A stretch of DNA of 64,000 nt from NCBI RefSeq assembly GCF_022810765.1, contig NZ_CP094494.1, positions 2,170,001-2,234,000 on the forward strand, in the 5' to 3' direction. The DNA comes from Winogradskyella sp. MH6 (GTDB lineage Bacteria > Bacteroidota > Bacteroidia > Flavobacteriales > Flavobacteriaceae). The notes beneath the pieces are model-generated. The model was not told where the DNA came from. It ran no database searches and was given only the letters and a program-made list of their open reading frames with translations. The first letter of the stretch is position 1. Every line of letters starts with the position of its first letter. Below are positions 1 to 64,000 of the stretch, in pieces. Made by a program: the position numbers and the translations under genes.

Positions 1-6
1 TATTTA

Positions 7-612
7 ATGATGAAGAACTTCTTTTTAATTTTTTTAATGGTATGCACAGTAGCTTGTGCTCAAGATAAACAAACGTTAAATGGCGAAACCGAGTGGCAAA
101 AAGAGATGAATGCAGAATTTAAGGATGCCAGTAAATCGCCATTAAAGAAAAAGGATTTAAAAAAATTTAAAGGGCTAGATTTCTTCAAATTTGATTCTAC
201 TTATGTAGTTACTGCAGAATTTACCAGAACGCCAAAGGCAAAGAAGTTTAAGATGGAAACGACCACAGATCGTCTTCCTGAATATGTGCAATATGGTGTT
301 TTAAAATTTACACTTAAGGGAGAAGAATATGAATTAAAAATATATCAAAACATAAATCTAATAGAACGAGAAGGTTATGAAGACTATTTGTTCTTACCAT
401 TTTTAGATGATACCAATGGAGAAGAAAGTTATGGAGGAGGACGATATATTGAAGTCAGAATTCCAGAAGGTAATACTATAGAAATAGATTTTAATAAAGC
501 TTACAATCCGTATTGCGCATACAACGAAAAGTACTCGTGCCCAATTGTGCCTAGAGAAAATTATTTACCACTAAAAGTTGAAGCAGGAGTAAAGGCGTTT
601 GAAAAACACTAA
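7..612 (+). CDS. DUF1684 family lipoprotein
   Basis: The protein has 201 residues. It opens with a hydrophobic export signal ending in a lipobox-like TVAC, so Cys17 is probably lipidated and the protein anchored in the envelope. The body matches my memory of the DUF1684 family: a central YEDYLFLPFLDDTNG segment, a GGGRYIEV segment, and a C-terminal NPYCAYNEKYSCPIVP stretch in which two cysteines flank the conserved NPYCAY core. The biochemical role of DUF1684 is unknown. Two ATGs stand in tandem at positions 7 and 10 and either could start it. Its stop overlaps the convergent crcB stop by 4 bp, so the genes are packed tail to tail with no terminator between them. Confidence 0.85.
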   Translation: MMKNFFLIFLMVCTVACAQDKQTLNGETEWQKEMNAEFKDASKSPLKKKDLKKFKGLDFFKFDSTYVVTAEFTRTPKAKKFKMETTTDRLPEYVQYGVLKFTLKGEEYELKIYQNINLIEREGYEDYLFLPFLDDTNGEESYGGGRYIEVRIPEGNTIEIDFNKAYNPYCAYNEKYSCPIVPRENYLPLKVEAGVKAFEKH

Positions 613-977
613 GCCTTCACCAAATACATTCCTAAGAAAACGGCTAAAAACCCAACAATAAAACTAGCAATAGTATATATCGCGAAAGTCATAAAATCGC
701 CTGATTTTAAAAACACATGATTTTCATAAGCGAAGGTTGAAAACGTGGTAAAACCACCACAAAAGCCTGTTGCAAGTAGCAAGGTTTGGTTTTGCGTAAG
801 ACTATCATTTTTGGCAGCAAGTCCGAGTATAATCCCAATCAATAAACTACCTAAAATGTTAGCAGCAAAGGTGCCATACGGAATTCCGGTTTCACTGCTA
901 TTAAGCCATTTACCGATTAAGAATCGCAAAGCGCTTCCAAAACCACCACCAATAAAGACAAGGATAATTTGTTTCAT
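609..977 (-). CDS. crcB: Fluoride channel CrcB/Fluc
   Basis: A 122-residue protein of four hydrophobic helices, the usual length for the CrcB/Fluc family of small dual-topology fluoride exporters in the inner membrane. Family motifs are visible: GGGFGSALRF near the N-terminus, the NILGSLLIG helix with its conserved Asn, and GFCGGFTTFSTF, which carries the phenylalanines and the central sodium-site region of Fluc channels. It starts exactly where the upstream SRPBCC gene stops (no gap), so the two are probably co-transcribed. I saw no fluoride riboswitch in the short upstream DNA, which is coding sequence. Confidence 0.95.
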   Translation of the reverse strand: MKQIILVFIGGGFGSALRFLIGKWLNSSETGIPYGTFAANILGSLLIGIILGLAAKNDSLTQNQTLLLATGFCGGFTTFSTFAYENHVFLKSGDFMTFAIYTIASFIVGFLAVFLGMYLVKA

Positions 978-2000
978 CTATTTTATAGGAATGTAGATTT
1001 CAGTAACCCAATCCGCAGGGTTTGGATAATGTCCTGGGTCAGTGGTATAGATTTCAAAAGGCTTTTCTTCAGATTGCTCTAAATTGTTTTTAACTAAGTA
1101 AGCCATAGTTTCTTCCCAAGCTTTACTAAGATTGGTATAATTACCTTTTAAGGTGGTTTTTAAAACCTTGATATTAGGGATGAAATTAATAGAGACATCA
1201 GAACCTTCACGTAATGTGATTTTCTCATTAACGGGAATTCCGTTGCTCATAATAACGTCAGAAGAACTCATATCGTTGTAAACCGTTAGTGGCATTCCAG
1301 ATTGTTTTATGCCATTTTTACCCATAAACATCATGATAGCACCAAAATTTTCACCCATTTTAACACTTATATTCTGAGCATTAGCATTAGTCGTTTTGTA
1401 CAAATAATAACCACCACCATATTCGGTAATGCCATCTATTGTTACTTCATAACGCTTCATGTCTTCTTGTGTAATGCTATCTAGTTTTTCTAAACTACGT
1501 TCGTAATGAGGACCAATTAGTTTTTCCATACCTCCCATAAGTGTAGAGACAAGTTTAAAGGCAAATGGTAAATTTTTTCCAGAAATATCCCAAGTCACAT
1601 CTGTAGAGCCATCTTCTTTAGCTTCCAGTTTCCATGACACATCTGATTTAGGAAACTCAGCAATCTGCATTTCTTGGGTTATAGAGTTGTAAGGGTTAGC
1701 AGCAACCGTCGTCATTGTGCCAACACCATCTTTGTCTTCCCAAGAATACGAACCGCCAACACCTTCGTGTTTTTCAGGAATGGTAATTTTCATTTCAGGA
1801 TCGGCTTCAATCCAAGACGACCAATCTTTCCAAGTTTCAAAATCTATAATTTTATTATACAGCACTTCTTGAGGTGCTTTTATGTTTCGTGTTCTGGTAA
1901 CTTCAAAAGAATTTGGCTGTACTGCAATAAAAATTGATAATCCAATGAATAGAATTAACAACAGCAGAAGAATATATTTAAGAGCCTTCATTTTTAGCAT
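978..2000 (-). CDS. SRPBCC-domain protein with GyrI-like C-terminal domain
   Basis: The protein has 340 residues: one N-terminal membrane helix (about residues 8-28, leucine/isoleucine rich), then a START-like SRPBCC ligand-binding fold (about 30-185, with the typical KIIDFETWKDWSSW opening) and an effector-binding fold of the GyrI/AraC-C type (about 185-340, with FGAIMMFMG and DPGHYPNPADWVTEIYIPI). Polyketide-cyclase-like SRPBCC plus GyrI fusions are common in Flavobacteria, but the ligand is unknown. The first ATG (2000) is used here; an in-frame ATG three codons on is also possible. A -7 promoter box lies 15 bp upstream. It is followed without a gap by crcB. Confidence 0.8.
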   Translation of the reverse strand: MLKMKALKYILLLLLILFIGLSIFIAVQPNSFEVTRTRNIKAPQEVLYNKIIDFETWKDWSSWIEADPEMKITIPEKHEGVGGSYSWEDKDGVGTMTTVAANPYNSITQEMQIAEFPKSDVSWKLEAKEDGSTDVTWDISGKNLPFAFKLVSTLMGGMEKLIGPHYERSLEKLDSITQEDMKRYEVTIDGITEYGGGYYLYKTTNANAQNISVKMGENFGAIMMFMGKNGIKQSGMPLTVYNDMSSSDVIMSNGIPVNEKITLREGSDVSINFIPNIKVLKTTLKGNYTNLSKAWEETMAYLVKNNLEQSEEKPFEIYTTDPGHYPNPADWVTEIYIPIK

Positions 2001-2015
2001 GATTTAGTAGTTATC

Positions 2016-2023
2016 CAAAGATA
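2016..2023 (-). promoter_or_regulatory. -7 promoter box (TATCTTTG) for the SRPBCC gene
   Basis: The minus strand reads TATCTTTG, a full match to the Bacteroidetes -7 consensus TAnnTTTG, 15 bp upstream of the ATG at 2000. No clear -33 TTG was seen at the usual spacing. It lies back to back with a plus-strand box at 2044, so this 78-bp gap is a divergent promoter region. Confidence 0.5.
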
Positions 2024-2043
2024 GTAATTTGTCTTATAAGTGT

Positions 2044-2051
2044 TACATTTG
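2044..2051 (+). promoter_or_regulatory. -7 promoter box (TACATTTG) for the M49 peptidase gene
   Basis: A match to TAnnTTTG, 27 bp before the ATG at 2079. No TTG stands at the expected -33 spacing, so this rests on the -7 box and its position alone. Confidence 0.45.
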
Positions 2052-2078
2052 TGAGAATTCAAAAAAATTAACTTATAT

Positions 2079-4118
2079 ATGAAACTAAAATCAATAGTTG
2101 TAATCTGTCTTATGATGGTTTTTGCTTGGTCTTGTAAAGAAGAAAGCAAAGAGCCTGTGAAGGAGGCTGTTACAGAAAAAGTAGCTGAGAAATTTGATTT
2201 TAATGTTGAGCAATTTGCCGATATTAAAGTTTTGCGTTATCAAATTCCGGGATGGGAAAATTTGAGCCTAAAAGAGCAAAAGTTAGTGTATTACCTTACA
2301 CAAGCAGGTTTAGCTGGTCGTGATATTATGTGGGATCAAAACTACAGACACAACCTTAAAATCCGTAAAGCTTTAGAAAATATTTACACAAACTATGCTG
2401 GTGATAAAACTTCTGAAGATTGGAAAGCTTTTGAAGTATATTTAAAAAGAGTTTGGTTTAGTAATGGTATTCACCACCATTATTCTAATGATAAATTAAA
2501 ACCAGAATTTTCAAAAGACTATTTGAATACGTTGTTATCAGCAACAAATACAGAATTAAAAGGAGAGGCTTTCGATGTGATCTTTAATGATAAGGACACT
2601 AAAAAAGTAAATCAGGCTAAAGGTGTTGACAATGTAGCTTTGTCTGCGGTTAATTTCTACGGTCCAGATGTAACTAATGACGATGTTATTGGTTTTTACA
2701 AAAACAAAAAATCACCAAATCCTGAGCAGCCATTATCATACGGTTTAAACTCTCAACTTGTAAAAGAAAATGGAGAATTAAAAGAGCGTGTTTATAAATC
2801 TGGTGGACTTTACGGTTCTGCAATAGATGAGATTGTAAAATGGTTAGAAAAAGCTCAAGGTGTTGCTGAAAATAAAGCACAAGGTGATGCTATTGGCTTA
2901 TTAATAAAGTACTATAAAACAGGTGATTTACAAACTTGGGACGATTATAACGTCGCTTGGACAGCAGCAACTGAAGGTAATGTAGATTACATTAACAGTT
3001 TTATCGAAGTGTATAATGATCCATTAGGCTACAGAGGTTCTTACGAAACTATCGTGCAAATTAATGACTTTGATATGTCTAAAAAGATGAAAGTATTATC
3101 AGACAACGCACAATGGTTTGAAGATAATTCACCTTTAATGGAAGAACACAAGAAGAAGAATGTAGTTGGTGTAACATACAAAGTTGTTACCGTTGCAGGT
3201 GAAGCGGGAGATGCATCTCCAAGCACGCCAATTGGTGTGAATTTACCAAATGCCAACTGGATTAGAAAAGAAGTAGGTAGTAAGTCTGTTTCATTAGGAA
3301 ATATCATTAACGCTTATAATAATGCAGGTAGTACAGGTAGATTGAAAGAATTCGTTCATGATGAAGAAGAGTTGCAATTGGAAGAAGAATACGGACAATT
3401 GGCAGATAAATTGCATACCGCATTACACGAAGTTATCGGTCATGCTTCAGGTCAGTTAAATCCTGGAGTTGGTGAGACCAAAGAAACGTTAAAAAATTAT
3501 GCATCTACTTTAGAAGAAGGTAGAGCAGATTTAGTAGGCTTGTATTATTTATACAATCCAAAATTACAAGAATTAGGTTTAGTTGAAGATTGGCAAAAAG
3601 TAGGAAAAGCAGCTTATGATGGTTACATCAGAAATGGTTTAATGACACAGTTAATCCGTTTGAATTTAGGTGACGATGTAGAAGAAGCACACATGAGAAA
3701 CCGTCAGTGGGTTTCTGCTTGGGTATTCGAAAAAGGAAAAGCAGATAATGTTATTGAAAAAGTAACCAGAGATGGTAAAACATATTTCAATATTAATGAT
3801 TACGATAAGCTGCACGAGCTTTTCGGACAATTATTAAGAGAAACACAGCGTATTAAATCTGAGGGTGATTACTCAGCTGTTGAAGCTCTAGTTGAAGGTT
3901 ATGGAGTTAAGGTAGACCAAGATATTCATGCTGAGGTCTTAGAGCGAAACAAGCAATTTACATCTGCACCATATAGTGGTTTTGTGAATCCTGTTTTAGT
4001 TCCTGAAACAGATGAGAACGGTGAAATTACAGCTATTAAAGTAACGCAGCCAGCAGGTTTCCCAGAGCAAATGTTAGAGTACAGTAAAACGTATAGTTTT
4101 TTACCAGAGGTAAATTAA
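2079..4118 (+). CDS. Dipeptidyl-peptidase III-like zinc peptidase (M49), lipoprotein
   Basis: A 679-residue protein. The hexapeptide zinc motif HEVIGH (His450, Glu451, His455) together with a downstream EEGRAD (Glu479/Glu480) matches the M49 signature HExxGH plus EExRAE/D, in which two His and one Glu bind zinc. M49 enzymes remove dipeptides from the N-terminus of short peptides. Unlike cytosolic DPP III, this one opens with a lipoprotein signal (FAWSC, Cys19) and a Lys/Glu-rich linker, so it is probably tethered in the envelope and degrades imported oligopeptides. It is monocistronic, with its own -7 box and a strong terminator 24 bp after the stop. Confidence 0.9.
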   Translation: MKLKSIVVICLMMVFAWSCKEESKEPVKEAVTEKVAEKFDFNVEQFADIKVLRYQIPGWENLSLKEQKLVYYLTQAGLAGRDIMWDQNYRHNLKIRKALENIYTNYAGDKTSEDWKAFEVYLKRVWFSNGIHHHYSNDKLKPEFSKDYLNTLLSATNTELKGEAFDVIFNDKDTKKVNQAKGVDNVALSAVNFYGPDVTNDDVIGFYKNKKSPNPEQPLSYGLNSQLVKENGELKERVYKSGGLYGSAIDEIVKWLEKAQGVAENKAQGDAIGLLIKYYKTGDLQTWDDYNVAWTAATEGNVDYINSFIEVYNDPLGYRGSYETIVQINDFDMSKKMKVLSDNAQWFEDNSPLMEEHKKKNVVGVTYKVVTVAGEAGDASPSTPIGVNLPNANWIRKEVGSKSVSLGNIINAYNNAGSTGRLKEFVHDEEELQLEEEYGQLADKLHTALHEVIGHASGQLNPGVGETKETLKNYASTLEEGRADLVGLYYLYNPKLQELGLVEDWQKVGKAAYDGYIRNGLMTQLIRLNLGDDVEEAHMRNRQWVSAWVFEKGKADNVIEKVTRDGKTYFNINDYDKLHELFGQLLRETQRIKSEGDYSAVEALVEGYGVKVDQDIHAEVLERNKQFTSAPYSGFVNPVLVPETDENGEITAIKVTQPAGFPEQMLEYSKTYSFLPEVN

Positions 4119-4141
4119 ATAGACGTTTGTATTAAGATTTT

Positions 4142-4167
4142 AAAAGCAGCCTATTTGGGCTGCTTTT
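4142..4167 (+). terminator. Rho-independent terminator after the M49 peptidase gene
   Basis: A perfect 10-bp stem, AAAAGCAGCC (4142-4151) with GGCTGCTTTT (4158-4167), a 6-base loop, and a T run continuing beyond. Confidence 0.85.
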
Positions 4168-4197
4168 TTGTTTGTATATATTTTTGGAATATAAACT

Positions 4198-4383
4198 TTA
4201 CATCAAAAGAAATTTCACAGCGGCAATCATGCCAATAAACCCAATAAAAGCGATAAGAATCCATATAGTTCCTTTGTAATGGGTTTTATGAATCTTTAAA
4301 TCTTTACGATATTGGTATGCTACAGCTATAACAAAAGCTATAAAGAACAATATCCCAAAAATCAGTTGACCAGTAGTAAACAT
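4198..4383 (-). CDS. Small two-helix membrane protein, unknown function
   Basis: A 61-residue hydrophobic protein with two predicted transmembrane helices (about residues 4-23 and 42-60) and a short positively charged loop (YRKDLKIHKTHYK) between them. I do not recognise a named family; similar small proteins are widespread in Flavobacteriia. The longest reading frame starts six codons upstream at a TTG, but that TTG is the last three bases of a TATTTTTG -7 box, so the ATG at 4383 is preferred. It stands alone, convergent with the M49 peptidase gene. Confidence 0.6.
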   Translation of the reverse strand: MFTTGQLIFGILFFIAFVIAVAYQYRKDLKIHKTHYKGTIWILIAFIGFIGMIAAVKFLLM

Positions 4384-4398
4384 TAGTGTATTTTTATG

Positions 4399-4406
4399 CA
4401 AAAATA
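4399..4406 (-). promoter_or_regulatory. -7 promoter box (TATTTTTG) for the small membrane protein gene
   Basis: The minus strand reads TATTTTTG 15 bp upstream of the ATG at 4383. It overlaps the TTG of the longer reading frame and so decides the start. Confidence 0.5.
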
Positions 4407-4490
4407 ATTAAAATTAGGGCAAAATCATCATATTATTGATCTTCGCTAATTTATATACGTAAAAATATCAACCTTAGTTTTTAACATAAT

Positions 4491-4877
4491 ATGCAAGATA
4501 AAATTAATGCTGTAAAAGCATTTCATACCGCTTTTAAAATAGGACACAGAGAGACTCCAAAAGCCGATTTAGGAATAGAAAAAAATATGTTGCGCTACAA
4601 GCTTATGCGCGAAGAAAACGAAGAATATCTAGAAGCTGCAAACGATAATGATTTAGTAGAAGTAGCAGATGCCTTAGGCGATATGCTCTACATACTTTGT
4701 GGTACCATTATAGAGCATGGATTACAATATAAAATTGAAGAGGTTTTTGAAGAAATTCAGCGAAGTAATATGAGTAAACTTGGTGAAGATGGAGAACCAA
4801 TTTACCGCGAAGATGGTAAGGTTCTTAAAGGCCCTAATTATTTCAAACCAAATATCAAAGAGATTTTAGAATCATAA
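4491..4877 (+). CDS. MazG-like nucleoside triphosphate pyrophosphohydrolase
   Basis: A 128-residue all-alpha protein. The metal-binding pattern of the MazG/PRA-PH superfamily is visible: an EENEEY helix (about residues 41-46) followed by EVADALGDMLY (about 57-67), giving the ExxE...ExxxD carboxylate cluster that binds Mg and the triphosphate. Members hydrolyse NTPs or dNTPs to monophosphate plus pyrophosphate, often as house-cleaning enzymes; relatives are often named phosphoribosyl-ATP pyrophosphatase-like. No histidine-biosynthesis genes are near, so nucleotide-pool sanitation is likelier than HisE function. It is a single gene ending at a terminator shared with the convergent ilvE. Confidence 0.8.
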   Translation: MQDKINAVKAFHTAFKIGHRETPKADLGIEKNMLRYKLMREENEEYLEAANDNDLVEVADALGDMLYILCGTIIEHGLQYKIEEVFEEIQRSNMSKLGEDGEPIYREDGKVLKGPNYFKPNIKEILES

Positions 4878-4907
4878 AAAAAAGCAGCCAATTGGCTGCT
4901 TTTTTTT
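4876..4907. terminator. Bidirectional terminator between the MazG-like gene and ilvE
   Basis: The perfect palindrome AGCAGCCAATTGGCTGCT (4883-4900) is flanked by an A run on the left and a T run on the right, so it can stop transcription from both convergent genes. The ilvE stop codon lies 2 bp beyond it. Confidence 0.9.
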
Positions 4908-4908
4908 A

Positions 4909-5979
4909 TTACTTAACTTCATGTCTCCAACCGTGTTTATCTTCCGATAAATTATGTTGAATATGTGTGAGTGTCTTTTTAAATAGTGAAGCATAAGAAT
5001 TCTCTAATTGAGGAATTTCAAAAACGTCATCCGCATGTTCAAATGCAGAAACTGCACTAATAACTGCCGCAGTCCCAGCTCCAAAAATTTCCTTTAAACT
5101 TCCGTTTGCAGCTGCGTCTTTTATTTCTTTAACGCTTACAGGTCTTACTTCACATTCAATGCCTAAATCTTCAGCAAGTTGAATAACACTTTTTCGTGTA
5201 ACTCCATCTAAGATTCTATCGCTTGTGGGTGCAGTAATAAGTTTATCTCCTATTCTAAAAAAGATATTCATGGTACCAGCTTCTTCCAAATACTTGTGGG
5301 TAGAAGCATCTGTCCAGATAATCTGGTCAAACCCTTTTTTCTGAGCTAAACCAGTTGGGTAAAATTGAGCCGCATAATTTCCAGCTGCTTTAGCAAACCC
5401 AACTCCACCATCTGCAGAGCGACTAAATTTTTCAGCAAATAATACACGTACAGGTTTATTATAGTATGCCTTTGCAGGCGAACATATAATCATAAAGCGA
5501 TAGCTTGCTGCTGGTGATGCCGATATTGCAGGTTCTGTAGCAATTACAAAAGGACGTATGTACAATGAATTACCAAGACCAGGTTTAATCCAGTCACTTT
5601 CCATTTTTAATAAGGTCTCTAAACCTTTAAAAAAATAGTTTTCAGGAAATTCAGGTATAGCAAGTCTGGCAGCAGACTTATTTATTCTATTAAAATTTTG
5701 TTCTGGTCTAAACAAAAATATCTTACCATCATCATCCTTGTATGCCTTCATGCCTTCAAAAACAGCTTGTCCGTAATGAAAAACACGAGCAGAAGGCTCT
5801 ATAGTCATTGGCTGGTAAGGCATAATCTTTGGAGTTTGCCACTTGCCATCTTCAAAATCGCATACAAACATATGGTCTGTAAAAACACGACCAAATATTA
5901 AATTGTCGAAATCAACATTATTTATTTTTGAATTTTCCGACTTTACTACAACGATTTCGTTAGGGTTAGTTTCTACCAT
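4909..5979 (-). CDS. ilvE: Branched-chain amino acid aminotransferase
   Basis: A 356-residue fold-type IV PLP aminotransferase, the usual length for the eukaryote-like BCAT group. Recognisable blocks are FHYGQAVFEGMKAY (about 67-80), SLYIRPFVIATEP (138-150), the PLP-lysine segment GFAKAAGNYAAQ (Lys197 by alignment with human BCAT), EEAGTMNIFF, and ILDGVTRKSVIQLA. It interconverts leucine, isoleucine and valine with their 2-oxo acids using 2-oxoglutarate/glutamate in the cytosol. It is monocistronic, with a TACTTTTG box 23 bp upstream and a bidirectional terminator just past the stop. Confidence 0.95.
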   Translation of the reverse strand: MVETNPNEIVVVKSENSKINNVDFDNLIFGRVFTDHMFVCDFEDGKWQTPKIMPYQPMTIEPSARVFHYGQAVFEGMKAYKDDDGKIFLFRPEQNFNRINKSAARLAIPEFPENYFFKGLETLLKMESDWIKPGLGNSLYIRPFVIATEPAISASPAASYRFMIICSPAKAYYNKPVRVLFAEKFSRSADGGVGFAKAAGNYAAQFYPTGLAQKKGFDQIIWTDASTHKYLEEAGTMNIFFRIGDKLITAPTSDRILDGVTRKSVIQLAEDLGIECEVRPVSVKEIKDAAANGSLKEIFGAGTAAVISAVSAFEHADDVFEIPQLENSYASLFKKTLTHIQHNLSEDKHGWRHEVK

Positions 5980-6002
5980 TAAAGAGGTGTTTTTAATTTG
6001 TG

Positions 6003-6010
6003 CAAAAGTA
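6003..6010 (-). promoter_or_regulatory. -7 promoter box (TACTTTTG) for ilvE
   Basis: A perfect TAnnTTTG on the minus strand, 23 bp upstream of the ilvE ATG. No -33 TTG was found at about 20 bp spacing. Confidence 0.55.
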
Positions 6011-6098
6011 CAAAATCAATGTGGTTAATAAAAGGTAATATTGTCTTAAAATTCGTAATATTGTAGTTCTATTATAAACAATACTAAACAAATCAACA

Positions 6099-6602
6099 AT
6101 GAAAAAAATAGTTTTAATTTTAGCAATGAGCTTAGCTATAGTGTCTTGCAAAAATGAAAAAGAAGTAAAAGAAGACAATACACAAGAGGTTAAAGATGAG
6201 ATTGCATATGCATCTTTCGGTATGGAAATTAACGATGCTGATGCATTATCTTCTGTTAATATGATGGAACAATACAAAGGATTAAAAGCAGGTGATACCA
6301 TCAATGCTAAAATGACAGGAAAGATTAATGAAGTATGTTCTAAAAAAGGATGTTGGATGACCTTAGATATGGGCAACGATAAGGAAGTTATGGTACGTTT
6401 TAAAGATTATGGTTTTTTTATGCCTCTTAATGCTGAGGGTGAAGTAGTTGTTAATGGTAAAGCTTTTGTGGAAGAAACTTCTGTAGACGAATTAAGACAC
6501 TACGCAGAAGATGCTGGTAAATCGGAAGAAGAAATCGCAGCGATTACAGAGCCAAAATTCGAATACAAGTTCTTAGCAGATGGCGTACTCCTTAAACAAT
6601 AA
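6099..6602 (+). CDS. DUF4920 domain lipoprotein
   Basis: A 167-residue lipoprotein (lipobox IVSC, Cys17) with a Lys/Glu-rich linker. It then carries the DUF4920 core: INEVCSKKGCWMTLD with two conserved cysteines, VMVRFKDYGFFMP, and VVVNGKAFVEETS. The fold resembles an OB-like barrel, and the CxxxxGCW pair suggests a redox or metal site, but no function has been shown to my knowledge. The C-terminal codons overlap the start of the next lipoprotein gene by 23 bp, so the two are translationally coupled and probably act in one process. Confidence 0.8.
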   Translation: MKKIVLILAMSLAIVSCKNEKEVKEDNTQEVKDEIAYASFGMEINDADALSSVNMMEQYKGLKAGDTINAKMTGKINEVCSKKGCWMTLDMGNDKEVMVRFKDYGFFMPLNAEGEVVVNGKAFVEETSVDELRHYAEDAGKSEEEIAAITEPKFEYKFLADGVLLKQ

Positions 6603-7038
6603 GATTTTTGCTCTTTTAACATTATTGTTATTATGTTTTAATTGCAAAAATGAAACTGAGGCAAAGCCTACAGAAGAAAAAAAGGAAAAGCCAGAATTAA
6701 TAATGCACAAACCTTCTGAAATGGCTAATTTCATGAACGGGATGTATGCATATAATATGCAAATAAAACAGCAGATAATTAACGGTGAAATTCCTGCATC
6801 TATGCCATTAGATCTTATGAAGTTGCATTCTGCAGAAATGAGTAATGGTCATGCCAGAACACCAGTTTGGAATAGCTTTGTAAACGTATTTATTGAATCT
6901 CAGCAATCGGTTGTAGATACATTGTCTAATGTAGAATTAAAGGAGCGCTACAATACTACAATCAACAACTGTTTGGCTTGTCATAAAACAGAATGTACAG
7001 GGCCAATTCCAAAAATTAAAAAACTTTTAATTCAGTAA
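6580..7038 (+). CDS. Small lipoprotein with a c-type heme (CxxCH) motif
   Basis: A 152-residue protein with an export signal (LLTLLLLCFNC, Cys22 as lipidation site) and a C-terminal NNCLACHKTECTGPIP segment. CLACH is the CxxCH motif for covalent heme c attachment; the short helical protein with a late motif resembles cytochrome c'-type or multiheme fragments more than class I cytochromes. Methionines are common (MANFMNGMYAYNMQ). The start lies inside the DUF4920 gene; the next in-frame ATGs fall after the signal, so the overlapping ATG at 6580 is the one that gives an exported protein. mnmD follows with no gap. Confidence 0.65.
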   Translation: MAYSLNNKIFALLTLLLLCFNCKNETEAKPTEEKKEKPELIMHKPSEMANFMNGMYAYNMQIKQQIINGEIPASMPLDLMKLHSAEMSNGHARTPVWNSFVNVFIESQQSVVDTLSNVELKERYNTTINNCLACHKTECTGPIPKIKKLLIQ

Positions 7039-7746
7039 TTGAAGCGAAAAATAATCACCACATCAGATGGTTCTAAAACCATTCAGATAGAAGATTGGAA
7101 TGAGCAATACCATTCCATTCATGGTGCCATACAAGAAGCAAACCATGTCTTTATAAAACATGGTTTGCTTTTTTATTATCAATCTTGTCATCCTGAACTC
7201 GTTTCAGGATCTAATTCAATAAGCATCCTCGAAATAGGTTTCGGTACTGGACTCAATGCTTTTCTCGCTTATTTAAAGGCAGAAGAACTTCAACAACCCA
7301 TAAATTATGTTGGAGTAGAAGCTTATCCTGTAAAGTCTGAAGAAATCAAACAACTAAATTACGTTGAATTAATTTCTGAAAATAATAATGCTGAGTTTAA
7401 TAAAATACATAGCATTCCTTGGGAAGAAGCACAAAAGATTAGTCCAAGCTTTACCCTAGAAAAACAAGAAAAATTCTTCAAAGACATCACTGACGAGAAT
7501 AAGTTTGATATCATTTATTTTGATGCCTTTGGAGCACGTGTACAACCAGAACTTTGGACAGAAGACATCTTTTCTATTATGTATAAAGCCTTAAAAGATA
7601 ATGGTGTTTTGGTGACTTATTCTGCAAAAGGCAGTGTGAGACGAGCTATGCAAGCAGTTGGTTTTACGGTTGAACGTCTTCCTGGTCCTCCTGGCAAACG
7701 TGAAATGCTTCGTGCAACGAAGCATTCAGCGAACGCAGAGAGCTAA
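7039..7746 (+). CDS. mnmD: tRNA (mnm5s2U34)-methyltransferase MnmD
   Basis: A 235-residue SAM-dependent methyltransferase equivalent to the N-terminal domain of E. coli MnmC, which completes mnm5s2U at the wobble position. Visible are the TTSDGSKTI opening, NEQYHSIHGAIQEANHVFI, the SAM loop ILEIGFGTGLNAF, IIYFDAFGARVQPELWT, and GPPGKREMLRA. It starts at TTG directly after the previous stop, and the N-terminus matches the family there. Two oddities stand out. An in-frame palindromic repeat adds residues reading HPELVSGS just before the SAM loop, and the last residues HSANAES plus the stop are encoded by the first copy of a 38-bp tandem repeat, so the natural end was probably a little earlier. 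Confidence 0.9.
   Translation: MKRKIITTSDGSKTIQIEDWNEQYHSIHGAIQEANHVFIKHGLLFYYQSCHPELVSGSNSISILEIGFGTGLNAFLAYLKAEELQQPINYVGVEAYPVKSEEIKQLNYVELISENNNAEFNKIHSIPWEEAQKISPSFTLEKQEKFFKDITDENKFDIIYFDAFGARVQPELWTEDIFSIMYKALKDNGVLVTYSAKGSVRRAMQAVGFTVERLPGPPGKREMLRATKHSANAES
7188..7212. repeat. Palindromic repeat element inside mnmD (encodes HPELVSGS)
   Basis: The arms ATCCTGA (7190-7196) and TCAGGAT (7204-7210) flank a 7-base loop. Read in the mnmD frame it gives CHPELVSGS, a peptide I recognise from many unrelated bacterial proteins as the signature of a dispersed palindromic element. It lies between the HGLLFYYQ and ILEIGFG segments of the enzyme and keeps the frame. Confidence 0.75.
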
Positions 7747-7881
7747 ATGTATATTAGCGGCATTCAGCGAACGCAGAGAGCTAAATGTATATTAGCATCA
7801 TTCAGCGAACGCAGAGAGCTAAATGTATATTAGCATCATTCAGCGAACGCAGAGAGCTAAATGTATATTAGTAGCATTCAG
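7723..7881. repeat. 38-bp tandem repeat, four copies plus a 7-bp partial
   Basis: Copies start at 7723, 7761, 7799 and 7837, and a partial CATTCAG starts at 7875. They are nearly identical: only the last two bases of the unit vary (GG, AT, AT, then AG). Each unit contains the inverted repeat GCTAA-ATGTATA-TTAGC. The first copy supplies the last codons and stop of mnmD. There is no unique spacer between copies, so it is not a CRISPR. Confidence 0.95.
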
Positions 7882-7911
7882 TGGTAAACGTTAAAACCAA
7901 ATTAAAGTCGC

Positions 7912-7941
7912 ATTGAGGGTATATACCATGTAGTATCTTTG
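7912..7941 (+). promoter_or_regulatory. Promoter for the TIGR01777-type gene
   Basis: ATTG (7912-7915) and TATCTTTG (7934-7941) are separated by 18 bp, 28 bp before the ATG at 7970. This fits the Bacteroidetes -33/-7 pattern, slightly short in spacing. Confidence 0.5.
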
Positions 7942-7969
7942 TCATTGAACAAAAGATTAAAGAAAAGTA

Positions 7970-8875
7970 ATGACGGTTTTAATAACAGGAGCAACAGGAT
8001 TGATTGGGCAAGAAATTGTAAAACTATGTCATGCACAAGAGATAACGGTCCATTATTTAACCACTTCAAAATCTAAACTGAGTACAGAAGCCAATTACAA
8101 AGGCTTTTATTGGAATCCTAATACCAACGAGATAGACCACAACTGTTTTAAAGGTGTATCTGCTATAATCAATTTGGTGGGAGCTAGTATTTCTAAACGT
8201 TGGACAGATAAGTACAAAAAGGAAATTCTGAATAGCCGAACCAAAACAGCACAGTTATTACAGGATACAATAATAAAGCATGGTTATGAGATAGAACATG
8301 TGGTGTCTGCTAGTGCTATTGGTGTCTATCCTACAAGTTTAACCAATTACTACGAGGAAGATTCCACGCAGGTTTCAGGTACATTTTTAGGTAAGGTTGT
8401 AGAGCAGTGGGAGACAGCCGTAGATGGCTTTAAAACTTTAGGCTCAAAGGTAGCAAAAGTGCGTATTGGTTTGGTTTTGGCTAAGGATGGAGGTGCCTTA
8501 CCACAAATTGTAAAACCTATAAGGTATGGTGCTGGTGCTGCTTTTGGTGATGGAAAACAGTGGCAAAGTTGGATACATGTACAAGACCTTGCAGGCATTT
8601 TTATATTCTTATTGCAGCACCAATTAGAAGGGATTTACAATGGAGTAGCACCCAATGCAGTAACCAATAAAGAGCTTACAAAAGTTGCAGCTAACGTTTT
8701 AAAACGGCCTTTAATTTTACCAAACATCCCAAAGTTTGTAATGCGATTAGCCCTTGGTGAAATGCACATTCTTTTATTTGAGAGCCAACGCGTCAGCTCA
8801 CAAAAAATAGAAAACAAAGGCTTTAATTTTACCTATGCTAACTTAAGACCAGCTCTGGAGGATTTGTTAGGGTGA
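7970..8875 (+). CDS. TIGR01777 family NAD(P)-binding epimerase-like protein
   Basis: A 301-residue atypical short-chain dehydrogenase. It has the glycine-rich nucleotide loop TGATGLIG (residues 6-13), an INLVGASIS segment, VVSASAIGVYP in place of the usual catalytic Tyr region, VRIGLVLAKDGGALP, WIHVQDLAGIF, and a C-terminal DUF1731-like tail ending in NLRPALEDLLG. This matches the SDR39U1/YfcH family (TIGR01777). Its substrate is not established. It is a single gene with its own promoter and a strong terminator downstream. Confidence 0.88.
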   Translation: MTVLITGATGLIGQEIVKLCHAQEITVHYLTTSKSKLSTEANYKGFYWNPNTNEIDHNCFKGVSAIINLVGASISKRWTDKYKKEILNSRTKTAQLLQDTIIKHGYEIEHVVSASAIGVYPTSLTNYYEEDSTQVSGTFLGKVVEQWETAVDGFKTLGSKVAKVRIGLVLAKDGGALPQIVKPIRYGAGAAFGDGKQWQSWIHVQDLAGIFIFLLQHQLEGIYNGVAPNAVTNKELTKVAANVLKRPLILPNIPKFVMRLALGEMHILLFESQRVSSQKIENKGFNFTYANLRPALEDLLG

Positions 8876-8978
8876 CAAAAGGTTAGGCAATTATTAACAC
8901 AGTCACATTTTATTCTATAATTTTGAGATTTCTGAGTGATTATTACCTTAAGTAGATATTTATAGAAGCAAAAAAAAA

Positions 8979-9005
8979 CACTTACGTTTCCGTAAGTGCT
9001 TTTTT
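8979..9005. terminator. Bidirectional terminator between the epimerase-like gene and yceI
   Basis: The stem CACTTACG (8979-8986) pairs with CGTAAGTG (8991-8998) around a TTTC loop, with an A run before and a T run after. The two genes converge here. Confidence 0.8.
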
Positions 9006-9065
9006 ATTAGAATTTATAATCTCACTTCGAATAATTTCAAGATTTTGAAACCATATCGATAAGCT

Positions 9066-9719
9066 TTATGCCTTATTAGCTACAAGGTTTACAGTTAACT
9101 CAATATCATCATTGATAAACTTATCTCCTAAATCATCAAAAAACGATTTAGAACCATATTTTATGTTCCACTTAGAACGGTCAATAGTAAATGTTTCACT
9201 TCTTAAAGTCATGGTGTCACCATCAATAGACGTTTTTACAGGGAAACTAATGTTGTTTGTTTCGTCTTTCATAGTTAAGTTACCGGAAAGTACGGTTTTA
9301 CCTTCTTTAGTATCTATACCAGTAATTTCAAATGTAGCTGTTGGGAATCCTGCAACATCAAAGAAATCACCACCAGATAAGTGGCCTTGTAATTTAGCAT
9401 TACCTTCATCTTCTACAGGAATATCGGTTACAACTATTGTATTCATATCAATAGTAAAGTTTCCACTTTCTATAGTACCATCGTTTACAGCAATAGTACC
9501 TTCTTTAACACTTATGGTACCTGTATGCGATCCTGTTGGTTTAAAACCTTTCCACATAATAGAAGAATTGTCTAAGTCAGCTTTGTAAGTTACAGCAGTA
9601 GCTTCTGCAATAGCTGCTTCTTCAGCGGCTTTTGTTTCTGCTTCCTCAGCTTTGTCCTTACAGCTAGAAAATGCTACAAATGCTACTAAAGCGGTAATTT
9701 TTAAAAATGTTGTTTTCAT
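9066..9719 (-). CDS. YceI family lipoprotein
   Basis: A 217-residue protein with a lipobox (AFSSC, Cys20), an Ala/Glu-rich linker (about 21-42), and a YceI lipocalin-like barrel (about 43-215): SSIMWKGFKPTGSHTGTISVKEG, LQGHLSGGDFFDVAGFPTATFEI, and TIDRSKWNIKYG. YceI proteins bind polyisoprenoid or similar amphiphilic chains in the periplasm; the ligand here is unknown. It is monocistronic, with a TAACTTTG box upstream. Confidence 0.92.
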   Translation of the reverse strand: MKTTFLKITALVAFVAFSSCKDKAEEAETKAAEEAAIAEATAVTYKADLDNSSIMWKGFKPTGSHTGTISVKEGTIAVNDGTIESGNFTIDMNTIVVTDIPVEDEGNAKLQGHLSGGDFFDVAGFPTATFEITGIDTKEGKTVLSGNLTMKDETNNISFPVKTSIDGDTMTLRSETFTIDRSKWNIKYGSKSFFDDLGDKFINDDIELTVNLVANKA

Positions 9720-9753
9720 GTTAGTGTTTTTTTGGATTTGTTTATTGAAGACA

Positions 9754-9761
9754 CAAAGTTA
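9754..9761 (-). promoter_or_regulatory. -7 promoter box (TAACTTTG) for yceI
   Basis: The minus strand matches TAnnTTTG, 34 bp upstream of the yceI ATG. No -33 match is visible. Confidence 0.45.
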
Positions 9762-9805
9762 ATAATATGCAGCACTAAAGTATTATAAAAAAATGTTAAT
9801 GACAT

Positions 9806-9838
9806 TTTGACATTTTTGTAATAATGGCAGTACTTTTG
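9806..9838 (+). promoter_or_regulatory. Promoter for grpE-dnaJ
   Basis: TTTG (9806-9809) and TACTTTTG (9831-9838) are separated by 21 bp, close to the ideal Bacteroidetes housekeeping promoter. The ATG of grpE is 51 bp further on. No CIRCE-like inverted repeat was seen, so HrcA control is not indicated. Confidence 0.65.
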
Positions 9839-9889
9839 CAACCCTAAATCGTAGATTTAAAATACAGATTCAATATAAAATAAACTCTA

Positions 9890-10435
9890 ATGAGTAAAAA
9901 AGATAAAAATAAGGTTGAAGAACCACAAGTAGAGGATGCTGCAACAGCAACAGCAGAACAAAATCAGAAAGAAGAAAAAACAGCAGAAGAGCAATTACAA
10001 GATCAACTAGCAGCTGAGAAAGATAAATTTATGCGTTTGTTTGCTGAGTTCGAAAATTATAAAAAGAGAACCAACAAAGAACGTATAGAGCTATTTAAAA
10101 CTGCTGGTGAAAGTGTAATGTTGGCAATGCTTCCTGTTTTAGATGATTTTGAACGTGCCTTAACACATATTGAAGAAGATAAAGAAGCTGAGGAGTTACG
10201 TAAAGGTGTGTTATTAATTTACAATAAATTATTAAACACCTTAGAGCAAAAAGGATTGTCTAAAATTGAAGTAAACAAAGGCGATACCTTTAATGCAGAT
10301 GATCACGAAGCAGTTACGCAGATACCTGCACCTAGTGATGATTTAAAAGGAAAAATCATCGATGTTGTAGAACGTGGTTACAAACTAGGAGATAAAGTTA
10401 TCCGTTTCCCAAAAGTGGTTATTGGACAGGCATAA
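9890..10435 (+). CDS. grpE: Nucleotide exchange factor GrpE
   Basis: A 181-residue cochaperone that releases ADP from DnaK. The N-terminal third is a charged Glu/Gln/Ala-rich coiled coil (about 8-60); it is followed by the GrpE core FAEFENYKKRTNKER (about 51-65), LPVLDDFERAL, the KGLSKIEVNKGDTFNADDHEAVTQIP beta wing (start about 123), and the end GYKLGDKVIRFPKVVIG. It is followed by dnaJ 100 bp later in the same direction; dnaK is not in the window. Confidence 0.97.
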   Translation: MSKKDKNKVEEPQVEDAATATAEQNQKEEKTAEEQLQDQLAAEKDKFMRLFAEFENYKKRTNKERIELFKTAGESVMLAMLPVLDDFERALTHIEEDKEAEELRKGVLLIYNKLLNTLEQKGLSKIEVNKGDTFNADDHEAVTQIPAPSDDLKGKIIDVVERGYKLGDKVIRFPKVVIGQA

Positions 10436-10513
10436 ACGATAAATTATTAACGGTTCGTCAGTTAGAATGTCCAGACAGTAAACGTTAGGATATATCGAGA
10501 ACAATAAAAGATA

Positions 10514-10527
10514 CCCACTTTAGTGGG
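10514..10527 (+). promoter_or_regulatory. Hairpin in the dnaJ translation-initiation region
   Basis: CCCACT (10514-10519) and AGTGGG (10522-10527) form a 6-bp stem with a 2-base gap, directly upstream of the ATGs at 10530 and 10536. No T run follows, so it is not a terminator. It could mask the ribosome site; this is inference only. Confidence 0.4.
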
Positions 10528-10535
10528 CAATGTAT

Positions 10536-11651
10536 ATGAAAGAAGATTATTACGATATACTAGGAGTAAGTAAAGGTGCTTCAGACTCAGAAATAAAGAA
10601 AGCCTATCGTAAAATGGCTTTAAAGTATCACCCAGATAAAAATCCTGATGATAAAGACGCTGAGGAGAAATTTAAGAAAGCAGCAGAAGCTTACGAGGTT
10701 TTAAGTAGTCCGGATAAAAAAGCACGATACGACCAATTTGGTCACCAAGCCTTTGAAGGTGGAGGTGGCTTTGGTGGAGGTGGCATGAATATGGATGACA
10801 TCTTTAGCCAATTTGGTGATATTTTTGGAGGAGCTTTTGGTGGAGGCGGATTTAGCGGCTTTGGCGGTGGAGGCAGACAACGTGTCGTAAAAGGTAGTAA
10901 CCTTAGAATACGTGTTAAGCTAACCTTAGAAGAAGTGGCTAATGGTGTAGAAAAGAAGATAAAAGTAAAACGAAAAGTTCAGGCGTCAGGTACAACATAC
11001 AAAACATGTACAACGTGTAATGGAGCAGGTCAGGTAACAAGAGTTACCAATACTATTTTGGGTAGAATGCAAACTGCTGCGACTTGTCAAACTTGTGGTG
11101 GTGCTGGACAGATTATAGATAAGAAACCTTCTGATGCAGATGCTCAAGGTCTAAAAGTTTCAGAAGAAACAGTTTCTGTAAAAATACCAGCAGGTGTTGT
11201 AGATGGTATGCAGCTTAAAGTTACCGGAAAAGGTAACGATGCTCCAGGAAATGGAATTGCAGGTGATCTTTTGGTTGTGATTTCTGAAGAAGAACATCCA
11301 ACATTAAAGCGTGAAGGTGATAATCTGCATTACGACATGTATGTGAGTTTACCAGATGCTGTTTTGGGGACTTCTAAAGAGATAGATACAGTTACAGGTA
11401 AAGTGAGAATTAAGATTGATGCAGGTGTACAATCTGGAAAAATCTTAAGACTTAGAGGAAAAGGAATACCAAGTATTAATGGATACGGTAAAGGTGATTT
11501 ATTGGTACATGTAAACGTTTGGACTCCAAAGACTTTGAATAAAAAGCAGAAGGAATTTTTTGAAAACATGAGAGATGACGAACATTTTGAGCCTAAACCA
11601 GAAAGCTCTGATAAATCTTTTTTTGAAAAGGTTAAAGATATGTTTTCGTAA
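10536..11651 (+). CDS. dnaJ: Chaperone DnaJ (two zinc motifs only)
   Basis: A J-domain cochaperone of DnaK with 371 residues from the ATG at 10536, which matches the family start [10 protein letters not shown]; an in-frame ATG two codons upstream (10530) abuts a hairpin. Order: J domain with YHPDKNPDD (HPD), a Gly/Phe-rich linker ([13 protein letters not shown]), a zinc-finger region, and the C-terminal substrate domains ending in a short tail. The zinc region holds only two CxxCxGxG motifs (CTTCNGAG and CQTCGGAG, 26 residues apart) where E. coli DnaJ has four. This seems normal in Flavobacteriia as far as I recall, but it leaves a single zinc site. Confidence 0.95.
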
Positions 11652-11677
11652 AATCCTAAATGTTAAATAAAAAATAC

Positions 11678-11685
11678 TATCTTTG
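11678..11685 (+). promoter_or_regulatory. -7-like box (TATCTTTG) in the dnaJ/ABC intergenic region
   Basis: A full match to TAnnTTTG with no gene start within 190 bp downstream but a hairpin and a strong terminator soon after. See the small-RNA candidate. No -33 match was found. Confidence 0.3.
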
Positions 11686-11689
11686 AATT

Positions 11690-11778
11690 ATCGCTAATGC
11701 TAATTAGCGGTAATTTTTCTTTTTCATAGCAATTTTTTCCCATCCTTATCTAACCATAAGGGTGGGTTTTGTTTTTTT
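11690..11778 (+). ncRNA. Candidate small RNA, or the structured 3' end of dnaJ
   Basis: A TATCTTTG box (11678-11685) is followed by a first hairpin, CGCTAAT (11692-11698) with ATTAGCG (11703-11709), and then by an 11-bp terminator stem (11739-11766) with a T-rich tail. The arrangement would give a transcript of roughly 90 nt with no ORF. It could equally be the dnaJ 3' untranslated region with two successive terminator hairpins. I do not recognise a known RNA family. Confidence 0.25.
11739..11778 (+). terminator. Rho-independent terminator after dnaJ
   Basis: CCCATCCTTAT (11739-11749) pairs with ATAAGGGTGGG (11756-11766) with one G-T wobble, followed by TTTTG and a long T run. Confidence 0.8.
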
Positions 11779-11885
11779 AGACGCACAGTCTCTTTTTGTT
11801 AAAAATTAGAGAAAGCTAAGTGGCTTTAAATCTTTAACATTTAATATATTTACACACTAACCGTTGTAAAAAAACTACTACTCCT

Positions 11886-12812
11886 ATGAACGATCTGCTA
11901 GTTGCTGATTCCGTATCTAAAAGCTTCGGAAATTTCAAGGCACTAAATGAAGTCTCAATCGCTGTTCCTAAAGGCAGTATTTTTGGTTTACTCGGACCTA
12001 ATGGTGCCGGAAAAACCACTTTAATCCGTATTATCAATCAAATAACCATGCCAGATCAAGGCACGGTTCAGTTAGATGGTCATCCTTTAAAGCCAGAGCA
12101 TATAAAGGATATTGGTTATTTGCCAGAAGAGCGAGGTTTGTATAAATCTATGAAGGTTGGTGAGCAAGCCTTATACTTAGCACAGCTTAAAGGTATGTCT
12201 AAGGCAGAAGCCAAAAGCCGATTAAAATATTGGTTCGATAAGCTAGAGATTGGAGATTGGTGGAACAAGAAAATACAAGAATTAAGTAAAGGACAAGCTC
12301 AAAAAATACAGTTTGTAGTTACAGTATTGCATAAACCTAAACTTTTAATTTTTGACGAACCGTTTTCAGGATTTGATCCTATTAATGCTAATTTAATAAA
12401 AGACGAAATCTTACAATTAAGAGACGAGGGAGCGACTGTTATTTTTTCAACGCACCGTATGGAATCGGTTGAAGAACTTTGCGATCATATTGCATTGATT
12501 CATAAATCGAATAAAATTCTAGACGGTAAGCTCAATGACATAAAGCGTCAATACAAAACCAACACATTCGAAGTTGGTTTGCAATCTAGCAATAGTGATG
12601 CTGTTATAGCTGAAATAAAAAATAAGTTTGAAGTTTTGCCTGCAAGCTTTAAGAATTTGAATGATGATATAAAGCTTAATGTAAAAATTAACGAGTCAAC
12701 TTCATCTAACGATTTATTGTCGTTTTTAGCCTCTAGAGCAGAAGTACATCACTTTGTAGAAGTGATACCAACAGCGAATGATATTTTTATTCAAACTGTA
12801 AAAAACAACTAA
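11886..12812 (+). CDS. ABC transporter ATP-binding protein (ABC-2 exporter, NatA-like)
   Basis: A 308-residue ATPase. Walker A is GPNGAGKTT (about 38-46), the signature is LSKGQAQKIQ, Walker B is LLIFDEPFSGFDP, and the switch His is in STHRMESVEELCDH. A C-terminal extension of about 90 residues is typical of the DUF4162-tailed NatA/YhaQ group. It pairs with the ABC-2 permease that starts 3 bp downstream, forming an exporter whose substrate cannot be told from sequence. It heads a tight seven-gene run to 19378. Confidence 0.92.
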   Translation: MNDLLVADSVSKSFGNFKALNEVSIAVPKGSIFGLLGPNGAGKTTLIRIINQITMPDQGTVQLDGHPLKPEHIKDIGYLPEERGLYKSMKVGEQALYLAQLKGMSKAEAKSRLKYWFDKLEIGDWWNKKIQELSKGQAQKIQFVVTVLHKPKLLIFDEPFSGFDPINANLIKDEILQLRDEGATVIFSTHRMESVEELCDHIALIHKSNKILDGKLNDIKRQYKTNTFEVGLQSSNSDAVIAEIKNKFEVLPASFKNLNDDIKLNVKINESTSSNDLLSFLASRAEVHHFVEVIPTANDIFIQTVKNN

Positions 12813-12814
12813 AA

Positions 12815-14128
12815 ATGAATCATTTACCACTCATTATAAAACGCGAATACCTCACTAAGGTAAAAAACAAGTCTTTTATTATAATGACGTTTTTGAGTCC
12901 GCTAATTATGATTGCGCTTATTGCTGTTGTGGCTTATTTGTCACAGTTAAACAACGATAAAAAACGAACTATTACCGTATTGGATGAATCAGGTTTTTTA
13001 AAAGATGTATTTCAGAATACAGAAAATACAACCTATAATAATCTGGAAGATTTTAGCTTAGAGGATGCCATGAAATTGGTAAAGGAAACTAATAATTATG
13101 GCTTGCTGCATGTAACAAAAGTAGATTCTTTAAGTGAGGTTTCTAAGCATATTAAGTTTTACTCTGAAGAAACCCCTTCATTAACCGTAATTTCTAATAT
13201 TGAAGGTAAGATAGAAAAACATTTACGCGATATGAAGCTTCAAAAAGATGGTGTAAGCCCGGCACAAATTGAAGCTGCAAAAACAAATGTTGATATTGAA
13301 CAAGAAAGCTTTGATGGGCAGAAGAGTTCTAAATTAGATAATATAATAAAGCTTGCCTTTGGTGGTGTTGCAGGCTACTTGTTATTTATGTTTATTATCA
13401 TTTACGGTAATATGATAATGCGTAGCGTTATTGAAGAAAAAACCAGTAGAATTATTGAGGTAATTATTTCTTCGGTAAAACCAATTCAATTAATGATGGG
13501 TAAAATAATAGGCACATCATTGGCTGGTGTAACTCAGTTTGCAATTTGGGTAATTTTGGGAGGTGTGCTAATGATTGTGGTTTCAACAATTTTCGGAATA
13601 GATTTAGCACAAGCATCTGCTCCGCAACAAGAATTAATGAATCAAGCTATGCAAGCTGATGGTGCGCAAGCCATAGCCGAGAATCTCATAAACGGAATTA
13701 GCAACTTGCCAATTTTAAATCTAGTAATTGCCTTTATATTCTTTTTTATAGGAGGCTATTTATTGTATAGCTCGCTTTATGCTGCCATTGGTGCTGCTGT
13801 AGATAATGAAACTGATACTCAGCAGTTTATGTTGCCAATCTTAATGCCTTTGATTTTAGCGGTCTATGTTGGTGTGTTTACGGTTATTGAAGATCCTCAT
13901 GGTACAGTCTCAACGGTATTTTCATTCATACCTTTAACATCTCCTGTAGTCATGTTAATGCGTATTCCTTTTGGAGTACCACTTTGGCAACAAGGTTTGT
14001 CTTTGTTACTTCTTATTGGTACATTTATGTTTGCAGTTTGGTTTGCTGCCAAAATTTATCGTGTTGGAATTTTAATGTATGGTAAAAAGCCAACATACAA
14101 AGAACTATTTAAATGGTTGAAGTATTAG
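12815..14128 (+). CDS. ABC-2 type permease (NatB-like)
   Basis: A 437-residue membrane protein: one N-terminal helix (about 22-44), a large extracytoplasmic domain (about 45-175), then five to six helices in the C-terminal half, with the VIEEKTSRIIEVIISSVKP coupling segment typical of NatB/YhaP permeases. It begins 2 bp after the ATPase stop and must be its partner. mscS follows after 7 bp. Confidence 0.9.
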   Translation: MNHLPLIIKREYLTKVKNKSFIIMTFLSPLIMIALIAVVAYLSQLNNDKKRTITVLDESGFLKDVFQNTENTTYNNLEDFSLEDAMKLVKETNNYGLLHVTKVDSLSEVSKHIKFYSEETPSLTVISNIEGKIEKHLRDMKLQKDGVSPAQIEAAKTNVDIEQESFDGQKSSKLDNIIKLAFGGVAGYLLFMFIIIYGNMIMRSVIEEKTSRIIEVIISSVKPIQLMMGKIIGTSLAGVTQFAIWVILGGVLMIVVSTIFGIDLAQASAPQQELMNQAMQADGAQAIAENLINGISNLPILNLVIAFIFFFIGGYLLYSSLYAAIGAAVDNETDTQQFMLPILMPLILAVYVGVFTVIEDPHGTVSTVFSFIPLTSPVVMLMRIPFGVPLWQQGLSLLLLIGTFMFAVWFAAKIYRVGILMYGKKPTYKELFKWLKY

Positions 14129-14135
14129 TGATAGT

Positions 14136-15011
14136 ATGCAAGGACTAAGTGAAATAGAAGAAAAAATAACCGAAAGCTCTGTATGGGAAAATACCAAGAA
14201 CTTTCTTAGTCTGCATATAGACTTTACTAAAGACATTAGCATTTCAATTTTTGATATGCTAATTGTTATTACGGCCATTGTAATAACAACTGTTGTTTTA
14301 AAAATACTTCTTAGGATTATTACCAGAAACTTACCAGAAGAAGATAAGGGTAAATTCAATGTGGTTTACAGCTACTTTAGATGGTTAATTTATATTATAA
14401 TTTTACTCGTTACCTTACACTCAGTTGGTGTTAATGTTACAGCTGTTTTTGCTGCATCAGCAGCACTATTAATAGGTGTTGGTTTAGCGTTGCAAACCCT
14501 GTTTCAAGATATAATATCTGGAGTGTTTATTCTTATAGATCAATCTGTTCATGTAGGTGATATTATTGAAATTGAAGGAAAAGTAGGTCGTGTAGAAGAG
14601 ATTAAATTAAGAACAACCAGAGCTGTAACTATAGATAACAAAGTATTGGTAATTCCTAATCACTTGTATTTGACCAATTCGTTATACAATTGGACACAAA
14701 ACGGAACCTTAACCAGAGAAAGTGTAGATGTTGGAGTTGCTTATGGTAGTGATGTGCAGTTGGTTAAAAAATTGTTGCTTCAGGCAGCAAGTTCACATCC
14801 AGATGTGATTGAAATTCCTGAACCATTAGTGCTGTTTACAGATTTTGGTGATAGTGCGCTTAATTTTAGAGTAATATTTACCTTAAACGATAGTTTTAAA
14901 GCATCTTTTCCTAAAAGCGATATTCGCTTTGAGATTGATAAACTATTTAGAGAAAACAATATTACCATTCCGTTCCCACAACGCGATATTCACATCATAG
15001 AAAAGAAATAG
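14136..15011 (+). CDS. MscS-family mechanosensitive ion channel
   Basis: A 291-residue channel. It has transmembrane segments at about 37-62 and 76-98, then the pore helix VTAVFAASAALLIGVGLALQTLFQDIISG (about 104-132), and the cytosolic beta/alpha cage with GDIIEIEGKVGRVEEIKLRTTRA (about 145-167) and PNHLYLTNSLYNW. These are the hallmarks of small-conductance MscS channels that vent solutes on hypo-osmotic shock. Its length matches E. coli MscS (286). It sits between an ABC exporter and an outer-membrane protein in the same tight run. Confidence 0.93.
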   Translation: MQGLSEIEEKITESSVWENTKNFLSLHIDFTKDISISIFDMLIVITAIVITTVVLKILLRIITRNLPEEDKGKFNVVYSYFRWLIYIIILLVTLHSVGVNVTAVFAASAALLIGVGLALQTLFQDIISGVFILIDQSVHVGDIIEIEGKVGRVEEIKLRTTRAVTIDNKVLVIPNHLYLTNSLYNWTQNGTLTRESVDVGVAYGSDVQLVKKLLLQAASSHPDVIEIPEPLVLFTDFGDSALNFRVIFTLNDSFKASFPKSDIRFEIDKLFRENNITIPFPQRDIHIIEKK

Positions 15012-15018
15012 AGTTTAT

Positions 15019-15909
15019 ATGTTTTTACGCTTTAAGAAATGTCATACAATGCTTATTCTTGTAATAATGTGTTGTGTGTATTCTGCAAAAGCGCAGCTTA
15101 CAGATTTAGCACGTTTAGAATATTCGTTTATTCCTAATAATAAGTCCGAAGACCAATATACTAGGCTGAGAGCATTGTTTAATTACCCAATAGAGACAAG
15201 TAAAGATTGTTACTTGGTTTTAGGCGCGGAGTATAATAGAGTTATCCTGAATTTAGAGGATGATTACCCTTTTGATACCTCACTTTTAGAGACTATAAAT
15301 ATTATTGATTTTAGTATAGGTTATACCTTTAAATCGAGTAATAAATGGCGTTTGGGATTAAAATTCAATCCAAGAATTGCTTCAACATTAACCAATAAAT
15401 TAACTTCTGATGATTTTTTTCTTAATGGAGGTGTTTTTGCAATACATGATAGAACAAAAGATGAAAGTGCTAAAAAACCATATCGTTTGGTTTTAGGTCT
15501 TACCTATAATTCTACTGTTGGGCTGCCAATTCCTTTGCCTTTTATAAGCTATTACAGGCGTGTTAATGAAAACTGGTCTTTTAATGCTGGTGTGCCTAAA
15601 TCTAATATTAAGTATTTTTTCAATGAAAAAAATATGTTGCAGGTATTTACTGGTCTAGATGGCTATTTTGCACATTTGCAACGTCCACAGCAAGTTAACG
15701 GAAAACAAGTAGATAATATATCATTATCTTTAGCTGTTGGTGGACTTGGGTATGAATATTGTTTTACAAAACACTTAGTAGCGTATATGTACACAGGTTA
15801 TACATTTAGGTTAAATAATGCCTTGCGAGATGAAAATAGAGATGAGGTTTTTAAGCTAAATGATGTAAACGCTTTTTATTTAAGAACAGGATTAAAATTT
15901 AAAATATAA
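15019..15909 (+). CDS. DUF6268-like outer-membrane beta-barrel protein
   Basis: A 296-residue protein with a signal peptide ending near SAKAQ (about residue 26), followed by alternating hydrophobic beta strands rich in aromatic residues, e.g. YRLVLGLTYNST, ISLSLAVGGLGYEY and LVAYMYTGYTFRL, and a strand ending in LKFKI. This is the pattern of a porin-like outer-membrane barrel; it resembles the DUF6268 family as I remember it. It is not recognisably PorP/SprF. It lies 7 bp after mscS and 2 bp before the response regulator, so it is co-transcribed with both. Confidence 0.6.
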   Translation: MFLRFKKCHTMLILVIMCCVYSAKAQLTDLARLEYSFIPNNKSEDQYTRLRALFNYPIETSKDCYLVLGAEYNRVILNLEDDYPFDTSLLETINIIDFSIGYTFKSSNKWRLGLKFNPRIASTLTNKLTSDDFFLNGGVFAIHDRTKDESAKKPYRLVLGLTYNSTVGLPIPLPFISYYRRVNENWSFNAGVPKSNIKYFFNEKNMLQVFTGLDGYFAHLQRPQQVNGKQVDNISLSLAVGGLGYEYCFTKHLVAYMYTGYTFRLNNALRDENRDEVFKLNDVNAFYLRTGLKFKI

Positions 15910-15911
15910 AT

Positions 15912-17075
15912 ATGTCTAAAATATTAATAATTGAAGATGAAGCTGCAATCCGCAGAGTGTTGGTAAAGATACTTTCCGAAGAAAGTGATAGTTACCAGGT
16001 CGAAGAAGCAGAAGATGGTTTAGTAGGTATAGAAAAAATTAAAAAAGACGATTTTGATTTGGTGTTATGTGATATCAAAATGCCAAAAATGGATGGAGTA
16101 GAAGTGCTAGAAGCTGTTAAAAAAATGAAACCAGAAATACCAATGGTTATGATTTCTGGTCATGGGGATTTAGATACAGCTGTAAATACAATGCGTTTAG
16201 GAGCTTTTGACTATATTTCTAAACCACCAGATTTAAACCGATTATTAAACACAGTTCGTATTGCTTTAGACCGAAAAGAACTTGTTGTAGAAAACAAACG
16301 ACTTAAGAAAAAAGTAAGCAAAAACTACGAAATGATTGGTGAGAGCGATGCTATTGCTCGTATCAAAGACATGATAGATAAAGTAGCACCTACAGATGCT
16401 AGAGTTTTGGTTACGGGACCAAACGGTACAGGTAAAGAGTTGGTGGCACATTGGTTACACCAAAAGAGCGAACGCTCCAAAGGACCAATGATTGAGGTAA
16501 ACTGTGCAGCCATTCCAAGTGAGCTTATTGAGAGTGAGTTGTTTGGTCATGTTAAAGGCGCTTTTACTTCTGCAGCTAAAGATAGAGCTGGTAAATTTGA
16601 AGCAGCCAATGGCGGAACAATTTTCTTAGATGAAATTGGAGATATGAGCCTTTCTGCACAAGCTAAAGTATTGCGTGCGTTACAAGAAAGTAGAATTCAA
16701 CGTGTAGGAAGTGATAAGGATATAAAAGTAAATGTTAGAGTTGTTGCAGCAACCAATAAAGACTTAAAGAAAGAAATCGCAGACGGTAAATTTAGAGAAG
16801 ATTTGTACCATAGATTAGCGGTGATTTTAATTGAAGTACCAGCGCTTAATGATAGGAGAGAAGATATTCCTTTGTTAGTAGATTATTTCGCCAATAAAAT
16901 TTCAGAGGAACAAGGTAATGCTAAAAAATCCTTTTCTGATAAAGCGATAAAGCTGCTCCAAAATTATGATTGGACAGGAAACATCAGAGAGTTACGAAAT
17001 GTTGTGGAGCGTTTAATCATTTTAGGTGAAAAAGAAGTTAGTGAGGCTGATGTAAAAGCCTTTGCTTCAAAATAA
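15912..17075 (+). CDS. NtrC-type response regulator lacking a DNA-binding domain
   Basis: A 387-residue protein. It has a receiver domain (residues 1-120) with acidic pocket Glu8/Asp9/Glu10, phospho-acceptor Asp54 (LCDIKMPKMDG) and Lys104; and a sigma-54-type AAA+ domain (about 140-370) with Walker A GPNGTGKE (169-176), Walker B FLDE (238-241), and the R-finger region FREDLYHRL. The sigma-54 contact loop reads GAFTSA (216-221), not GAFTGA. The chain stops about 12 residues after the AAA+ C-subdomain (GNIRELRN), so the usual Fis-type helix-turn-helix is absent. No histidine kinase is adjacent. It may act on sigma-54 from solution or as a non-transcriptional ATPase. Confidence 0.9.
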   Translation: MSKILIIEDEAAIRRVLVKILSEESDSYQVEEAEDGLVGIEKIKKDDFDLVLCDIKMPKMDGVEVLEAVKKMKPEIPMVMISGHGDLDTAVNTMRLGAFDYISKPPDLNRLLNTVRIALDRKELVVENKRLKKKVSKNYEMIGESDAIARIKDMIDKVAPTDARVLVTGPNGTGKELVAHWLHQKSERSKGPMIEVNCAAIPSELIESELFGHVKGAFTSAAKDRAGKFEAANGGTIFLDEIGDMSLSAQAKVLRALQESRIQRVGSDKDIKVNVRVVAATNKDLKKEIADGKFREDLYHRLAVILIEVPALNDRREDIPLLVDYFANKISEEQGNAKKSFSDKAIKLLQNYDWTGNIRELRNVVERLIILGEKEVSEADVKAFASK

Positions 17076-17085
17076 ATATTAACAC

Positions 17086-17964
17086 ATGAAAGATATCAAC
17101 ATAGAAGATTTTAGGATTAAGTCCCAAGTCAGCATTAAAGATTTACCAACATTTTATGATCTAGGAGTCAATAAAAAGAAAATTGAACGCGAGCTAAGAA
17201 CGGTAAGTGAAGAATTGGCAGATATTCAAAATACGATGTATGCCCATGGAAAATATGCGGTGTTAATGTGTATCCAAGGTATGGATACCGCAGGAAAAGA
17301 CAGTTTGATTCGTGAAGTTTTTAAAGAATTTAATGTCAGAGGAATTGATGCACACAGTTTCAAAAAACCTACAGATATTGAATTAAAACACGATTATTTG
17401 TGGAGACATTATATCGCATTGCCAGCACGTGGTAAATTTGGGATTTTCAACCGAACACATTATGAAAATGTTTTAGTAACCAGAGTTCATCCTGAATATT
17501 TGATGTATGAAAATATGCCAGATATTAACAGTGTTGATGATGTTGATGAAGCTTTCTGGGAAAGACGCTTTCAAGAAATCAACAATTTTGAAAAGCACAT
17601 TGCAGATAATGGAACTATTATTTTTAAGTTTTTTTTAAATGTTTCAAAAGACGAACAAAAAAATAGATTGCTGAGACGTCTGGATAAGCCATCCAAAAAT
17701 TGGAAGTTTTCTGCAGATGATTTAGACGAACGCAAACTATGGGATCAGTATCAGTCATGTTACGAAGAGGTTTTAAACAAAAGTTCAAAACCGCATGCAC
17801 CTTGGTTTAATATTCCGGCTGATGATAAACCAACAGCAAGGTATTTGGTGGCAAAAATTTTATACGATACATTAAAAACTTACACAGATATAAAAGAGCC
17901 AGAACTTCCCGCAGAAGAAAAGGCAAATATAGGTTTGTATAAACAAGAATTAGAGAATGAATAA
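17086..17964 (+). CDS. Polyphosphate kinase 2 family protein
   Basis: A 292-residue PPK2-type kinase that transfers phosphate between polyphosphate and nucleoside mono- or diphosphates. Walker A is GMDTAGKDS (65-73), matching the GMDAAGKDG motif; the lid/Walker B region is FNRTHYENVLVTRVHPE (121-137), followed by ERRFQEINNFEKHI and FFLNVSKDEQKNRLLRR. It has a single PPK2 domain, so it belongs to the one-domain class. The class (I or III) and nucleotide preference are not decidable here. It overlaps the M28 peptidase gene by 8 bp and follows the response regulator after 10 bp. Confidence 0.92.
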   Translation: MKDINIEDFRIKSQVSIKDLPTFYDLGVNKKKIERELRTVSEELADIQNTMYAHGKYAVLMCIQGMDTAGKDSLIREVFKEFNVRGIDAHSFKKPTDIELKHDYLWRHYIALPARGKFGIFNRTHYENVLVTRVHPEYLMYENMPDINSVDDVDEAFWERRFQEINNFEKHIADNGTIIFKFFLNVSKDEQKNRLLRRLDKPSKNWKFSADDLDERKLWDQYQSCYEEVLNKSSKPHAPWFNIPADDKPTARYLVAKILYDTLKTYTDIKEPELPAEEKANIGLYKQELENE

Positions 17965-19378
17965 AGTTCTAAATATTCAATTAAAGGTTTTTGTATTAGG
18001 CTTTATGTTAAGTTCGTTTTGTGTATTCGCACAATCTGATGAAGCAACATTAAAAACCATTTACAAAACGTCTTTAACCAACGGAAAAAGTTATGAATGG
18101 CTAGACTATTTATCCAATACTATTGGAGGTCGTTTGTCTGGCTCAACCAATGCAGAGCTTGCAGTGCAATACACAAAAAGTGAGCTAGAAAAACTTGGAT
18201 TAGATAAAGTTTGGTTACAGCCTGTTATGGTGCCAAAATGGGTGAGAGGTGAAAAAGAAATGGCTTATTTTGTTACTAATAAAGCACTAAGTAAAGTCAA
18301 TATTTGTGCTTTAGGTGGTTCTGTTGCTACTCCAGAAAAAGGTTTAAAGGCAAAGGTTATAGAAGTTAGTAGCTATAAGGATTTGGAAAGCTTAGGTGAA
18401 GCCAATATTAAAGGTAAAATCGTCTTTATCAATAGAGCTTTGCAACCAGATTTAATCAACACATTTGAAGCCTATGGAGGCTGTTCTGTAGAACGTTACA
18501 GAGGAGCGGCTGAAGCTTCAAAGTATGGTGCAGTTGGAACTATTGTACGTTCGTTGAGTTCTAGACAAGACGATTATCCGCATACTGGTAGTATGAGTTA
18601 TGGAGATTTACCTGTGGAAAAAAGAATACCATCTGCAGCGATAAGTACAAACGATGCTGTAAAACTAAGTGAGGCACTAAAAGCGAATAACGATTTGGAG
18701 TTCTTCTTTGAAATGAGTTGCCAACAATTTGATGATGTAGAGTCTTATAATGTTATCGGTGAGATTACAGGAAGCGAATTTCCAAACGAATATATTGTGG
18801 TTGGTGGTCATTTAGATTCTTGGGATTTAGGGGATGGAGCGCATGATGATGGAGCAGGAGTTGTACAATCCATGGATGTGTTGCGACTACTAAAAGAAAG
18901 TGGCATTAAACCAAAGCGTAGCATTAGAGTTGTTCTTTTTATGAATGAAGAAAATGGACTACGTGGTGGACGTAAATATGCTGAAGTTGCAAAAGCAAAC
19001 GGAGAAAAACATGTTTTTGCTTTAGAAAGTGATTCAGGTGGTTTTACACCAAGAGGCTTTAGTTTTGATGGTAGTGAATTAATGCTACAGAAAATTGACG
19101 CTTGGCGACCACTTTTTAAACCGTATTTAATCCATTATTTTGAAAAAGGCTACAGTGGTGCTGATATAGGACCGCTTAAAGATGATGGAATTTTGTTAGC
19201 AGGTTTACGACCAGACTCTCAGCGTTACTTTGATCATCATCATGCTGCCAATGATACTTTTGAGCACGTTAACAAACGCGAATTAGAACTAGGTGCTGCA
19301 ACCATGACAGCTTTAGTATACTTAGTAGATAAGTATGGAGTAGAAACTACTTTAGAGATGAAAGAGATAAAGGATTAA
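17957..19378 (+). CDS. M28 family zinc aminopeptidase/carboxypeptidase, secreted
   Basis: A 473-residue protein: signal peptide ending near VFAQ (about residue 26), a protease-associated-type insert (about 100-260), and a dizinc M28 catalytic domain. Metal and catalytic residues can be read: GGHLDSWDLGDGAHDDGAG (His285, Asp297 or Asp298), MNEENGLRGG (general base Glu and ligand Glu), LESDSGG, and the final His in DHHHAANDTFEHV. The overall plan resembles plasma glutamate carboxypeptidase (CPQ). It probably hydrolyses dipeptides or N-terminal residues in the periplasm. It ends 8 bp from the convergent DUF6090 gene. Confidence 0.92.
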   Translation: MNKVLNIQLKVFVLGFMLSSFCVFAQSDEATLKTIYKTSLTNGKSYEWLDYLSNTIGGRLSGSTNAELAVQYTKSELEKLGLDKVWLQPVMVPKWVRGEKEMAYFVTNKALSKVNICALGGSVATPEKGLKAKVIEVSSYKDLESLGEANIKGKIVFINRALQPDLINTFEAYGGCSVERYRGAAEASKYGAVGTIVRSLSSRQDDYPHTGSMSYGDLPVEKRIPSAAISTNDAVKLSEALKANNDLEFFFEMSCQQFDDVESYNVIGEITGSEFPNEYIVVGGHLDSWDLGDGAHDDGAGVVQSMDVLRLLKESGIKPKRSIRVVLFMNEENGLRGGRKYAEVAKANGEKHVFALESDSGGFTPRGFSFDGSELMLQKIDAWRPLFKPYLIHYFEKGYSGADIGPLKDDGILLAGLRPDSQRYFDHHHAANDTFEHVNKRELELGAATMTALVYLVDKYGVETTLEMKEIKD

Positions 19379-19386
19379 AAGCAGAT

Positions 19387-20109
19387 TTATTGAGATTTAT
19401 TAAGCCTTTTGTTTATTCTATTTATTAATTCAATAGCATCTTCCTTATACTTTTGGGTTGCGCCTAGATGGTTACCAACAGCAAGCATTCTGTGTGACGC
19501 GACACGCTTTTTATAATCTTCACTTGTAGTATAATATTTTATGACCTCTTCGCTTAAATTATTTGTGGCTAAATCTATAAACCAAGGAAATTTTTCAAGT
19601 TCATAAAAGTTTTTCATTACAATGGTTTCCATGCGGTCATTACTCTTTTCAATTAAGGGAGTGTAAACAGAATATAGTCTGGTAATGTCAGAAATAAGGC
19701 TATCTTTTTGCGTATTAGTTTCATCGGTTAGTCGTTTTAATTGTTCAAAACCTTTGGTTTGTATAGAAAATGGTTGGTAGATAGTTACAAGACTAAAGCA
19801 GTTTAGACAATCCATGTAGTTATCTGGAGTAATTTCATTATTTAATATTCTATTACTGTCTTCAAGGTTTTTTTTATAAAATTCTATAATGGTATTAGCA
19901 GATAGAGTGTCAGCTTCAAGATCATAAGATATAGTACTGAGTGTGTTGTTGATTACTGATTTTAGTTTTCTGTTTTCATTCCAATTATTAACATATAGTG
20001 CAAGCAAAATACCAATCATAACCAATGCTATTTCACCTATAGCATATAAAAGGTAACTGCTTACTTTGTTAGAGAAGAACTGTTTTCTAATTTTTCTAAA
20101 GACACTAAT
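19387..20109 (-). CDS. DUF6090 family membrane protein
   Basis: This family is typical of Bacteroidetes. The 241-residue protein (ATG at 20112) has the conserved opening IRKQFFSNKVSSYLLYAIGEIALVMIGILLALYVNNWNE: a basic cytosolic segment, one transmembrane helix (about 20-42) and then an extracytoplasmic, mostly helical domain. Its role is unknown. Start at 20110-20112 overlaps the stop of a 40-residue gene upstream in the ATGA fashion, so the two are translationally coupled. Confidence 0.85.
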   Translation of the reverse strand: MSVFRKIRKQFFSNKVSSYLLYAIGEIALVMIGILLALYVNNWNENRKLKSVINNTLSTISYDLEADTLSANTIIEFYKKNLEDSNRILNNEITPDNYMDCLNCFSLVTIYQPFSIQTKGFEQLKRLTDETNTQKDSLISDITRLYSVYTPLIEKSNDRMETIVMKNFYELEKFPWFIDLATNNLSEEVIKYYTTSEDYKKRVASHRMLAVGNHLGATQKYKEDAIELINRINKRLNKSQ

Positions 20110-20231
20110 CATGGTTCCCGTTTATCATTCTTTTTATCTTTCTTCATCTGTAAGTATTTTGATACTAGGCGGACTCCGAGTCTAGCAAATAAGATTACCG
20201 AAATAACTATGACAATATCAAAACCACTCAT
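20109..20231 (-). CDS. 40-residue membrane protein coupled to the DUF6090 gene
   Basis: An unlisted short frame of 41 codons. The product starts MSGFDIVIVISV, has one transmembrane helix (about residues 3-27) and a strongly basic tail with KMKKDKKNDKR-like composition. Its TGA overlaps the ATG of the DUF6090 gene by 4 bp, a strong sign that it is real and co-translated. I recognise no family. An alternative is that it is a leader peptide that only serves to load ribosomes on the downstream gene. Confidence 0.55.
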   Translation of the reverse strand: MSGFDIVIVISVILFARLGVRLVSKYLQMKKDKKNDKREP

Positions 20232-20270
20232 ATATCTTTAATTGATGAATTACCTATTGCTTAAAGGTAT

Positions 20271-20296
20271 AAAAAAAGCGTTGCAATTAGCAACGC
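20271..20296 (-). terminator. Terminator after lysA
   Basis: The minus strand has GCGTTGC-loop-GCAACGC (20278-20284 with 20290-20296; 5-base loop) followed by a 7-base T run (A run at 20271-20277 on the plus strand). Confidence 0.8.
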
Positions 20297-20306
20297 CTCT
20301 CAACTT

Positions 20307-21512
20307 TTACATAGCAATTTCAAGTTGATTTCTTAAGATATCCTCAAAGGTTTCTCGTTGTCGTATGAGTTGAGGTTTGCCTTTATATATCAAAACTTCA
20401 GAAGGTCTGTAACGTGAGTTATAGTTGCTGGCCATGGTAAAACAATACGCACCAGCATTTTTTAAACACAAAATATCACCTTCGTTTATTTCTGAAATTC
20501 TTCTGTTATTAGCAAAGGTGTCGGTTTCACAAATGTAGCCTACAACAGAGTAAAAGCGTTCTCGACCCTTTGGGTTAGAGATGTTTACGATTTCATGTTG
20601 CGATCCATAAAGCATAGGTCTAATAAGATGATTAAAACCAGAATCTATCTGCGCAAAAACTGTAGATGTTGTTTGTTTTACAACATTCACTTTTGCTAAA
20701 AACACACCAGCTTCACTCACCAAAAATTTACCAGGCTCAAATGCGAGAGTTAGTTCTTTGCCGTATTCTTTACAAAACGAATTAAAACGTTTAGATAATT
20801 TTTTGCCAAGTTCTTCAATATTGGTTTCTATATCCCCTTTTTTGTAAGGAACCTTAAAACCAGAACCAAAATCAATAAACTCTAAATTTTTAAAATTCTT
20901 AGCAGTTTCAAACAAAATTTCACTGGCATACAAAAACACATCAATGTCTAAAATATCACTACCAGTATGCATGTGTATACCATTTATGGTCATGTTTGTA
21001 TTTTCTACAATACGAAGCAATAAAGGAATTTGATGAATTGAAATCCCAAATTTACTATCAATATGACCTACAGAAATGTTGGTGTTTCCACCAGCCATAA
21101 CATGCGGATTTATTCTTATACAAACTGGTATTTTTGGATGTTTAGAGCCAAATTGTTCTAAAATAGAAAGGTTGTCTATGTTAATTTGAACACCTAATTC
21201 TGCAACATTTTCAATCTCTTCTAAAGAAACTCCATTTGGAGTATAAATAATATCTTCTGGTTTAAAACCTGCTTTTAAGCCAAGTTGTACTTCTTGTATA
21301 GAAACTGTATCCAATCCAGAACTCATACTGTTAAATAGCTTAAGTACAGATATGTTAGATAGTGCTTTTACTGCATAGTTAACTCTTAGATTCTTTACAG
21401 AATTAAAAGCTTTGGTTAAACGGTTGTATTGTGATGTGATTTTTTCAGCATCATAAACATAAACTGGGCTTCCGTATTCTTTAGCAATTTGTAGTAATGT
21501 ATTGTTGTCCAT
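20307..21512 (-). CDS. lysA: Diaminopimelate decarboxylase
   Basis: A 401-residue fold-type III PLP decarboxylase that makes lysine from meso-diaminopimelate. It has the PLP lysine in VNYAVKALSN (Lys49 region), the HTGSDI loop, the phosphate-binding FGSGFKVPYKKGD, the EPGKFLV motif, the second-subunit CETDTF (active-site Cys), and GAYCFTMASNYNSR. The length is within family range. A TATGTTTG box lies 22 bp upstream, and a terminator follows. It is divergent from an ACT-domain protein gene. Confidence 0.95.
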   Translation of the reverse strand: MDNNTLLQIAKEYGSPVYVYDAEKITSQYNRLTKAFNSVKNLRVNYAVKALSNISVLKLFNSMSSGLDTVSIQEVQLGLKAGFKPEDIIYTPNGVSLEEIENVAELGVQINIDNLSILEQFGSKHPKIPVCIRINPHVMAGGNTNISVGHIDSKFGISIHQIPLLLRIVENTNMTINGIHMHTGSDILDIDVFLYASEILFETAKNFKNLEFIDFGSGFKVPYKKGDIETNIEELGKKLSKRFNSFCKEYGKELTLAFEPGKFLVSEAGVFLAKVNVVKQTTSTVFAQIDSGFNHLIRPMLYGSQHEIVNISNPKGRERFYSVVGYICETDTFANNRRISEINEGDILCLKNAGAYCFTMASNYNSRYRPSEVLIYKGKPQLIRQRETFEDILRNQLEIAM

Positions 21513-21534
21513 TAATTTCTTTTAAATGAGAGCA

Positions 21535-21542
21535 CAAACATA
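21535..21542 (-). promoter_or_regulatory. -7 promoter box (TATGTTTG) for lysA
   Basis: The minus strand matches TAnnTTTG, 22 bp upstream of the lysA ATG. No -33 match was found. Confidence 0.5.
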
Positions 21543-21617
21543 GAGTTAGGTACTTTAAAAAGGAATTTATTGTTGAATATTCACTAATTTTACACATTAA
21601 GTTAAATAATTAACAAA

Positions 21618-22280
21618 ATGAAGACAATTGCATCTTGTGTAGAGAGTATTGTATTAGAACAACCCTTTTTAGAAGAAGGTCTAGCAAAAGAAATTATTAA
21701 TTATTCAGCACTGGCAGAAGCGTTGCAAAATGAAGTGTCTAAAAAATTAGGAAAGCCAGTAAAAACAGGTGCTATTATGATGGCATTGCGACGCTTTAAA
21801 GATCGTTTAGAGGTCAGTAAGCCTTATTATAAATTAGATACACTTTTAGGGCAGTTGGGAGATATTACCTTGCGTTCTAATTTAAGTGACTTTACGTATA
21901 AAAATTCAAATACCTTAATAGATAGTCAGGCAGCAATTCTTACTAAAATAAAAGATAAGAGTAATGTGTTTTACACCTTTACAAGAGGTATTTTAGAAAG
22001 TAATATTATTATTTCTAGTTCCGAAAGAACTTCGGTACAAGAGAGTTTTAAAAATGAAGAGTGTATTGCTGTAAAAGAAAATCTATCTGCTATTAGTCTC
22101 ACCTTACCAAAAAGCAATACGACAGTTGCTGGTTTGTATTATCAAATTTTGAAGCGTTTAGCATGGCAAAATGTGGCATTATACGAGGTTATTTCTACAA
22201 CTAATGAGTTTACAATTGTGGTTGAAGACGCTTATGTAGATAGTGCTTTTTCTATTATAAAAAACTTGAATAAATCATAG
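21618..22280 (+). CDS. ACT-like domain protein divergent from lysA
   Basis: A 220-residue soluble protein with no signal. The N-terminal half (about 1-75) is helical and resembles a small winged-helix or helical bundle, with PVKTGAIMMALRRFKDR as a possible recognition helix. The C-terminal 65 residues read like the ACT domain of aspartokinases: VAGLYYQILKRLAWQNVALYEVISTTNEFTIVVED, a beta-alpha-beta-beta pattern that binds amino acids. Placed head to head with lysA, it may sense lysine or a related amino acid. Homologues in Flavobacteria are often auto-named aspartate kinase, but no kinase domain is present. The function is inference. Confidence 0.65.
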   Translation: MKTIASCVESIVLEQPFLEEGLAKEIINYSALAEALQNEVSKKLGKPVKTGAIMMALRRFKDRLEVSKPYYKLDTLLGQLGDITLRSNLSDFTYKNSNTLIDSQAAILTKIKDKSNVFYTFTRGILESNIIISSSERTSVQESFKNEECIAVKENLSAISLTLPKSNTTVAGLYYQILKRLAWQNVALYEVISTTNEFTIVVEDAYVDSAFSIIKNLNKS

Positions 22281-22324
22281 TACATTCATTTAAAAAAAAG
22301 GATTAAAAATTCAACCCAAAAATT

Positions 22325-22356
22325 ATTGGTTTAAACTAAGCGTATATGTATTTTTG
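22325..22356 (+). promoter_or_regulatory. Promoter for sucC
   Basis: ATTG (22325-22328) and TATTTTTG (22349-22356) are separated by 20 bp, the canonical Bacteroidetes spacing, 26 bp before the ATG. Confidence 0.65.
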
Positions 22357-22382
22357 CGTAACGAATTAATTTCAGATCACAC

Positions 22383-23573
22383 ATGAATTTACACGAATAT
22401 CAAGGAAAAGAATTACTAAACAGCTTTGGAGTGCGCATTCAACGCGGAATTGTGGCTCAAAGTGCTGATGAGGCTGTAGAAGCAGCTAAGAAATTAACTG
22501 AAGAAACAGGCACAGGTTGGCATGTTATTAAAGCTCAGGTTCATGCTGGTGGACGTGGAAAAGGTGGAGGTGTAAAACTTGCCAAAAATTTAGATGAGGT
22601 TAAAGATCTTGCTGGTCAAATCATCGGAATGAATTTGGTAACACCACAAACCTCTGCAGAAGGTAAAAAAGTACACCAAGTTTTAGTTGCTGAAGATGTA
22701 TATTATCCAGGTGATAACGAACCAGAAGAATACTACATGTCTGTACTTTTAAATAGAGGTAGTGGTAAAAACATGATTATGTATTCTACTGAAGGCGGTA
22801 TGGATATCGAGGAAGTTGCAGAGAAAACACCTCACTTAATCTTTACTGAAGAAATAGATCCAGCATTAGGTCTTTTGCCATTCCAGGCACGTCGTGTAGC
22901 TTTTAATTTAGGATTATCAGGTACAGCATTTAAAGAAATGACAAAGTTTGTAACGTCGCTTTACACTGCATATGTAAAATCTGATGCCTCTTTATTTGAA
23001 ATCAATCCTGTTTTAAAAACAAGTGATGACAAAATTATGGCAGTAGATTCTAAAGTAACTTTAGATGCTAATGCACTATACAGACATAAAGATTTAGCTG
23101 AATTACGCGATAAGCGTGAAGAAAACCCAATTGAGGTTGAAGCAGGTGAATTAGGCCTTAACTATGTAGACCTAGACGGTAATGTTGGTTGTATGGTAAA
23201 TGGTGCTGGTTTAGCAATGGCTACAATGGATTTAATTAAGCAAGCAGGTGGTGAGCCAGCTAACTTCTTAGACGTTGGTGGTACTGCTGATGCTGCTAGA
23301 GTAGAAGCTGCTTTTAAAATCATTTTAAAAGATCCTAACGTAAAAGCAATCTTAATTAACATCTTCGGCGGTATTGTACGTTGCGATAGAGTAGCACAAG
23401 GTGTTATTGATGCTTACAAAAACATGGGTAACATTAATGTACCAATCATTGTACGTTTACAAGGTACCAATGCAGATATTGCCAAAGACTTAATTGATAA
23501 CTCTGGTTTAGATGTACTAAGTGCTACAGAATTCCAGGAAGCTGCTGATAAAGTGCAAGAAGTTCTTTCTTAA
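22383..23573 (+). CDS. sucC: Succinate-CoA ligase, beta subunit
   Basis: A 396-residue TCA-cycle enzyme subunit; it pairs with SucD, which is not in the window. It begins with the family start [12 protein letters not shown] and has an ATP-grasp domain with [17 protein letters not shown] (about 50-66), the metal-binding FEINP and AVDSK, and the C-terminal CoA-ligase half with [19 protein letters not shown] and [16 protein letters not shown] (power-helix region). It is a single transcription unit with a good promoter and a strong terminator. Confidence 0.97.
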
Positions 23574-23598
23574 GGAAGGATTGAGATTATAAAATTAG

Positions 23599-23628
23599 AA
23601 AAGCGCCTTATTTTAAGGCGCTTTTTTT
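23599..23628 (+). terminator. Terminator after sucC
   Basis: AAGCGCCTTA (23601-23610) and TAAGGCGCTT (23614-23623) form a perfect 10-bp stem with a 3-base loop and a T run. Confidence 0.9.
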
Positions 23629-23730
23629 ATTGTTAAAATATGCTAATCAACGTTAAATTGTGTTAATAGTTGTAACAGTCTATGATTAACTTTAGTCTTT
23701 TAAGTATCAATCATATAAAAACGAATAATT

Positions 23731-24138
23731 ATGAACTTTTTGAAAAAAAATCACGAAAACAAAAGCGTCAATATATTTGACGTGAGTAAAACATTAAAAA
23801 TGTTAGTGCTAGTCGCTATCATTGCGTTTAGTAGTACTGTTTCAGCAAGCACAAACCTTTCCGAAAAGGTTGATGAACCTAATCTAATTTCAGAAACGGT
23901 TAGTAAATTATTAGAACGTCCTTATTTTCAATTAAATGAAGATATAAATACCAAGGTAGAAATAGCTATAAATAAGGATAAAGAAATTGTCGTGTTGTCT
24001 GTAGACACCAAAGACAAAAAGGTGGAGAACTATATTAAAAGTAGATTAAACTACAAGAAAATCCCTAATGATGTTATCGTAGATGGTGTTGAGCATTACA
24101 CTATACCAATAAAGATGTTAAAATCAGAAAGACTTTAA
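23731..24138 (+). CDS. Small secreted protein with a TonB-C-like segment
   Basis: A 135-residue protein. After a 23-residue polar lead there is a hydrophobic export signal (KMLVLVAIIAFSSTVSAS), so either ATG (23731, or the Met at residue 24) could be the true start. The mature part is small and charged: KVEIAINKDKEIVVLSVDTKDKKVENYIKSRLNYKKIP. This resembles the half of a TonB C-terminal domain often seen in stand-alone flavobacterial proteins, with VDGVEHYTIPIKM as last strand. The function is unknown. It is a single gene with a terminator shared with cysH. Confidence 0.55.
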   Translation: MNFLKKNHENKSVNIFDVSKTLKMLVLVAIIAFSSTVSASTNLSEKVDEPNLISETVSKLLERPYFQLNEDINTKVEIAINKDKEIVVLSVDTKDKKVENYIKSRLNYKKIPNDVIVDGVEHYTIPIKMLKSERL

Positions 24139-24154
24139 TTTTTTGATTATTTGT

Positions 24155-24188
24155 AAAAAAGAGCAACTATTATAGTTGCTCTTTTTTT
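24155..24188. terminator. Bidirectional terminator between the secreted-protein gene and cysH
   Basis: GAGCAACTAT (24161-24170) and ATAGTTGCTC (24172-24181) form a near-perfect palindrome with an A run before and a T run after. Confidence 0.85.
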
Positions 24189-24888
24189 ATAAATGCAAAC
24201 CACATTCGGTTTTAGGGTTGTTATTCCAACGACCACTTCTATCCTCGCCTGGAACTGTACAATGCTTACAGCCAATAGAATTATAACCTTTAGCTACTAA
24301 AGGATGGAAAGGAAGGTTGTGTTCTTCTATAAAAGCATCTCGTTCTTCTTTGCTAACGTCCAAAAGCGGGTAGAACTTTAAAATATTACCACGTTCTTCA
24401 AAGATATCCAAGGTTGCTCTGTGGTCACTTTGCCACTCCATTAAACCAGATATCCAAACTTTGTATTTTTTCTTTATGGTTTCCAAAGGTTGAACTTTGT
24501 TTATAGAACAACAGAAATCCGGATTTTTTTTCCAGGTTTCATCTTTGGTTGTAAACTCGTGTTCTTCCTTAATTGCAGAAATAGAGGTAACGTTGAGGTT
24601 GTATTTTTTCTCTAAAGTAGATTTGTATTTTAGTGTGTCTTCAAAATGATAACCTGTATCAATAAAAAACACTTCTTGTTTATTATTGATGTCTGAAATC
24701 AATTTTAACAAAAATGCTGAAGTCGCTGCAAACGAACTGGTGAGCATAATATCAGCAATGTCAAAATCTATATACAATTGCTTTATACGCTCTTGTGCTG
24801 ATAACGGTTTGTATTTTTGATTAAGTGCTTTTATTTCCTCTGCAGAAATATCTAGCAATGGAGTATAATTTGAAGAGGTATCAAACAT
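24187..24888 (-). CDS. cysH: Adenylylsulfate (APS) reductase, CysH family
   Basis: A 233-residue thioredoxin-dependent reductase of assimilatory sulfate reduction that gives sulfite. Two cysteine pairs that bind a 4Fe-4S cluster are present (DFCCSINKVQPL and IGCKHC), which marks the APS-using bacterial type rather than the cluster-free PAPS type. The catalytic Cys is in the C-terminal ECGLHL. The PP-loop opening is SSFAATSAFLL. The longer frame begins four codons upstream at a TTG; the ATG at 24888 is preferred. No cysD, cysN, cysI or cysJ is adjacent, so the rest of the pathway lies elsewhere. Confidence 0.93.
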   Translation of the reverse strand: MFDTSSNYTPLLDISAEEIKALNQKYKPLSAQERIKQLYIDFDIADIMLTSSFAATSAFLLKLISDINNKQEVFFIDTGYHFEDTLKYKSTLEKKYNLNVTSISAIKEEHEFTTKDETWKKNPDFCCSINKVQPLETIKKKYKVWISGLMEWQSDHRATLDIFEERGNILKFYPLLDVSKEERDAFIEEHNLPFHPLVAKGYNSIGCKHCTVPGEDRSGRWNNNPKTECGLHL

Positions 24889-24972
24889 GCTAAAAATCAA
24901 CTTTAATAGTACAATATATGGGCTTAGTTTAAAACAAAAAAATCAAGCGTTTATTTTTGTCAAGTTGATAAT

Positions 24973-25215
24973 TTATTCCTTCTTTTTTTGTGGTTTTGGC
25001 ATTGGACCTCTTAAATGGATAATTAATCCGTTGAGGAAATTTCTTAGAATCTGATCTCCACATTCCATATATTTAGGGTGATCCTCACGTCTGAAAAAAG
25101 CATTAAGTTCACTTTTAGAAATTCTAAAATCTACAAGTTCTAAGATTTTTACAATGTCTTCGTCTCTAAGTTTATGAGCAACTCTTAGCTTTTTAAAAAT
25201 ATCGTTATTTGTCAT
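24973..25215 (-). CDS. Single-domain DUF1456 (YehS-like) protein
   Basis: An 80-residue protein with the DUF1456 pattern: NNDIFKKLRVAHKLRDEDIVKILELVDF and SKSELNAFFRREDHPKYMECGDQILRNFLNGLI. As I recall, E. coli YehS carries two copies in about 156 residues; here there is one, so the protein may dimerise. The C-terminus is basic (PKPQKKKE). The function is unknown. It starts 3 bp after the esterase stop and is probably co-transcribed with it. Confidence 0.8.
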   Translation of the reverse strand: MTNNDIFKKLRVAHKLRDEDIVKILELVDFRISKSELNAFFRREDHPKYMECGDQILRNFLNGLIIHLRGPMPKPQKKKE

Positions 25216-25218
25216 AAT

Positions 25219-26031
25219 TTAGTCTTGTTTTGTAAATAGCCAATCATAAGCTGCTGCAAAATTTTCTGACCATAATTTCTCATTATGTTGGCCGTCCTTT
25301 ATAATGTGACTCTCTATTTGATTGTCGTTAACTCCTTTAGATTTTAATAATTCTACCATTCTGTCTAAATCTGGTACCATTGTGTCACTTTCTCTATCAC
25401 CAACTAAAAAATAGAATTTTGAAGTTGTAGATATGTCAACAGATTTTACTAAATCGTAAATCTTTTCGCTAAACCAAAAAGAAGGTGAAAATACACCAGC
25501 TTTACCAAAGGTTTCAGGATATTTAATAGCCGCATAAAAAGATATGAGTCCTCCAAGTGATGACCCGAAAATTGTAGTGTTTTCAGCCTCAGGTTGTGTT
25601 CTGTAGGCAACATCTATGTGAGGTTTAAGTGTGTTTTTTATAAACGTAATATAGGTGTCGCCATGACCACCTCCGTATTTTTCATGTTTATAAGGTGTTA
25701 ACTCATCAATACGCTTTTCGTTACCATGCTCAATACCAATAATAATACTTTCGTTTTGTGTAAGCGTATCTAGGTATTCATCTACTTTCCATTCTCCAAC
25801 ATAGGACGTTTCATCATCAAATAAATTTTGAGCATCATGCATATAAACCACAGGATACGCTTTTTCAGAATTTTTATAATTCTTTGGTAAGTACACCCAA
25901 ATTGTTTTTAGAGTATCGAGTTGAGGTGCTTCTATAGTAAAAGTTGTAACCTGTTTAGAAGCAGTACTTTGCGCTTCAGTTTTAAAGCAAAATAGTAGAT
26001 AAAAAATTAATAAAAAATGGCTGAAACGCAT
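25219..26031 (-). CDS. Secreted esterase D/Fes-like alpha/beta hydrolase
   Basis: Called as a 270-residue protein from the ATG at 26031, where a clear signal peptide begins (MRFSHFLLIFYLLFCF, cleavage near TEAQS); a longer frame reaches 26085 but would bury that signal behind 18 polar residues. The mature part is a Putative-esterase (PF00756-type) hydrolase: KTIWVYLPKNY, YPVVYMHDAQNLFDD, a nucleophile elbow GSSLGG, and a final HNEKLWSENF with the catalytic His. Relatives hydrolyse siderophores or feruloyl esters; the substrate is unknown. The gene is followed closely by the DUF1456 gene. Confidence 0.88.
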   Translation of the reverse strand: MRFSHFLLIFYLLFCFKTEAQSTASKQVTTFTIEAPQLDTLKTIWVYLPKNYKNSEKAYPVVYMHDAQNLFDDETSYVGEWKVDEYLDTLTQNESIIIGIEHGNEKRIDELTPYKHEKYGGGHGDTYITFIKNTLKPHIDVAYRTQPEAENTTIFGSSLGGLISFYAAIKYPETFGKAGVFSPSFWFSEKIYDLVKSVDISTTSKFYFLVGDRESDTMVPDLDRMVELLKSKGVNDNQIESHIIKDGQHNEKLWSENFAAAYDWLFTKQD

Positions 26032-26172
26032 GCTATTATAGGCTTTAGAGCTTGATAAAAGTTTAAAATTACCGACTAAGTACATTTAATTTTTCGACAA
26101 GATACATTATATCAACGACAATAAAATAATGTACCTCTGTAACTTTACAACGTTAATTAATTCCCTCTACAA

Positions 26173-26574
26173 ATGATCAACCGTGCTGAAAAATTGAGTT
26201 TGCTTTCTGAGATGATAGCTTTTGCTCAGACAGATGAAAATATAAAGACTATTGAGTATAACTTCTTATTTAGTATAGCCAAGCAACTGGATATTTCTAA
26301 AGAAGACTTTGAATATCTTTTTAAACATCCTGTGACTTATGTGCATTTAAAAACGCATAGTGAGCGTATTGTTCAGTTTCATAGATTGGTACTTTTAATG
26401 AATTTAGACCACAAGGTTTCTCCTAAACAGTTGGCAAAGATTCATAATTTTGGATTACGTATGGGCTTGAGCCATGAATCTATAAATAGAGTTTTAGATT
26501 TAATGGACAGTTTTCCTAACAAAATTGTTCCTCCTGATTTTTTAATTGATATATTTAAGGTTCAGTATAACTAG
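26173..26574 (+). CDS. TerB-like helical protein
   Basis: A 133-residue soluble, all-helical protein. The pattern of amphipathic helices with acidic residues at LLSEMIAFAQTDENIKTIEYNFLFSIAKQLDIS resembles the TerB (tellurite-resistance B / DjlA N-terminal) fold, which binds metal via acidic residues. Homologues in Flavobacteria are often misnamed excinuclease subunit B because they sit beside uvrB. No UvrB motifs are present in it. The function is unknown; the gene converges on uvrB with a minisatellite in between. Confidence 0.55.
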   Translation: MINRAEKLSLLSEMIAFAQTDENIKTIEYNFLFSIAKQLDISKEDFEYLFKHPVTYVHLKTHSERIVQFHRLVLLMNLDHKVSPKQLAKIHNFGLRMGLSHESINRVLDLMDSFPNKIVPPDFLIDIFKVQYN

Positions 26575-26665
26575 TGTGGAGTATTTAGTATAAAGTGTAA
26601 AGTGTAAAAATTATGAGTATAAAGTAATTATTGAAGTGAGAAGTGTATAGTAAAAATGATTAATT

Positions 26666-26742
26666 ACACTAGACACTAGACACTAGACACTAGACACTAG
26701 ACACTAGACACTAGACACTAGACACTAGACACTAGACACTAT
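26666..26742. repeat. 7-bp minisatellite (ACACTAG), ten perfect copies plus one variant
   Basis: The unit ACACTAG starts at 26666 and recurs every 7 bp through 26735, then a variant ACACTAT (26736-26742). The uvrB stop (TAG on the minus strand, 26739-26741) lies in the variant unit. The 80 bp to the left hold degenerate relatives such as AGTGTA and AGTATAAAG. Confidence 0.95.
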
Positions 26743-28745
26743 TTCACTTTTAGCTTTTCTAGTTTTTCTTGATAAGCTGTAATTTCATCTCTAAATTTAG
26801 CCGCTTCCATAAAGTCTAATGCTTTTGCGGCTTGTTCCATTTGCTTGCGCTTTTCTCTTATTTTCTTTTCGAGTTGAGCCTTAGTTAGGTATTCGCTTTC
26901 TGGTTCTGCTGCTAATTTGGCATCGAGTTCTGTTTTGTATGTGCTAACAGAGTTTTTAGCTAAAGCGCTGTCTAAACTTTTGTTTAATGCCTTTGGTGTT
27001 ATGTTATTTACTGTGTTGTAAGCAATTTGCTTTTCGCGTCTGTAATTAGTCTCGTCTATGGTTTGTTGCATACTCTTGGTAATAGTGTCTGCATACATAA
27101 TCGCTTTACCATTTAAGTTTCTCGCTGCTCTACCAACAGTTTGGGTTAGAGAACGATTAGAACGTAAAAAACCTTCTTTGTCAGCGTCTAAAATAGCCAC
27201 TAAAGAAACTTCAGGTAAGTCTAAACCTTCTCGCAATAGGTTAACACCAACCAAAACATCAAAAATTCCTTTACGTAAATCTTGCATGATTTCAACACGT
27301 TCTAAAGTGTCTACATCACTGTGAATATAACGACAACGAATGGCAATGCGTGTTAAGTATTTTACCAATTCTTCTGCCATACGCTTTGTTAATGTTGTAA
27401 CTAAAGTACGTTCGTCTTTTTCTACACGCTCTTGTATTTCTTCAATTAAATCATCAATCTGATTTAAGCTAGGACGTACCTCAATAATTGGATCTAATAA
27501 GCCTGTAGGTCTAATGACTTGCTCAACGTAAACTCCATCTGTTTTTTGTAATTCGTAATCGGCTGGAGTAGCTGAAACATAAATGACCTGATTTTGCAAC
27601 GCTTCAAATTCTTCAAATTTTAAAGGTCTGTTATCCATGGCAGCAGGCAATCTAAAACCGTATTCTACCAAATTTTCTTTACGACTTCTATCACCACCAT
27701 ACATGGCATGCACTTGCGAAATGGTAACATGACTTTCGTCTACAACCATTAAATAATCATCTGGAAAATAGTCAAGCAAACAGAACGGTCTTGTGCCAGG
27801 AGCTCTGCCGTCTAAGTATCTCGAATAATTCTCAATCCCAGAACAATAGCCTAACTCACGAATCATCTCAAGGTCAAACTCAGTTCGTTCTTTAAGACGT
27901 TTGGCTTCTAAATGTTTGCCTATATCTTTAAAATAATCGTGTTGTTTTACTAAATCATCTTGTATGTCTCTAATGGCATTTTGCAGCACATCAGGTGAGG
28001 TTACAAACATGTTGGCTGGATAGATATTTAGACGATCATAACGCTCAATCACTTCATTAGAATACGGATCAAAGGCTTCAATTTCTTCAATCTCATCTCC
28101 AAAAAAATGAATTCTGAACGCATTGTCAGAATAACCAGGAAAGACATCTACAGTATCTCCTTTTATTCTAAAGTTTCCGTTTTTAAATTCGGCTTCCGTA
28201 CGAGAGTATAAACTTTGAACTAACTGATGTAAAAGTTTGGTTCTTGAAATGACCTGATCGCGCTCTAGTGTGATTACGTTTTTTTGAAATTCAACAGGAT
28301 TACCAATACCATACAAACATGACACTGATGCAACAACCAGCACATCACGACGTCCAGAGAGTAGAGAAGAGGTTGTGCTCAATCGCATCTTCTCAATTTC
28401 TTCGTTTATAGATAAATCTTTTTCTATATAAACACCAGAAACAGGAATATAAGCTTCTGGTTGGTAATAGTCGTAATAGGATACAAAGTATTCAACAGCA
28501 TTATTAGGGAAAAACTGTTTGAACTCAGAGTACAATTGCGCAGCTAAGGTTTTATTGTGCGCCAATACCAAAGTTGGTCGTTGTACTTCTTCTATGACAT
28601 TGGCAACGGTAAATGTTTTTCCAGATCCCGTTACACCAAGTAAGGTTTGGTAGCGTTCACCTTGTGTAATGCCACCAGCTAATTGTTTTATAGCTTCGGG
28701 TTGGTCTCCTGTAGGTTTAAATTCTGATTCTATCTTAAAGCGCAT
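26739..28745 (-). CDS. uvrB: Excinuclease ABC subunit B
   Basis: A 668-residue helicase-like damage-recognition subunit of nucleotide excision repair, full length. It has Walker A GVTGSGKTFT (about 39-48), the beta-hairpin region YYDYYQPEAYIP, the DESH box (VVDESHVT), motif VI QTVGRAARN, and the C-terminal UVR motif (about 630-665) that binds UvrC. Its C-terminal codons run into a 7-bp minisatellite. The -7 promoter box ends only 4 bp before the ATG, so its mRNA may be almost leaderless. Confidence 0.97.
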   Translation of the reverse strand: MRFKIESEFKPTGDQPEAIKQLAGGITQGERYQTLLGVTGSGKTFTVANVIEEVQRPTLVLAHNKTLAAQLYSEFKQFFPNNAVEYFVSYYDYYQPEAYIPVSGVYIEKDLSINEEIEKMRLSTTSSLLSGRRDVLVVASVSCLYGIGNPVEFQKNVITLERDQVISRTKLLHQLVQSLYSRTEAEFKNGNFRIKGDTVDVFPGYSDNAFRIHFFGDEIEEIEAFDPYSNEVIERYDRLNIYPANMFVTSPDVLQNAIRDIQDDLVKQHDYFKDIGKHLEAKRLKERTEFDLEMIRELGYCSGIENYSRYLDGRAPGTRPFCLLDYFPDDYLMVVDESHVTISQVHAMYGGDRSRKENLVEYGFRLPAAMDNRPLKFEEFEALQNQVIYVSATPADYELQKTDGVYVEQVIRPTGLLDPIIEVRPSLNQIDDLIEEIQERVEKDERTLVTTLTKRMAEELVKYLTRIAIRCRYIHSDVDTLERVEIMQDLRKGIFDVLVGVNLLREGLDLPEVSLVAILDADKEGFLRSNRSLTQTVGRAARNLNGKAIMYADTITKSMQQTIDETNYRREKQIAYNTVNNITPKALNKSLDSALAKNSVSTYKTELDAKLAAEPESEYLTKAQLEKKIREKRKQMEQAAKALDFMEAAKFRDEITAYQEKLEKLKVK

Positions 28746-28749
28746 AGCA

Positions 28750-28781
28750 CAAATTTACGATAAAGATTGGCAGTAATCAAT
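28750..28781 (-). promoter_or_regulatory. Promoter for uvrB
   Basis: The minus strand has ATTG (28778-28781) and TAAATTTG (28750-28757) separated by 20 bp. It partly overlaps the stop of the next gene upstream. Only 4 bp separate the -7 box from the ATG. Confidence 0.55.
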
Positions 28782-31135
28782 TAACGTTTTAAAGCGAAGT
28801 GACCTTTAATTTCGTAGTTTGAAGTGTCTAGTCTAAACTTTAAGATAAACCAATAATCGCTTGAAGGCATAGGATTGCCTTTATAATTTCCGTCCCAACT
28901 AAAACCACCAGAATAGGATTGCAGCATTATTTTTCCGTAGCGATCAAAAATCTCTAAGCTTTCAATTTGGTTGAGATTTGTATTGGTGCCAACAATTTGC
29001 CAAGTGTCATTAACATCATCACCATTTGGTGTAAAGAATTTTGGGATACCGACTATTGTTATGGTTTCTTCAACGATGCCACAGCCATTCCTATCATTTA
29101 TATAAATCGTATGCTCACCTTCAGGGACATTAGTAAATACATTGCTTTCTTGGTAAAAGCCATTTATATCGTCTATGGCATAATCGTAAAAGCCTGAGCC
29201 AATAACATTAACGGTAATTGTATTATTTGGCGAAATACCTTCAATGGAAATACTTTCAACAATAGCAGTTTCAGATGCATTTACTGTTAGTGTTCGGCTT
29301 GATGAACAACCGTTAGGATCGGTTACAATTACCGTGTAGTTTCCGGCTTCATTGATGTCATTAAATGAGGTGTCAACATCTGTCAAAGCACCATTAAAGT
29401 ACCACTCATAGTAGTAATTGTTTGGTAAATCATTTAAAACTCCACCATGAAGTGTAATAGTTTCAGGAAACGTATTTGTACAATAAATTAAGGTTTCGTC
29501 TGCTTCTAATACAGGAGTGTAAAGTACATTCAGATTTGCTGTTGAAATGCTAAAACACTGATTATCGTTTTTAATTTTTACAAAAATGGTTTGTGTATCA
29601 GCTGTTATGTTGGTGTAATTATTTGGTAAAGAATTACTTTCGTTTAGCGCATCATCAAGATTTTCAAAATAACTTACTTCAGATCCTGTGGGAATTTGAG
29701 CGATAATGGAAGCTTCAATATTGCTCAACGTGAATGTGGCAAATCCATCCATTTCCATGCCATCACAAGCTCCCAAATCTGGAATTGAAATTATAGTATT
29801 TGTAGTTTGCAATTCTAGAGCAACAACATCAAAACAATTTGCAGTATTAACAACACGTGCAAATACATTTTGAAAGGCTTCCGTATTTTGAAAACTTATT
29901 GGATCAGTTATAGGGTTGATATCATTTAAGGCATCATCCTCCGTTAAGAAGAAATTTGAAACAATTAAATCATTGTTGTTAATGGTTAAATCACTCTCAG
30001 CATCAAACAGATTGTAAGTTGTTAAACCATCAGTATCTACATCGCATTCCGTTAAAATTGAGTCTTGACCGAGTGGGACAGGAGCGTATTCGACAATAAT
30101 GTCTCCGTAGGAAATACAGTCATCTAAAATAGTGACTTCAACGTTGTAAGTTCCAGGTTCTGTTACTGTATAATATCCGCAGTTTAAACAGTTAGGTGTT
30201 GTTTCTTGTAAAACACCATCTTTGTACCAACTATATGAACTTAACGAGGGATTATTAGCATTAAGCTCTAAAGTTTCGCCTTCGCACAATGCATTTCCAG
30301 TAGCAATAAGTCTGTTTGGACCTAAATCTGTAGATAATTGAAAGCTACCAGCCTCAAGAAAAACAGCTGAGTCGTAACGATAATTTTGCTCGTCTGCAAT
30401 AACAAGCTTTACATGATATGACTGATTGGGAACCACATTTGCTGTGGCAGTTAAAACAGCTGTTTGACCATTAAAGTTTATTGGTGAATTAGTTCCATTG
30501 TATGAGCCGAAGTAGATTTCGTTTTGAGGAGGACAAGATCCAGGAACACCAGGAGTCACAGTTGTTACTTTTACAGGAATAGTAGTGTCCGGTACTAAAG
30601 CAATATTCTCGTATTGATTTTGGCTAGTTGTAGGTCGGATTAAAAAGCCAAATAAATCGGAATACTCACAACTATTAGAATTGTTTTCTTGATACTCTTC
30701 TGAAGCAAATAAATAACGGAAACTAACCTGTGATGCAACAGCAGTAAAATCGAATTCTAATATTGTGGCATTATAAGTTTGGTTTTCATTTAATGCAGTT
30801 TCTAAATCTATGTCTCCAGCCCAATTTGCTGCGTCATCATCACTTAAACTATCGTTTGGACCAGGTACATTTATAAGCCTACCAGTGCTTAAAACTATAC
30901 CGCTTTCAAAAGGAAAACTTGTTCCTGTGGCATCAAAATAGCCATAGCTTTGATCATTACCTCCAAAATCACCACCAACAACATTGGTTACATTAATATT
31001 GGTAATGCAATTACTATCAATTAATATATCTTCTATAAGTTGCTGTGGAGTATAGGTTTGGCTATCTACAACAATATTCTGCGAGTACGTAGATAGAGAA
31101 ATAAAAAAAGCGACTAATCTTAATATCTGCTTCAT
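28781..31135 (-). CDS. T9SS type B secreted protein with choice-of-anchor L domain, 784 aa
   Basis: Called from the ATG at 31135, where a signal peptide begins (MKQILRLVAFFISLSTYSQ); the frame extends 7 codons to a TTG that lies in a TATCTTTG box. Domain order: signal, choice-of-anchor L (about 25-270; FESGIVLSTG, FRYLFASEEYQE), an Ig-like module (about 275-345; SWYKDGVLQ), two copies of the ~90-residue Cys-repeat (CDVDTDG, CDGMEMDG), a second Ig-like module, and a T9SS type B sorting domain (last ~85 residues; PKFFTPNGDDVNDTW, IFDRYGKI, GWDGNYKG). It is the shortest anchor-L member of the seven-gene cluster. Exported by the type IX system and probably held at the cell surface; the ligand is unknown. 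Confidence 0.9.
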   Translation of the reverse strand: MKQILRLVAFFISLSTYSQNIVVDSQTYTPQQLIEDILIDSNCITNINVTNVVGGDFGGNDQSYGYFDATGTSFPFESGIVLSTGRLINVPGPNDSLSDDDAANWAGDIDLETALNENQTYNATILEFDFTAVASQVSFRYLFASEEYQENNSNSCEYSDLFGFLIRPTTSQNQYENIALVPDTTIPVKVTTVTPGVPGSCPPQNEIYFGSYNGTNSPINFNGQTAVLTATANVVPNQSYHVKLVIADEQNYRYDSAVFLEAGSFQLSTDLGPNRLIATGNALCEGETLELNANNPSLSSYSWYKDGVLQETTPNCLNCGYYTVTEPGTYNVEVTILDDCISYGDIIVEYAPVPLGQDSILTECDVDTDGLTTYNLFDAESDLTINNNDLIVSNFFLTEDDALNDINPITDPISFQNTEAFQNVFARVVNTANCFDVVALELQTTNTIISIPDLGACDGMEMDGFATFTLSNIEASIIAQIPTGSEVSYFENLDDALNESNSLPNNYTNITADTQTIFVKIKNDNQCFSISTANLNVLYTPVLEADETLIYCTNTFPETITLHGGVLNDLPNNYYYEWYFNGALTDVDTSFNDINEAGNYTVIVTDPNGCSSSRTLTVNASETAIVESISIEGISPNNTITVNVIGSGFYDYAIDDINGFYQESNVFTNVPEGEHTIYINDRNGCGIVEETITIVGIPKFFTPNGDDVNDTWQIVGTNTNLNQIESLEIFDRYGKIMLQSYSGGFSWDGNYKGNPMPSSDYWFILKFRLDTSNYEIKGHFALKR

Positions 31136-31153
31136 CTCAATTTTTAGCGAATG

Positions 31154-31161
31154 CAAAGATA
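31154..31161 (-). promoter_or_regulatory. -7 promoter box (TATCTTTG) for the 784-aa T9SS gene
   Basis: The minus strand matches TAnnTTTG, 18 bp upstream of the ATG at 31135. It contains the TTG that would start the longer frame. Confidence 0.55.
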
Positions 31162-31201
31162 CATATAGATAATATTAAAAAGTGTTAAGTATAGGTTATA
31201 A

Positions 31202-34200
31202 CTAACGTTTTAACGCAAAATGTCCTTTAATTTCGAAGTAGTTGTCGTTTTGTCTCACTTTGGCGGTGTACCAATAGTCACCAGCAGGCATAGGATTACC
31301 GTTGTATGAGCCATCCCAACCAGGAGAAGTATGTAAGAGCGTTTTCAGCAGTTTGCCGTACCTGTCAAAAATATAGATTACTGTACCAGGAAGCGTTTCG
31401 ACACCAGTAATATGCCAGGTATCGTACAGACCATCACCATTAGGAGACATATGCTTAGGAGTATCAATCACCAAGACCTCTCTGGTAATCTGAGCGCAAC
31501 CATTCTGATCAATAATGGTTACGGTATTGTATCCAATAGGCACATTGTAGAAGGTTCCCGAAGTCTGAAACGGCTGGTCGTTTAATTGATAGAGATAATT
31601 ACCAATACCAGTCACCGTAACGATAATATTGTTAGGGTCGGCAAAATTAACGGTCTCGACAACATCAATTTCAGCAGAGTCAGATTCCGTTACAGAAAAT
31701 GTAGATGTGGTTTGGCAACCAAATTCATTGGTTACGGTTACAGAGTAAGACCCAATAGATGTAATTTCAATAGAAGAAGCAGTTTGATTTGTAGACCACT
31801 CATAGCTATCCAAAGGATTGTTGGTTTCCGCAGAGACGACCAAAGGAAAATCGTTGAGACAAAGCACCTGATCATCAATAGCTACAAAAGGTTTGTCATT
31901 TATAATGACCGAAAATTGTGTGGTGCTGAAACAACCCGTCACACCATTATCAACCCTTGCAAAAATAATCTCATTGTTTGAAGCTACATATGGATTGGCT
32001 AAGCTGTTGCTGTTTTCAATAACATCAGCTTCAGAAGTAAAATAACTCACTGAGAACTCATCAGGATTTTGACCTAAAAGAATAGAAGCGTCTTGTTGCG
32101 ATAAATCAACGAGTAATAACCCATCAAAATCATCATCACATTCTACTATGTTATCAGGTTGATTGGCAACAGGAAGTGAATTAACGCGTAATTCAAAAGG
32201 ATAAACCGCATAACAACCTGTGGTAGTATATTCAACTCTTGCTACGAGATTTTCAATAGTATTTGTATAGATGTAATCTGTACTTAAAGCATTATTATCA
32301 TTTTCGGCATCGTCTACAGTTTGGTAATAACTGATTAAAACATTGAAGGTATTATCAACCAACAACAAATCAATATCGTGCAAGTCTATAGTATTGGTAT
32401 CATTATCACAGATATCATAAATACCAAACTGATTGATTTCAGGAGGAGAGTTGACAATCAGCTCAAAAGGAACAACTGAGAAACAATCCGTAGTGGCATT
32501 ACGAACTCTAGCATACACTGTCTCAGGGCTACTGGTATTTGTATAAGCCATAGGATTGCCAATAGCATTCACATTATTCTGCGCATCAATTTCGGAATTG
32601 AAATAAGTAAAGTCAATATTGTACTGTCTACCATCTAAAATGTTGAGTTCAATTTCAGTTAAATTCCATTCAACAGAAGTATCAAAATTATTACCACAAG
32701 CCACCAAGGATTGTCCATAAGTTACCTCAGGCAAGGAAAGGGTATTGATGTTAAAAGTCTCAACATTATAGCAACCAGAATTGGCATTTTCAATTCTGGC
32801 ATATATAATCTGAGGATTCGTTGTTGCCGTGTGATTTAACGCAATGGCATTGGTGCCAACTTCAGCATTTAGAGGTGTTAGGTGAAACGATACATTGAGA
32901 GGAGTGGTACTACCAAGTTCAATTTCGTTGATAGTATTGCCAAGGTCAGTTGTTGCCAGACCAGTATTATTAACATCGCATTCAAAAATATCTGTAGGAA
33001 TATTGTAATCTGGTGTTTCCCTTACCTCAATAACCATAGGAGCTACTTTAAAACAACCGTTTTCAGCTTCATTTTCGAGCCTAACGTAAATAGTCTGAGG
33101 ATTGGAAACGTTAAAGTAAGGCACTGTTTTGTCAATGGCATTCTCTCTGTCAATGGCATCGTCTTCGGTTTCAAAATAGAGGACTTGCATACCTTGTTGA
33201 TTGCCGATGATGGAAGCATCATTATCTTCAAAAATAAACTCAGAAGACACGTTAGGATCAACTTCACAATTGATAAAGTTAGAAACGGTATCTAATTGTG
33301 GGTCTGCGTAGATGAGGATGTCAAAGTTTAGAATACTAAAACAGTTTTCAGACTCAATTTCAGCTCTTATAAATATTTCCTTGCTTGAGGTGTTGTAATT
33401 GCTTGGGTTTGTTATGGCTAAATCTTCATGTAGCTCATCTATAGCATCATCAAAAGACTCATAAAATGAAAAAGTAACATCTGGATTATTCGCATAAAGA
33501 TCAACTAAAGTATTTTCTAAGTTAATAGTAGACCATAAATCTTGATCTTCATCACAAATTATTAAAGGTTCTGGGTTACTTGCCTCAATAGCAGAAGTAA
33601 TATTAAACTCTAATGTGGTAATGTCATAACAACCAGTAAATGCATTAGTTGCCCTAATAAATAAAGATTGTCCAATACTTAAATTGTACGTTTCTTCTAA
33701 TGGGTTGGATAAATTTTCAGCATCCTCAAATGTTTCATAGATGTTTACATTAGCAATAATATTGTAAGTATTTGCAAAATCTTCTCGAATGTTATCAGTA
33801 ATGGTTTCTAAAATTACGGTTGTAGTATTTGTATTTGGATCTGTATTTCCACAATAATCTATTGAAACAGGATCTAAATTTATTGTAGGAATTACATCAA
33901 AATTCACTTTTGAATTTATTCTACATGAAACAACTCCATTAAAAGTATAATAAGCATCTATAAACAATTCATCTTGACTGGTTGCAGTAAAAGGAATAGA
34001 TTGGTCTATAGCATTAACTCCATTACTTCGGTCGTCTTCTGTGAGGTAATATGCTAAATATACATTTGAGGAATAGTCTGCATCTATATTCTCCAAAAGT
34101 TCTTCTCTTATGTCATCAAAGCTGAAATCTTCAATACCATCGTTAGACTGATCGTCGCATTTAGTAATGGTGTTTTCTGGCCCAATAACTTCATAGAGGT

Positions 34201-36106
34201 AATTTTTGTATAGTCTAAGAGTTACAGGGCTGTAGCAGTTACCATTATCAAAAGACACTGCCAATGGAATAGTAAATGTAGAATTTTGCTCTAAAGTATA
34301 GGACATTGGGTTGCCTAAAAACATTAAAGCGTTTAATCTAACAGAGGATCCAGGGAATATGGATGTTTCAATAAGGTCAAAATAACCTTCGATATCAAAA
34401 AACACAGGTAGTGTGCTATATGTATAGTCTATATCATCAATAGTTCCCTCAAAATCTGGATCAACACACGCATCTAAGATTAGTGTATCAGTATATAAAT
34501 CAGGTGGTGTGATATAGTCAAAGTATATATATCCCAAAGAGAAGCAGCTATTGGTTTGGTTATTAAACTCAACTCTTGCGACAATATATGATGGTTCTTC
34601 ACTAAAACTTGGAAACTCTGTAATTGGATTAACATTGTTTGTAGCATCTTCTTCGTTCAAAAAATAGGTGACAGTTCTTTCTAATTCACCATCGGCCATT
34701 ATAATATTAAACATATTGAGATTAGAAACACCAGGATCAGCAATAGTATCATTACATACAAAAAGTGAAAAATCACCTGTACTTGGAGTTGCACTTACTG
34801 TAACGTTAAAACTTCCAATTTGTAAACAGTCACCATTCAAGCTTTCAATTCTAACAAAAATGATTTCTTCCTGTTCTGTGTTTTGGTATATGCCAACCAG
34901 AGGGTTAAGGTTATTTTGAGCATCATCTATACTTAAATGATAAGAGATGTTATAATTGTTAGAAGGTAACTCAGCTAAAATCTCATCATTTTTTAATAAC
35001 GGAAAATCAAACTGATAAATCCCATCGCTAGGTGCAGGATCACAGACAGAGAGGTCTTCAATAGGCGCAGCTTCTTGATAAGGGATGATCTCGATCTCAA
35101 TGCTATCTTCTAGTACACAGTTGTTCGTAGAACTAGGAATGGAAATTTCAACACTATAAGAACCCGATTGGTCAGCCAGTAGTGTAGGATTGGTTTCACC
35201 AGTAATGAGATTACCATCTAAAAACCATGAATACACAGCCGAAGGATTGTCAATCTCGGCATCTAAGGTTAAGTTACTACCACACACCGATTGGTCTGGT
35301 CCAAGATCTATAGAGCCACCAAAACCTTCTGCTTCAATAAATACGGCAGAATCAAAACGTTGGTCGATATGGTCAGCAATTACAAATTTAATTTCATAGA
35401 CCTCGTTAGGTATAACTTCGGCATTAGCCATTAATACGGTAGTTTGACCATTGAAGTTAGTTGCAGGCAGGTTATAGCCCTGAAAATAATCTTCGTTAAC
35501 AGCCTCACAAAATCCATTGATGTTTGGGTGAATGGTATAGGTGCTTACTTCGGTAGTTGTATCTGGAACCAATGCAATGTTAACAAAAGGGTCAGCACTA
35601 CCAGCAGGTCTTATGAGAATAGCAAATACATCTTGAAAATTACAAGGGTATTCTTGCTGGTATTCATCTGAAGCGAATAAATATTTAAAAGCTACAAAGT
35701 TATTAGCGGTACTAAAATTAAACTGAATGGAAGTAGCATTGAGTGTTCGGTCAATACCGAGAACGTTCAACACATCAGGATCGGTTTCCCAATTGATATT
35801 ACCATCATTAAGATTGTCTGTTATAACCGAGTTACCAGCATTTGTTATGCTTCCTGTAGATAAAACGATACCGCTTTCTAAAGGAAAACTGGAAGTACCT
35901 CTGTCAAAATTTCCATAGCTTATGATATTGTTTACGCTACCATTATAAGGTGATGAAATATTGTTTACAGTAGCACAATTGTCACCTACCAAATTTTGGA
36001 TAAGTTGTTGCGGAGTAAGTGTGTTGTCCGTAACAATCTGTTGTGAAAACAAAAAGTTTACAAATAACAAAAAGAGGAGAAGAGTATGTGTTCTATTCCT
36101 TGTCAT
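31202..36106 (-). CDS. Giant T9SS type B repeat protein, paralogue A (1634 aa)
   Basis: Signal peptide (1-21, FLLFVNFLFSQ), choice-of-anchor L domain (about 28-262; LESGIVLSTGSIT, FKYLFASDEYQ), an Ig-like module (about 265-335), eleven copies of a ~90-residue repeat (about 345-1405), another Ig-like module (SYEWSTNQTASSIEI), and a T9SS type B sorting domain (last ~88 residues; KHMSPNGDGLYDTW, GWDGSYNG, GHFALKR). Each repeat has a Cys-Asp loop at the start, YY..T..DA...NA in the middle, and IYARVEN....CY..  at the end. It is almost identical to paralogue B at both ends; repeats 2-6 differ strongly. Probably a surface adhesin or gliding-associated protein. Confidence 0.9.
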   Translation of the reverse strand: MTRNRTHTLLLFLLFVNFLFSQQIVTDNTLTPQQLIQNLVGDNCATVNNISSPYNGSVNNIISYGNFDRGTSSFPLESGIVLSTGSITNAGNSVITDNLNDGNINWETDPDVLNVLGIDRTLNATSIQFNFSTANNFVAFKYLFASDEYQQEYPCNFQDVFAILIRPAGSADPFVNIALVPDTTTEVSTYTIHPNINGFCEAVNEDYFQGYNLPATNFNGQTTVLMANAEVIPNEVYEIKFVIADHIDQRFDSAVFIEAEGFGGSIDLGPDQSVCGSNLTLDAEIDNPSAVYSWFLDGNLITGETNPTLLADQSGSYSVEISIPSSTNNCVLEDSIEIEIIPYQEAAPIEDLSVCDPAPSDGIYQFDFPLLKNDEILAELPSNNYNISYHLSIDDAQNNLNPLVGIYQNTEQEEIIFVRIESLNGDCLQIGSFNVTVSATPSTGDFSLFVCNDTIADPGVSNLNMFNIIMADGELERTVTYFLNEEDATNNVNPITEFPSFSEEPSYIVARVEFNNQTNSCFSLGYIYFDYITPPDLYTDTLILDACVDPDFEGTIDDIDYTYSTLPVFFDIEGYFDLIETSIFPGSSVRLNALMFLGNPMSYTLEQNSTFTIPLAVSFDNGNCYSPVTLRLYKNYLYEVIGPENTITKCDDQSNDGIEDFSFDDIREELLENIDADYSSNVYLAYYLTEDDRSNGVNAIDQSIPFTATSQDELFIDAYYTFNGVVSCRINSKVNFDVIPTINLDPVSIDYCGNTDPNTNTTTVILETITDNIREDFANTYNIIANVNIYETFEDAENLSNPLEETYNLSIGQSLFIRATNAFTGCYDITTLEFNITSAIEASNPEPLIICDEDQDLWSTINLENTLVDLYANNPDVTFSFYESFDDAIDELHEDLAITNPSNYNTSSKEIFIRAEIESENCFSILNFDILIYADPQLDTVSNFINCEVDPNVSSEFIFEDNDASIIGNQQGMQVLYFETEDDAIDRENAIDKTVPYFNVSNPQTIYVRLENEAENGCFKVAPMVIEVRETPDYNIPTDIFECDVNNTGLATTDLGNTINEIELGSTTPLNVSFHLTPLNAEVGTNAIALNHTATTNPQIIYARIENANSGCYNVETFNINTLSLPEVTYGQSLVACGNNFDTSVEWNLTEIELNILDGRQYNIDFTYFNSEIDAQNNVNAIGNPMAYTNTSSPETVYARVRNATTDCFSVVPFELIVNSPPEINQFGIYDICDNDTNTIDLHDIDLLLVDNTFNVLISYYQTVDDAENDNNALSTDYIYTNTIENLVARVEYTTTGCYAVYPFELRVNSLPVANQPDNIVECDDDFDGLLLVDLSQQDASILLGQNPDEFSVSYFTSEADVIENSNSLANPYVASNNEIIFARVDNGVTGCFSTTQFSVIINDKPFVAIDDQVLCLNDFPLVVSAETNNPLDSYEWSTNQTASSIEITSIGSYSVTVTNEFGCQTTSTFSVTESDSAEIDVVETVNFADPNNIIVTVTGIGNYLYQLNDQPFQTSGTFYNVPIGYNTVTIIDQNGCAQITREVLVIDTPKHMSPNGDGLYDTWHITGVETLPGTVIYIFDRYGKLLKTLLHTSPGWDGSYNGNPMPAGDYWYTAKVRQNDNYFEIKGHFALKR
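33326..34805 (-). other. Diverged central block of paralogue A (repeats 2-6)
   Basis: Compared with paralogue B by eye: DNA on both sides (31202-33325 and 34806-36103) is nearly the same as B, while this block aligns only at protein level, keeping motifs such as IDYCGNT and CDEDQD. The edges are sharp to within tens of bases. Confidence 0.75.
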
Positions 36107-36154
36107 AGCTTTTTTTTAAGGAGTAAAACAGTGCTACTATAATAATCCTATAAT

Positions 36155-36162
36155 CAAAGATA
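36155..36162 (-). promoter_or_regulatory. -7 promoter box (TATCTTTG) for paralogue A
   Basis: The minus strand matches TAnnTTTG, 48 bp upstream of the ATG. The same box in the same local sequence lies upstream of paralogue B at 41119. Confidence 0.5.
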
Positions 36163-36217
36163 GAAAAAATCTAATGTTTTCTTTAATATCGATAAATAAT
36201 TTACTGTATGTGTGTAT

Positions 36218-39200
36218 TTAACGTTTTAAAGCAAAATGCCCTTTAATTTCGAAGTAGTTGTCGTTTTGTCTCACTTTGGCGGTGTACCAATAGTCACCAG
36301 CAGGCATAGGATTGCCGTTGTATGAGCCATCCCAACCAGGAGAAGTGTGTAAAAGGGTTTTTATAAGCTTACCATACCTGTCAAAAATATAAATTACTGT
36401 ACCAGGAAGCGTTTCTACACCAGTAATGTGCCAGGTATCGTATTGGCCATCACCATTAGGAGACATGTGCTTAGGAGTATCAATCACCAAAACCTCTCTA
36501 GTAATCTGAGCACAACCATTCTGATCAATAATGGTTACGGTGTTGTAACCAATAGGCACATTGTAAAAGGTACCCGAAGTCTGAAAAGGCTGGTCGTTTA
36601 ATTGATAGAGATAATTGCCAATACCAGTCACCGTAATGATAATATTGTTAGGGTCGGCAAAATTAACGGTCTCGACAACATCAATTTCAGCAGAGTCAGA
36701 TTCTGAAACCGAAAATGTCGACGTGGTTTGGCACCCAAATTCGTTAGTAACCGTTACAGAATAGGATCCAATAGCTGTAATCTCAATTGATGAGGCGTTT
36801 TCATTGGTAGACCACTCATAGCTATCCAAAGGATTGTTAGTTTCGGCAGAGACGACCAAAGGAAAATCGTTGAGACAAAGTACCTGATCATCAATATCAA
36901 CAAAAGGTTTGTCATTTATAATGACCGAAAATTGCGTAATACTGAAACAACCCGTCACACCATTATCAACCCTTGCAAAAATAATCTCATTGTTTGAAGC
37001 TATATATGGATTGGCTAAGCTATTGCTGTTTTCAATAGCATCAGTTTCAGAAGTAAAATAACTCACTAAGAACTCATCAGGATTTTGACCTAAAAGAATT
37101 GAAGTGTCTTGTTGCGATAAATCAACGAGTAATAACCCATCAAAATCATCATCACATTCTACTATGTTATTAGGTTGATTGGCAACAGGAAGTGAATTAA
37201 CGCGTAATTCAAAAGGATAAACCGCATAACAACCTGTTGTAGTATATTCAACTCTTGCTACGAGATTTTCAATAGTATTTGTATAGATGTAATCTGTACT
37301 TAAGGCATTATTATCATTTTCGGCATCGTCTATGTTTTGATAATAACTAATCAAAATATTAAAGGTGTTATCAACCAACAACAAATCAATATCGTGCAAG
37401 TTTATAGTATTGGTGTCATTATCACAGATATCATAAACACCAAACTGATTGATTTCAGGAGGTGAGTTGATAATCAGTTCAAAAGGAACAACCGAGAAAC
37501 AATCCGTAGTTGCATTACGAACTCTGGCATACACTGTCTCTGGACTGCTAGTATTTGTATAAGCCGTAGGATTGGCAATAGCATTCACATTATTCTGAGC
37601 ATCATCTTCGGAATTGAAATAAGTAAAGTCAATATTGTATTGTCTGCCATCTAAGATATTGAGTTCAATTTCGGTTAAATTCCATTCAACAGAAGTGTCG
37701 TAATTATTACCACAAGCAACTAAGGATTGTCCATAAGTCACCTCAGGCAATGACAGTGTGTTGAGGTTAAAGGTTTCAATACTATAACAACCGGAATTGG
37801 CATTTTCAATTCTGGCATAGATAATCTGAGGATTCGTTGTTGCTGTGTGATTTAGCGCAATGGCATTAGTACCAATCTCAGCATTTAGAGGTGTTAGGTG
37901 AAACGATACATTGAGAGGAGTGGTGCTACCAAGTTCAATTTCGTTGATTGTATTGCTAAGGTTTGTTGTTGCCAGCCCAGTGTTATTAACATCGCATTCA
38001 AAAATATCGGTAGGTATATTGTAATCTGGTGTTTCTCTCACTTCAATTACCATAGGAGCTACTTTAAAACAACCGTTTTCAGCTTCATTTTCGAGCCTAA
38101 CGTAGATGGTCTGAGGATTGGAAACGTTAAAGTAAGGCACTGTTTTGTCAATGGCATTCTCTCTGTCAATGGCATCGTCTTCGGTTTCAAAATAGAGGAC
38201 TTGCATACCTTGTTGGTTACCTATGATTTGAGCGTCATTATCTTCAAAAATAAACTCAGCAGGCACGTTAGGATTGACTTCGCAATTGATAAGGTTGGAA
38301 ATGGTATTTAACTGTGGGTCTGCGTAGATGAGGACGTCGAATCGAAATACGGTAAAACAGCTCATTCCGTCAATCTCAGCTCTTATGAATATCTCTTTTG
38401 TGTCTGTAGTATAGTTTTCGGGATTTAAAATAGGATTTATATTATCTGCTGCATTGTTATAACTTTCAAAGAAAGAGAATACGAGATTATCAGTTCCGTC
38501 TGTAATTTCTGGAATAACACTCAGTAGATTAACATTGTAAAAGCCATCTTGATCCTCATCACATACAACAATAGGATTAGGATTTACCGCATTTATAGAA
38601 TTGGTTATGTTTACTTGAGCTGTCGTAAAGTTATAACATTGATTAGGAGAAAAAGTATCTGTAACTCGTACATAAAATTGCTGCTGGTCTCCATTTATGT
38701 CATACTCTTCTTCAAGGCGATTTTCTTGGTTTTCTGCATCTTCTTGAGTTAAGTATAACTCTACAGTTGTGGCCGAATTTAAGCTTGTATTTAAACTTAA
38801 ACGAATTTCGTCAATCAACGATGGAATTGAGACCGTTGTGGTATTTGTATCCAAGTTGGTGTTTCCACAATAATCTATTGTTACGGGTTGTGGATTAAAA
38901 AGTGGTTCAATTTCAAAAGATATTTTAGAATTATAAAAACAATCACCATAAGTAGACCTAATAAAAATACTTTGGTTATTTGCTACTGATATTGTAGAAC
39001 TAGGATCTATAGCATTACTTAGTAGTGTTCTGTCTTCTTCGGTTTCGTAATACGTAAGTTCTATGTCATCATAACCATTTTTTAGATCTTCAGTAATTTC
39101 AGCTAAATCTATATCAATAATTCCATCATTAGAAGCATCGTCACATTGAGAAATTAGAGTCTCTTCCCCTAAAACATTAAATAATAAGTTTTTGTGAATC

Positions 39201-41080
39201 TCTATGGATATGGTTTTTGGACAATTTTCATCAACATATCTAACAGTGATAGGCAAATTAAATACAGGGTCAGAAACATGTAAAATTGGGAAGTTAGGAT
39301 GGTCTAATATTCTTAATGCTAATATGGCTTCATATTCTGGATTAGCATCTATATAGGCATCTCTCATATCAATAGCATTATAATCTGTTGTTAAGCTGTA
39401 ATAGTCTACAGTTTCGCCATTTACTGTTTCGTTATAATTAGGGTCTATACAATGATTTATAATAACATTACTTATCTCTGGTGATGATACATAAGATAAA
39501 TTAACAGGTACAATTGATGGGCAACTATTAAAATCACTTTCTACGCGAGCAAAAAAGGCGTCTGGTTCATTCTCAAAGTCAGGAAAATCTGTGATAGAAT
39601 TTATAGTGTTTATGGCATCATCCTCAGTTTCGAAATAGGTAACAGTAGTATTATGCTGATAGTTAGATACGATAAAATCTAGAGCGCTTAGATCTGTGAA
39701 GGTTATTTCTGTTATGGTACCATTGCAAACTTCAACAGTAATTTCATTAGTTTCAGGTGATAAGTATACTGAAATATTAAAACTTCCAATTTGTAAACAG
39801 TCACCATTCAAGCTTTCAATTCTAACAAAAATGATTTCTTCCTGTTCTGTGTTTTGGTATATGCCAACCAGAGGGTTAAGGTTATTTTGAGCATCATCTA
39901 TACTTAAATGATAAGAGATGTTATAATTGTTAGAAGGCAACTCAGCTAAAATCTCATCATTCTTCAATAACGGAAAATCAAACTGATAAATCCCATCGCT
40001 AGGTGCAGGATCACATACAGAGAGGTCATCAATAGGTGCTGCTTCTTGATAAGGGATGATCTCGATCTCAATGCTATCTTCTAGTACACAGTTGTTCGTA
40101 GAACTAGGAATGGAAATTTCAACACTATAAGAACCCGATTGGTCAGCCAGTAGTGTAGGATTGGTTTCACCAGCAATGAGATTACCATCCAAAAACCATG
40201 AATACACAGCCGAAGGATTGTCAATCTCGGCATCTAAGGTTAAGTTACTACCACACACCGATTGGTCAGGCCCAAGATCTATAGAGCCACCAAAACCTTC
40301 TGCTTCAATAAATACGGCAGAATCAAAACGTTGGTCGATATGGTCAGCAATTACAAATTTAATTTCATAGACCTCGTTAGGAATAACCTCGGCATTAGCC
40401 ATTAATACGGTAGTTTGACCATTGAAGTTAGTTGCAGGCAGGTTATAATAACCCTGAAAATAATCTTCATTAACAGCCTCACAAAATCCATTGATGTTTG
40501 GGTGAATGGTATAAGTGCTAACTTCGGTAGTTGTATCTGGAACCAATGCAATGTTAACAAAAGGGTCAGCACTACCAGCAGGTCTTATAAGAATAGCAAA
40601 TACATCTTGAAAATTACAAGGGTATTCTTGCTGGTATTCATCAGAAGCGAATAAATATTTAAAAGCTACAAAGTTATTAGCGGTACTAAAATTAAACTGA
40701 ATGGAAGTAGCATTGAGTGTTCGGTCAATACCGAGAACGTTCAACACATCAGGATCGGTTTCCCAATTGATATTACCATCATTAAGATTATCTGTTATAA
40801 TAGAGTTACCAGCATTTGTTATGCTTCCTGTAGATAAAACGATACCGCTTTCTAAAGGAAAACTGGAAGTGCCTCTGTCAAAATTTCCATAGCTTATGAT
40901 ATTGTTTACGCTACCATTATAAGGTGATGAAATATTGTTTACAGTAGCACAATTGTCACCTACCAAATTTTGGATAAGTTGTTGCGGAGTAAGTGTGTTG
41001 TCCGTAACAATCTGTTGTGAAAACAAAAAGTTTACAAATAACAAAAAGAGGAGAAGAGTATGTGTTCTATTCCTTGTCAT
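36218..41080 (-). CDS. Giant T9SS type B repeat protein, paralogue B (1620 aa)
   Basis: Same plan as paralogue A: signal peptide, choice-of-anchor L, Ig-like module, eleven Cys-repeats, Ig-like module, type B sorting domain. The N-terminal ~435 residues differ from A at only a few sites (one extra Tyr in YFQGYYNLP against YFQGYNLP), and from about residue 940 to the end changes are mostly silent at DNA level. In between, repeats 2-6 have diverged to the point that only the repeat skeleton is shared. It has its own -7 box. The tandem arrangement with A indicates duplication in place followed by uneven divergence or gene conversion. Confidence 0.9.
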   Translation of the reverse strand: MTRNRTHTLLLFLLFVNFLFSQQIVTDNTLTPQQLIQNLVGDNCATVNNISSPYNGSVNNIISYGNFDRGTSSFPLESGIVLSTGSITNAGNSIITDNLNDGNINWETDPDVLNVLGIDRTLNATSIQFNFSTANNFVAFKYLFASDEYQQEYPCNFQDVFAILIRPAGSADPFVNIALVPDTTTEVSTYTIHPNINGFCEAVNEDYFQGYYNLPATNFNGQTTVLMANAEVIPNEVYEIKFVIADHIDQRFDSAVFIEAEGFGGSIDLGPDQSVCGSNLTLDAEIDNPSAVYSWFLDGNLIAGETNPTLLADQSGSYSVEISIPSSTNNCVLEDSIEIEIIPYQEAAPIDDLSVCDPAPSDGIYQFDFPLLKNDEILAELPSNNYNISYHLSIDDAQNNLNPLVGIYQNTEQEEIIFVRIESLNGDCLQIGSFNISVYLSPETNEITVEVCNGTITEITFTDLSALDFIVSNYQHNTTVTYFETEDDAINTINSITDFPDFENEPDAFFARVESDFNSCPSIVPVNLSYVSSPEISNVIINHCIDPNYNETVNGETVDYYSLTTDYNAIDMRDAYIDANPEYEAILALRILDHPNFPILHVSDPVFNLPITVRYVDENCPKTISIEIHKNLLFNVLGEETLISQCDDASNDGIIDIDLAEITEDLKNGYDDIELTYYETEEDRTLLSNAIDPSSTISVANNQSIFIRSTYGDCFYNSKISFEIEPLFNPQPVTIDYCGNTNLDTNTTTVSIPSLIDEIRLSLNTSLNSATTVELYLTQEDAENQENRLEEEYDINGDQQQFYVRVTDTFSPNQCYNFTTAQVNITNSINAVNPNPIVVCDEDQDGFYNVNLLSVIPEITDGTDNLVFSFFESYNNAADNINPILNPENYTTDTKEIFIRAEIDGMSCFTVFRFDVLIYADPQLNTISNLINCEVNPNVPAEFIFEDNDAQIIGNQQGMQVLYFETEDDAIDRENAIDKTVPYFNVSNPQTIYVRLENEAENGCFKVAPMVIEVRETPDYNIPTDIFECDVNNTGLATTNLSNTINEIELGSTTPLNVSFHLTPLNAEIGTNAIALNHTATTNPQIIYARIENANSGCYSIETFNLNTLSLPEVTYGQSLVACGNNYDTSVEWNLTEIELNILDGRQYNIDFTYFNSEDDAQNNVNAIANPTAYTNTSSPETVYARVRNATTDCFSVVPFELIINSPPEINQFGVYDICDNDTNTINLHDIDLLLVDNTFNILISYYQNIDDAENDNNALSTDYIYTNTIENLVARVEYTTTGCYAVYPFELRVNSLPVANQPNNIVECDDDFDGLLLVDLSQQDTSILLGQNPDEFLVSYFTSETDAIENSNSLANPYIASNNEIIFARVDNGVTGCFSITQFSVIINDKPFVDIDDQVLCLNDFPLVVSAETNNPLDSYEWSTNENASSIEITAIGSYSVTVTNEFGCQTTSTFSVSESDSAEIDVVETVNFADPNNIIITVTGIGNYLYQLNDQPFQTSGTFYNVPIGYNTVTIIDQNGCAQITREVLVIDTPKHMSPNGDGQYDTWHITGVETLPGTVIYIFDRYGKLIKTLLHTSPGWDGSYNGNPMPAGDYWYTAKVRQNDNYFEIKGHFALKR
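38341..39777 (-). other. Diverged central block of paralogue B (repeats 2-6)
   Basis: The counterpart of 33326-34805 in paralogue A. The flanking DNA on the right (39778-39930) is identical to A over about 150 bp before the first mismatch, so the switch from diverged to identical is abrupt. Confidence 0.75.
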
Positions 41081-41118
41081 AGCTAATTACAAAGGACTTG
41101 CTTTAAGTCCTTTATAAT

Positions 41119-41126
41119 CAAAGATA
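41119..41126 (-). promoter_or_regulatory. -7 promoter box (TATCTTTG) for paralogue B
   Basis: The minus strand matches TAnnTTTG, 38 bp upstream of the ATG. The surrounding TATAATCAAAGATAG is shared with the region upstream of A, although the rest of the two leaders differs. Confidence 0.5.
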
Positions 41127-41164
41127 GGAAAAAGCTTATGTTTTCTTTTAGATTAACTAACTAT

Positions 41165-44100
41165 TTAACGACGTATGGCGAAATGCCCTTTAACCTCAAA
41201 AGATTGATTGCCTCTTGCTACGTTAGCAACAAACCAGTAATCACTTGCAGGAAGTTTTAGACCGTTTAATGTACCATCCCAACCAGGACTATCGTGTCTT
41301 AAAGTTGCGAGATGCTTACCATAACGATCAAAAATATGAATAATGGTTCCAGGTAATGTTTCTACACCAACAATATGCCAAGTATCGTAGTGTCCATCAC
41401 CATTAGGAGACATATGTTTTGGAATATCTATTACTAAAACGTCTCTTGTAACTTCAGAACAACCATTTAAATCGATTATAGTCACAGTATGATAACCCAT
41501 ACCTACATTATCAAAAAAGTTAGATTCTTGTGGCTCACCATCATCTAATTGATAGAGATAATTTCCAATACCACTAATAGTTACTGTGATGTTATTTGGG
41601 TCTGAAAAGTCTATAACTTCTGTAGCCTCTATAGTTGCAGCTTCAGATTCTGCCACACTAAATACTCTTGTGTTTTCGCAACCAAACTGTGTAGTAACAG
41701 TAACCCAATAGGTTCCAATTTCTGGTATAGTAATTTCTGGCGTAGTTTCACCAGTAGACCAAATATATTGATCTGTAGGGTTGTTGGTGTTTGCAGAAAC
41801 AATTAATGGTAAATTATCTAAACAAATCACTTGATCTTGAATATCTATAACAGGTAATGGATGAATAATAACCAAAAACTGAGTTACAGCGTAGCAGCCA
41901 GTTGCGTTATTTTCAACTCTAGCATATATTATTTCAGAATCAAAAGCTATGTAATCTGTGTCTACAGCAGATAAATTAGTGTTAGCATCATCTTCAGAAT
42001 TATGGTAGGTTATTGTGAAATTAGAAGGGTTTTGCGTGCCTAGTATTTCAGCATTTTGTTGTGTTAAATCAAAATCTAACAATCCATCATAATCATCATC
42101 ACAAGCCTCTAAATTGGTTGGTTGATTGGCAATAGGAAGTGGGTTTACTTCAAGGTTAAATTCATACACCGTAAAACAATGCGTTGTGCTGAATTCAGCT
42201 CGCGCAAACAGTGTATCGTTATTGGTTGAATATGTGTAATCAGTACTTAATGCATTTTCGTTAGCATAGGCATCGGCTTCATTTGTGTAATAACTGAATA
42301 GCACATTAAAGCTTTCATCCATAATAACTTCATTAATCTCAGTTAAGTCGAAACTATTATTTTCATTTTCACATATATTGAAAGACTGAAAATCATTAAT
42401 AATAGGAGGCATGTTAACACTTAAATCTATTGGCACTAACACATAACAGTTAGAGATGGTGTTATTTATTTTAACATATACCGTTTGAGGATTGCTAGTG
42501 TTGGTATAAGCTTCTGGATTGGAAATAACATTACTGTTAGCTTCAGCATCCTCATAGTTTTCAAAATAGTTGATTTCTATATCGTCTTGTCTTACATCTA
42601 AAATGTCAAATTCGGCATTGGTTAAATCAAACTCAGTAAACCCATCATAATCTGTATCACAACCAATTAAAGGTACTGAAGGATTAACATCTGGTACTTG
42701 TACAACATTTAATTCAAAAGAAGTGATAGAATTACAAATTGTTCCATTATCAATTTGAACAAAAATAGTCTGTGGGTTTACAGTGTTAGTATATTCGAGA
42801 GGTAATGGGTCTATACTGTTTTCAGCATTATTTAATGAGGTGTAAAACGTTACACTTAAGTTGTCTGAAATTCCGTCTGATATTTCTGTAATCTTAGTTG
42901 ATAAATCAAAAGTTTCTGAACCATCGTTAGATATATCGTCGCAAACAAACCAATCTGAAGGCTCGTTATAGACTGGGTTTGTACCTACTTCAATAATAAA
43001 ACTAGAAGTGCCATAACAATCTTCATCTGTTAGATTTTCAACTCTTACAAAAATGGTTTGAGGAGTCGTAATATTTTGATAGGCTACATCTTTATCAATA
43101 GCATTGGTTCTGTTATCGGCATCTTGTTGATTTAAATAATAGGATACCACTTTGCCAGATTGACCATTTAAAATCTCAGCATCTTTTGTGTTGAAAATAA
43201 AGTCTGCAAAACCATCGCTACTATCCTCACAGATTTTGTAATTATCAATAGCTGTAAAAACAGGTAAAGTGTTTACTGTAATACTCAAGGTTTCAGTAGA
43301 ATGACAACCAGTATTTGTGTTTTCTACTCTAATGTAAATGGTTTCGGTTTGCGCATTATATATGCTTTCGTTGGTTATGGCATTACTGCCATTATCCGCA
43401 TCGGTTTGGTTGGTGTGAAAACTAATTTGTCTATCAGTTGTGCTACTAACTACTTCAGGAATAATATCTAATAGATTGATGGTAAATAATCCGTCTTGAT
43501 CATTATCACAAATCACAATATCGGAAGGAGGAGAAGTAACAGGAGCTTCTAAAACCGTAATTTCAAAAAAGTTAATATCGGAACAACCTGTTTCGTTTGA
43601 AGTTATTCTTGGATAAACTGTAAACGGGTTTGAAGTATTAGTGTAAAAGTTTGGAAGAACATTTGTATTGTTTCTGGCGTCATTTTCTGTTAAAAAGTAA
43701 GTAACGCTAAATCCATCTAATGCATCTGTAACTTGTGTGTCAAATTGAGATAAATCTGTTGTTGTAAAACCATCCTGGTCTTCATCGCAAACGGTTTGAC
43801 TTATTATGGATTCAAACTCATAGACAGGAATTAAAATTAAATCTATTTGCTCTACATCATAGCAGGTAGCACTACTTAATCCTAAATAAATAGTTTGAGG
43901 ATTACTAGTTGGTATAAATGGTGTGGTTTGGTCTAATGCATTTACCTGATTATCTCTATCGTCTTCAGTTAAGTAGAATTCAACAGAGATGGCAAATTCA
44001 TCTGGTAAATCATTTATAATACTTGTTGCAATACCTGAAAAATTAAATTCTTCAACTCCGTCATTGTCTATATCGCAAAGAGAGATATCATCAATATTTG

Positions 44101-46000
44101 TAGCTGTTAATAATAAGTTGGTGTGCAGTTCTACTGGTGTCACAGAGGCACAGCCAGTAGTATTATTTTCAACTCTGATATATACAATCTGTTCTTCAGA
44201 CGTAATATTAGTGTAATTAGTATCATCTGCAATAGGGTTGCTTCCTGTTAACGCATCTTCGTTAGTTTCATGAAATGTAACAGTAACACCTGTTAATCCT
44301 TCTAACACATCCGGAATTATACTTGTTAAATCAAAACTGGCAAAGCCATCATGGTCTGTGTCGCAAGCATCAATGTAATGATCATCTGTATTTATAACAG
44401 GATTATCTAAAACGGTAATATCTAAACTTGTAGTACTGATACAACCAGTAAATTCATCTCTAACACTTACAAAAACCTGCTCGTTAGTATTTGTGTTTAC
44501 ATAAGGCATTGGTAATGGATTTGTACCAATTGATGCATCAGCTAGTGTACTGTGATAAGTAACTATTAGATTAGTAAGACCATTGGTAATCTCGTCATTT
44601 TTTATATTAAGGTCAATGGCAGTAAACCCATCTGCAACCTGATCATCACAAACATCTAATGGTGACGGATTGTTGATATTGGGTAAAGGATTAACGGTTA
44701 AATTAATAGTAGAAAAAGCCAAACATCCATCATTTGTGTCCTCAATTCTTACATATATGATTTGTGGATTTGAAGTGTTTTGAATTGGAGTATTGATACC
44801 GTTAATACCATTTTGTGCTTCAGTATCAGAAAAGTGATACGATATGTTATAGTTTGAATTTGGAACAGAAGCTAAAACTTCGGCATCTTTTGTTGATAAA
44901 TCAAACGTTTCTATACCATCGTTACTAGTGTCGTCACATATTTCATAATCCGATATTGGGTCTGAAGATTGTGTTGAACTTAATGTAAGGCTGATATCAT
45001 CTTCAATAACACAAGAGCTTCCAGAGAGTGGAATCTCTACTTCAACACGATAATTACCCGTAACTGTAGCATTAAGTGTTGTTTGGTTTTCACCAGGAAT
45101 CAACACGTTATTAAAATACCAATTGTAGGTTGCTTGTGGATTACCAATATCACCATCTAAAGTGACTTCACTCGCACAGGTTGAAAAATCTTCACCTAAA
45201 TCTACAGTAGCATTAAAACTATTACCTTGAATAAAAACAGCAGAGTCATAGTTCTCGTCCGTTTGGTCGGCAATAATTAATTTTATTTGGTACTCAACAT
45301 TGGGTTGAATGGTTGCTGTTGCAGACATTACGGTTGTTCTACCATTGTAATTAGTATCTCCAAGACTGTAGCCTTCAAAATATTGTTCGTTAGAAGCTTC
45401 GCAAAAACCTACTATTTCTTCATGAACCGTATTGGTGTTTACTGGTGTTGTAGTACCAGGAACTAAAGCAATATTAGTATAAGGTGTATTGGTGCCAGCC
45501 TCTCTTATTAAAAAGGCAAATCCATCTGAATATTGACACGGAAAATTACCAAAATACTCTTCTGAAGCTAAAATGTAATTAAATTGAATTTGATTAGATA
45601 TTGAAATAAAATTGAACTCTAATGAAGTAGCATTTAATGTGCCTGATATACCTAGTGCAGTTTCTAAATCAGGATCGGTTCCCCAATTGCTATTTCCTTC
45701 ATTCAAGGTAGCTGTATTTTGGCTGTTTCCAGCCGAATTAGCATTTCCTGTACTTAAAACAATTCCATTTTCAAAAGGAAAATTAGATGTGCCTCTTTCA
45801 AAATACCCATAACTTCCTAGACCGACTGAACTACCGTTAGATGGTGAACTAATATTTGAAACTTCTACACAGCCTTGTATAAGATTATTTTCAATTAAAT
45901 TTTGTGGACTGATGGAATTATCTACAGTAATTTGCTGTGCATAAGAAAAGCTACAAATAATGCATAGGTATAATAAGAGGGAGCGATTTATGTAATCCAT
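41165..46000 (-). CDS. Giant T9SS type B repeat protein, third paralogue (1611 aa)
   Basis: Signal peptide (1-21, ending SYAQ), choice-of-anchor L (about 28-262; FENGIVLSTGNAN, FNYILASEEYFGN), an Ig-like module, eleven Cys-repeats (about 345-1385), a second Ig-like module (YIWSTGETTPEI), and a type B sorting domain (KHMSPNGDGHYDTWHI, FDRYGKHLATL, GHFAIRR). Its repeats are the most regular of the cluster, with classic loops such as CDTDHDG, CDIDNDG, CDEDQDG and CDTDYDG. It is clearly related to A and B along its whole length but much further away, so it is the older copy. Start and signal are unambiguous. It probably has its own transcript, since a terminator lies upstream. Confidence 0.9.
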   Translation of the reverse strand: MDYINRSLLLYLCIICSFSYAQQITVDNSISPQNLIENNLIQGCVEVSNISSPSNGSSVGLGSYGYFERGTSNFPFENGIVLSTGNANSAGNSQNTATLNEGNSNWGTDPDLETALGISGTLNATSLEFNFISISNQIQFNYILASEEYFGNFPCQYSDGFAFLIREAGTNTPYTNIALVPGTTTPVNTNTVHEEIVGFCEASNEQYFEGYSLGDTNYNGRTTVMSATATIQPNVEYQIKLIIADQTDENYDSAVFIQGNSFNATVDLGEDFSTCASEVTLDGDIGNPQATYNWYFNNVLIPGENQTTLNATVTGNYRVEVEIPLSGSSCVIEDDISLTLSSTQSSDPISDYEICDDTSNDGIETFDLSTKDAEVLASVPNSNYNISYHFSDTEAQNGINGINTPIQNTSNPQIIYVRIEDTNDGCLAFSTINLTVNPLPNINNPSPLDVCDDQVADGFTAIDLNIKNDEITNGLTNLIVTYHSTLADASIGTNPLPMPYVNTNTNEQVFVSVRDEFTGCISTTSLDITVLDNPVINTDDHYIDACDTDHDGFASFDLTSIIPDVLEGLTGVTVTFHETNEDALTGSNPIADDTNYTNITSEEQIVYIRVENNTTGCASVTPVELHTNLLLTATNIDDISLCDIDNDGVEEFNFSGIATSIINDLPDEFAISVEFYLTEDDRDNQVNALDQTTPFIPTSNPQTIYLGLSSATCYDVEQIDLILIPVYEFESIISQTVCDEDQDGFTTTDLSQFDTQVTDALDGFSVTYFLTENDARNNTNVLPNFYTNTSNPFTVYPRITSNETGCSDINFFEITVLEAPVTSPPSDIVICDNDQDGLFTINLLDIIPEVVSSTTDRQISFHTNQTDADNGSNAITNESIYNAQTETIYIRVENTNTGCHSTETLSITVNTLPVFTAIDNYKICEDSSDGFADFIFNTKDAEILNGQSGKVVSYYLNQQDADNRTNAIDKDVAYQNITTPQTIFVRVENLTDEDCYGTSSFIIEVGTNPVYNEPSDWFVCDDISNDGSETFDLSTKITEISDGISDNLSVTFYTSLNNAENSIDPLPLEYTNTVNPQTIFVQIDNGTICNSITSFELNVVQVPDVNPSVPLIGCDTDYDGFTEFDLTNAEFDILDVRQDDIEINYFENYEDAEANSNVISNPEAYTNTSNPQTVYVKINNTISNCYVLVPIDLSVNMPPIINDFQSFNICENENNSFDLTEINEVIMDESFNVLFSYYTNEADAYANENALSTDYTYSTNNDTLFARAEFSTTHCFTVYEFNLEVNPLPIANQPTNLEACDDDYDGLLDFDLTQQNAEILGTQNPSNFTITYHNSEDDANTNLSAVDTDYIAFDSEIIYARVENNATGCYAVTQFLVIIHPLPVIDIQDQVICLDNLPLIVSANTNNPTDQYIWSTGETTPEITIPEIGTYWVTVTTQFGCENTRVFSVAESEAATIEATEVIDFSDPNNITVTISGIGNYLYQLDDGEPQESNFFDNVGMGYHTVTIIDLNGCSEVTRDVLVIDIPKHMSPNGDGHYDTWHIVGVETLPGTIIHIFDRYGKHLATLRHDSPGWDGTLNGLKLPASDYWFVANVARGNQSFEVKGHFAIRR

Positions 46001-46427
46001 AAGTTAGGTTAAGTTTACAGTGTACACTTAGTTATCATTTTGGGGCTGATAGATATGTACTTCTAAGTGTGAAAAATAACCGTATTAAAGATTAAATACA
46101 AAAAAACACGACGAAATACATTAAATGTTAACATATTTAGGTGTTTTGTATATTAAATCTCACAAAAAAGACCTCAAAAAGAGGTCTTTTTCCCAAATTG
46201 AAATTTCGAAAACATTACAGCCTCAACAAATAATGTTTCTTAACCTGAAACTCCATATTGTTGTTTTCCTATCAAGGAAAAACATAGCTTTCGATAAATA
46301 AAATGTTAAGAGGGAAATGTGTACGACGTTAAAAGGGAAATCGAAATCGATACACAGAATTTAAAATTAAATGAGGATTTTTTTATCTGCAAATGAAAAA
46401 GACAAACGGATAAAAATCTTAACAATT
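46001..46427. other. 427-bp non-coding gap with a terminator and a second hairpin
   Basis: The largest gene-free stretch. It holds the terminator of the upstream three-gene unit (46165-46191) and an inverted repeat, TTTTCCT (46264-46270) with AGGAAAA (46275-46281). No ORF above about 15 codons and no clear TAnnTTTG box for the 46000 gene were seen; the nearest is TATTTTTC on the minus strand. Confidence 0.6.
46165..46191 (-). terminator. Terminator after the 613-aa T9SS gene
   Basis: AAAAAGACCTC (46165-46175) and GAGGTCTTTTT (46181-46191) form an 11-bp stem with a 5-base A loop. On the minus strand it is followed by further T residues. It separates the upstream three-gene unit from the 46000 gene. 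Confidence 0.75.
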
Positions 46428-48269
46428 TTAGTAATTTACGTACACCCAACCTACCATTGGTCGATAGTTGGGATCATTGAGATATAGAATGTAATAGTAT
46501 GTGCCAACAGGAACAGTTTTACCGTGATTGTTTAAACCTCTATTTATTTTTCCAAACCATGGTTTTTCATTATTACCTTCAAAAATAATATCACCATAGC
46601 GGTTATAGATTTTTAGTTGGTGCTCTGTAAAAATGTCGTAAAGTCCTTGTATGTTGAACCAATCATTAAAGGTGTCGTCGTTAGGCGAAAAACCATTTGG
46701 AACATAAGGCGGACAATTTTCTGTAGAAAGTTGAAATTGATATATTTCATAACATGGAGGGCTTTCTAACCTTACATAAATGGTTTCAGGATTTGAGGTG
46801 TTATTATAGTTTGATGGTATTAAAATAGAATTAGCTGCTGTTTCTAAATCTTCTAGCGATTGATAAAAAGAAATATTGTCTTCGTCATATTCTAGATTAA
46901 CCAATGCCTCATATAAATTATAAGTTGAAGTTTCAAAACCTTCATTGCAACCTATAAGGCCTGGTAGAGTTATGATGTCTGGTATAACTAATAATTCAAT
47001 ATCAAAATAGTTAATATTGTTGTTTTCGTTGGTTTCGGTTACCACTCCAGACATGCTGCCATCGTCATCAACAACGGCTGTTATGGTTAAATTAGGATTA
47101 GAGTCTTCAGGTTCTGTTACAATAATAGTATTAGACTCAGATTCGCCAATATTTAAATCGTTTACGGTTTGGCTTTGTCCAATGAGAAGACCATCTAAAT
47201 AAAATGCAATAGGTGTATTGGCAGGTAAAATATCTGTACTATTAAAGTTATTAACGGTGTAGAATAATTCAATACTACTGTTTCCGCAATTTACTATGTA
47301 ATCATTGACTTCTATTGTGGCATCTGGTAATTGGCTGTTGAGTACTGTAATAATATTGTTCAGAATTATAAGGTCTGCACTAAAACCTCCATTTTCATTT
47401 ATGCCTCCTGTAGTCAATTTTATAGATACAGAAGTATCTCCAATACTTATATTGTTTTCTAGGTCGTATACATCTAAATCGGCATTATAAAATGTGGTAG
47501 AGTTTGCAAAGGTGTTGGTGCCGTTAAAAGCATTATCCGCAAGGTTTAAAGGTGGATTAGAAATAATATTATCATTAATTGATAAAGACTCTCCATAGTT
47601 AAGACTATTATCACCTTCCCAAGCCAGAAAACCTATTTTGGCACCTTCATTATCAATAACATCAATATTATTAAGAATAATTTCTTTTTCCTGTACATTT
47701 CGGTTAATAATTTCTAGACCTTGGTATAGGTTAACTTGATTTAAAGGAAGGTTATCATTTTGATAGATAACATAAATACTCCAACCACCAAAATTTGTTC
47801 TGTTATTACAATAGCCAGGATTAGACATTAAGTCTGCACTTATATCCATGTCTGAAAACACATAGTTTCCATTACCATCATTAAGCACTAAATCGGTGAT
47901 GTCTGCATAGCATGAAAAATACTCTAATTGTCCGTTAAAAACATCACTGTAAGTCACGGTATATATCTCTTCACTAGAAATTGGTGTTCCGTTTAGGGTA
48001 ACTTCAGTATCACCAAATCCTGAGCCAGCCCAATACAAATATGCTTTTATAATTTGATTGTCTGTGTCTAATGAAAGGTTAGCACTAGAGGATTCTAAAA
48101 GAGAGCAAAAACTCTGATCTATATTATTTTCTGCCTGATTTAAAGTGTTACCAATAGCCGTATAGTCATATCTGCCATTAAATTGTTCAAACAGAGAAAT
48201 ATCTTGAGCTGATAATGGCAATACCAAGCCTAACAAGAGCAGATTGAGTATGTAGTATGCTTGTTTCAA
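46428..48269 (-). CDS. T9SS type B secreted protein with CARDB-like region (613 aa)
   Basis: Signal peptide (1-21, LVLPLSAQ), a ~280-residue N-terminal domain with SFCSLLESSSANLSLDTDN, IKAYLYWAGSGFGDTEVTLNG and FGGWSIYVIYQ blocks (a DUF3344-like surface domain as seen in other T9SS proteins), a CARDB-like beta sandwich (about 310-405; IAFYLDGLLIG), one Cys-repeat (CNEGFETSTYNL to YVRLESPPCYEI), and a type B sorting domain of a slightly different subtype (YVPNGFSPNDDTFNDWF, IYNRYGDIIFEG, GTYYYILYLND). It ends the unit that begins at 54161 and lies 37 bp after the 821-aa gene. Confidence 0.85.
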   Translation of the reverse strand: MKQAYYILNLLLLGLVLPLSAQDISLFEQFNGRYDYTAIGNTLNQAENNIDQSFCSLLESSSANLSLDTDNQIIKAYLYWAGSGFGDTEVTLNGTPISSEEIYTVTYSDVFNGQLEYFSCYADITDLVLNDGNGNYVFSDMDISADLMSNPGYCNNRTNFGGWSIYVIYQNDNLPLNQVNLYQGLEIINRNVQEKEIILNNIDVIDNEGAKIGFLAWEGDNSLNYGESLSINDNIISNPPLNLADNAFNGTNTFANSTTFYNADLDVYDLENNISIGDTSVSIKLTTGGINENGGFSADLIILNNIITVLNSQLPDATIEVNDYIVNCGNSSIELFYTVNNFNSTDILPANTPIAFYLDGLLIGQSQTVNDLNIGESESNTIIVTEPEDSNPNLTITAVVDDDGSMSGVVTETNENNNINYFDIELLVIPDIITLPGLIGCNEGFETSTYNLYEALVNLEYDEDNISFYQSLEDLETAANSILIPSNYNNTSNPETIYVRLESPPCYEIYQFQLSTENCPPYVPNGFSPNDDTFNDWFNIQGLYDIFTEHQLKIYNRYGDIIFEGNNEKPWFGKINRGLNNHGKTVPVGTYYYILYLNDPNYRPMVGWVYVNY

Positions 48270-48306
48270 ATAGCTTGGATTGGTTTATCTAAATTACGAT
48301 TAATAT

Positions 48307-50772
48307 CTATCGCACCAAACTAAAATGACTGGTAAAGACTCTGCCATCTTCTAGTTGTACTTTAAACCAATAATCGCTACTTGGCATTTTTTTTCCTTTA
48401 TAAGTGCCGTCCCAACCTCCTCCAAGAGGGTTGAGTTCTGCTAGCAGTTTGCCATAGCGATCAAAAATTAGGATACTGGTATTTGGCTGAAATTGATTAC
48501 TTATTCCTTTGACTTGCCAAAATTCGTTTGTACCATCACCATTTGGTGTGAAGAATTTTGGGAATCCAATAACCGAAACTAATTTGTCTGCAATGCCACA
48601 GTCGTTTTTATCTCTTACAAATACGGTATAGAGTCCAGGTAAAACGTCTTCAAAAACATTAGAATCTTGGTAAGGTCCATCAATAGCATCTAGAGCATAT
48701 TCATAATCACCTTCACCAGATACTAAAATGGTTATCGAATTGTTATTAGACGCATCAACAACTTCAATATTATCTATAGTAGCAATATTAGATGGTAAAA
48801 CTGTAATCGTTCTGTCTTTAAAACAACCGTTTACATTGCTAACTCTAACATTGTATGTGCCTGCTGCATCAACTTCAATAGTTGCTGTATTTTCACCAGT
48901 AGACCAATCAAAAATATAGTTGCTCGGTGAGTCGTTAATAATACCAGCATCTAAAACAATGGTTTCAGGGAAACTATTGAGACAGTACAGCGTTTCAAAT
49001 TCGGTTTCAATATCTGGAAGTTCGTAAACGGTAAGTTCAATTTCACTTATGCCATAACAAGCATTTGAGTTTTCAACGCGAGCATAAATTGTTTGATTAT
49101 AAGGAATTGTATTGGTAAAATTAATACCAAGAGGATTCGTTTCTACCAAAGCATCTTCATAAGTTTCGTAATACTGAAGATCTAGACCAACAGGAGCACC
49201 AGCAAGTACAATGTTATTGGTGTCGTTAAGGTTGAAAGTTGCAAAACCATCTTCGCTGCCATCGTCATCGCACACAGCTAAACTAGCATCGTTAGAAGAT
49301 GTGCTACTAACTTCTAAAGAAACTTCACTAAAATTTACACAACCAGTTGAGGTATTGGTCACTCTTGCATAAATAATTTGCGGATTGAAGAAATTATCAA
49401 AAGCATCAGCATTAATTTCATTTTCTACATTTTCTGCATCCACTTGAGACAAATAGTAAGTAACATCTGCATTAGGATCTCCGTTGGTAACCTCACTAGA
49501 TATTTCATTAAGATTGAAAGTTGTAAAACCTTCTGGTATGCCATCTTCATCACATTGTATTAACGAAACATTATTAGCAATTGGCTTCGCAGCTACGATA
49601 ATATCAAATGAAGTGAATCCAATACAACCGCTATTTACATCTTCAATCCGAACAAAAATTTCGGTTGGTGTTGCTGTAGTGTTTGTGTAAATTGTTGGTA
49701 AAGCTGAAGCATTAGCTATAGCATCACTTTCAGATAAATGATAACTAATGTTTAAGCTTGCGCCTAAAATACCGTTGGTTATCTCTTGGGTCTTTACATC
49801 AAAATCAAATGTTGTTTGCCCATTTTGATCATCTCCATCTGTGTCATCATCACATACCTCATAGGTTGTTGGTGGATTAAAATTTGAAAACGAAGTGACA
49901 TTAACAATCATTTTGTTAATAATAAAGCAATCTGTGGTTGTGTTTTCAATTCTTATAAAAACCGTCTGTGTGCTAAAAAAACTTGTAAAAGTATCTCCTA
50001 GTGGGTTAATATTAACATTAGCATCATTCTCTGTATTGTGAAAACTTACCGCAACATCACTTTGACCATCAATAATATCTTGCCTAAGTGTCGTAAGGTC
50101 TATATCAGTAATTAGGTCATCAAAAGGCGCAACATTATCGCAAATTTCTAAGTTGGGCAGGCTAGTAGCGTTAGGATTTGCTAAAAGAGGATTAGAAGGA
50201 CTATCTGGAAATGTAGCTGTGCCAGTCCATTCTAAAGAGAAGGGGCTATTGCCAACAGGTCTATCTATCACTAAAAAATAGGTTTCACCTGCTAGTACAT
50301 CTAAATCACTCACAAAACTATCGCCATCCTCACCAGGACCTTCATTAGGATCTGGGTCGTTTGGGCTCATTCCTGTTAAATTATTGCCTTGACTTGCTGC
50401 TTGGGGATTTGTTGTAGAACATCTTATAGTCTGACCAAGATTACCACAAGTGGCATTAGGCCCAAAAAGGAAAAAATCATAATCCTCTGAAATAGAGTTG
50501 CTTTCAGGTGTCAATGTAAATGCTAAAGTACCAGATTCTGCAATAGTAATTTGAAACCAGATGCTATTGTTTTCCCTACTGCTACAATTATTTCGACCTT
50601 CTACCTCTTGAATTCCTATACCATTAACATCAAAGACAAAACTTGAATTACCACAAACTGTAATGGCATTAACACAATCGTTAGGTTCTTGGCTATAACA
50701 AAAGACGTTATAACATAATAGTATTATAGCCAATAGATTTTTATGAAGGGATAGATTTGATTTCAATATCAT
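48307..50772 (-). CDS. T9SS type B secreted protein with PPC/CUB-like head (821 aa)
   Basis: Signal peptide (1-28, CYNVFCYSQ). The N-terminal head (about 30-195) reads SIWFQITIAESGTLAFTLTPE, DYDFFLFGPNATCG and AGETYFLVIDRP, the pattern of PPC/CUB-like jelly-roll domains that precede many secreted bacterial modules. Then come four Cys-repeats, an Ig-like module (FDWSTGENTATIEV), and a type B sorting domain (PKFFTPNGDGTNEFW, IFDRYGKLLAEL). Its start overlaps the stop of the upstream gene (ATGA), so they are translationally coupled. The last ~430 residues are close to identical to those of that neighbour, while the heads are unrelated. Confidence 0.88.
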   Translation of the reverse strand: MILKSNLSLHKNLLAIILLCYNVFCYSQEPNDCVNAITVCGNSSFVFDVNGIGIQEVEGRNNCSSRENNSIWFQITIAESGTLAFTLTPESNSISEDYDFFLFGPNATCGNLGQTIRCSTTNPQAASQGNNLTGMSPNDPDPNEGPGEDGDSFVSDLDVLAGETYFLVIDRPVGNSPFSLEWTGTATFPDSPSNPLLANPNATSLPNLEICDNVAPFDDLITDIDLTTLRQDIIDGQSDVAVSFHNTENDANVNINPLGDTFTSFFSTQTVFIRIENTTTDCFIINKMIVNVTSFSNFNPPTTYEVCDDDTDGDDQNGQTTFDFDVKTQEITNGILGASLNISYHLSESDAIANASALPTIYTNTTATPTEIFVRIEDVNSGCIGFTSFDIIVAAKPIANNVSLIQCDEDGIPEGFTTFNLNEISSEVTNGDPNADVTYYLSQVDAENVENEINADAFDNFFNPQIIYARVTNTSTGCVNFSEVSLEVSSTSSNDASLAVCDDDGSEDGFATFNLNDTNNIVLAGAPVGLDLQYYETYEDALVETNPLGINFTNTIPYNQTIYARVENSNACYGISEIELTVYELPDIETEFETLYCLNSFPETIVLDAGIINDSPSNYIFDWSTGENTATIEVDAAGTYNVRVSNVNGCFKDRTITVLPSNIATIDNIEVVDASNNNSITILVSGEGDYEYALDAIDGPYQDSNVFEDVLPGLYTVFVRDKNDCGIADKLVSVIGFPKFFTPNGDGTNEFWQVKGISNQFQPNTSILIFDRYGKLLAELNPLGGGWDGTYKGKKMPSSDYWFKVQLEDGRVFTSHFSLVR

Positions 50773-53700
50773 CGTTTTAAAGAAAAATGACTGGTAAAAG
50801 TTCTGCCATCTTCAAGTTCTACTTTAAACCAATAGTCGCTCGCTGGCATGTTGGCACCATTGTATGTGCCATCCCAACCAGAACTAAGAGGATTAAGTTT
50901 TGTTAAAAGTTTTCCGTAACGGTCAAAAATAAAAATTAAAGAATTAGCTTGAAACTGATTGTTAATACCTCTGACTTGCCAAAAATCGTTTGTTCCGTCA
51001 TTGTTTGGTGTAAAAAACTTAGGGAAACCAATAACTGAAACTAATTCATCTGCAATACCACAATCGTTTTTATCTCTTACAAAGACTGTATAGAGACCAG
51101 GTGAAATATCTTCAAATACATTAGAATCTTGATATGGGCCATCAATATCATCTAGAGCATATTCATAATCACCTTCACCAGATACTAAAATGGTTATTGA
51201 ATTGTTATTGGAAGCATCAACTACTTCAATATTATCTATAGTTGCAATATTAGATGGTAAAACAGTTATGGTCCTCTGTTTACTACAATTGTTACTATTA
51301 AAAACTGATACAGTGTATGTGCCTGGTTCATTAACTTCAATTGTAGATGTCGTTTCGGTGGTAGACCAAGAGTAGGTGAAATTACTAGGTGAGTCATTAA
51401 TAATTCCAGCATCTAATACAATGGTTTCTGGAAAGCTATTGAGGCAGTATAACGTTTCAAACTCAGTTTCAATATCTGGTAGTTCATTAACAATAAGTTC
51501 TACTTCACTTATACCATAACAAGAGTTAGAATTCTCTACGCGTGCATAGATGATTTGGTTATAAGGAGTTGTGTTGGTGTAAGTGTCGCTGAGTGCATTG
51601 TTTTCTAATAGCGCATCTTCATAAGTTTCGTAGTATTCTACATCTAATCCTACAGGTGCACCAGCTAAAATAATAGGATTGGACGTTGTAAGGTTAAATG
51701 CCATAAAACCGTCTTCTGTACCATCTGTATCGCAGGCGAGTATACTTGTATCGTTTGATGATGTTGTGCTTACTTCTAAGGAAACTTCACTATAACTTAC
51801 ACAACCAGTAGTTGTATTGATAACCCTTGCATAAATAATTTGAGGATTAAAGAAATTTTCAAAAGCATCTGCATCAATTTCGTTTTCCTCATTTTCAGCA
51901 TCGACAAGAGACAAGTAATAACTAACACTTCTGTTAGGCTCATTATTTACAACATCATCATTAAATAAATTAATGTTGAAGGAAGTAAATCCTTCTGGTA
52001 TACCATCTTCATCACATTGCACAATAGATATATTATTTGCCACAGGCGCGTCGTTAATGGTAAGCAAAAAACTTTCGGTACTGTAACAATCTGTTTTATT
52101 GGTGTTTTCTATTCTAACAAAAATTTCGGCAGAATTGGTTGCATAAGTTAGAGGTAAAGAAGCGGTGTTGTCGTCTGCATCTTGTTGTGTAGTATGAAAG
52201 GTTATGCTTGTATCAGTTTCAGACTGATTACCTCTTATAGATGGAATTAAATCACCTAGCTCAATTGATGCAAAACCATCAGTTACGTCTCCTTCATCAT
52301 CACAAAATTCAATATTATTAAGTTGAACAATTTGTGGTGTGTTAAACACCTCAAGATTAAAAGTTGTTATATCAAAACAATCTGTATTACTTTTGTTTTC
52401 AACACGAGCGTAGATAGCTTGCGGATTAGTAGTGTTTGTGTAAGGTGCTACTATTTCATTTTCAAGATTTTCGGCATTTTCAAATGATTCAAAATAACGA
52501 ACATCATATAAGTTCTCATCTTGGTTTTGTAGTATTTCAGTATTTTTATCTGCCAGATTAAATGTACTTACACCATTACCATTTATACCGCAATCTTGCA
52601 TGTTTGTAGTTTCAAAAGCGGTTGGAATATTGTGTATTGTTACTGGTGAAACAAATGTTTTAACCTCAGAATCTGTTGTAATTGTTGCGCTTACAGAATA
52701 AGTGTTTGTGTTACTGTATGTGTGATTTGGATTAACTTCATTTGAGGTAGTGCCATCTCCAAAATCCCATAATATTGAGTTAAATTCTTCTGAAGTAGTA
52801 ATTGAAAATTCTGTGTTGTCACCTAAACACGTATTTTCAGATTGAATACGGGCAATTAAAAAGGATTGAATAAACGGAGGTAAGCCAAGTCTTGTAGATG
52901 TGCCTGGTGCCAATGAGATTCCGTTTTCTTCATAATTACATGCAAGACCTAATTCTTCAGGATTGTTAATGACATCCATAAAAGAAATAAAAGAAGGATT
53001 GGTGATATAAACTTTACCATCTGGTCCTAATTGTATAGCACCTCTGTTTCCTGTATTTGTATAAAGAACAACTTGACTATTATTAATATCTGCAGCTTCA
53101 AGATTAAATTGCGATACACTACCATTATGAGTGGCATAAAGTTTTTTTGAGTCAGCAGAAAAATCTGCTCCATAGGCTACTACATTATCTAAAACATTAG
53201 TTGGGTTAGAAACTACACCTGTTTCTGTATTAAAATCATACAGCCAAACGCTACCTGAATTATTAGAAAATTGAGTAACACTAGGAATATTAAAGTTTTG
53301 ATTGTGGCAAATAACTAGTTTTGAACCATCTGGCGAAGATTTTAAATATCCAATAGCATTACGCCTATAGCCATCTGTATTTATAAGTGGTGTTATTTGT
53401 GAAACTACAGGTGTATTGTTAACACCGTTTTCATCAATTCTAAAAGCGTAAAAACGATTTATAAATTGAGTAATTAACCAATAAGAGGTACCATCAGCAT
53501 GTTCTACAGCAGTAATTTTTTCGGCGCATTTGTATGCCGTTTCTACAGGATCGTTTTCGTTGTAAGTTATAAGATGAATATTTTTTTCTTCTGGTACAAC
53601 ATCACCAAGGCCACCATTTAGGGTTAAGTCTACTAAAGAGTAATTAAGACCATTATTAAAACCATCGTCATCTTGTGGTATGGTTCCTCCTATATTGGTT

Positions 53701-54161
53701 GTTTCTTGGTAGATGTCTAATGGGTTGCCATCTTGGTCTACAGGCCCTTGATTTGGGTAAGCCCATGCGTTGTTGTGATGAGGTTCGTCTACCGTAAAGA
53801 TGTAATATAAATCATGGTTTGTTGGGTGAGGAACAATAAGACCAGAAGATGTGCTTGAAGGGTCGCCAAGTAAACCTGTACCTCCAAAATAATTACCGTT
53901 TGGCATAATTTGGTAGTTTCTATTCCAAACAGTTCTTCCATCTGTATAAAAAAGTAAATTTCCGCTTGGATCAGAGATTGAAGAACATCCTTCGTTTGTG
54001 CTTATTGTATTTATAGCAGAGTTAACAGAAGTAACATTACCTGTATTAACATCAAAAACCAATCCTGCACCATTTCCAAAATACCAATGAGAAGCTTCGC
54101 CTTGAGCTAACACAATTAAATTAAAAAGCAAAGCAAATAGTAAGGCGAATCTTTTTTTCAT
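50769..54161 (-). CDS. T9SS type B secreted protein with beta-propeller and PKD domain (1130 aa)
   Basis: Called from the ATG at 54161 (MKKRFALLFALLFNLIVLAQ, clear signal peptide); the frame runs 15 codons further to a TTG, which would bury the signal. Order: a WD40/PD40-like propeller (about 22-420; WYFGNGAGLVFDV, SSPDGSKLVICHN, SADSKKLYATH, LGPDGKVYITN), a PKD domain (about 440-520; WDFGDGTTSNEVNPNHTY), four Cys-repeats, an Ig-like module, and a type B sorting domain (PKFFTPNNDGTNDFW, GWDGTYNG, FSLKR). It heads a three-gene unit with the next two genes. The propeller-PKD-sorting plan is common in large gliding-associated proteins of this phylum. Confidence 0.9.
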   Translation of the reverse strand: MKKRFALLFALLFNLIVLAQGEASHWYFGNGAGLVFDVNTGNVTSVNSAINTISTNEGCSSISDPSGNLLFYTDGRTVWNRNYQIMPNGNYFGGTGLLGDPSSTSSGLIVPHPTNHDLYYIFTVDEPHHNNAWAYPNQGPVDQDGNPLDIYQETTNIGGTIPQDDDGFNNGLNYSLVDLTLNGGLGDVVPEEKNIHLITYNENDPVETAYKCAEKITAVEHADGTSYWLITQFINRFYAFRIDENGVNNTPVVSQITPLINTDGYRRNAIGYLKSSPDGSKLVICHNQNFNIPSVTQFSNNSGSVWLYDFNTETGVVSNPTNVLDNVVAYGADFSADSKKLYATHNGSVSQFNLEAADINNSQVVLYTNTGNRGAIQLGPDGKVYITNPSFISFMDVINNPEELGLACNYEENGISLAPGTSTRLGLPPFIQSFLIARIQSENTCLGDNTEFSITTSEEFNSILWDFGDGTTSNEVNPNHTYSNTNTYSVSATITTDSEVKTFVSPVTIHNIPTAFETTNMQDCGINGNGVSTFNLADKNTEILQNQDENLYDVRYFESFENAENLENEIVAPYTNTTNPQAIYARVENKSNTDCFDITTFNLEVFNTPQIVQLNNIEFCDDEGDVTDGFASIELGDLIPSIRGNQSETDTSITFHTTQQDADDNTASLPLTYATNSAEIFVRIENTNKTDCYSTESFLLTINDAPVANNISIVQCDEDGIPEGFTSFNINLFNDDVVNNEPNRSVSYYLSLVDAENEENEIDADAFENFFNPQIIYARVINTTTGCVSYSEVSLEVSTTSSNDTSILACDTDGTEDGFMAFNLTTSNPIILAGAPVGLDVEYYETYEDALLENNALSDTYTNTTPYNQIIYARVENSNSCYGISEVELIVNELPDIETEFETLYCLNSFPETIVLDAGIINDSPSNFTYSWSTTETTSTIEVNEPGTYTVSVFNSNNCSKQRTITVLPSNIATIDNIEVVDASNNNSITILVSGEGDYEYALDDIDGPYQDSNVFEDISPGLYTVFVRDKNDCGIADELVSVIGFPKFFTPNNDGTNDFWQVRGINNQFQANSLIFIFDRYGKLLTKLNPLSSGWDGTYNGANMPASDYWFKVELEDGRTFTSHFSLKR

Positions 54162-54258
54162 AACAATTTTGTTGTACAGCAATATACGTATAATACTATA
54201 TAACAACTAGAACTTAAAAACTCCTAGATTTAGTATTAAAACTACATAGCTATTACTA

Positions 54259-54266
54259 CAAAGCTA
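54259..54266 (-). promoter_or_regulatory. -7-like box (TAGCTTTG) upstream of the propeller gene
   Basis: The minus strand matches TAnnTTTG next to the ABC permease stop, about 97 bp before the ATG at 54161. It would give a long leader; a weak call. Confidence 0.3.
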
Positions 54267-55100
54267 TTATAAATCTCGCTTTTTTAACAATTGATAAGAT
54301 AAAAAGATAAAAAGTGCAGACCAACCTAATACGATGGCAATTTCGTACCAATGTACTGCATAATCGTAAGATAAATCTTCATCTATCTGATTGGCTAATG
54401 CTTGTACTGCTGATAACCTAGAACCAGGCTCGTCAATTAAATTCCATAAGGATTTAAAAGGCATATATTGGTAGATGTTGTCTGCGAAGTCTGTACCTCT
54501 ATTGTAGGCAGACACTACGCTCCAACTAATAAATTCTATTAAGAATAAGACAACCATTGTTGCCACTGCAAATGCAGATCGTTTTATTAGAACTCCTAGA
54601 AATAAACCAAAAGAGAAAAACCCAACAAGTTTAACAAAGAAGGCGAGTAAATATTCTAAATCTGTAAAAACTATTGAAGGTTCTGTGTAGCTAGAGTATA
54701 TATAACCTAAAACTAATGATACAAGAAATACAAAAACTGTAGATATTAGCGAGAATGCTAAAACCATATAAAATTTAGATAGTATAAACTCTTTTTTGCT
54801 TAAACCATCTATGAGGTTTTGTTTTAAGGTTTTGTTACTGTACTCGTTAGATACCATAGAAACAATAACCAGCAACAAGAAAAACTTTAATAATCCAGCG
54901 ACAAATGTGTTAAAGTGCCAGATATACGGGAAATTAAAAATGCCCATTTCAGCTAAATGAAATTTAACTGGACCAATATCAAATTTTATGACAGCAAAAA
55001 GAGCTATTAGTACAAGTAAAATGAAGTAGGTAAGTATAAGTATTCTACTTGCTTTATTATATCTTAATTTATCAAATTCTATTTTTAATAATCTTAACAT
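54267..55100 (-). CDS. ABC-2 type permease
   Basis: A 277-residue inner-membrane protein with six predicted helices (about 18-38, 61-83, 104-130, 148-172, 178-200, 245-268), the usual plan of small ABC-2 permeases. The segment SNEYSNKTLKQNLIDGLSKKEFILSKF (about 84-110) is the coupling helix typical of this group. It starts 23 bp after the ATPase gene stop and must be its partner. The exporter's substrate is unknown; similar pairs export lipids, small molecules or peptides. The neighbouring T9SS cluster could be coincidental. Confidence 0.88.
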   Translation of the reverse strand: MLRLLKIEFDKLRYNKASRILILTYFILLVLIALFAVIKFDIGPVKFHLAEMGIFNFPYIWHFNTFVAGLLKFFLLLVIVSMVSNEYSNKTLKQNLIDGLSKKEFILSKFYMVLAFSLISTVFVFLVSLVLGYIYSSYTEPSIVFTDLEYLLAFFVKLVGFFSFGLFLGVLIKRSAFAVATMVVLFLIEFISWSVVSAYNRGTDFADNIYQYMPFKSLWNLIDEPGSRLSAVQALANQIDEDLSYDYAVHWYEIAIVLGWSALFIFLSYQLLKKRDL

Positions 55101-55123
55101 GATGTGGTTGGTTGTGCTTAGTT

Positions 55124-56053
55124 TTAATTTAATTTTCCTATTTCTTGATTAATCTCATTTTCATCTGTTAGTTGTAAGAATTGTTCTTCAAGGCTTTCTT
55201 TACGTTTTACTAAATGAGATAGAATTATGCCTTTATCAAACATCATTTTATTAAAGTCTGAAGCTGACATAGGTTCATTTAAAAAAGCAGTTATTAACTC
55301 TCCTTCAATTTTAAGCCTACTAAAATTTGGATGAGACTCTAAAATTGAAATAAGCTCTTTCTTTTTGTCAGTTTTTAATTCAAAAAAGCCATGACTACTA
55401 ATCATTTCATCAACACGACCTGAATATAATTTTTCACCTTTTCTTAGAACAACAACATGAGAGCATACTTTTTCTACTTCGTCCAAAAGGTGAGAAGCCA
55501 ATAAAATGGTTGTGCCACCAGCCGCTATATCTTTTATGATTTGACGTATTTGATGAATGCCTTGAGGGTCTAAACCGTTAGTAGGTTCATCTAAAATTAA
55601 TATTTCAGGATCGTTAAGTAAGGCAGAAGCAATTGCTAAACGCTGTTTCATTCCTAAAGAATAGGTCTTAAACTTATGATGTTTTCTTTCTAAAAGACCT
55701 ACTATTTCAAGTTTTTCATCAATTTTATTATGGTCAACACCTTTTATTCTACAGACCAATTTTAGGTTTTGTTCTGCAGTCATGTAAGGGTAAAAATTAG
55801 GTCGCTCTATAATAGCACCTACTTGCTTTAAAGCATCATGCGTAGATGTGTTTCCGTTAAACCATTTAAAGTCTCCACTGGTTTTATTCACAACATTAAG
55901 TACAATGCCTAAAGTGGTAGATTTACCACTTCCATTAGGTCCTAAAATGCCATATACATTGCCTTTATTTATTGTGAAGCTTAAATCTTTTACAGCCGTA
56001 AGTGAACCGAACTTTTTAGTAAGATTGCTAATTGTAAGAATGGGTTGTTCCAA
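55124..56053 (-). CDS. ABC transporter ATP-binding protein
   Basis: A 309-residue ATPase. Walker A is GPNGSGKSTT (about 39-48), the signature is YSLGMKQRLAIA, Walker B is ILILDEPTNGLDPQG, and the H-loop is LASHLLDEVEKVCSH. The ~80-residue C-terminal tail is typical of bacitracin-type/NatA ATPases. The first codon available is TTG (56053), and no ATG gives a full N-terminal strand, so a TTG start is proposed. The permease follows 23 bp downstream. Confidence 0.9.
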   Translation of the reverse strand: MEQPILTISNLTKKFGSLTAVKDLSFTINKGNVYGILGPNGSGKSTTLGIVLNVVNKTSGDFKWFNGNTSTHDALKQVGAIIERPNFYPYMTAEQNLKLVCRIKGVDHNKIDEKLEIVGLLERKHHKFKTYSLGMKQRLAIASALLNDPEILILDEPTNGLDPQGIHQIRQIIKDIAAGGTTILLASHLLDEVEKVCSHVVVLRKGEKLYSGRVDEMISSHGFFELKTDKKKELISILESHPNFSRLKIEGELITAFLNEPMSASDFNKMMFDKGIILSHLVKRKESLEEQFLQLTDENEINQEIGKLN

Positions 56054-56174
56054 AATTGATTGGTTTTTAATACTGAAAATGCAGCATTGATTGGTTATGT
56101 AAGTAAGACGAGCGTTTAAAATATTTGTTACAAGATAACGATATAAAACCTTATTTTAGTACTAATTAGTTGAT

Positions 56175-57236
56175 ATGGAAGATTTAAAAATTTCTAAAAA
56201 GAAACCATCTTATCCAATTAGTGATAAGTTGCATAGTTATCTGAAATCCTATAACAGAAATATACGATTGCCTATTTTTTATGATGATTTGTTGCGTTTT
56301 CAAGGTTCGGTTGTGGTTTATGATAAAAATGATGAAGACACACTTTGGGTGCGTGTTTATTACAATGAGTTTGAACGTGAAGAAATTGATCGAAGTCTAA
56401 AGCTTGTATATTCTATTTTGATTTCTGATGGTAATGAAGACATTTTTAAATATCTTAATGTAGATGCTGTAGATTATTGTACGTTCGGAAATTCTAAACC
56501 TTTTAGAGTTAAGGTAAGAAATATATTGAATGATAATTACACGTACTTCTATGTTAAAAAAGGCGATGCCTCTAGAGTTTATGGATTAGAACTGGAGCAC
56601 ATGTTATCTCCATACAATTTAAACTTTTTGGTTTATAAAGATACTTTAATAGAAGAGCATATTGCAGGTATTCCTGGTGATGAATTTATAAAAAATATGT
56701 TGCCACAACGTACTGAATCTGAAAAATCCCAAATAGCAAAAGAGTTTGTGAAGTTTAATGAACGTTGTATGATTAGGTTACTAGGAGATATGCGTTCTTA
56801 CAACTATGTTATAGTACCTACTCACGATTTTGACCATGTGGTTTATAAAATAAGAGCCATAGATTTTGACCAACAGAGCTATGAAGGAAAATTAAAAATT
56901 TACAGACCTCAATTTTTTAAAGAAAACTACAAGATGGTAGAATTAGTACGAGATCGTATTCAGAAAGAATCTATAGACCAATACAAAATAGAAGAGCGAT
57001 CTATTATTGCTAAGCGTATGATAAGTTACCAAAATAGAATTGATGAGTTATTAGATTGCATGGAAAACGATATAATTTCTATTCCAAAACATATAGACTT
57101 ATTGAAAGAGGAAATTTATAACTACACAAATGATGTAGAGTTTAGACGCTGCCAAAATATGGGAGGTATATTAAAAAATGCCTTAGATTTCGTAAAGCGA
57201 AATTACCAAGGCATTAATATGAAAAATTTCTTTTAG
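56175..57236 (+). CDS. Unassigned 353-residue protein with a possible kinase-like core
   Basis: Soluble, no signal or membrane segment; mixed in the first half and strongly helical in the last 100 residues. I do not recognise a named family. The centre reads HIAGIPGDEF, ERCMIRLLGDMRSYNYVIVP, and IRAIDFDQQSYEGK. An Asp followed by ...YN and then an I-D-F-D strand recalls the catalytic HxDxxxxN and D(F)G/D loops of HipA/CotH/aminoglycoside-type kinases, but the N-terminal Lys and P-loop equivalents are not certain. It is a single gene, convergent with the pRiA4b ORF-3-like gene 5 bp away. Confidence 0.7.
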   Translation: MEDLKISKKKPSYPISDKLHSYLKSYNRNIRLPIFYDDLLRFQGSVVVYDKNDEDTLWVRVYYNEFEREEIDRSLKLVYSILISDGNEDIFKYLNVDAVDYCTFGNSKPFRVKVRNILNDNYTYFYVKKGDASRVYGLELEHMLSPYNLNFLVYKDTLIEEHIAGIPGDEFIKNMLPQRTESEKSQIAKEFVKFNERCMIRLLGDMRSYNYVIVPTHDFDHVVYKIRAIDFDQQSYEGKLKIYRPQFFKENYKMVELVRDRIQKESIDQYKIEERSIIAKRMISYQNRIDELLDCMENDIISIPKHIDLLKEEIYNYTNDVEFRRCQNMGGILKNALDFVKRNYQGINMKNFF

Positions 57237-57241
57237 TCTTT

Positions 57242-57757
57242 TTAGTTCCAGTTCTCGTCAAAATCTAGATTCTCGTAATCATCAATATCTAGATCATCAT
57301 CAAACTCGTTAAAGGCATCATCATCTTCAGCTTCAAAAGATTTATCTGGTGCTTCGTCAGGAATTTGACCGTGAACAAACATTAGGTTAGGGTAATCTGT
57401 ACCTTGGGCTTCGTCTACAATTTCAGCAAGCTCTACGTAAAATGTCCACATACTTAAGAAATCATAAACGTAGATTAGTTTTGGTGAAGCCTCGTGTACA
57501 ACATCTTTGATAACCGTTGTACTCATCATTTTAACTTCATTACCAGCTTCACTCATGTCGAACATGGCAATTTCTTCACCTTGGTTCCATTCGTCATCGC
57601 TAATATAAAAAGAAGCCATTTCCATACCATCAAAGCCAAAAGATTGGGTAATGATGTTATGCAAATCTTCCATTGTGTCGGTTTCACGAATTTCTAAATC
57701 GCGAAACACATCGTCTTCTGTGTCGTTGTCTAATATGACTCTAAATCTGTAAATCAT
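57242..57757 (-). CDS. Plasmid pRiA4b ORF-3-like protein
   Basis: A 171-residue acidic protein. The opening IYRFRVILDNDTEDDVFRDLEIRETDTMEDLHNIITQSFGFD and the strand LIYVYDFLSMWTFYVELAEI are the hallmarks of the pRiA4b ORF-3 family (also called IS1096 passenger TnpR-like), a small alpha-beta fold of unknown function. The C-terminal 30 residues are almost all Asp/Glu/Asn. No transposon features surround it. It lies 14 bp after ctaA and ends the cca-GNAT-ctaA run. Confidence 0.82.
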   Translation of the reverse strand: MIYRFRVILDNDTEDDVFRDLEIRETDTMEDLHNIITQSFGFDGMEMASFYISDDEWNQGEEIAMFDMSEAGNEVKMMSTTVIKDVVHEASPKLIYVYDFLSMWTFYVELAEIVDEAQGTDYPNLMFVHGQIPDEAPDKSFEAEDDDAFNEFDDDLDIDDYENLDFDENWN

Positions 57758-57771
57758 GGTGCAAATTTAAA

Positions 57772-58788
57772 CTATTTACTAAAACGATGCAGTGTAAAAA
57801 CCATACAACTCAATAAAATAAATGCAACAACCTGATGCAAAACACCTAACCAAACTGGCACAGCCAATAATAGCGTAAGTACACCCAGTAAAAACTGAAT
57901 ACCAACCACAAGCAGAAGACTGTTAACACCTTTAGTTTGCCATTTGGTAATGTCTTTTCGAGTGGCTTTGTACCAAATTGATAAAATGAAAATCACTACA
58001 ACATATGCTAATGTTCTGTGTATAAATTGTACACCACTTTTTCCTTCAATAAAGTTGAGGTATTTTGGGTTATGTTCTGTGTAAACAGTTTCATGAATAA
58101 GTTTGCCTTCACTCATAAAAGGCCAGTGATTGTGTATCCAACCTGCATCTAACCCAGCTACAAAAGCACCATAAATAATCTGAATGATTAATACAACTAG
58201 ACCTATTCTGATAAAATTTCTAAGTTTAGTGTCTATAGCTTTTTTATTAGGAAACATTAAATCTAATGCGACCCAAAATGTATAGGCAAAGGTTAAAAAT
58301 GCAGTGGTTAAATGTGCAGCTAGCCTGTAATGACTTACGTCTGGTCTATCAACCAAACCACTTTTTACCATATACCAGCCAAGGAATCCTTGAAATCCTC
58401 CCATAAGGAGCAGAATAATGGATTTTTTTATGGTTGGTTTAGAAAGTTGTTTTCTAATTAAAAAATAAATAAACGGAATAATGAACACCAAACCAATAAA
58501 ACGACCAATGACACGGTGGATCCATTCCCAAAAATAAATGTCTTTAAAATCTTCTAAAGTAAAGTGGTTGTTGAGTTTTTGGTATTCAGGATATTGCTTG
58601 TAAAGCTCAAAGGCTTCATTCCATTCAACCTCATTCATAGGTGGGATTGTTCCTGATATTAGCTTATAATTAGAAATGGAAAGACCAGAATGTGTAAGCC
58701 TGGTAATACCACCAACAACAACCATAATAAAAATTAAAATACAACCTGTAAGTAGCCAGTAGATTACGGCTTTATTATCTTTTTTCAT
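57772..58788 (-). CDS. ctaA: Heme A synthase (COX15/CtaA)
   Basis: A 338-residue membrane enzyme with eight predicted helices, which hydroxylates the C8 methyl of heme O to give heme A for cytochrome oxidase. Heme-ligand histidines can be read in each repeat half: THSGLSISNYKLISG (His33), WEWIHRVIGR (His91), SHYRLAAHLT (His153/159), FIHRTLAYVV and VLHQVVAF. The length and EWNEAFELYKQYPEY insert match the proteobacterial/eukaryotic COX15 type rather than the short Bacillus CtaA. It overlaps the upstream GNAT gene by 14 bp. Confidence 0.93.
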   Translation of the reverse strand: MKKDNKAVIYWLLTGCILIFIMVVVGGITRLTHSGLSISNYKLISGTIPPMNEVEWNEAFELYKQYPEYQKLNNHFTLEDFKDIYFWEWIHRVIGRFIGLVFIIPFIYFLIRKQLSKPTIKKSIILLLMGGFQGFLGWYMVKSGLVDRPDVSHYRLAAHLTTAFLTFAYTFWVALDLMFPNKKAIDTKLRNFIRIGLVVLIIQIIYGAFVAGLDAGWIHNHWPFMSEGKLIHETVYTEHNPKYLNFIEGKSGVQFIHRTLAYVVVIFILSIWYKATRKDITKWQTKGVNSLLLVVGIQFLLGVLTLLLAVPVWLGVLHQVVAFILLSCMVFTLHRFSK

Positions 58789-59239
58789 TTTGTAAATTTT
58801 TCATAAAACAAAGGCTGTTTTTTATTCCTTTGTATTGTCCGTAGTTAGGAATTATAGCGTAAAAGTTCTTTTTATAAAATTCAACAGCTTCAATCTGTCT
58901 AATTCCTGTTTCTAGTATACATGAATCATAGTTTAATTCAGAAGCCCATTTTTCAAGTTCATTTAAAATTAATGAAGCTATGCCTTTTCCTCTGTTTTTC
59001 TCTAAAGTATACATGCGCTTTATTTCAACACTATTGTTCTCAAAATCTTTAAAAGCTCCACAGCCTACAGGTTTGTCTTCTGTATAAGCGATTACAACAT
59101 GTTTAAGGTTTTCTATAGAGTTGTACTGATTGTAAAAGTCATGCTCATCTCCATCAGTAATCCTTAAATAGGCATCGAGTTGTTTAACCAGATCAACAAA
59201 ATCTTTATTAGAAGAATCAGTTCTTTTTAACCTAATCAT
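58775..59239 (-). CDS. GNAT family N-acetyltransferase
   Basis: A 154-residue acetyl-CoA-dependent transferase. The core motif A is in [29 protein letters not shown] (the R/QxxGxG/A loop as RGKGIA), followed by the [18 protein letters not shown] motif B. The substrate is unknown. It sits between cca (4-bp ATGA overlap) and ctaA (14-bp overlap), so it is translationally coupled to both. Confidence 0.88.
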
Positions 59240-60651
59240 ACCGCTACAGTAAGTCCTAATTTTTTTCCTTTTTCTATCATTAATTGATATGCAGCTTCAT
59301 GTTCATTTGGTATATCACCTTCTAAAATGGCTTCTTTTATGGCTTCCTTTATAATTCCAATCTCTTTTGAAGGCTTTAAATTAAAAGCTTTCATTATTTC
59401 TTCGCCAGAAACTGGTGGTTGAAAATTACGCACACGATCACGTTCTTCAACTTCAACAATTTTATCTCTTACAAGTTTAAAGTTGTTATGATACTTCTTG
59501 AACTTTTTAGGATTTTTTGTTGTAATATCTGCTTCGCACAATGTCATTAAATCATCAACATGCTCACCAGCATCAAACACTAGTCGTCTCACGGCAGAAT
59601 CAGTAACTTCAGTGGCTAAAACAATTGGACGAGAACTCATGAGTACCATTTTTTGAACAAATTTCATTTTGTCATTCAATGGCATTTTTAATCTTTTGAA
59701 AAGTTTGTAAACCATTTTAGAACCTACAAACTCATGGGCATGAAACGTCCAACCAACTTTTTTATGGAATTTTTTGGTTGGAGCTTTTCCAATATCGTGT
59801 AGAAGTGCAGCCCAGCGTAACCAAAGGTTGTCAGTAGTTTCACAAATATTGTCAACTACTTCTAAGGTGTGATAAAAATTATCTTTATGACGTTGGCCTT
59901 CAACTTCATCAATACCTTTAAGTGCTGTGAGTTCTGGAAGAATGTAATCTAAAAGTCCTGTTTTTTCTAGAAGTTTAAAACCAATTGACGGTTTATCACT
60001 TTCAAGAATTTTATTTAGTTCAGTTACAATACGCTCTTTGGTGATGATTTTTATACGCTCTTTATTATCTGCAATAGCTTTAAGTGACTGCTCTTCAATT
60101 TTGAAATTTAATTGCGTCGCAAAGCGAATAGCACGCATCATTCTAAGTGGGTCGTCACTATAGGTTATATTAGGATCTAGAGGTGTTCTTATAATACCTT
60201 TCTCCAAGTCTTCGATTCCATTAAATGGATCTAACAGTTCTCCAAAATTAGCTTTGTTGAGGCTTAATGCTAAAGCGTTAATCGTAAAGTCACGACGATT
60301 TTGATCATCTTGTAGAGTTCCGTTTTCAACAATGGGATTTCTACTATTTTCATGATAGCTTTCTTTCCGAGCACCTACAAATTCAACCTCAATGTCATCG
60401 TAGCGCAACATTGCTGTACCATAGGTTTTAAATATTTGAACCTTAGGATTTGTTTCTAGGTTTTTAGAAACTTGTTGTGCCAATTCAATACCACTACCAA
60501 CAGCAACCACATCGATGTCTTTGGCATCTCCACGCTCTAAAAGATAATCGCGTACAAAGCCACCAATCACATAACAATCTAGCTGCAATTCTTCAGAAGA
60601 TTGTGAAATGATTTTAAAAATTTGGTGTTTTAGAGCTTGTGTGTGAGTCAT
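59236..60651 (-). CDS. cca: CCA tRNA nucleotidyltransferase / poly(A) polymerase with HD domain
   Basis: A 471-residue class II nucleotidyltransferase. The catalytic head is [12 protein letters not shown] and KDIDVVAVG (about 27-50; two Asp for Mg); then [12 protein letters not shown] (about 138-149), [13 protein letters not shown], and a C-terminal HD domain with [14 protein letters not shown] (about 284-297). CCA-adding enzymes of this plan repair or add the 3' CCA of tRNA. It heads the run with GNAT, ctaA and the pRiA4b-like gene, and has a TATCTTTG box 27 bp upstream. Confidence 0.92.
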
Positions 60652-60678
60652 TGTAAAATCCTATAACATTAGGGTTTG

Positions 60679-60686
60679 CAAAGATA
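60679..60686 (-). promoter_or_regulatory. -7 promoter box (TATCTTTG) for the cca operon
   Basis: The minus strand matches TAnnTTTG, 27 bp upstream of the cca ATG. No -33 match was seen. Confidence 0.5.
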
Positions 60687-60769
60687 ATACTTACAGCAGT
60701 CGTTTTAAAATGAAATAACCATTTATTATGTTTAAAACAATTGATATTTTTACAGTATAATTTTAGCTA

Positions 60770-61660
60770 ATGAATTTCTTCAAGAGAAAATTTTATCAAA
60801 TACTTTCCAAGTATCTTAAGAGCAAGACTGGTGCTAATTTGGCTTATATAAAAGCACAGTATTATTTAAAGAATGAAAAGCGATTAAATATAGATCAGCC
60901 GGAAGAGTTTATGGAAAAACTACAATGGTTGAAAATGAATGTTTACAATGAGAAGTATAAGGATTTTGTAGATAAGTATGAGGTTAGAGATTTTGTTAAA
61001 AACAAAGTTGGAAGTAAATATCTTGTCGATTTTATTGGTGTATATGATAATGTGGATGATATAGATTTTGAAGAATTGCCAAATCAATTTGCCCTCAAAG
61101 GGACTCATGGGTCTGGTTATAATGTTATTGTGGAAGATAAATCTAAAATAAATGGGGATGAAGTAAAAAAAACGCTAAAAAAATTTTTAGAACTTAATTA
61201 TTACGACAAGTATAAAGAGCCTATTTATCGTACGATTAAACCTAGAATCCTAGCTGAGCATTACTTGGATCAAACTGATAGTGAAAATATTGTAGATTAT
61301 AAGTTTTTCTGTATTCATGGTAAGCCAAAATACATTTGGACTAAAACATTCTATAATGGGAAATATAGAAATTGCTACTACGATTTAGAATGGAATAAGG
61401 TTAAGGGAGATTCTAATTCAAAAAATTTTTTAGATAAAGATTTACCAAAACCAAGTAACCTAGGAGAATTAATAGATATTGCTGAAAAGTTATCTAGCGA
61501 GTTTATATTTGTACGTGTAGACCTCTATTCTATAAATGGAAAACCTTATTTTGGAGAACTTACATTTTTTCCCTGGGCAGCTCTTAAACGTTTATCGGTA
61601 GAAAGATTAAATAAAGAACTAGGCAATTTAATACATTTACCTATTGAAGTTGATGCTTAG
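60770..61660 (+). CDS. TupA-like ATP-grasp protein
   Basis: A 296-residue protein like the teichuronopeptide-biosynthesis TupA family of ATP-grasp ligases. Segments seen: EEFMEKLQWLKMN, YEVRDFVKNKVG, FALKGTHGSGYNVIVEDKS (nucleotide-binding loop), RILAEHYL, VDYKFFCIHGKPKYIW, and FVRVDLYSINGKPYFGELTFFPWA (metal-binding region with Asp and Glu). In other bacteria such genes occur in capsule and O-antigen loci, where they probably attach amino acids or peptides to glycans. Its last 20 bp overlap the convergent glycosyltransferase gene. Confidence 0.82.
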   Translation: MNFFKRKFYQILSKYLKSKTGANLAYIKAQYYLKNEKRLNIDQPEEFMEKLQWLKMNVYNEKYKDFVDKYEVRDFVKNKVGSKYLVDFIGVYDNVDDIDFEELPNQFALKGTHGSGYNVIVEDKSKINGDEVKKTLKKFLELNYYDKYKEPIYRTIKPRILAEHYLDQTDSENIVDYKFFCIHGKPKYIWTKTFYNGKYRNCYYDLEWNKVKGDSNSKNFLDKDLPKPSNLGELIDIAEKLSSEFIFVRVDLYSINGKPYFGELTFFPWAALKRLSVERLNKELGNLIHLPIEVDA

Positions 61661-62747
61661 ACAACTCATCATACATTTTCTTAGCAATAACTTTCTTGGT
61701 AAAGTTATCTAATAAATATTGGTATCCATTTTTGGTAAATTTATCTTGTAGGTTTTCGTCATGCATTAGTAAAGTTACTTTTTCTGCAAAATCTTTAGGA
61801 TTGCCTGCCTTGGCTAAAAGACCGGTTTCGCCATCTACAATGACTTCAGAAATGCCACCAGCATCGGCAGCTACAATAGGAACTTTACAAGCATAAGATT
61901 CTAAAAGAACTCCTCCTGTAGGTTCATTATTTGAAGTGAATAAAAACAAATCAAATTCTGGTAAAATTTCAGGAACATCTCTTCTAAAGCCTGTAAAAAT
62001 AATGTGCTCTGTTAGGCCTTTTTCTTCAACATAATCCTTTATGTCTTGCTCCATACTGCCTTTACCAACAAGTATATATTTGGCTTTAATAGCATTTTCT
62101 TTAACTAAAATTTCAACAGTGTCTACCCAAGTGTAGTGGTCTTTAAACCCTGTGAATTCGGCAATATTCCCAATTATTTTATAGTCTTTTGGAATGTTGA
62201 ATTCTTCATGTAAAATTCCGGTGCCTTCTTGCTTTTTAAATTTATTTACATCAGTAACACTACCTATTACAGTTAATTTACTATGGTTTTTAACTGCAAA
62301 TTTTAAAGATTCTACAACAGGTTGAGAGACACAAATAATTTTTTTTATGCCTTTGTAATTGTATTTCCACTTTCTGAAAAAATTGGTATCTACACGTTTT
62401 ATTAGTGTTCTACAAAGTACTAGAGGTACTTTCATTCCGAATAAAAAATGTGCTAAAACCGCTATAGTATGCGCTTTACTGCTGTGAATGAAAATTACTG
62501 AAGCTTGTTTTTCTTGGGCTAACTTTTTAAATTCTTTTGCGTAAGATAAACTGTATTCAGATTTATATTCAAACGGAATTACTTGCATGCCTTTTTCGGT
62601 TGCAATACGTTCTACTTCAGAGCCTATAGGGCAAACAATCCATTGGTCTTCTACATAGCCTTCTGCTTTAAAAGCTTCGTATAAGTAGATGATTTTTTGT
62701 TCGTGACCACGCCAACCATTAGAGGCTGTAAATTGTATTAACCGCAT
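61641..62747 (-). CDS. Glycosyltransferase family 4 (GT-B fold)
   Basis: A 368-residue cytosolic enzyme. It has an N-terminal Rossmann half (SNGWRGHEQKIIYLYEAF; FIHSSKAHTIAVLA) and a C-terminal half with KYILVGKGSMEQDIKDYVEEKG, and the retaining-enzyme E-x7-E motif as EPTGGVLLESYACKVPIVAADAGGISEV. It uses a nucleotide sugar, with donor and acceptor unknown. The gene context (TupA-like ligase, rhamnosyltransferase-like gene, InaA-like kinase) points to lipopolysaccharide or capsule assembly. A TACTTTTG box is 20 bp upstream. Confidence 0.92.
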   Translation of the reverse strand: MRLIQFTASNGWRGHEQKIIYLYEAFKAEGYVEDQWIVCPIGSEVERIATEKGMQVIPFEYKSEYSLSYAKEFKKLAQEKQASVIFIHSSKAHTIAVLAHFLFGMKVPLVLCRTLIKRVDTNFFRKWKYNYKGIKKIICVSQPVVESLKFAVKNHSKLTVIGSVTDVNKFKKQEGTGILHEEFNIPKDYKIIGNIAEFTGFKDHYTWVDTVEILVKENAIKAKYILVGKGSMEQDIKDYVEEKGLTEHIIFTGFRRDVPEILPEFDLFLFTSNNEPTGGVLLESYACKVPIVAADAGGISEVIVDGETGLLAKAGNPKDFAEKVTLLMHDENLQDKFTKNGYQYLLDNFTKKVIAKKMYDELSKHQLQ

Positions 62748-62767
62748 TTAAATTGTTTTTAGCAAAG

Positions 62768-62775
62768 CAAAAGTA
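62768..62775 (-). promoter_or_regulatory. -7 promoter box (TACTTTTG) for the GT4 gene
   Basis: The minus strand matches TAnnTTTG, 20 bp upstream of the ATG at 62747. Confidence 0.5.
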
Positions 62776-62788
62776 AGGTTTTTCAAGG

Positions 62789-63640
62789 TTACTTTATTTT
62801 ATAGAGTCCCAAGGCTTTTTTAAACTTTTTACTGGCAAGAACATAATTAACGTAGAGCTTATTCTTTAGGCTTAATTTTCGCCATTTTTTATGCGGAATA
62901 ATCTCTTTAGATATTTTTTCTTCAATAGTTTCAGATACGATAAACTGAGTTTTTATATTATCCCAATCTACATTGTCATAACCATCAAATTCATTGACTT
63001 TATTTTTTTCGTGTATTATAGACATCCAAAGACGTTTGTCTGAAATTTCAACACGTCTCGATTCTTTTTTCCACATATTATGGTCACTAAACCAAACGGT
63101 TTTTGGAGCTTCATTTTTTTCGATAAGACTTATAAAAGGATTAAAAATATGCTCTTTTTTACCTAGCATAATTTCAGGTGAAATTTGAAGCGAATAGCCT
63201 TTTAAAACATCAATAGCCATAAAATCTTGTGACTTAAATTGCTTTTGAATTGTATTGATGTAATCTTTATGAATACAGTCGTCATTGTCTATACGAGAGG
63301 TGATGATGTATGGAGTATCCTTACTATCTTCTTCAATATAATGTTTGATGGAAGAGTGAAAAGCGCCCATGCCATCAATATAAAAGGATTTAAAATGCGA
63401 ATAAGGTTTTAGTAAAGTTTCTATTTCATCCTTAAAATCAGAATCTGTACTTGTATCAAAGAACAATAGCCATTCAAACTTAGTGTTACTTTGGCTAGCA
63501 ACAGAAGGTAGACAGAAATTACTAAACAAGCCAATGCGATGTGTCATCCATTCACGTGTTAAAAGCGTTTCGTTATTTTTAGTTACTTCCCAATTTTTAT
63601 TCTTGAGGTTAAAACGTGTAATGAGATAGTGTTTAAACAT
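62789..63640 (-). CDS. Putative rhamnosyltransferase-type glycosyltransferase (GT-A)
   Basis: A 283-residue protein. The start HYLITRFNLK, then REWMTHRIGLFSNFCLPSVASQSNTKFEWLLFFD, and the DxD-type TSRIDNDDCIHKDY (about 115-128) match the Glyco_transf putative rhamnosyl transferase family (PF11316-type). The DxD coordinates the metal and nucleotide sugar. The acceptor is unknown; the sugar name is by family only. A TAAATTTG box is 22 bp upstream, so it is probably transcribed separately from the GT4 gene 41 bp downstream or reads through into it. Confidence 0.8.
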   Translation of the reverse strand: MFKHYLITRFNLKNKNWEVTKNNETLLTREWMTHRIGLFSNFCLPSVASQSNTKFEWLLFFDTSTDSDFKDEIETLLKPYSHFKSFYIDGMGAFHSSIKHYIEEDSKDTPYIITSRIDNDDCIHKDYINTIQKQFKSQDFMAIDVLKGYSLQISPEIMLGKKEHIFNPFISLIEKNEAPKTVWFSDHNMWKKESRRVEISDKRLWMSIIHEKNKVNEFDGYDNVDWDNIKTQFIVSETIEEKISKEIIPHKKWRKLSLKNKLYVNYVLASKKFKKALGLYKIK

Positions 63641-63662
63641 CTTCTTGCTGTTGTTTGATAGG

Positions 63663-63670
63663 CAAATTTA
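63663..63670 (-). promoter_or_regulatory. -7 promoter box (TAAATTTG) for the rhamnosyltransferase-like gene
   Basis: The minus strand matches TAnnTTTG, 22 bp upstream of the ATG at 63640. Confidence 0.5.
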
Positions 63671-63704
63671 AAGAAATAATATTTCTACATCCTTAGTTTG
63701 CTAA

Positions 63705-63736
63705 TTTGAAAGGCACGCTATAAATACCTACTTTTG
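63705..63736 (+). promoter_or_regulatory. Promoter for the partial InaA-like gene
   Basis: TTTG (63705-63708) and TACTTTTG (63729-63736) are separated by exactly 20 bp, the best -33/-7 pair in the window. The ATG follows at 63765. Confidence 0.7.
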
Positions 63737-63764
63737 CAAATCATTGTTAGATATGTTTTAACCT

Positions 63765-64000
63765 ATGTCAGTAACCATTAAAATACACAAAAACTCAGCC
63801 TTGTCAAAAGACAGCTTAATGAAAGCTATTGAGAATTTTGACCATGAAGGAGAAATGATTGGTAATGGTTACCGAAACGTCATTAAAATTCTAACGATTG
63901 ATGGGCAACGGTATAATATCAAGGAATTTAAGGTTCCTAATCTAGTCAATAAAATTGTCTATCGTTTTTTTAGAAAAAGTAAGGCAGAGCGATCATTTCT
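63765..64000 (+). CDS. InaA-like lipopolysaccharide kinase, N-terminal part (cut by window end)
   Basis: An open frame of 78 codons that runs off the window. The visible part begins MSVTIKIHKN and reads GNGYRNVIKILTIDGQRYNIKEFKVPNLVNKIVYRFFRKSKAERSF. The YNIKEFK strand with its lysine and the FRKSKAERSF helix resemble the N-lobe of flavobacterial lipopolysaccharide core kinases of the InaA/Kdo-kinase type, where Lys of the strand binds ATP. The catalytic loop is outside the window, so the call rests on the N-lobe and the glycan-gene context. Confidence 0.6.
   Translation, partial: MSVTIKIHKNSALSKDSLMKAIENFDHEGEMIGNGYRNVIKILTIDGQRYNIKEFKVPNLVNKIVYRFFRKSKAERSF

Follow-up and report, generated by a model that had tools for sequence, protein, structure and literature searches.

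Probable recurrent partial gene conversion at both ends of two ancient tandem paralogues, halting at a five-repeat centre, in Winogradskyella sp. MH6

In this analysis of a 64,000-nucleotide stretch of the Winogradskyella sp. MH6 genome (hereafter the window), two adjacent giant genes, A and B, were found to be almost the same at both ends and deeply diverged in between, a pattern best explained, with high confidence, by recurrent partial gene conversion of the ends between ancient tandem paralogues that halts at a centre of five repeats. One tandem pair is thereby placed under two opposite regimes, with concerted ends and ancient, separately inherited centres, and the same edges are found in two species. 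The features on which the argument rests are listed below, where G000 denotes this genome, other labels beginning with G denote further genomes or their genes, and Am and Bm are the W. marincola orthologues of A and B.

26739..28745, minus strand: uvrB, flank of the array
28781..31156, minus strand: gene D, 791 aa, choice-of-anchor L domain plus type B signal, usual neighbour of the array
31202..36106, minus strand: gene A, 1634 aa, intact ORF, predicted type IX secretion cargo
31202..33286, minus strand: homogenised C-terminal part of A (codon 941 onward), which contains the secretion signal domain; dS 0.318 to B and 0.63 to the W. marincola orthologue
33296..34801, minus strand: diverged centre of A, type I, repeats 2-6; groups with Am, G083Ap and G011, then G027 and G080
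34805..36106, minus strand: N-terminal homogenised part of A, codons 1-434; dS 0.075 to B
36107..36217, no strand assigned: spacer between B and A, upstream of A, with its own TATCTTTG box (by eye)
36218..41080, minus strand: gene B, 1620 aa, intact ORF, tandem paralogue of A
36218..38302, minus strand: C-terminal homogenised part of B, from codon 927
38312..39772, minus strand: diverged centre of B, type II, repeats 2-6; groups with Bm, G001 and G068_1p
39776..41080, minus strand: N-terminal homogenised part of B, codons 1-435
41081..41164, no strand assigned: spacer between C and B, upstream of B, with its own TATCTTTG box (by eye)
41165..46000, minus strand: gene C, 1611 aa, the control, an older paralogue without homogenisation towards A or B

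Transcription on the minus strand runs in the order C, B, A, D, uvrB, in a genome consisting of one contig of 3.50 Mb, and six related loci were found in named genomes (five from Winogradskyella, one from Psychroserpens). Genes A, B, C and D each carry a choice-of-anchor L domain near the N end and a type IX type B signal at the C end. In gene A, NF038133 (choice_anch_L) covers residues 33-262 and TIGR04131 residues 1547-1634, both above cut-off, and gene B carries the same two domains (NF038133, 136.3 bits in A and 135.2 in B against a curated cut-off of 27; TIGR04131, 105.8 and 106.1 bits against 35, with PF13585 also over its cut-off). The genome encodes one SprA and nine PorP/SprF-like proteins over cut-off (ten PorP/SprF matches in all, none inside the window); with a signal domain and the translocon and shuttles of the host found, A and B are predicted type IX secretion type B cargo. 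The first 21 residues of A resemble, by eye, a Sec signal peptide. Between its ends, gene A holds a series of 11 repeats, each about 96 residues long and containing a cysteine pair spaced by 65-78 residues; one further cysteine pair lies ahead of the signal domain, and the same series of repeats and cysteines was present in all seven proteins examined. Among solved structures, the N part gave three weak matches, the best of them (E 0.016) over a 41-position stretch to a phage outer capsid protein; gene C gave no match at E 0.1.

Gene C is about 43-44% identical to A and B at the amino acid level. A DNA search of the whole genome with the C-terminal 666 codons of A returned five matches, all of them in the array or at 2220828 in gene H, and a genome search with the A and B centres matched A and B only (E 1e-50). 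The TATCTTTG boxes upstream of A and B are taken by us to match a promoter consensus; the A-proximal part of the 36107..36217 spacer is, by eye, unlike the sequence upstream of B. A cassette-type arrangement of silent partial copies and a single expression site was not found here, A and B being full genes with both end domains and an upstream box of their own.

Two-breakpoint segmentation of the site patterns of A, B, Am and Bm places the edges of the centre at A codons 432-438 and 928-940. The contrast between ends and centre described in an earlier note on this DNA is confirmed. Over the N-terminal 433 codons, where that note had claimed near-identity for about 435, the genes are 98.2% identical in nucleotides and 99.3% in amino acids (dN 0.003, dS 0.075). 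Over the C-terminal 670 codons they are 92.6% and 95.2% identical, with differences mostly silent (dN 0.023, dS 0.318), as had been noted for the last 690 or so. The centre, about 475 codons long and spanning repeats 2-6 of the 11 two-cysteine repeats, retains about 52% nucleotide and 38-39% amino acid identity with saturated dS, in agreement with the divergence of repeats 2-6 described before, whose boundaries lie within about 30 bp of ours. The switch is as abrupt as had been stated: where some 150 identical bp had been reported, 161 nt are identical directly N-terminal of the left edge, between differences at codons 380 and 434. The left edge falls between cysteines 427 and 451 of A and the right edge between cysteines 922 and 947. 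For the left edge only a position between paired cysteines is claimed, not a proven linker; a low-confidence structure model of A (residues 21-545, mean pLDDT 49.1, pTM 0.31), which was left unused, puts this edge inside a predicted strand. Neither edge showed a signal of site-specific recombination (identical-codon fraction in 10 windows, percentile ranks 0.01-0.86) or raised synonymous conservation.

The history behind this profile emerges from a second species. In W. marincola YYF002 (locus L074), the genes C, B, A, D and uvrB lie in the order of G000, and the orthologues Am and Bm are 90.7% identical to A and 90.1% identical to B. The 748 informative sites of A, B, Am and Bm group by genome in 274 cases, by orthology in 450 and crosswise in 24; under the best two-breakpoint split, the orthology pattern is found at 8 of 282 outer sites and 442 of 466 inner sites, with a gain in lnL of 372 against a maximum of 11.1 among 200 shuffles on a coarser grid, which excludes chance. 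Codons 20-434 of the N end hold 106 sites of the genome pattern and 2 of the orthologue pattern, and the edges lie at the same place in both species. Since the ends group by genome and the centres by orthology, as the comparison of the same locus in relatives called for earlier now shows, the ends must have been made alike after the species split, whereas the centres were inherited separately. Between G000 and W. marincola, the ends differ by a dS of 0.57-0.93 in any combination, and for A-Am the centre (0.62) is like the ends (0.63-0.82). Within genomes, dS is 0.075 at the N end and 0.318 at the C end for A-B, and 0.31 and 0.137, respectively, for Am-Bm; this opposite order in the two species means that N and C ends differ in age, which requires several events if rates are alike.

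Conversion tracts are seen directly in Am-Bm as long identical runs, one of 327 nt in the C end that none of 2000 shuffles reached and one of 126 nt in the N end reached by 9 of 2000. The signal is weaker for A-B in the C end (107 nt, 47 of 2000 shuffles), and the 209-nt run in its N end lies within chance given the few differences there (594 of 2000); no identical runs beyond chance occurred in the four orthologue comparisons (456-1726 of 2000 shuffles). Upstream of the start codon, A and B of W. marincola have about 40 nt in common that are unlike the version common to B of G000 and G001 (both by eye), which suggests that copying there may have run from A to B.

The two centre types extend well beyond these two species. 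In a genus survey of 68 genomes including G000 (E 1e-50), the B centre was matched in 25 genomes and the A centre in 24; the 25 genomes matching the B centre gave 37 gene rows, five of them partial (the W. marincola rows came from L074, and a G017 fragment was left out), with a median pairwise identity of 65% in the N part, 37% in the centre and 61% in the C part. Nine rows of the G000 species group cluster together in both the N-end and the C-end tree (SH-aLRT 100), and in the centre tree the same nine rows fall into three types shared with G011, G068 and G004; the opposite grouping was rejected in all seven AU tests (p 5.5e-4 to 2.8e-104), which used quick trees and one model, with groups named after the trees were seen. 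Whole-gene trees for genes of this kind are therefore mixtures. The A centre is 64.5% identical in amino acids to the single copy of G011, and the A ends are 65.4% and 60.4% identical to it, compared with 35.2% for the B centre and 66.8% for gene C between G000 and G011; the B centre is 63% identical to G068, for which the gene C value is 64.6%. Because these centre identities are close to those of gene C, both types are about as old as the respective species splits, and the identity of the A centre to distant G011 fits vertical descent. Judged by these identities, the split between types I and II (about 38%) predates those species splits.

Selection was estimated for the centres and for the ends. 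Orthologous centres have an omega of 0.092 (0.062-0.134) for A-Am and 0.101 (0.070-0.139) for B-Bm, compared with 0.048 and 0.032 for the N ends and 0.071 and 0.078 for the C ends. Over the four pairs tested, centre omega was 0.092-0.113, with bootstrap upper bounds of 0.134-0.192. In 42 windows of 25 codons (A-Am and B-Bm), each with too few sites to carry weight, omega exceeded 0.5 in two (A-Am, from codons 436 and 861) and four had no dS. Orthologous centres are thus less constrained than the ends, yet under purifying selection, so that the earlier proposal of diversifying selection on the centre is not supported, and the gap between the centre types is mainly a matter of age rather than of accelerated change. 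Gene C showed no collapse in its central third across ten species pairs; a milder central dip appears in distant pairs (62.4% vs 74.3% and 65.8% in G000-G011; 72.2% vs 85.5% and 79.0% in G004-G034), which indicates that in this family the centre is in any case under slightly weaker constraint. Between G000 and G083 (L090), gene C (41165-46000) has a dS of 0.32 in its central third and 0.92 in its last third, an unevenness that may be a sign of patchy between-species recombination in C too.

Sampling one genome per species, end homogenisation was found in six of the nine genomes with a compared pair. It affects both ends in G000 and W. marincola. In G034 there is a C-end tract from codon 1231 (dS 0.097) and in G074 one from codon 1301 (dS 0.032), against a between-species dS of 0.91-1.01, and the two tracts are shown to be independent. 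In G083 (MAG BWSM_129, a mixed MAG) 280 codons have a dS of 0.18 within the genome vs 0.43-0.54 to other species, and G004 has a weak tract near codons 1290-1530. In G002, G005 and G072 the pairs group by orthology at the N end, in the centre and at the C end, mixed windows being confined to the vicinity of codons 1203-1263; for G002/G005 the ratios of genome to orthologue sites in the three parts are 2:156, 12:328 and 32:227. Arrays outside the genus (G099, G199) are evenly or gradually diverged, and near-identical ends are absent from them. Conversion is accordingly recurrent but not universal, and its tracts vary between lineages. The earlier suggestion that gene conversion keeps the ends alike is upheld by the four-gene site patterns, by conflicting trees with AU tests and by the independent C-end tracts of G034 and G074. 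The other suggestion, that the centre was replaced, is not supported as a recent event: both types occur in W. marincola and in fragments of MAG BWSM_129, and they have diverged at about the species rate.

In G083, where both centre types are present as fragments, a B-type centre lies directly before D, the place of A in G000; this may be an assembly effect and, as the MAG holds parts of two genomes, it was not relied on. MAG BWSM_129 (L090-L092) seems to combine two genomes, since a second D gene and three pieces of A/B type are present in it; two of its contigs end within A/B-type genes.

Movement of whole B genes is a separate matter. Gene B of G001 (MAG SP247) differs from that of W. marincola by a dS of 0.285 (N), 0.118 (centre) and 0.19 (C), whereas genes C and D of the same two genomes differ by 0.741 and 0.708. 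Since B is far closer than C and D, B genes seem to move between species, and a recent exchange of B between the G001 and W. marincola lineages would be the simplest reading. To that extent, the B genes lend some support to exchange.

Direct repeats of 4.9 kb in tandem lend themselves well to homologous recombination. Under the conversion model, A and B would be an ancient tandem pair in which divergence of the five central repeats preceded the separation of the group's present species. Recombination between the two direct repeats, probably by ordinary machinery of the RecA type, would copy stretches of one gene's ends onto the other, repeatedly and separately in each lineage, with N and C ends overwritten recently and at different times. 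Tracts would halt at the centre, where at about 52% nucleotide identity recombination could hardly start or pass; the heterology itself would presumably act as the barrier, and selection against mixed centres may help to stop the tracts. The common ends would serve export and surface attachment, through the signal domain and a PorP/SprF-like shuttle, and the two centres may bind different partners.

Several other explanations have to be weighed against recurrent conversion. If a recent duplication of B had given rise to A, and a block from another species had then taken the place of A's centre, the resemblance of the A centre to distant G011 rather than to B would be accounted for; B genes also seem to move between species (G001, W. 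marincola). W. marincola, however, carries both centre types, in an identical order and with identical edges; between A and Am, dS in the centre (0.62) is close to the values for the ends (0.63-0.82); the 64.5% identity of the A and G011 centres matches the 66.8% of gene C, so that recent import is not needed; and two ends of differing age are impossible from one duplication. This account, largely refuted by the two centre types of W. marincola, is very unlikely. A centre that diverged in place by diversifying selection, with ends held by ordinary constraint, would fit the finding that the central repeats are the least conserved across 32 full-length genes (mean pairwise identity 0.31-0.45 vs 0.55-0.60 in other repeats) and that omega in the centre exceeds the N-end value by a factor of about two to three. 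It scarcely retains any plausibility, because at silent sites the ends resemble each other within a genome but not across genomes, orthologous centres show purifying selection (0.092 and 0.101), and type I is still 64.5% identical over the distance from G000 to G011; with omega at 0.092-0.113 in four pairs it was rejected. An artefact of assembly, with repeats collapsed or chimeric, has a negligible probability: near-repeats of 4.9 kb are difficult for short reads, there are MAGs among the relatives (G001, G083) and the G083 fragments end within repeats, but G000 is a single contig of 3.5 Mb, independent genomes show the pattern again with differing tract edges and ages, and collapse would not preserve two orthologous centre types.

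Cassette-type variation, in which constant ends act as homology arms and centres are swapped between copies, cells or species to yield new surface types, is improbable, though less so than the foregoing. It agrees with a centre that comprises complete repeats only and has both its edges between paired cysteines, with three centre types within one species group, with B genes of G001 and W. marincola far closer than C and D, and with the B-type centre of MAG BWSM_129 that adjoins D in the position of A (which may be assembly). Against it, both copies are complete genes with their own upstream box, G000 and W. marincola do not differ in the order of their centres, the edges show no raised synonymous conservation, and the centres are under purifying selection. 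A broader idea of modular surface display, in which conversion-kept export ends serve as homology arms and the five-repeat block as a swappable binding module, with homologous recombination passing a few retained, ancient module types between gene copies and between species of the genus, is put forward tentatively and is itself rather doubtful.

Partial concerted evolution of paralogous adhesins is already known from Helicobacter pylori, and A/B is a variant of that kind; the H. pylori pairs babA/babB and homA/homB are of the outer-membrane barrel type, and some Porphyromonas gingivalis surface factors are type IX cargo. As described in two reports, the 3′ segment of babA/babB and homA/homB is concerted within strains and another segment follows orthology, with six discrete alleles for the homA/homB middle (PMC2795765, PMC3960876). 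A/B resembles them in being paralogous predicted surface genes with one segment closer within genomes and another following orthology, but the 5′ segment of the Helicobacter pairs is not concerted (nor is the middle of babA/babB) and the genes occupy separate loci (PMC2795765, PMC3960876). The A/B pair is tandem and concerted at both ends, and what is protected in it is a central block of five whole repeats whose types are older than the species; concerted evolution of both ends, the whole-repeat block and the age of the centre types are what is new here. For surface factors of P. gingivalis, domain rearrangement and allelic exchange between strains appear in the excerpts of one report, which makes them, like A/B, Bacteroidota surface proteins diversified by recombination, although a tandem pair with homogenised ends is not seen in those excerpts (PMC5266723). 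With type B CTD cargo of the SprB type, A and B have the C-terminal signal family (TIGR04131) in common, and SprF/PorP-like proteins are described as shuttles for such cargo (PMC9143113, PMC12618676). The likeness is at the level of the family; A and B stand apart by their choice-of-anchor L domain at the N terminus, their series of 11 two-cysteine repeats and the lack of a PorP/SprF match in the window. Among titles and abstract openings, mostly outside subscription journals, no account of such a pattern was found for type IX cargo or for Winogradskyella, which is a weak negative.

Within a class of type IX cargo that has received little study, repeats 2-6 are the likely functional part. The domains expected to handle export and attachment sit in the ends and could be shared by both proteins, which would leave the centres free to differ. 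Lineages with tracts of varied age and length, together with some without, form natural replicates for asking whether divergence alone or selection stops conversion.

Two further observations concern the surroundings of the pair. The adjacent type B cargo genes at 48307-50772 and 50769-54206 have about 400 C-terminal residues in common (68-98% amino acid identity in 40-residue windows) and differ in their N-terminal parts, forming another partial paralogue pair. In several relatives (L036, L038, L039, L040 and others), the slot between the A/B genes and D holds a further, longer C-like gene, which is absent there in G000, W. marincola and G027 and encodes 2168 aa in G001 and G036.
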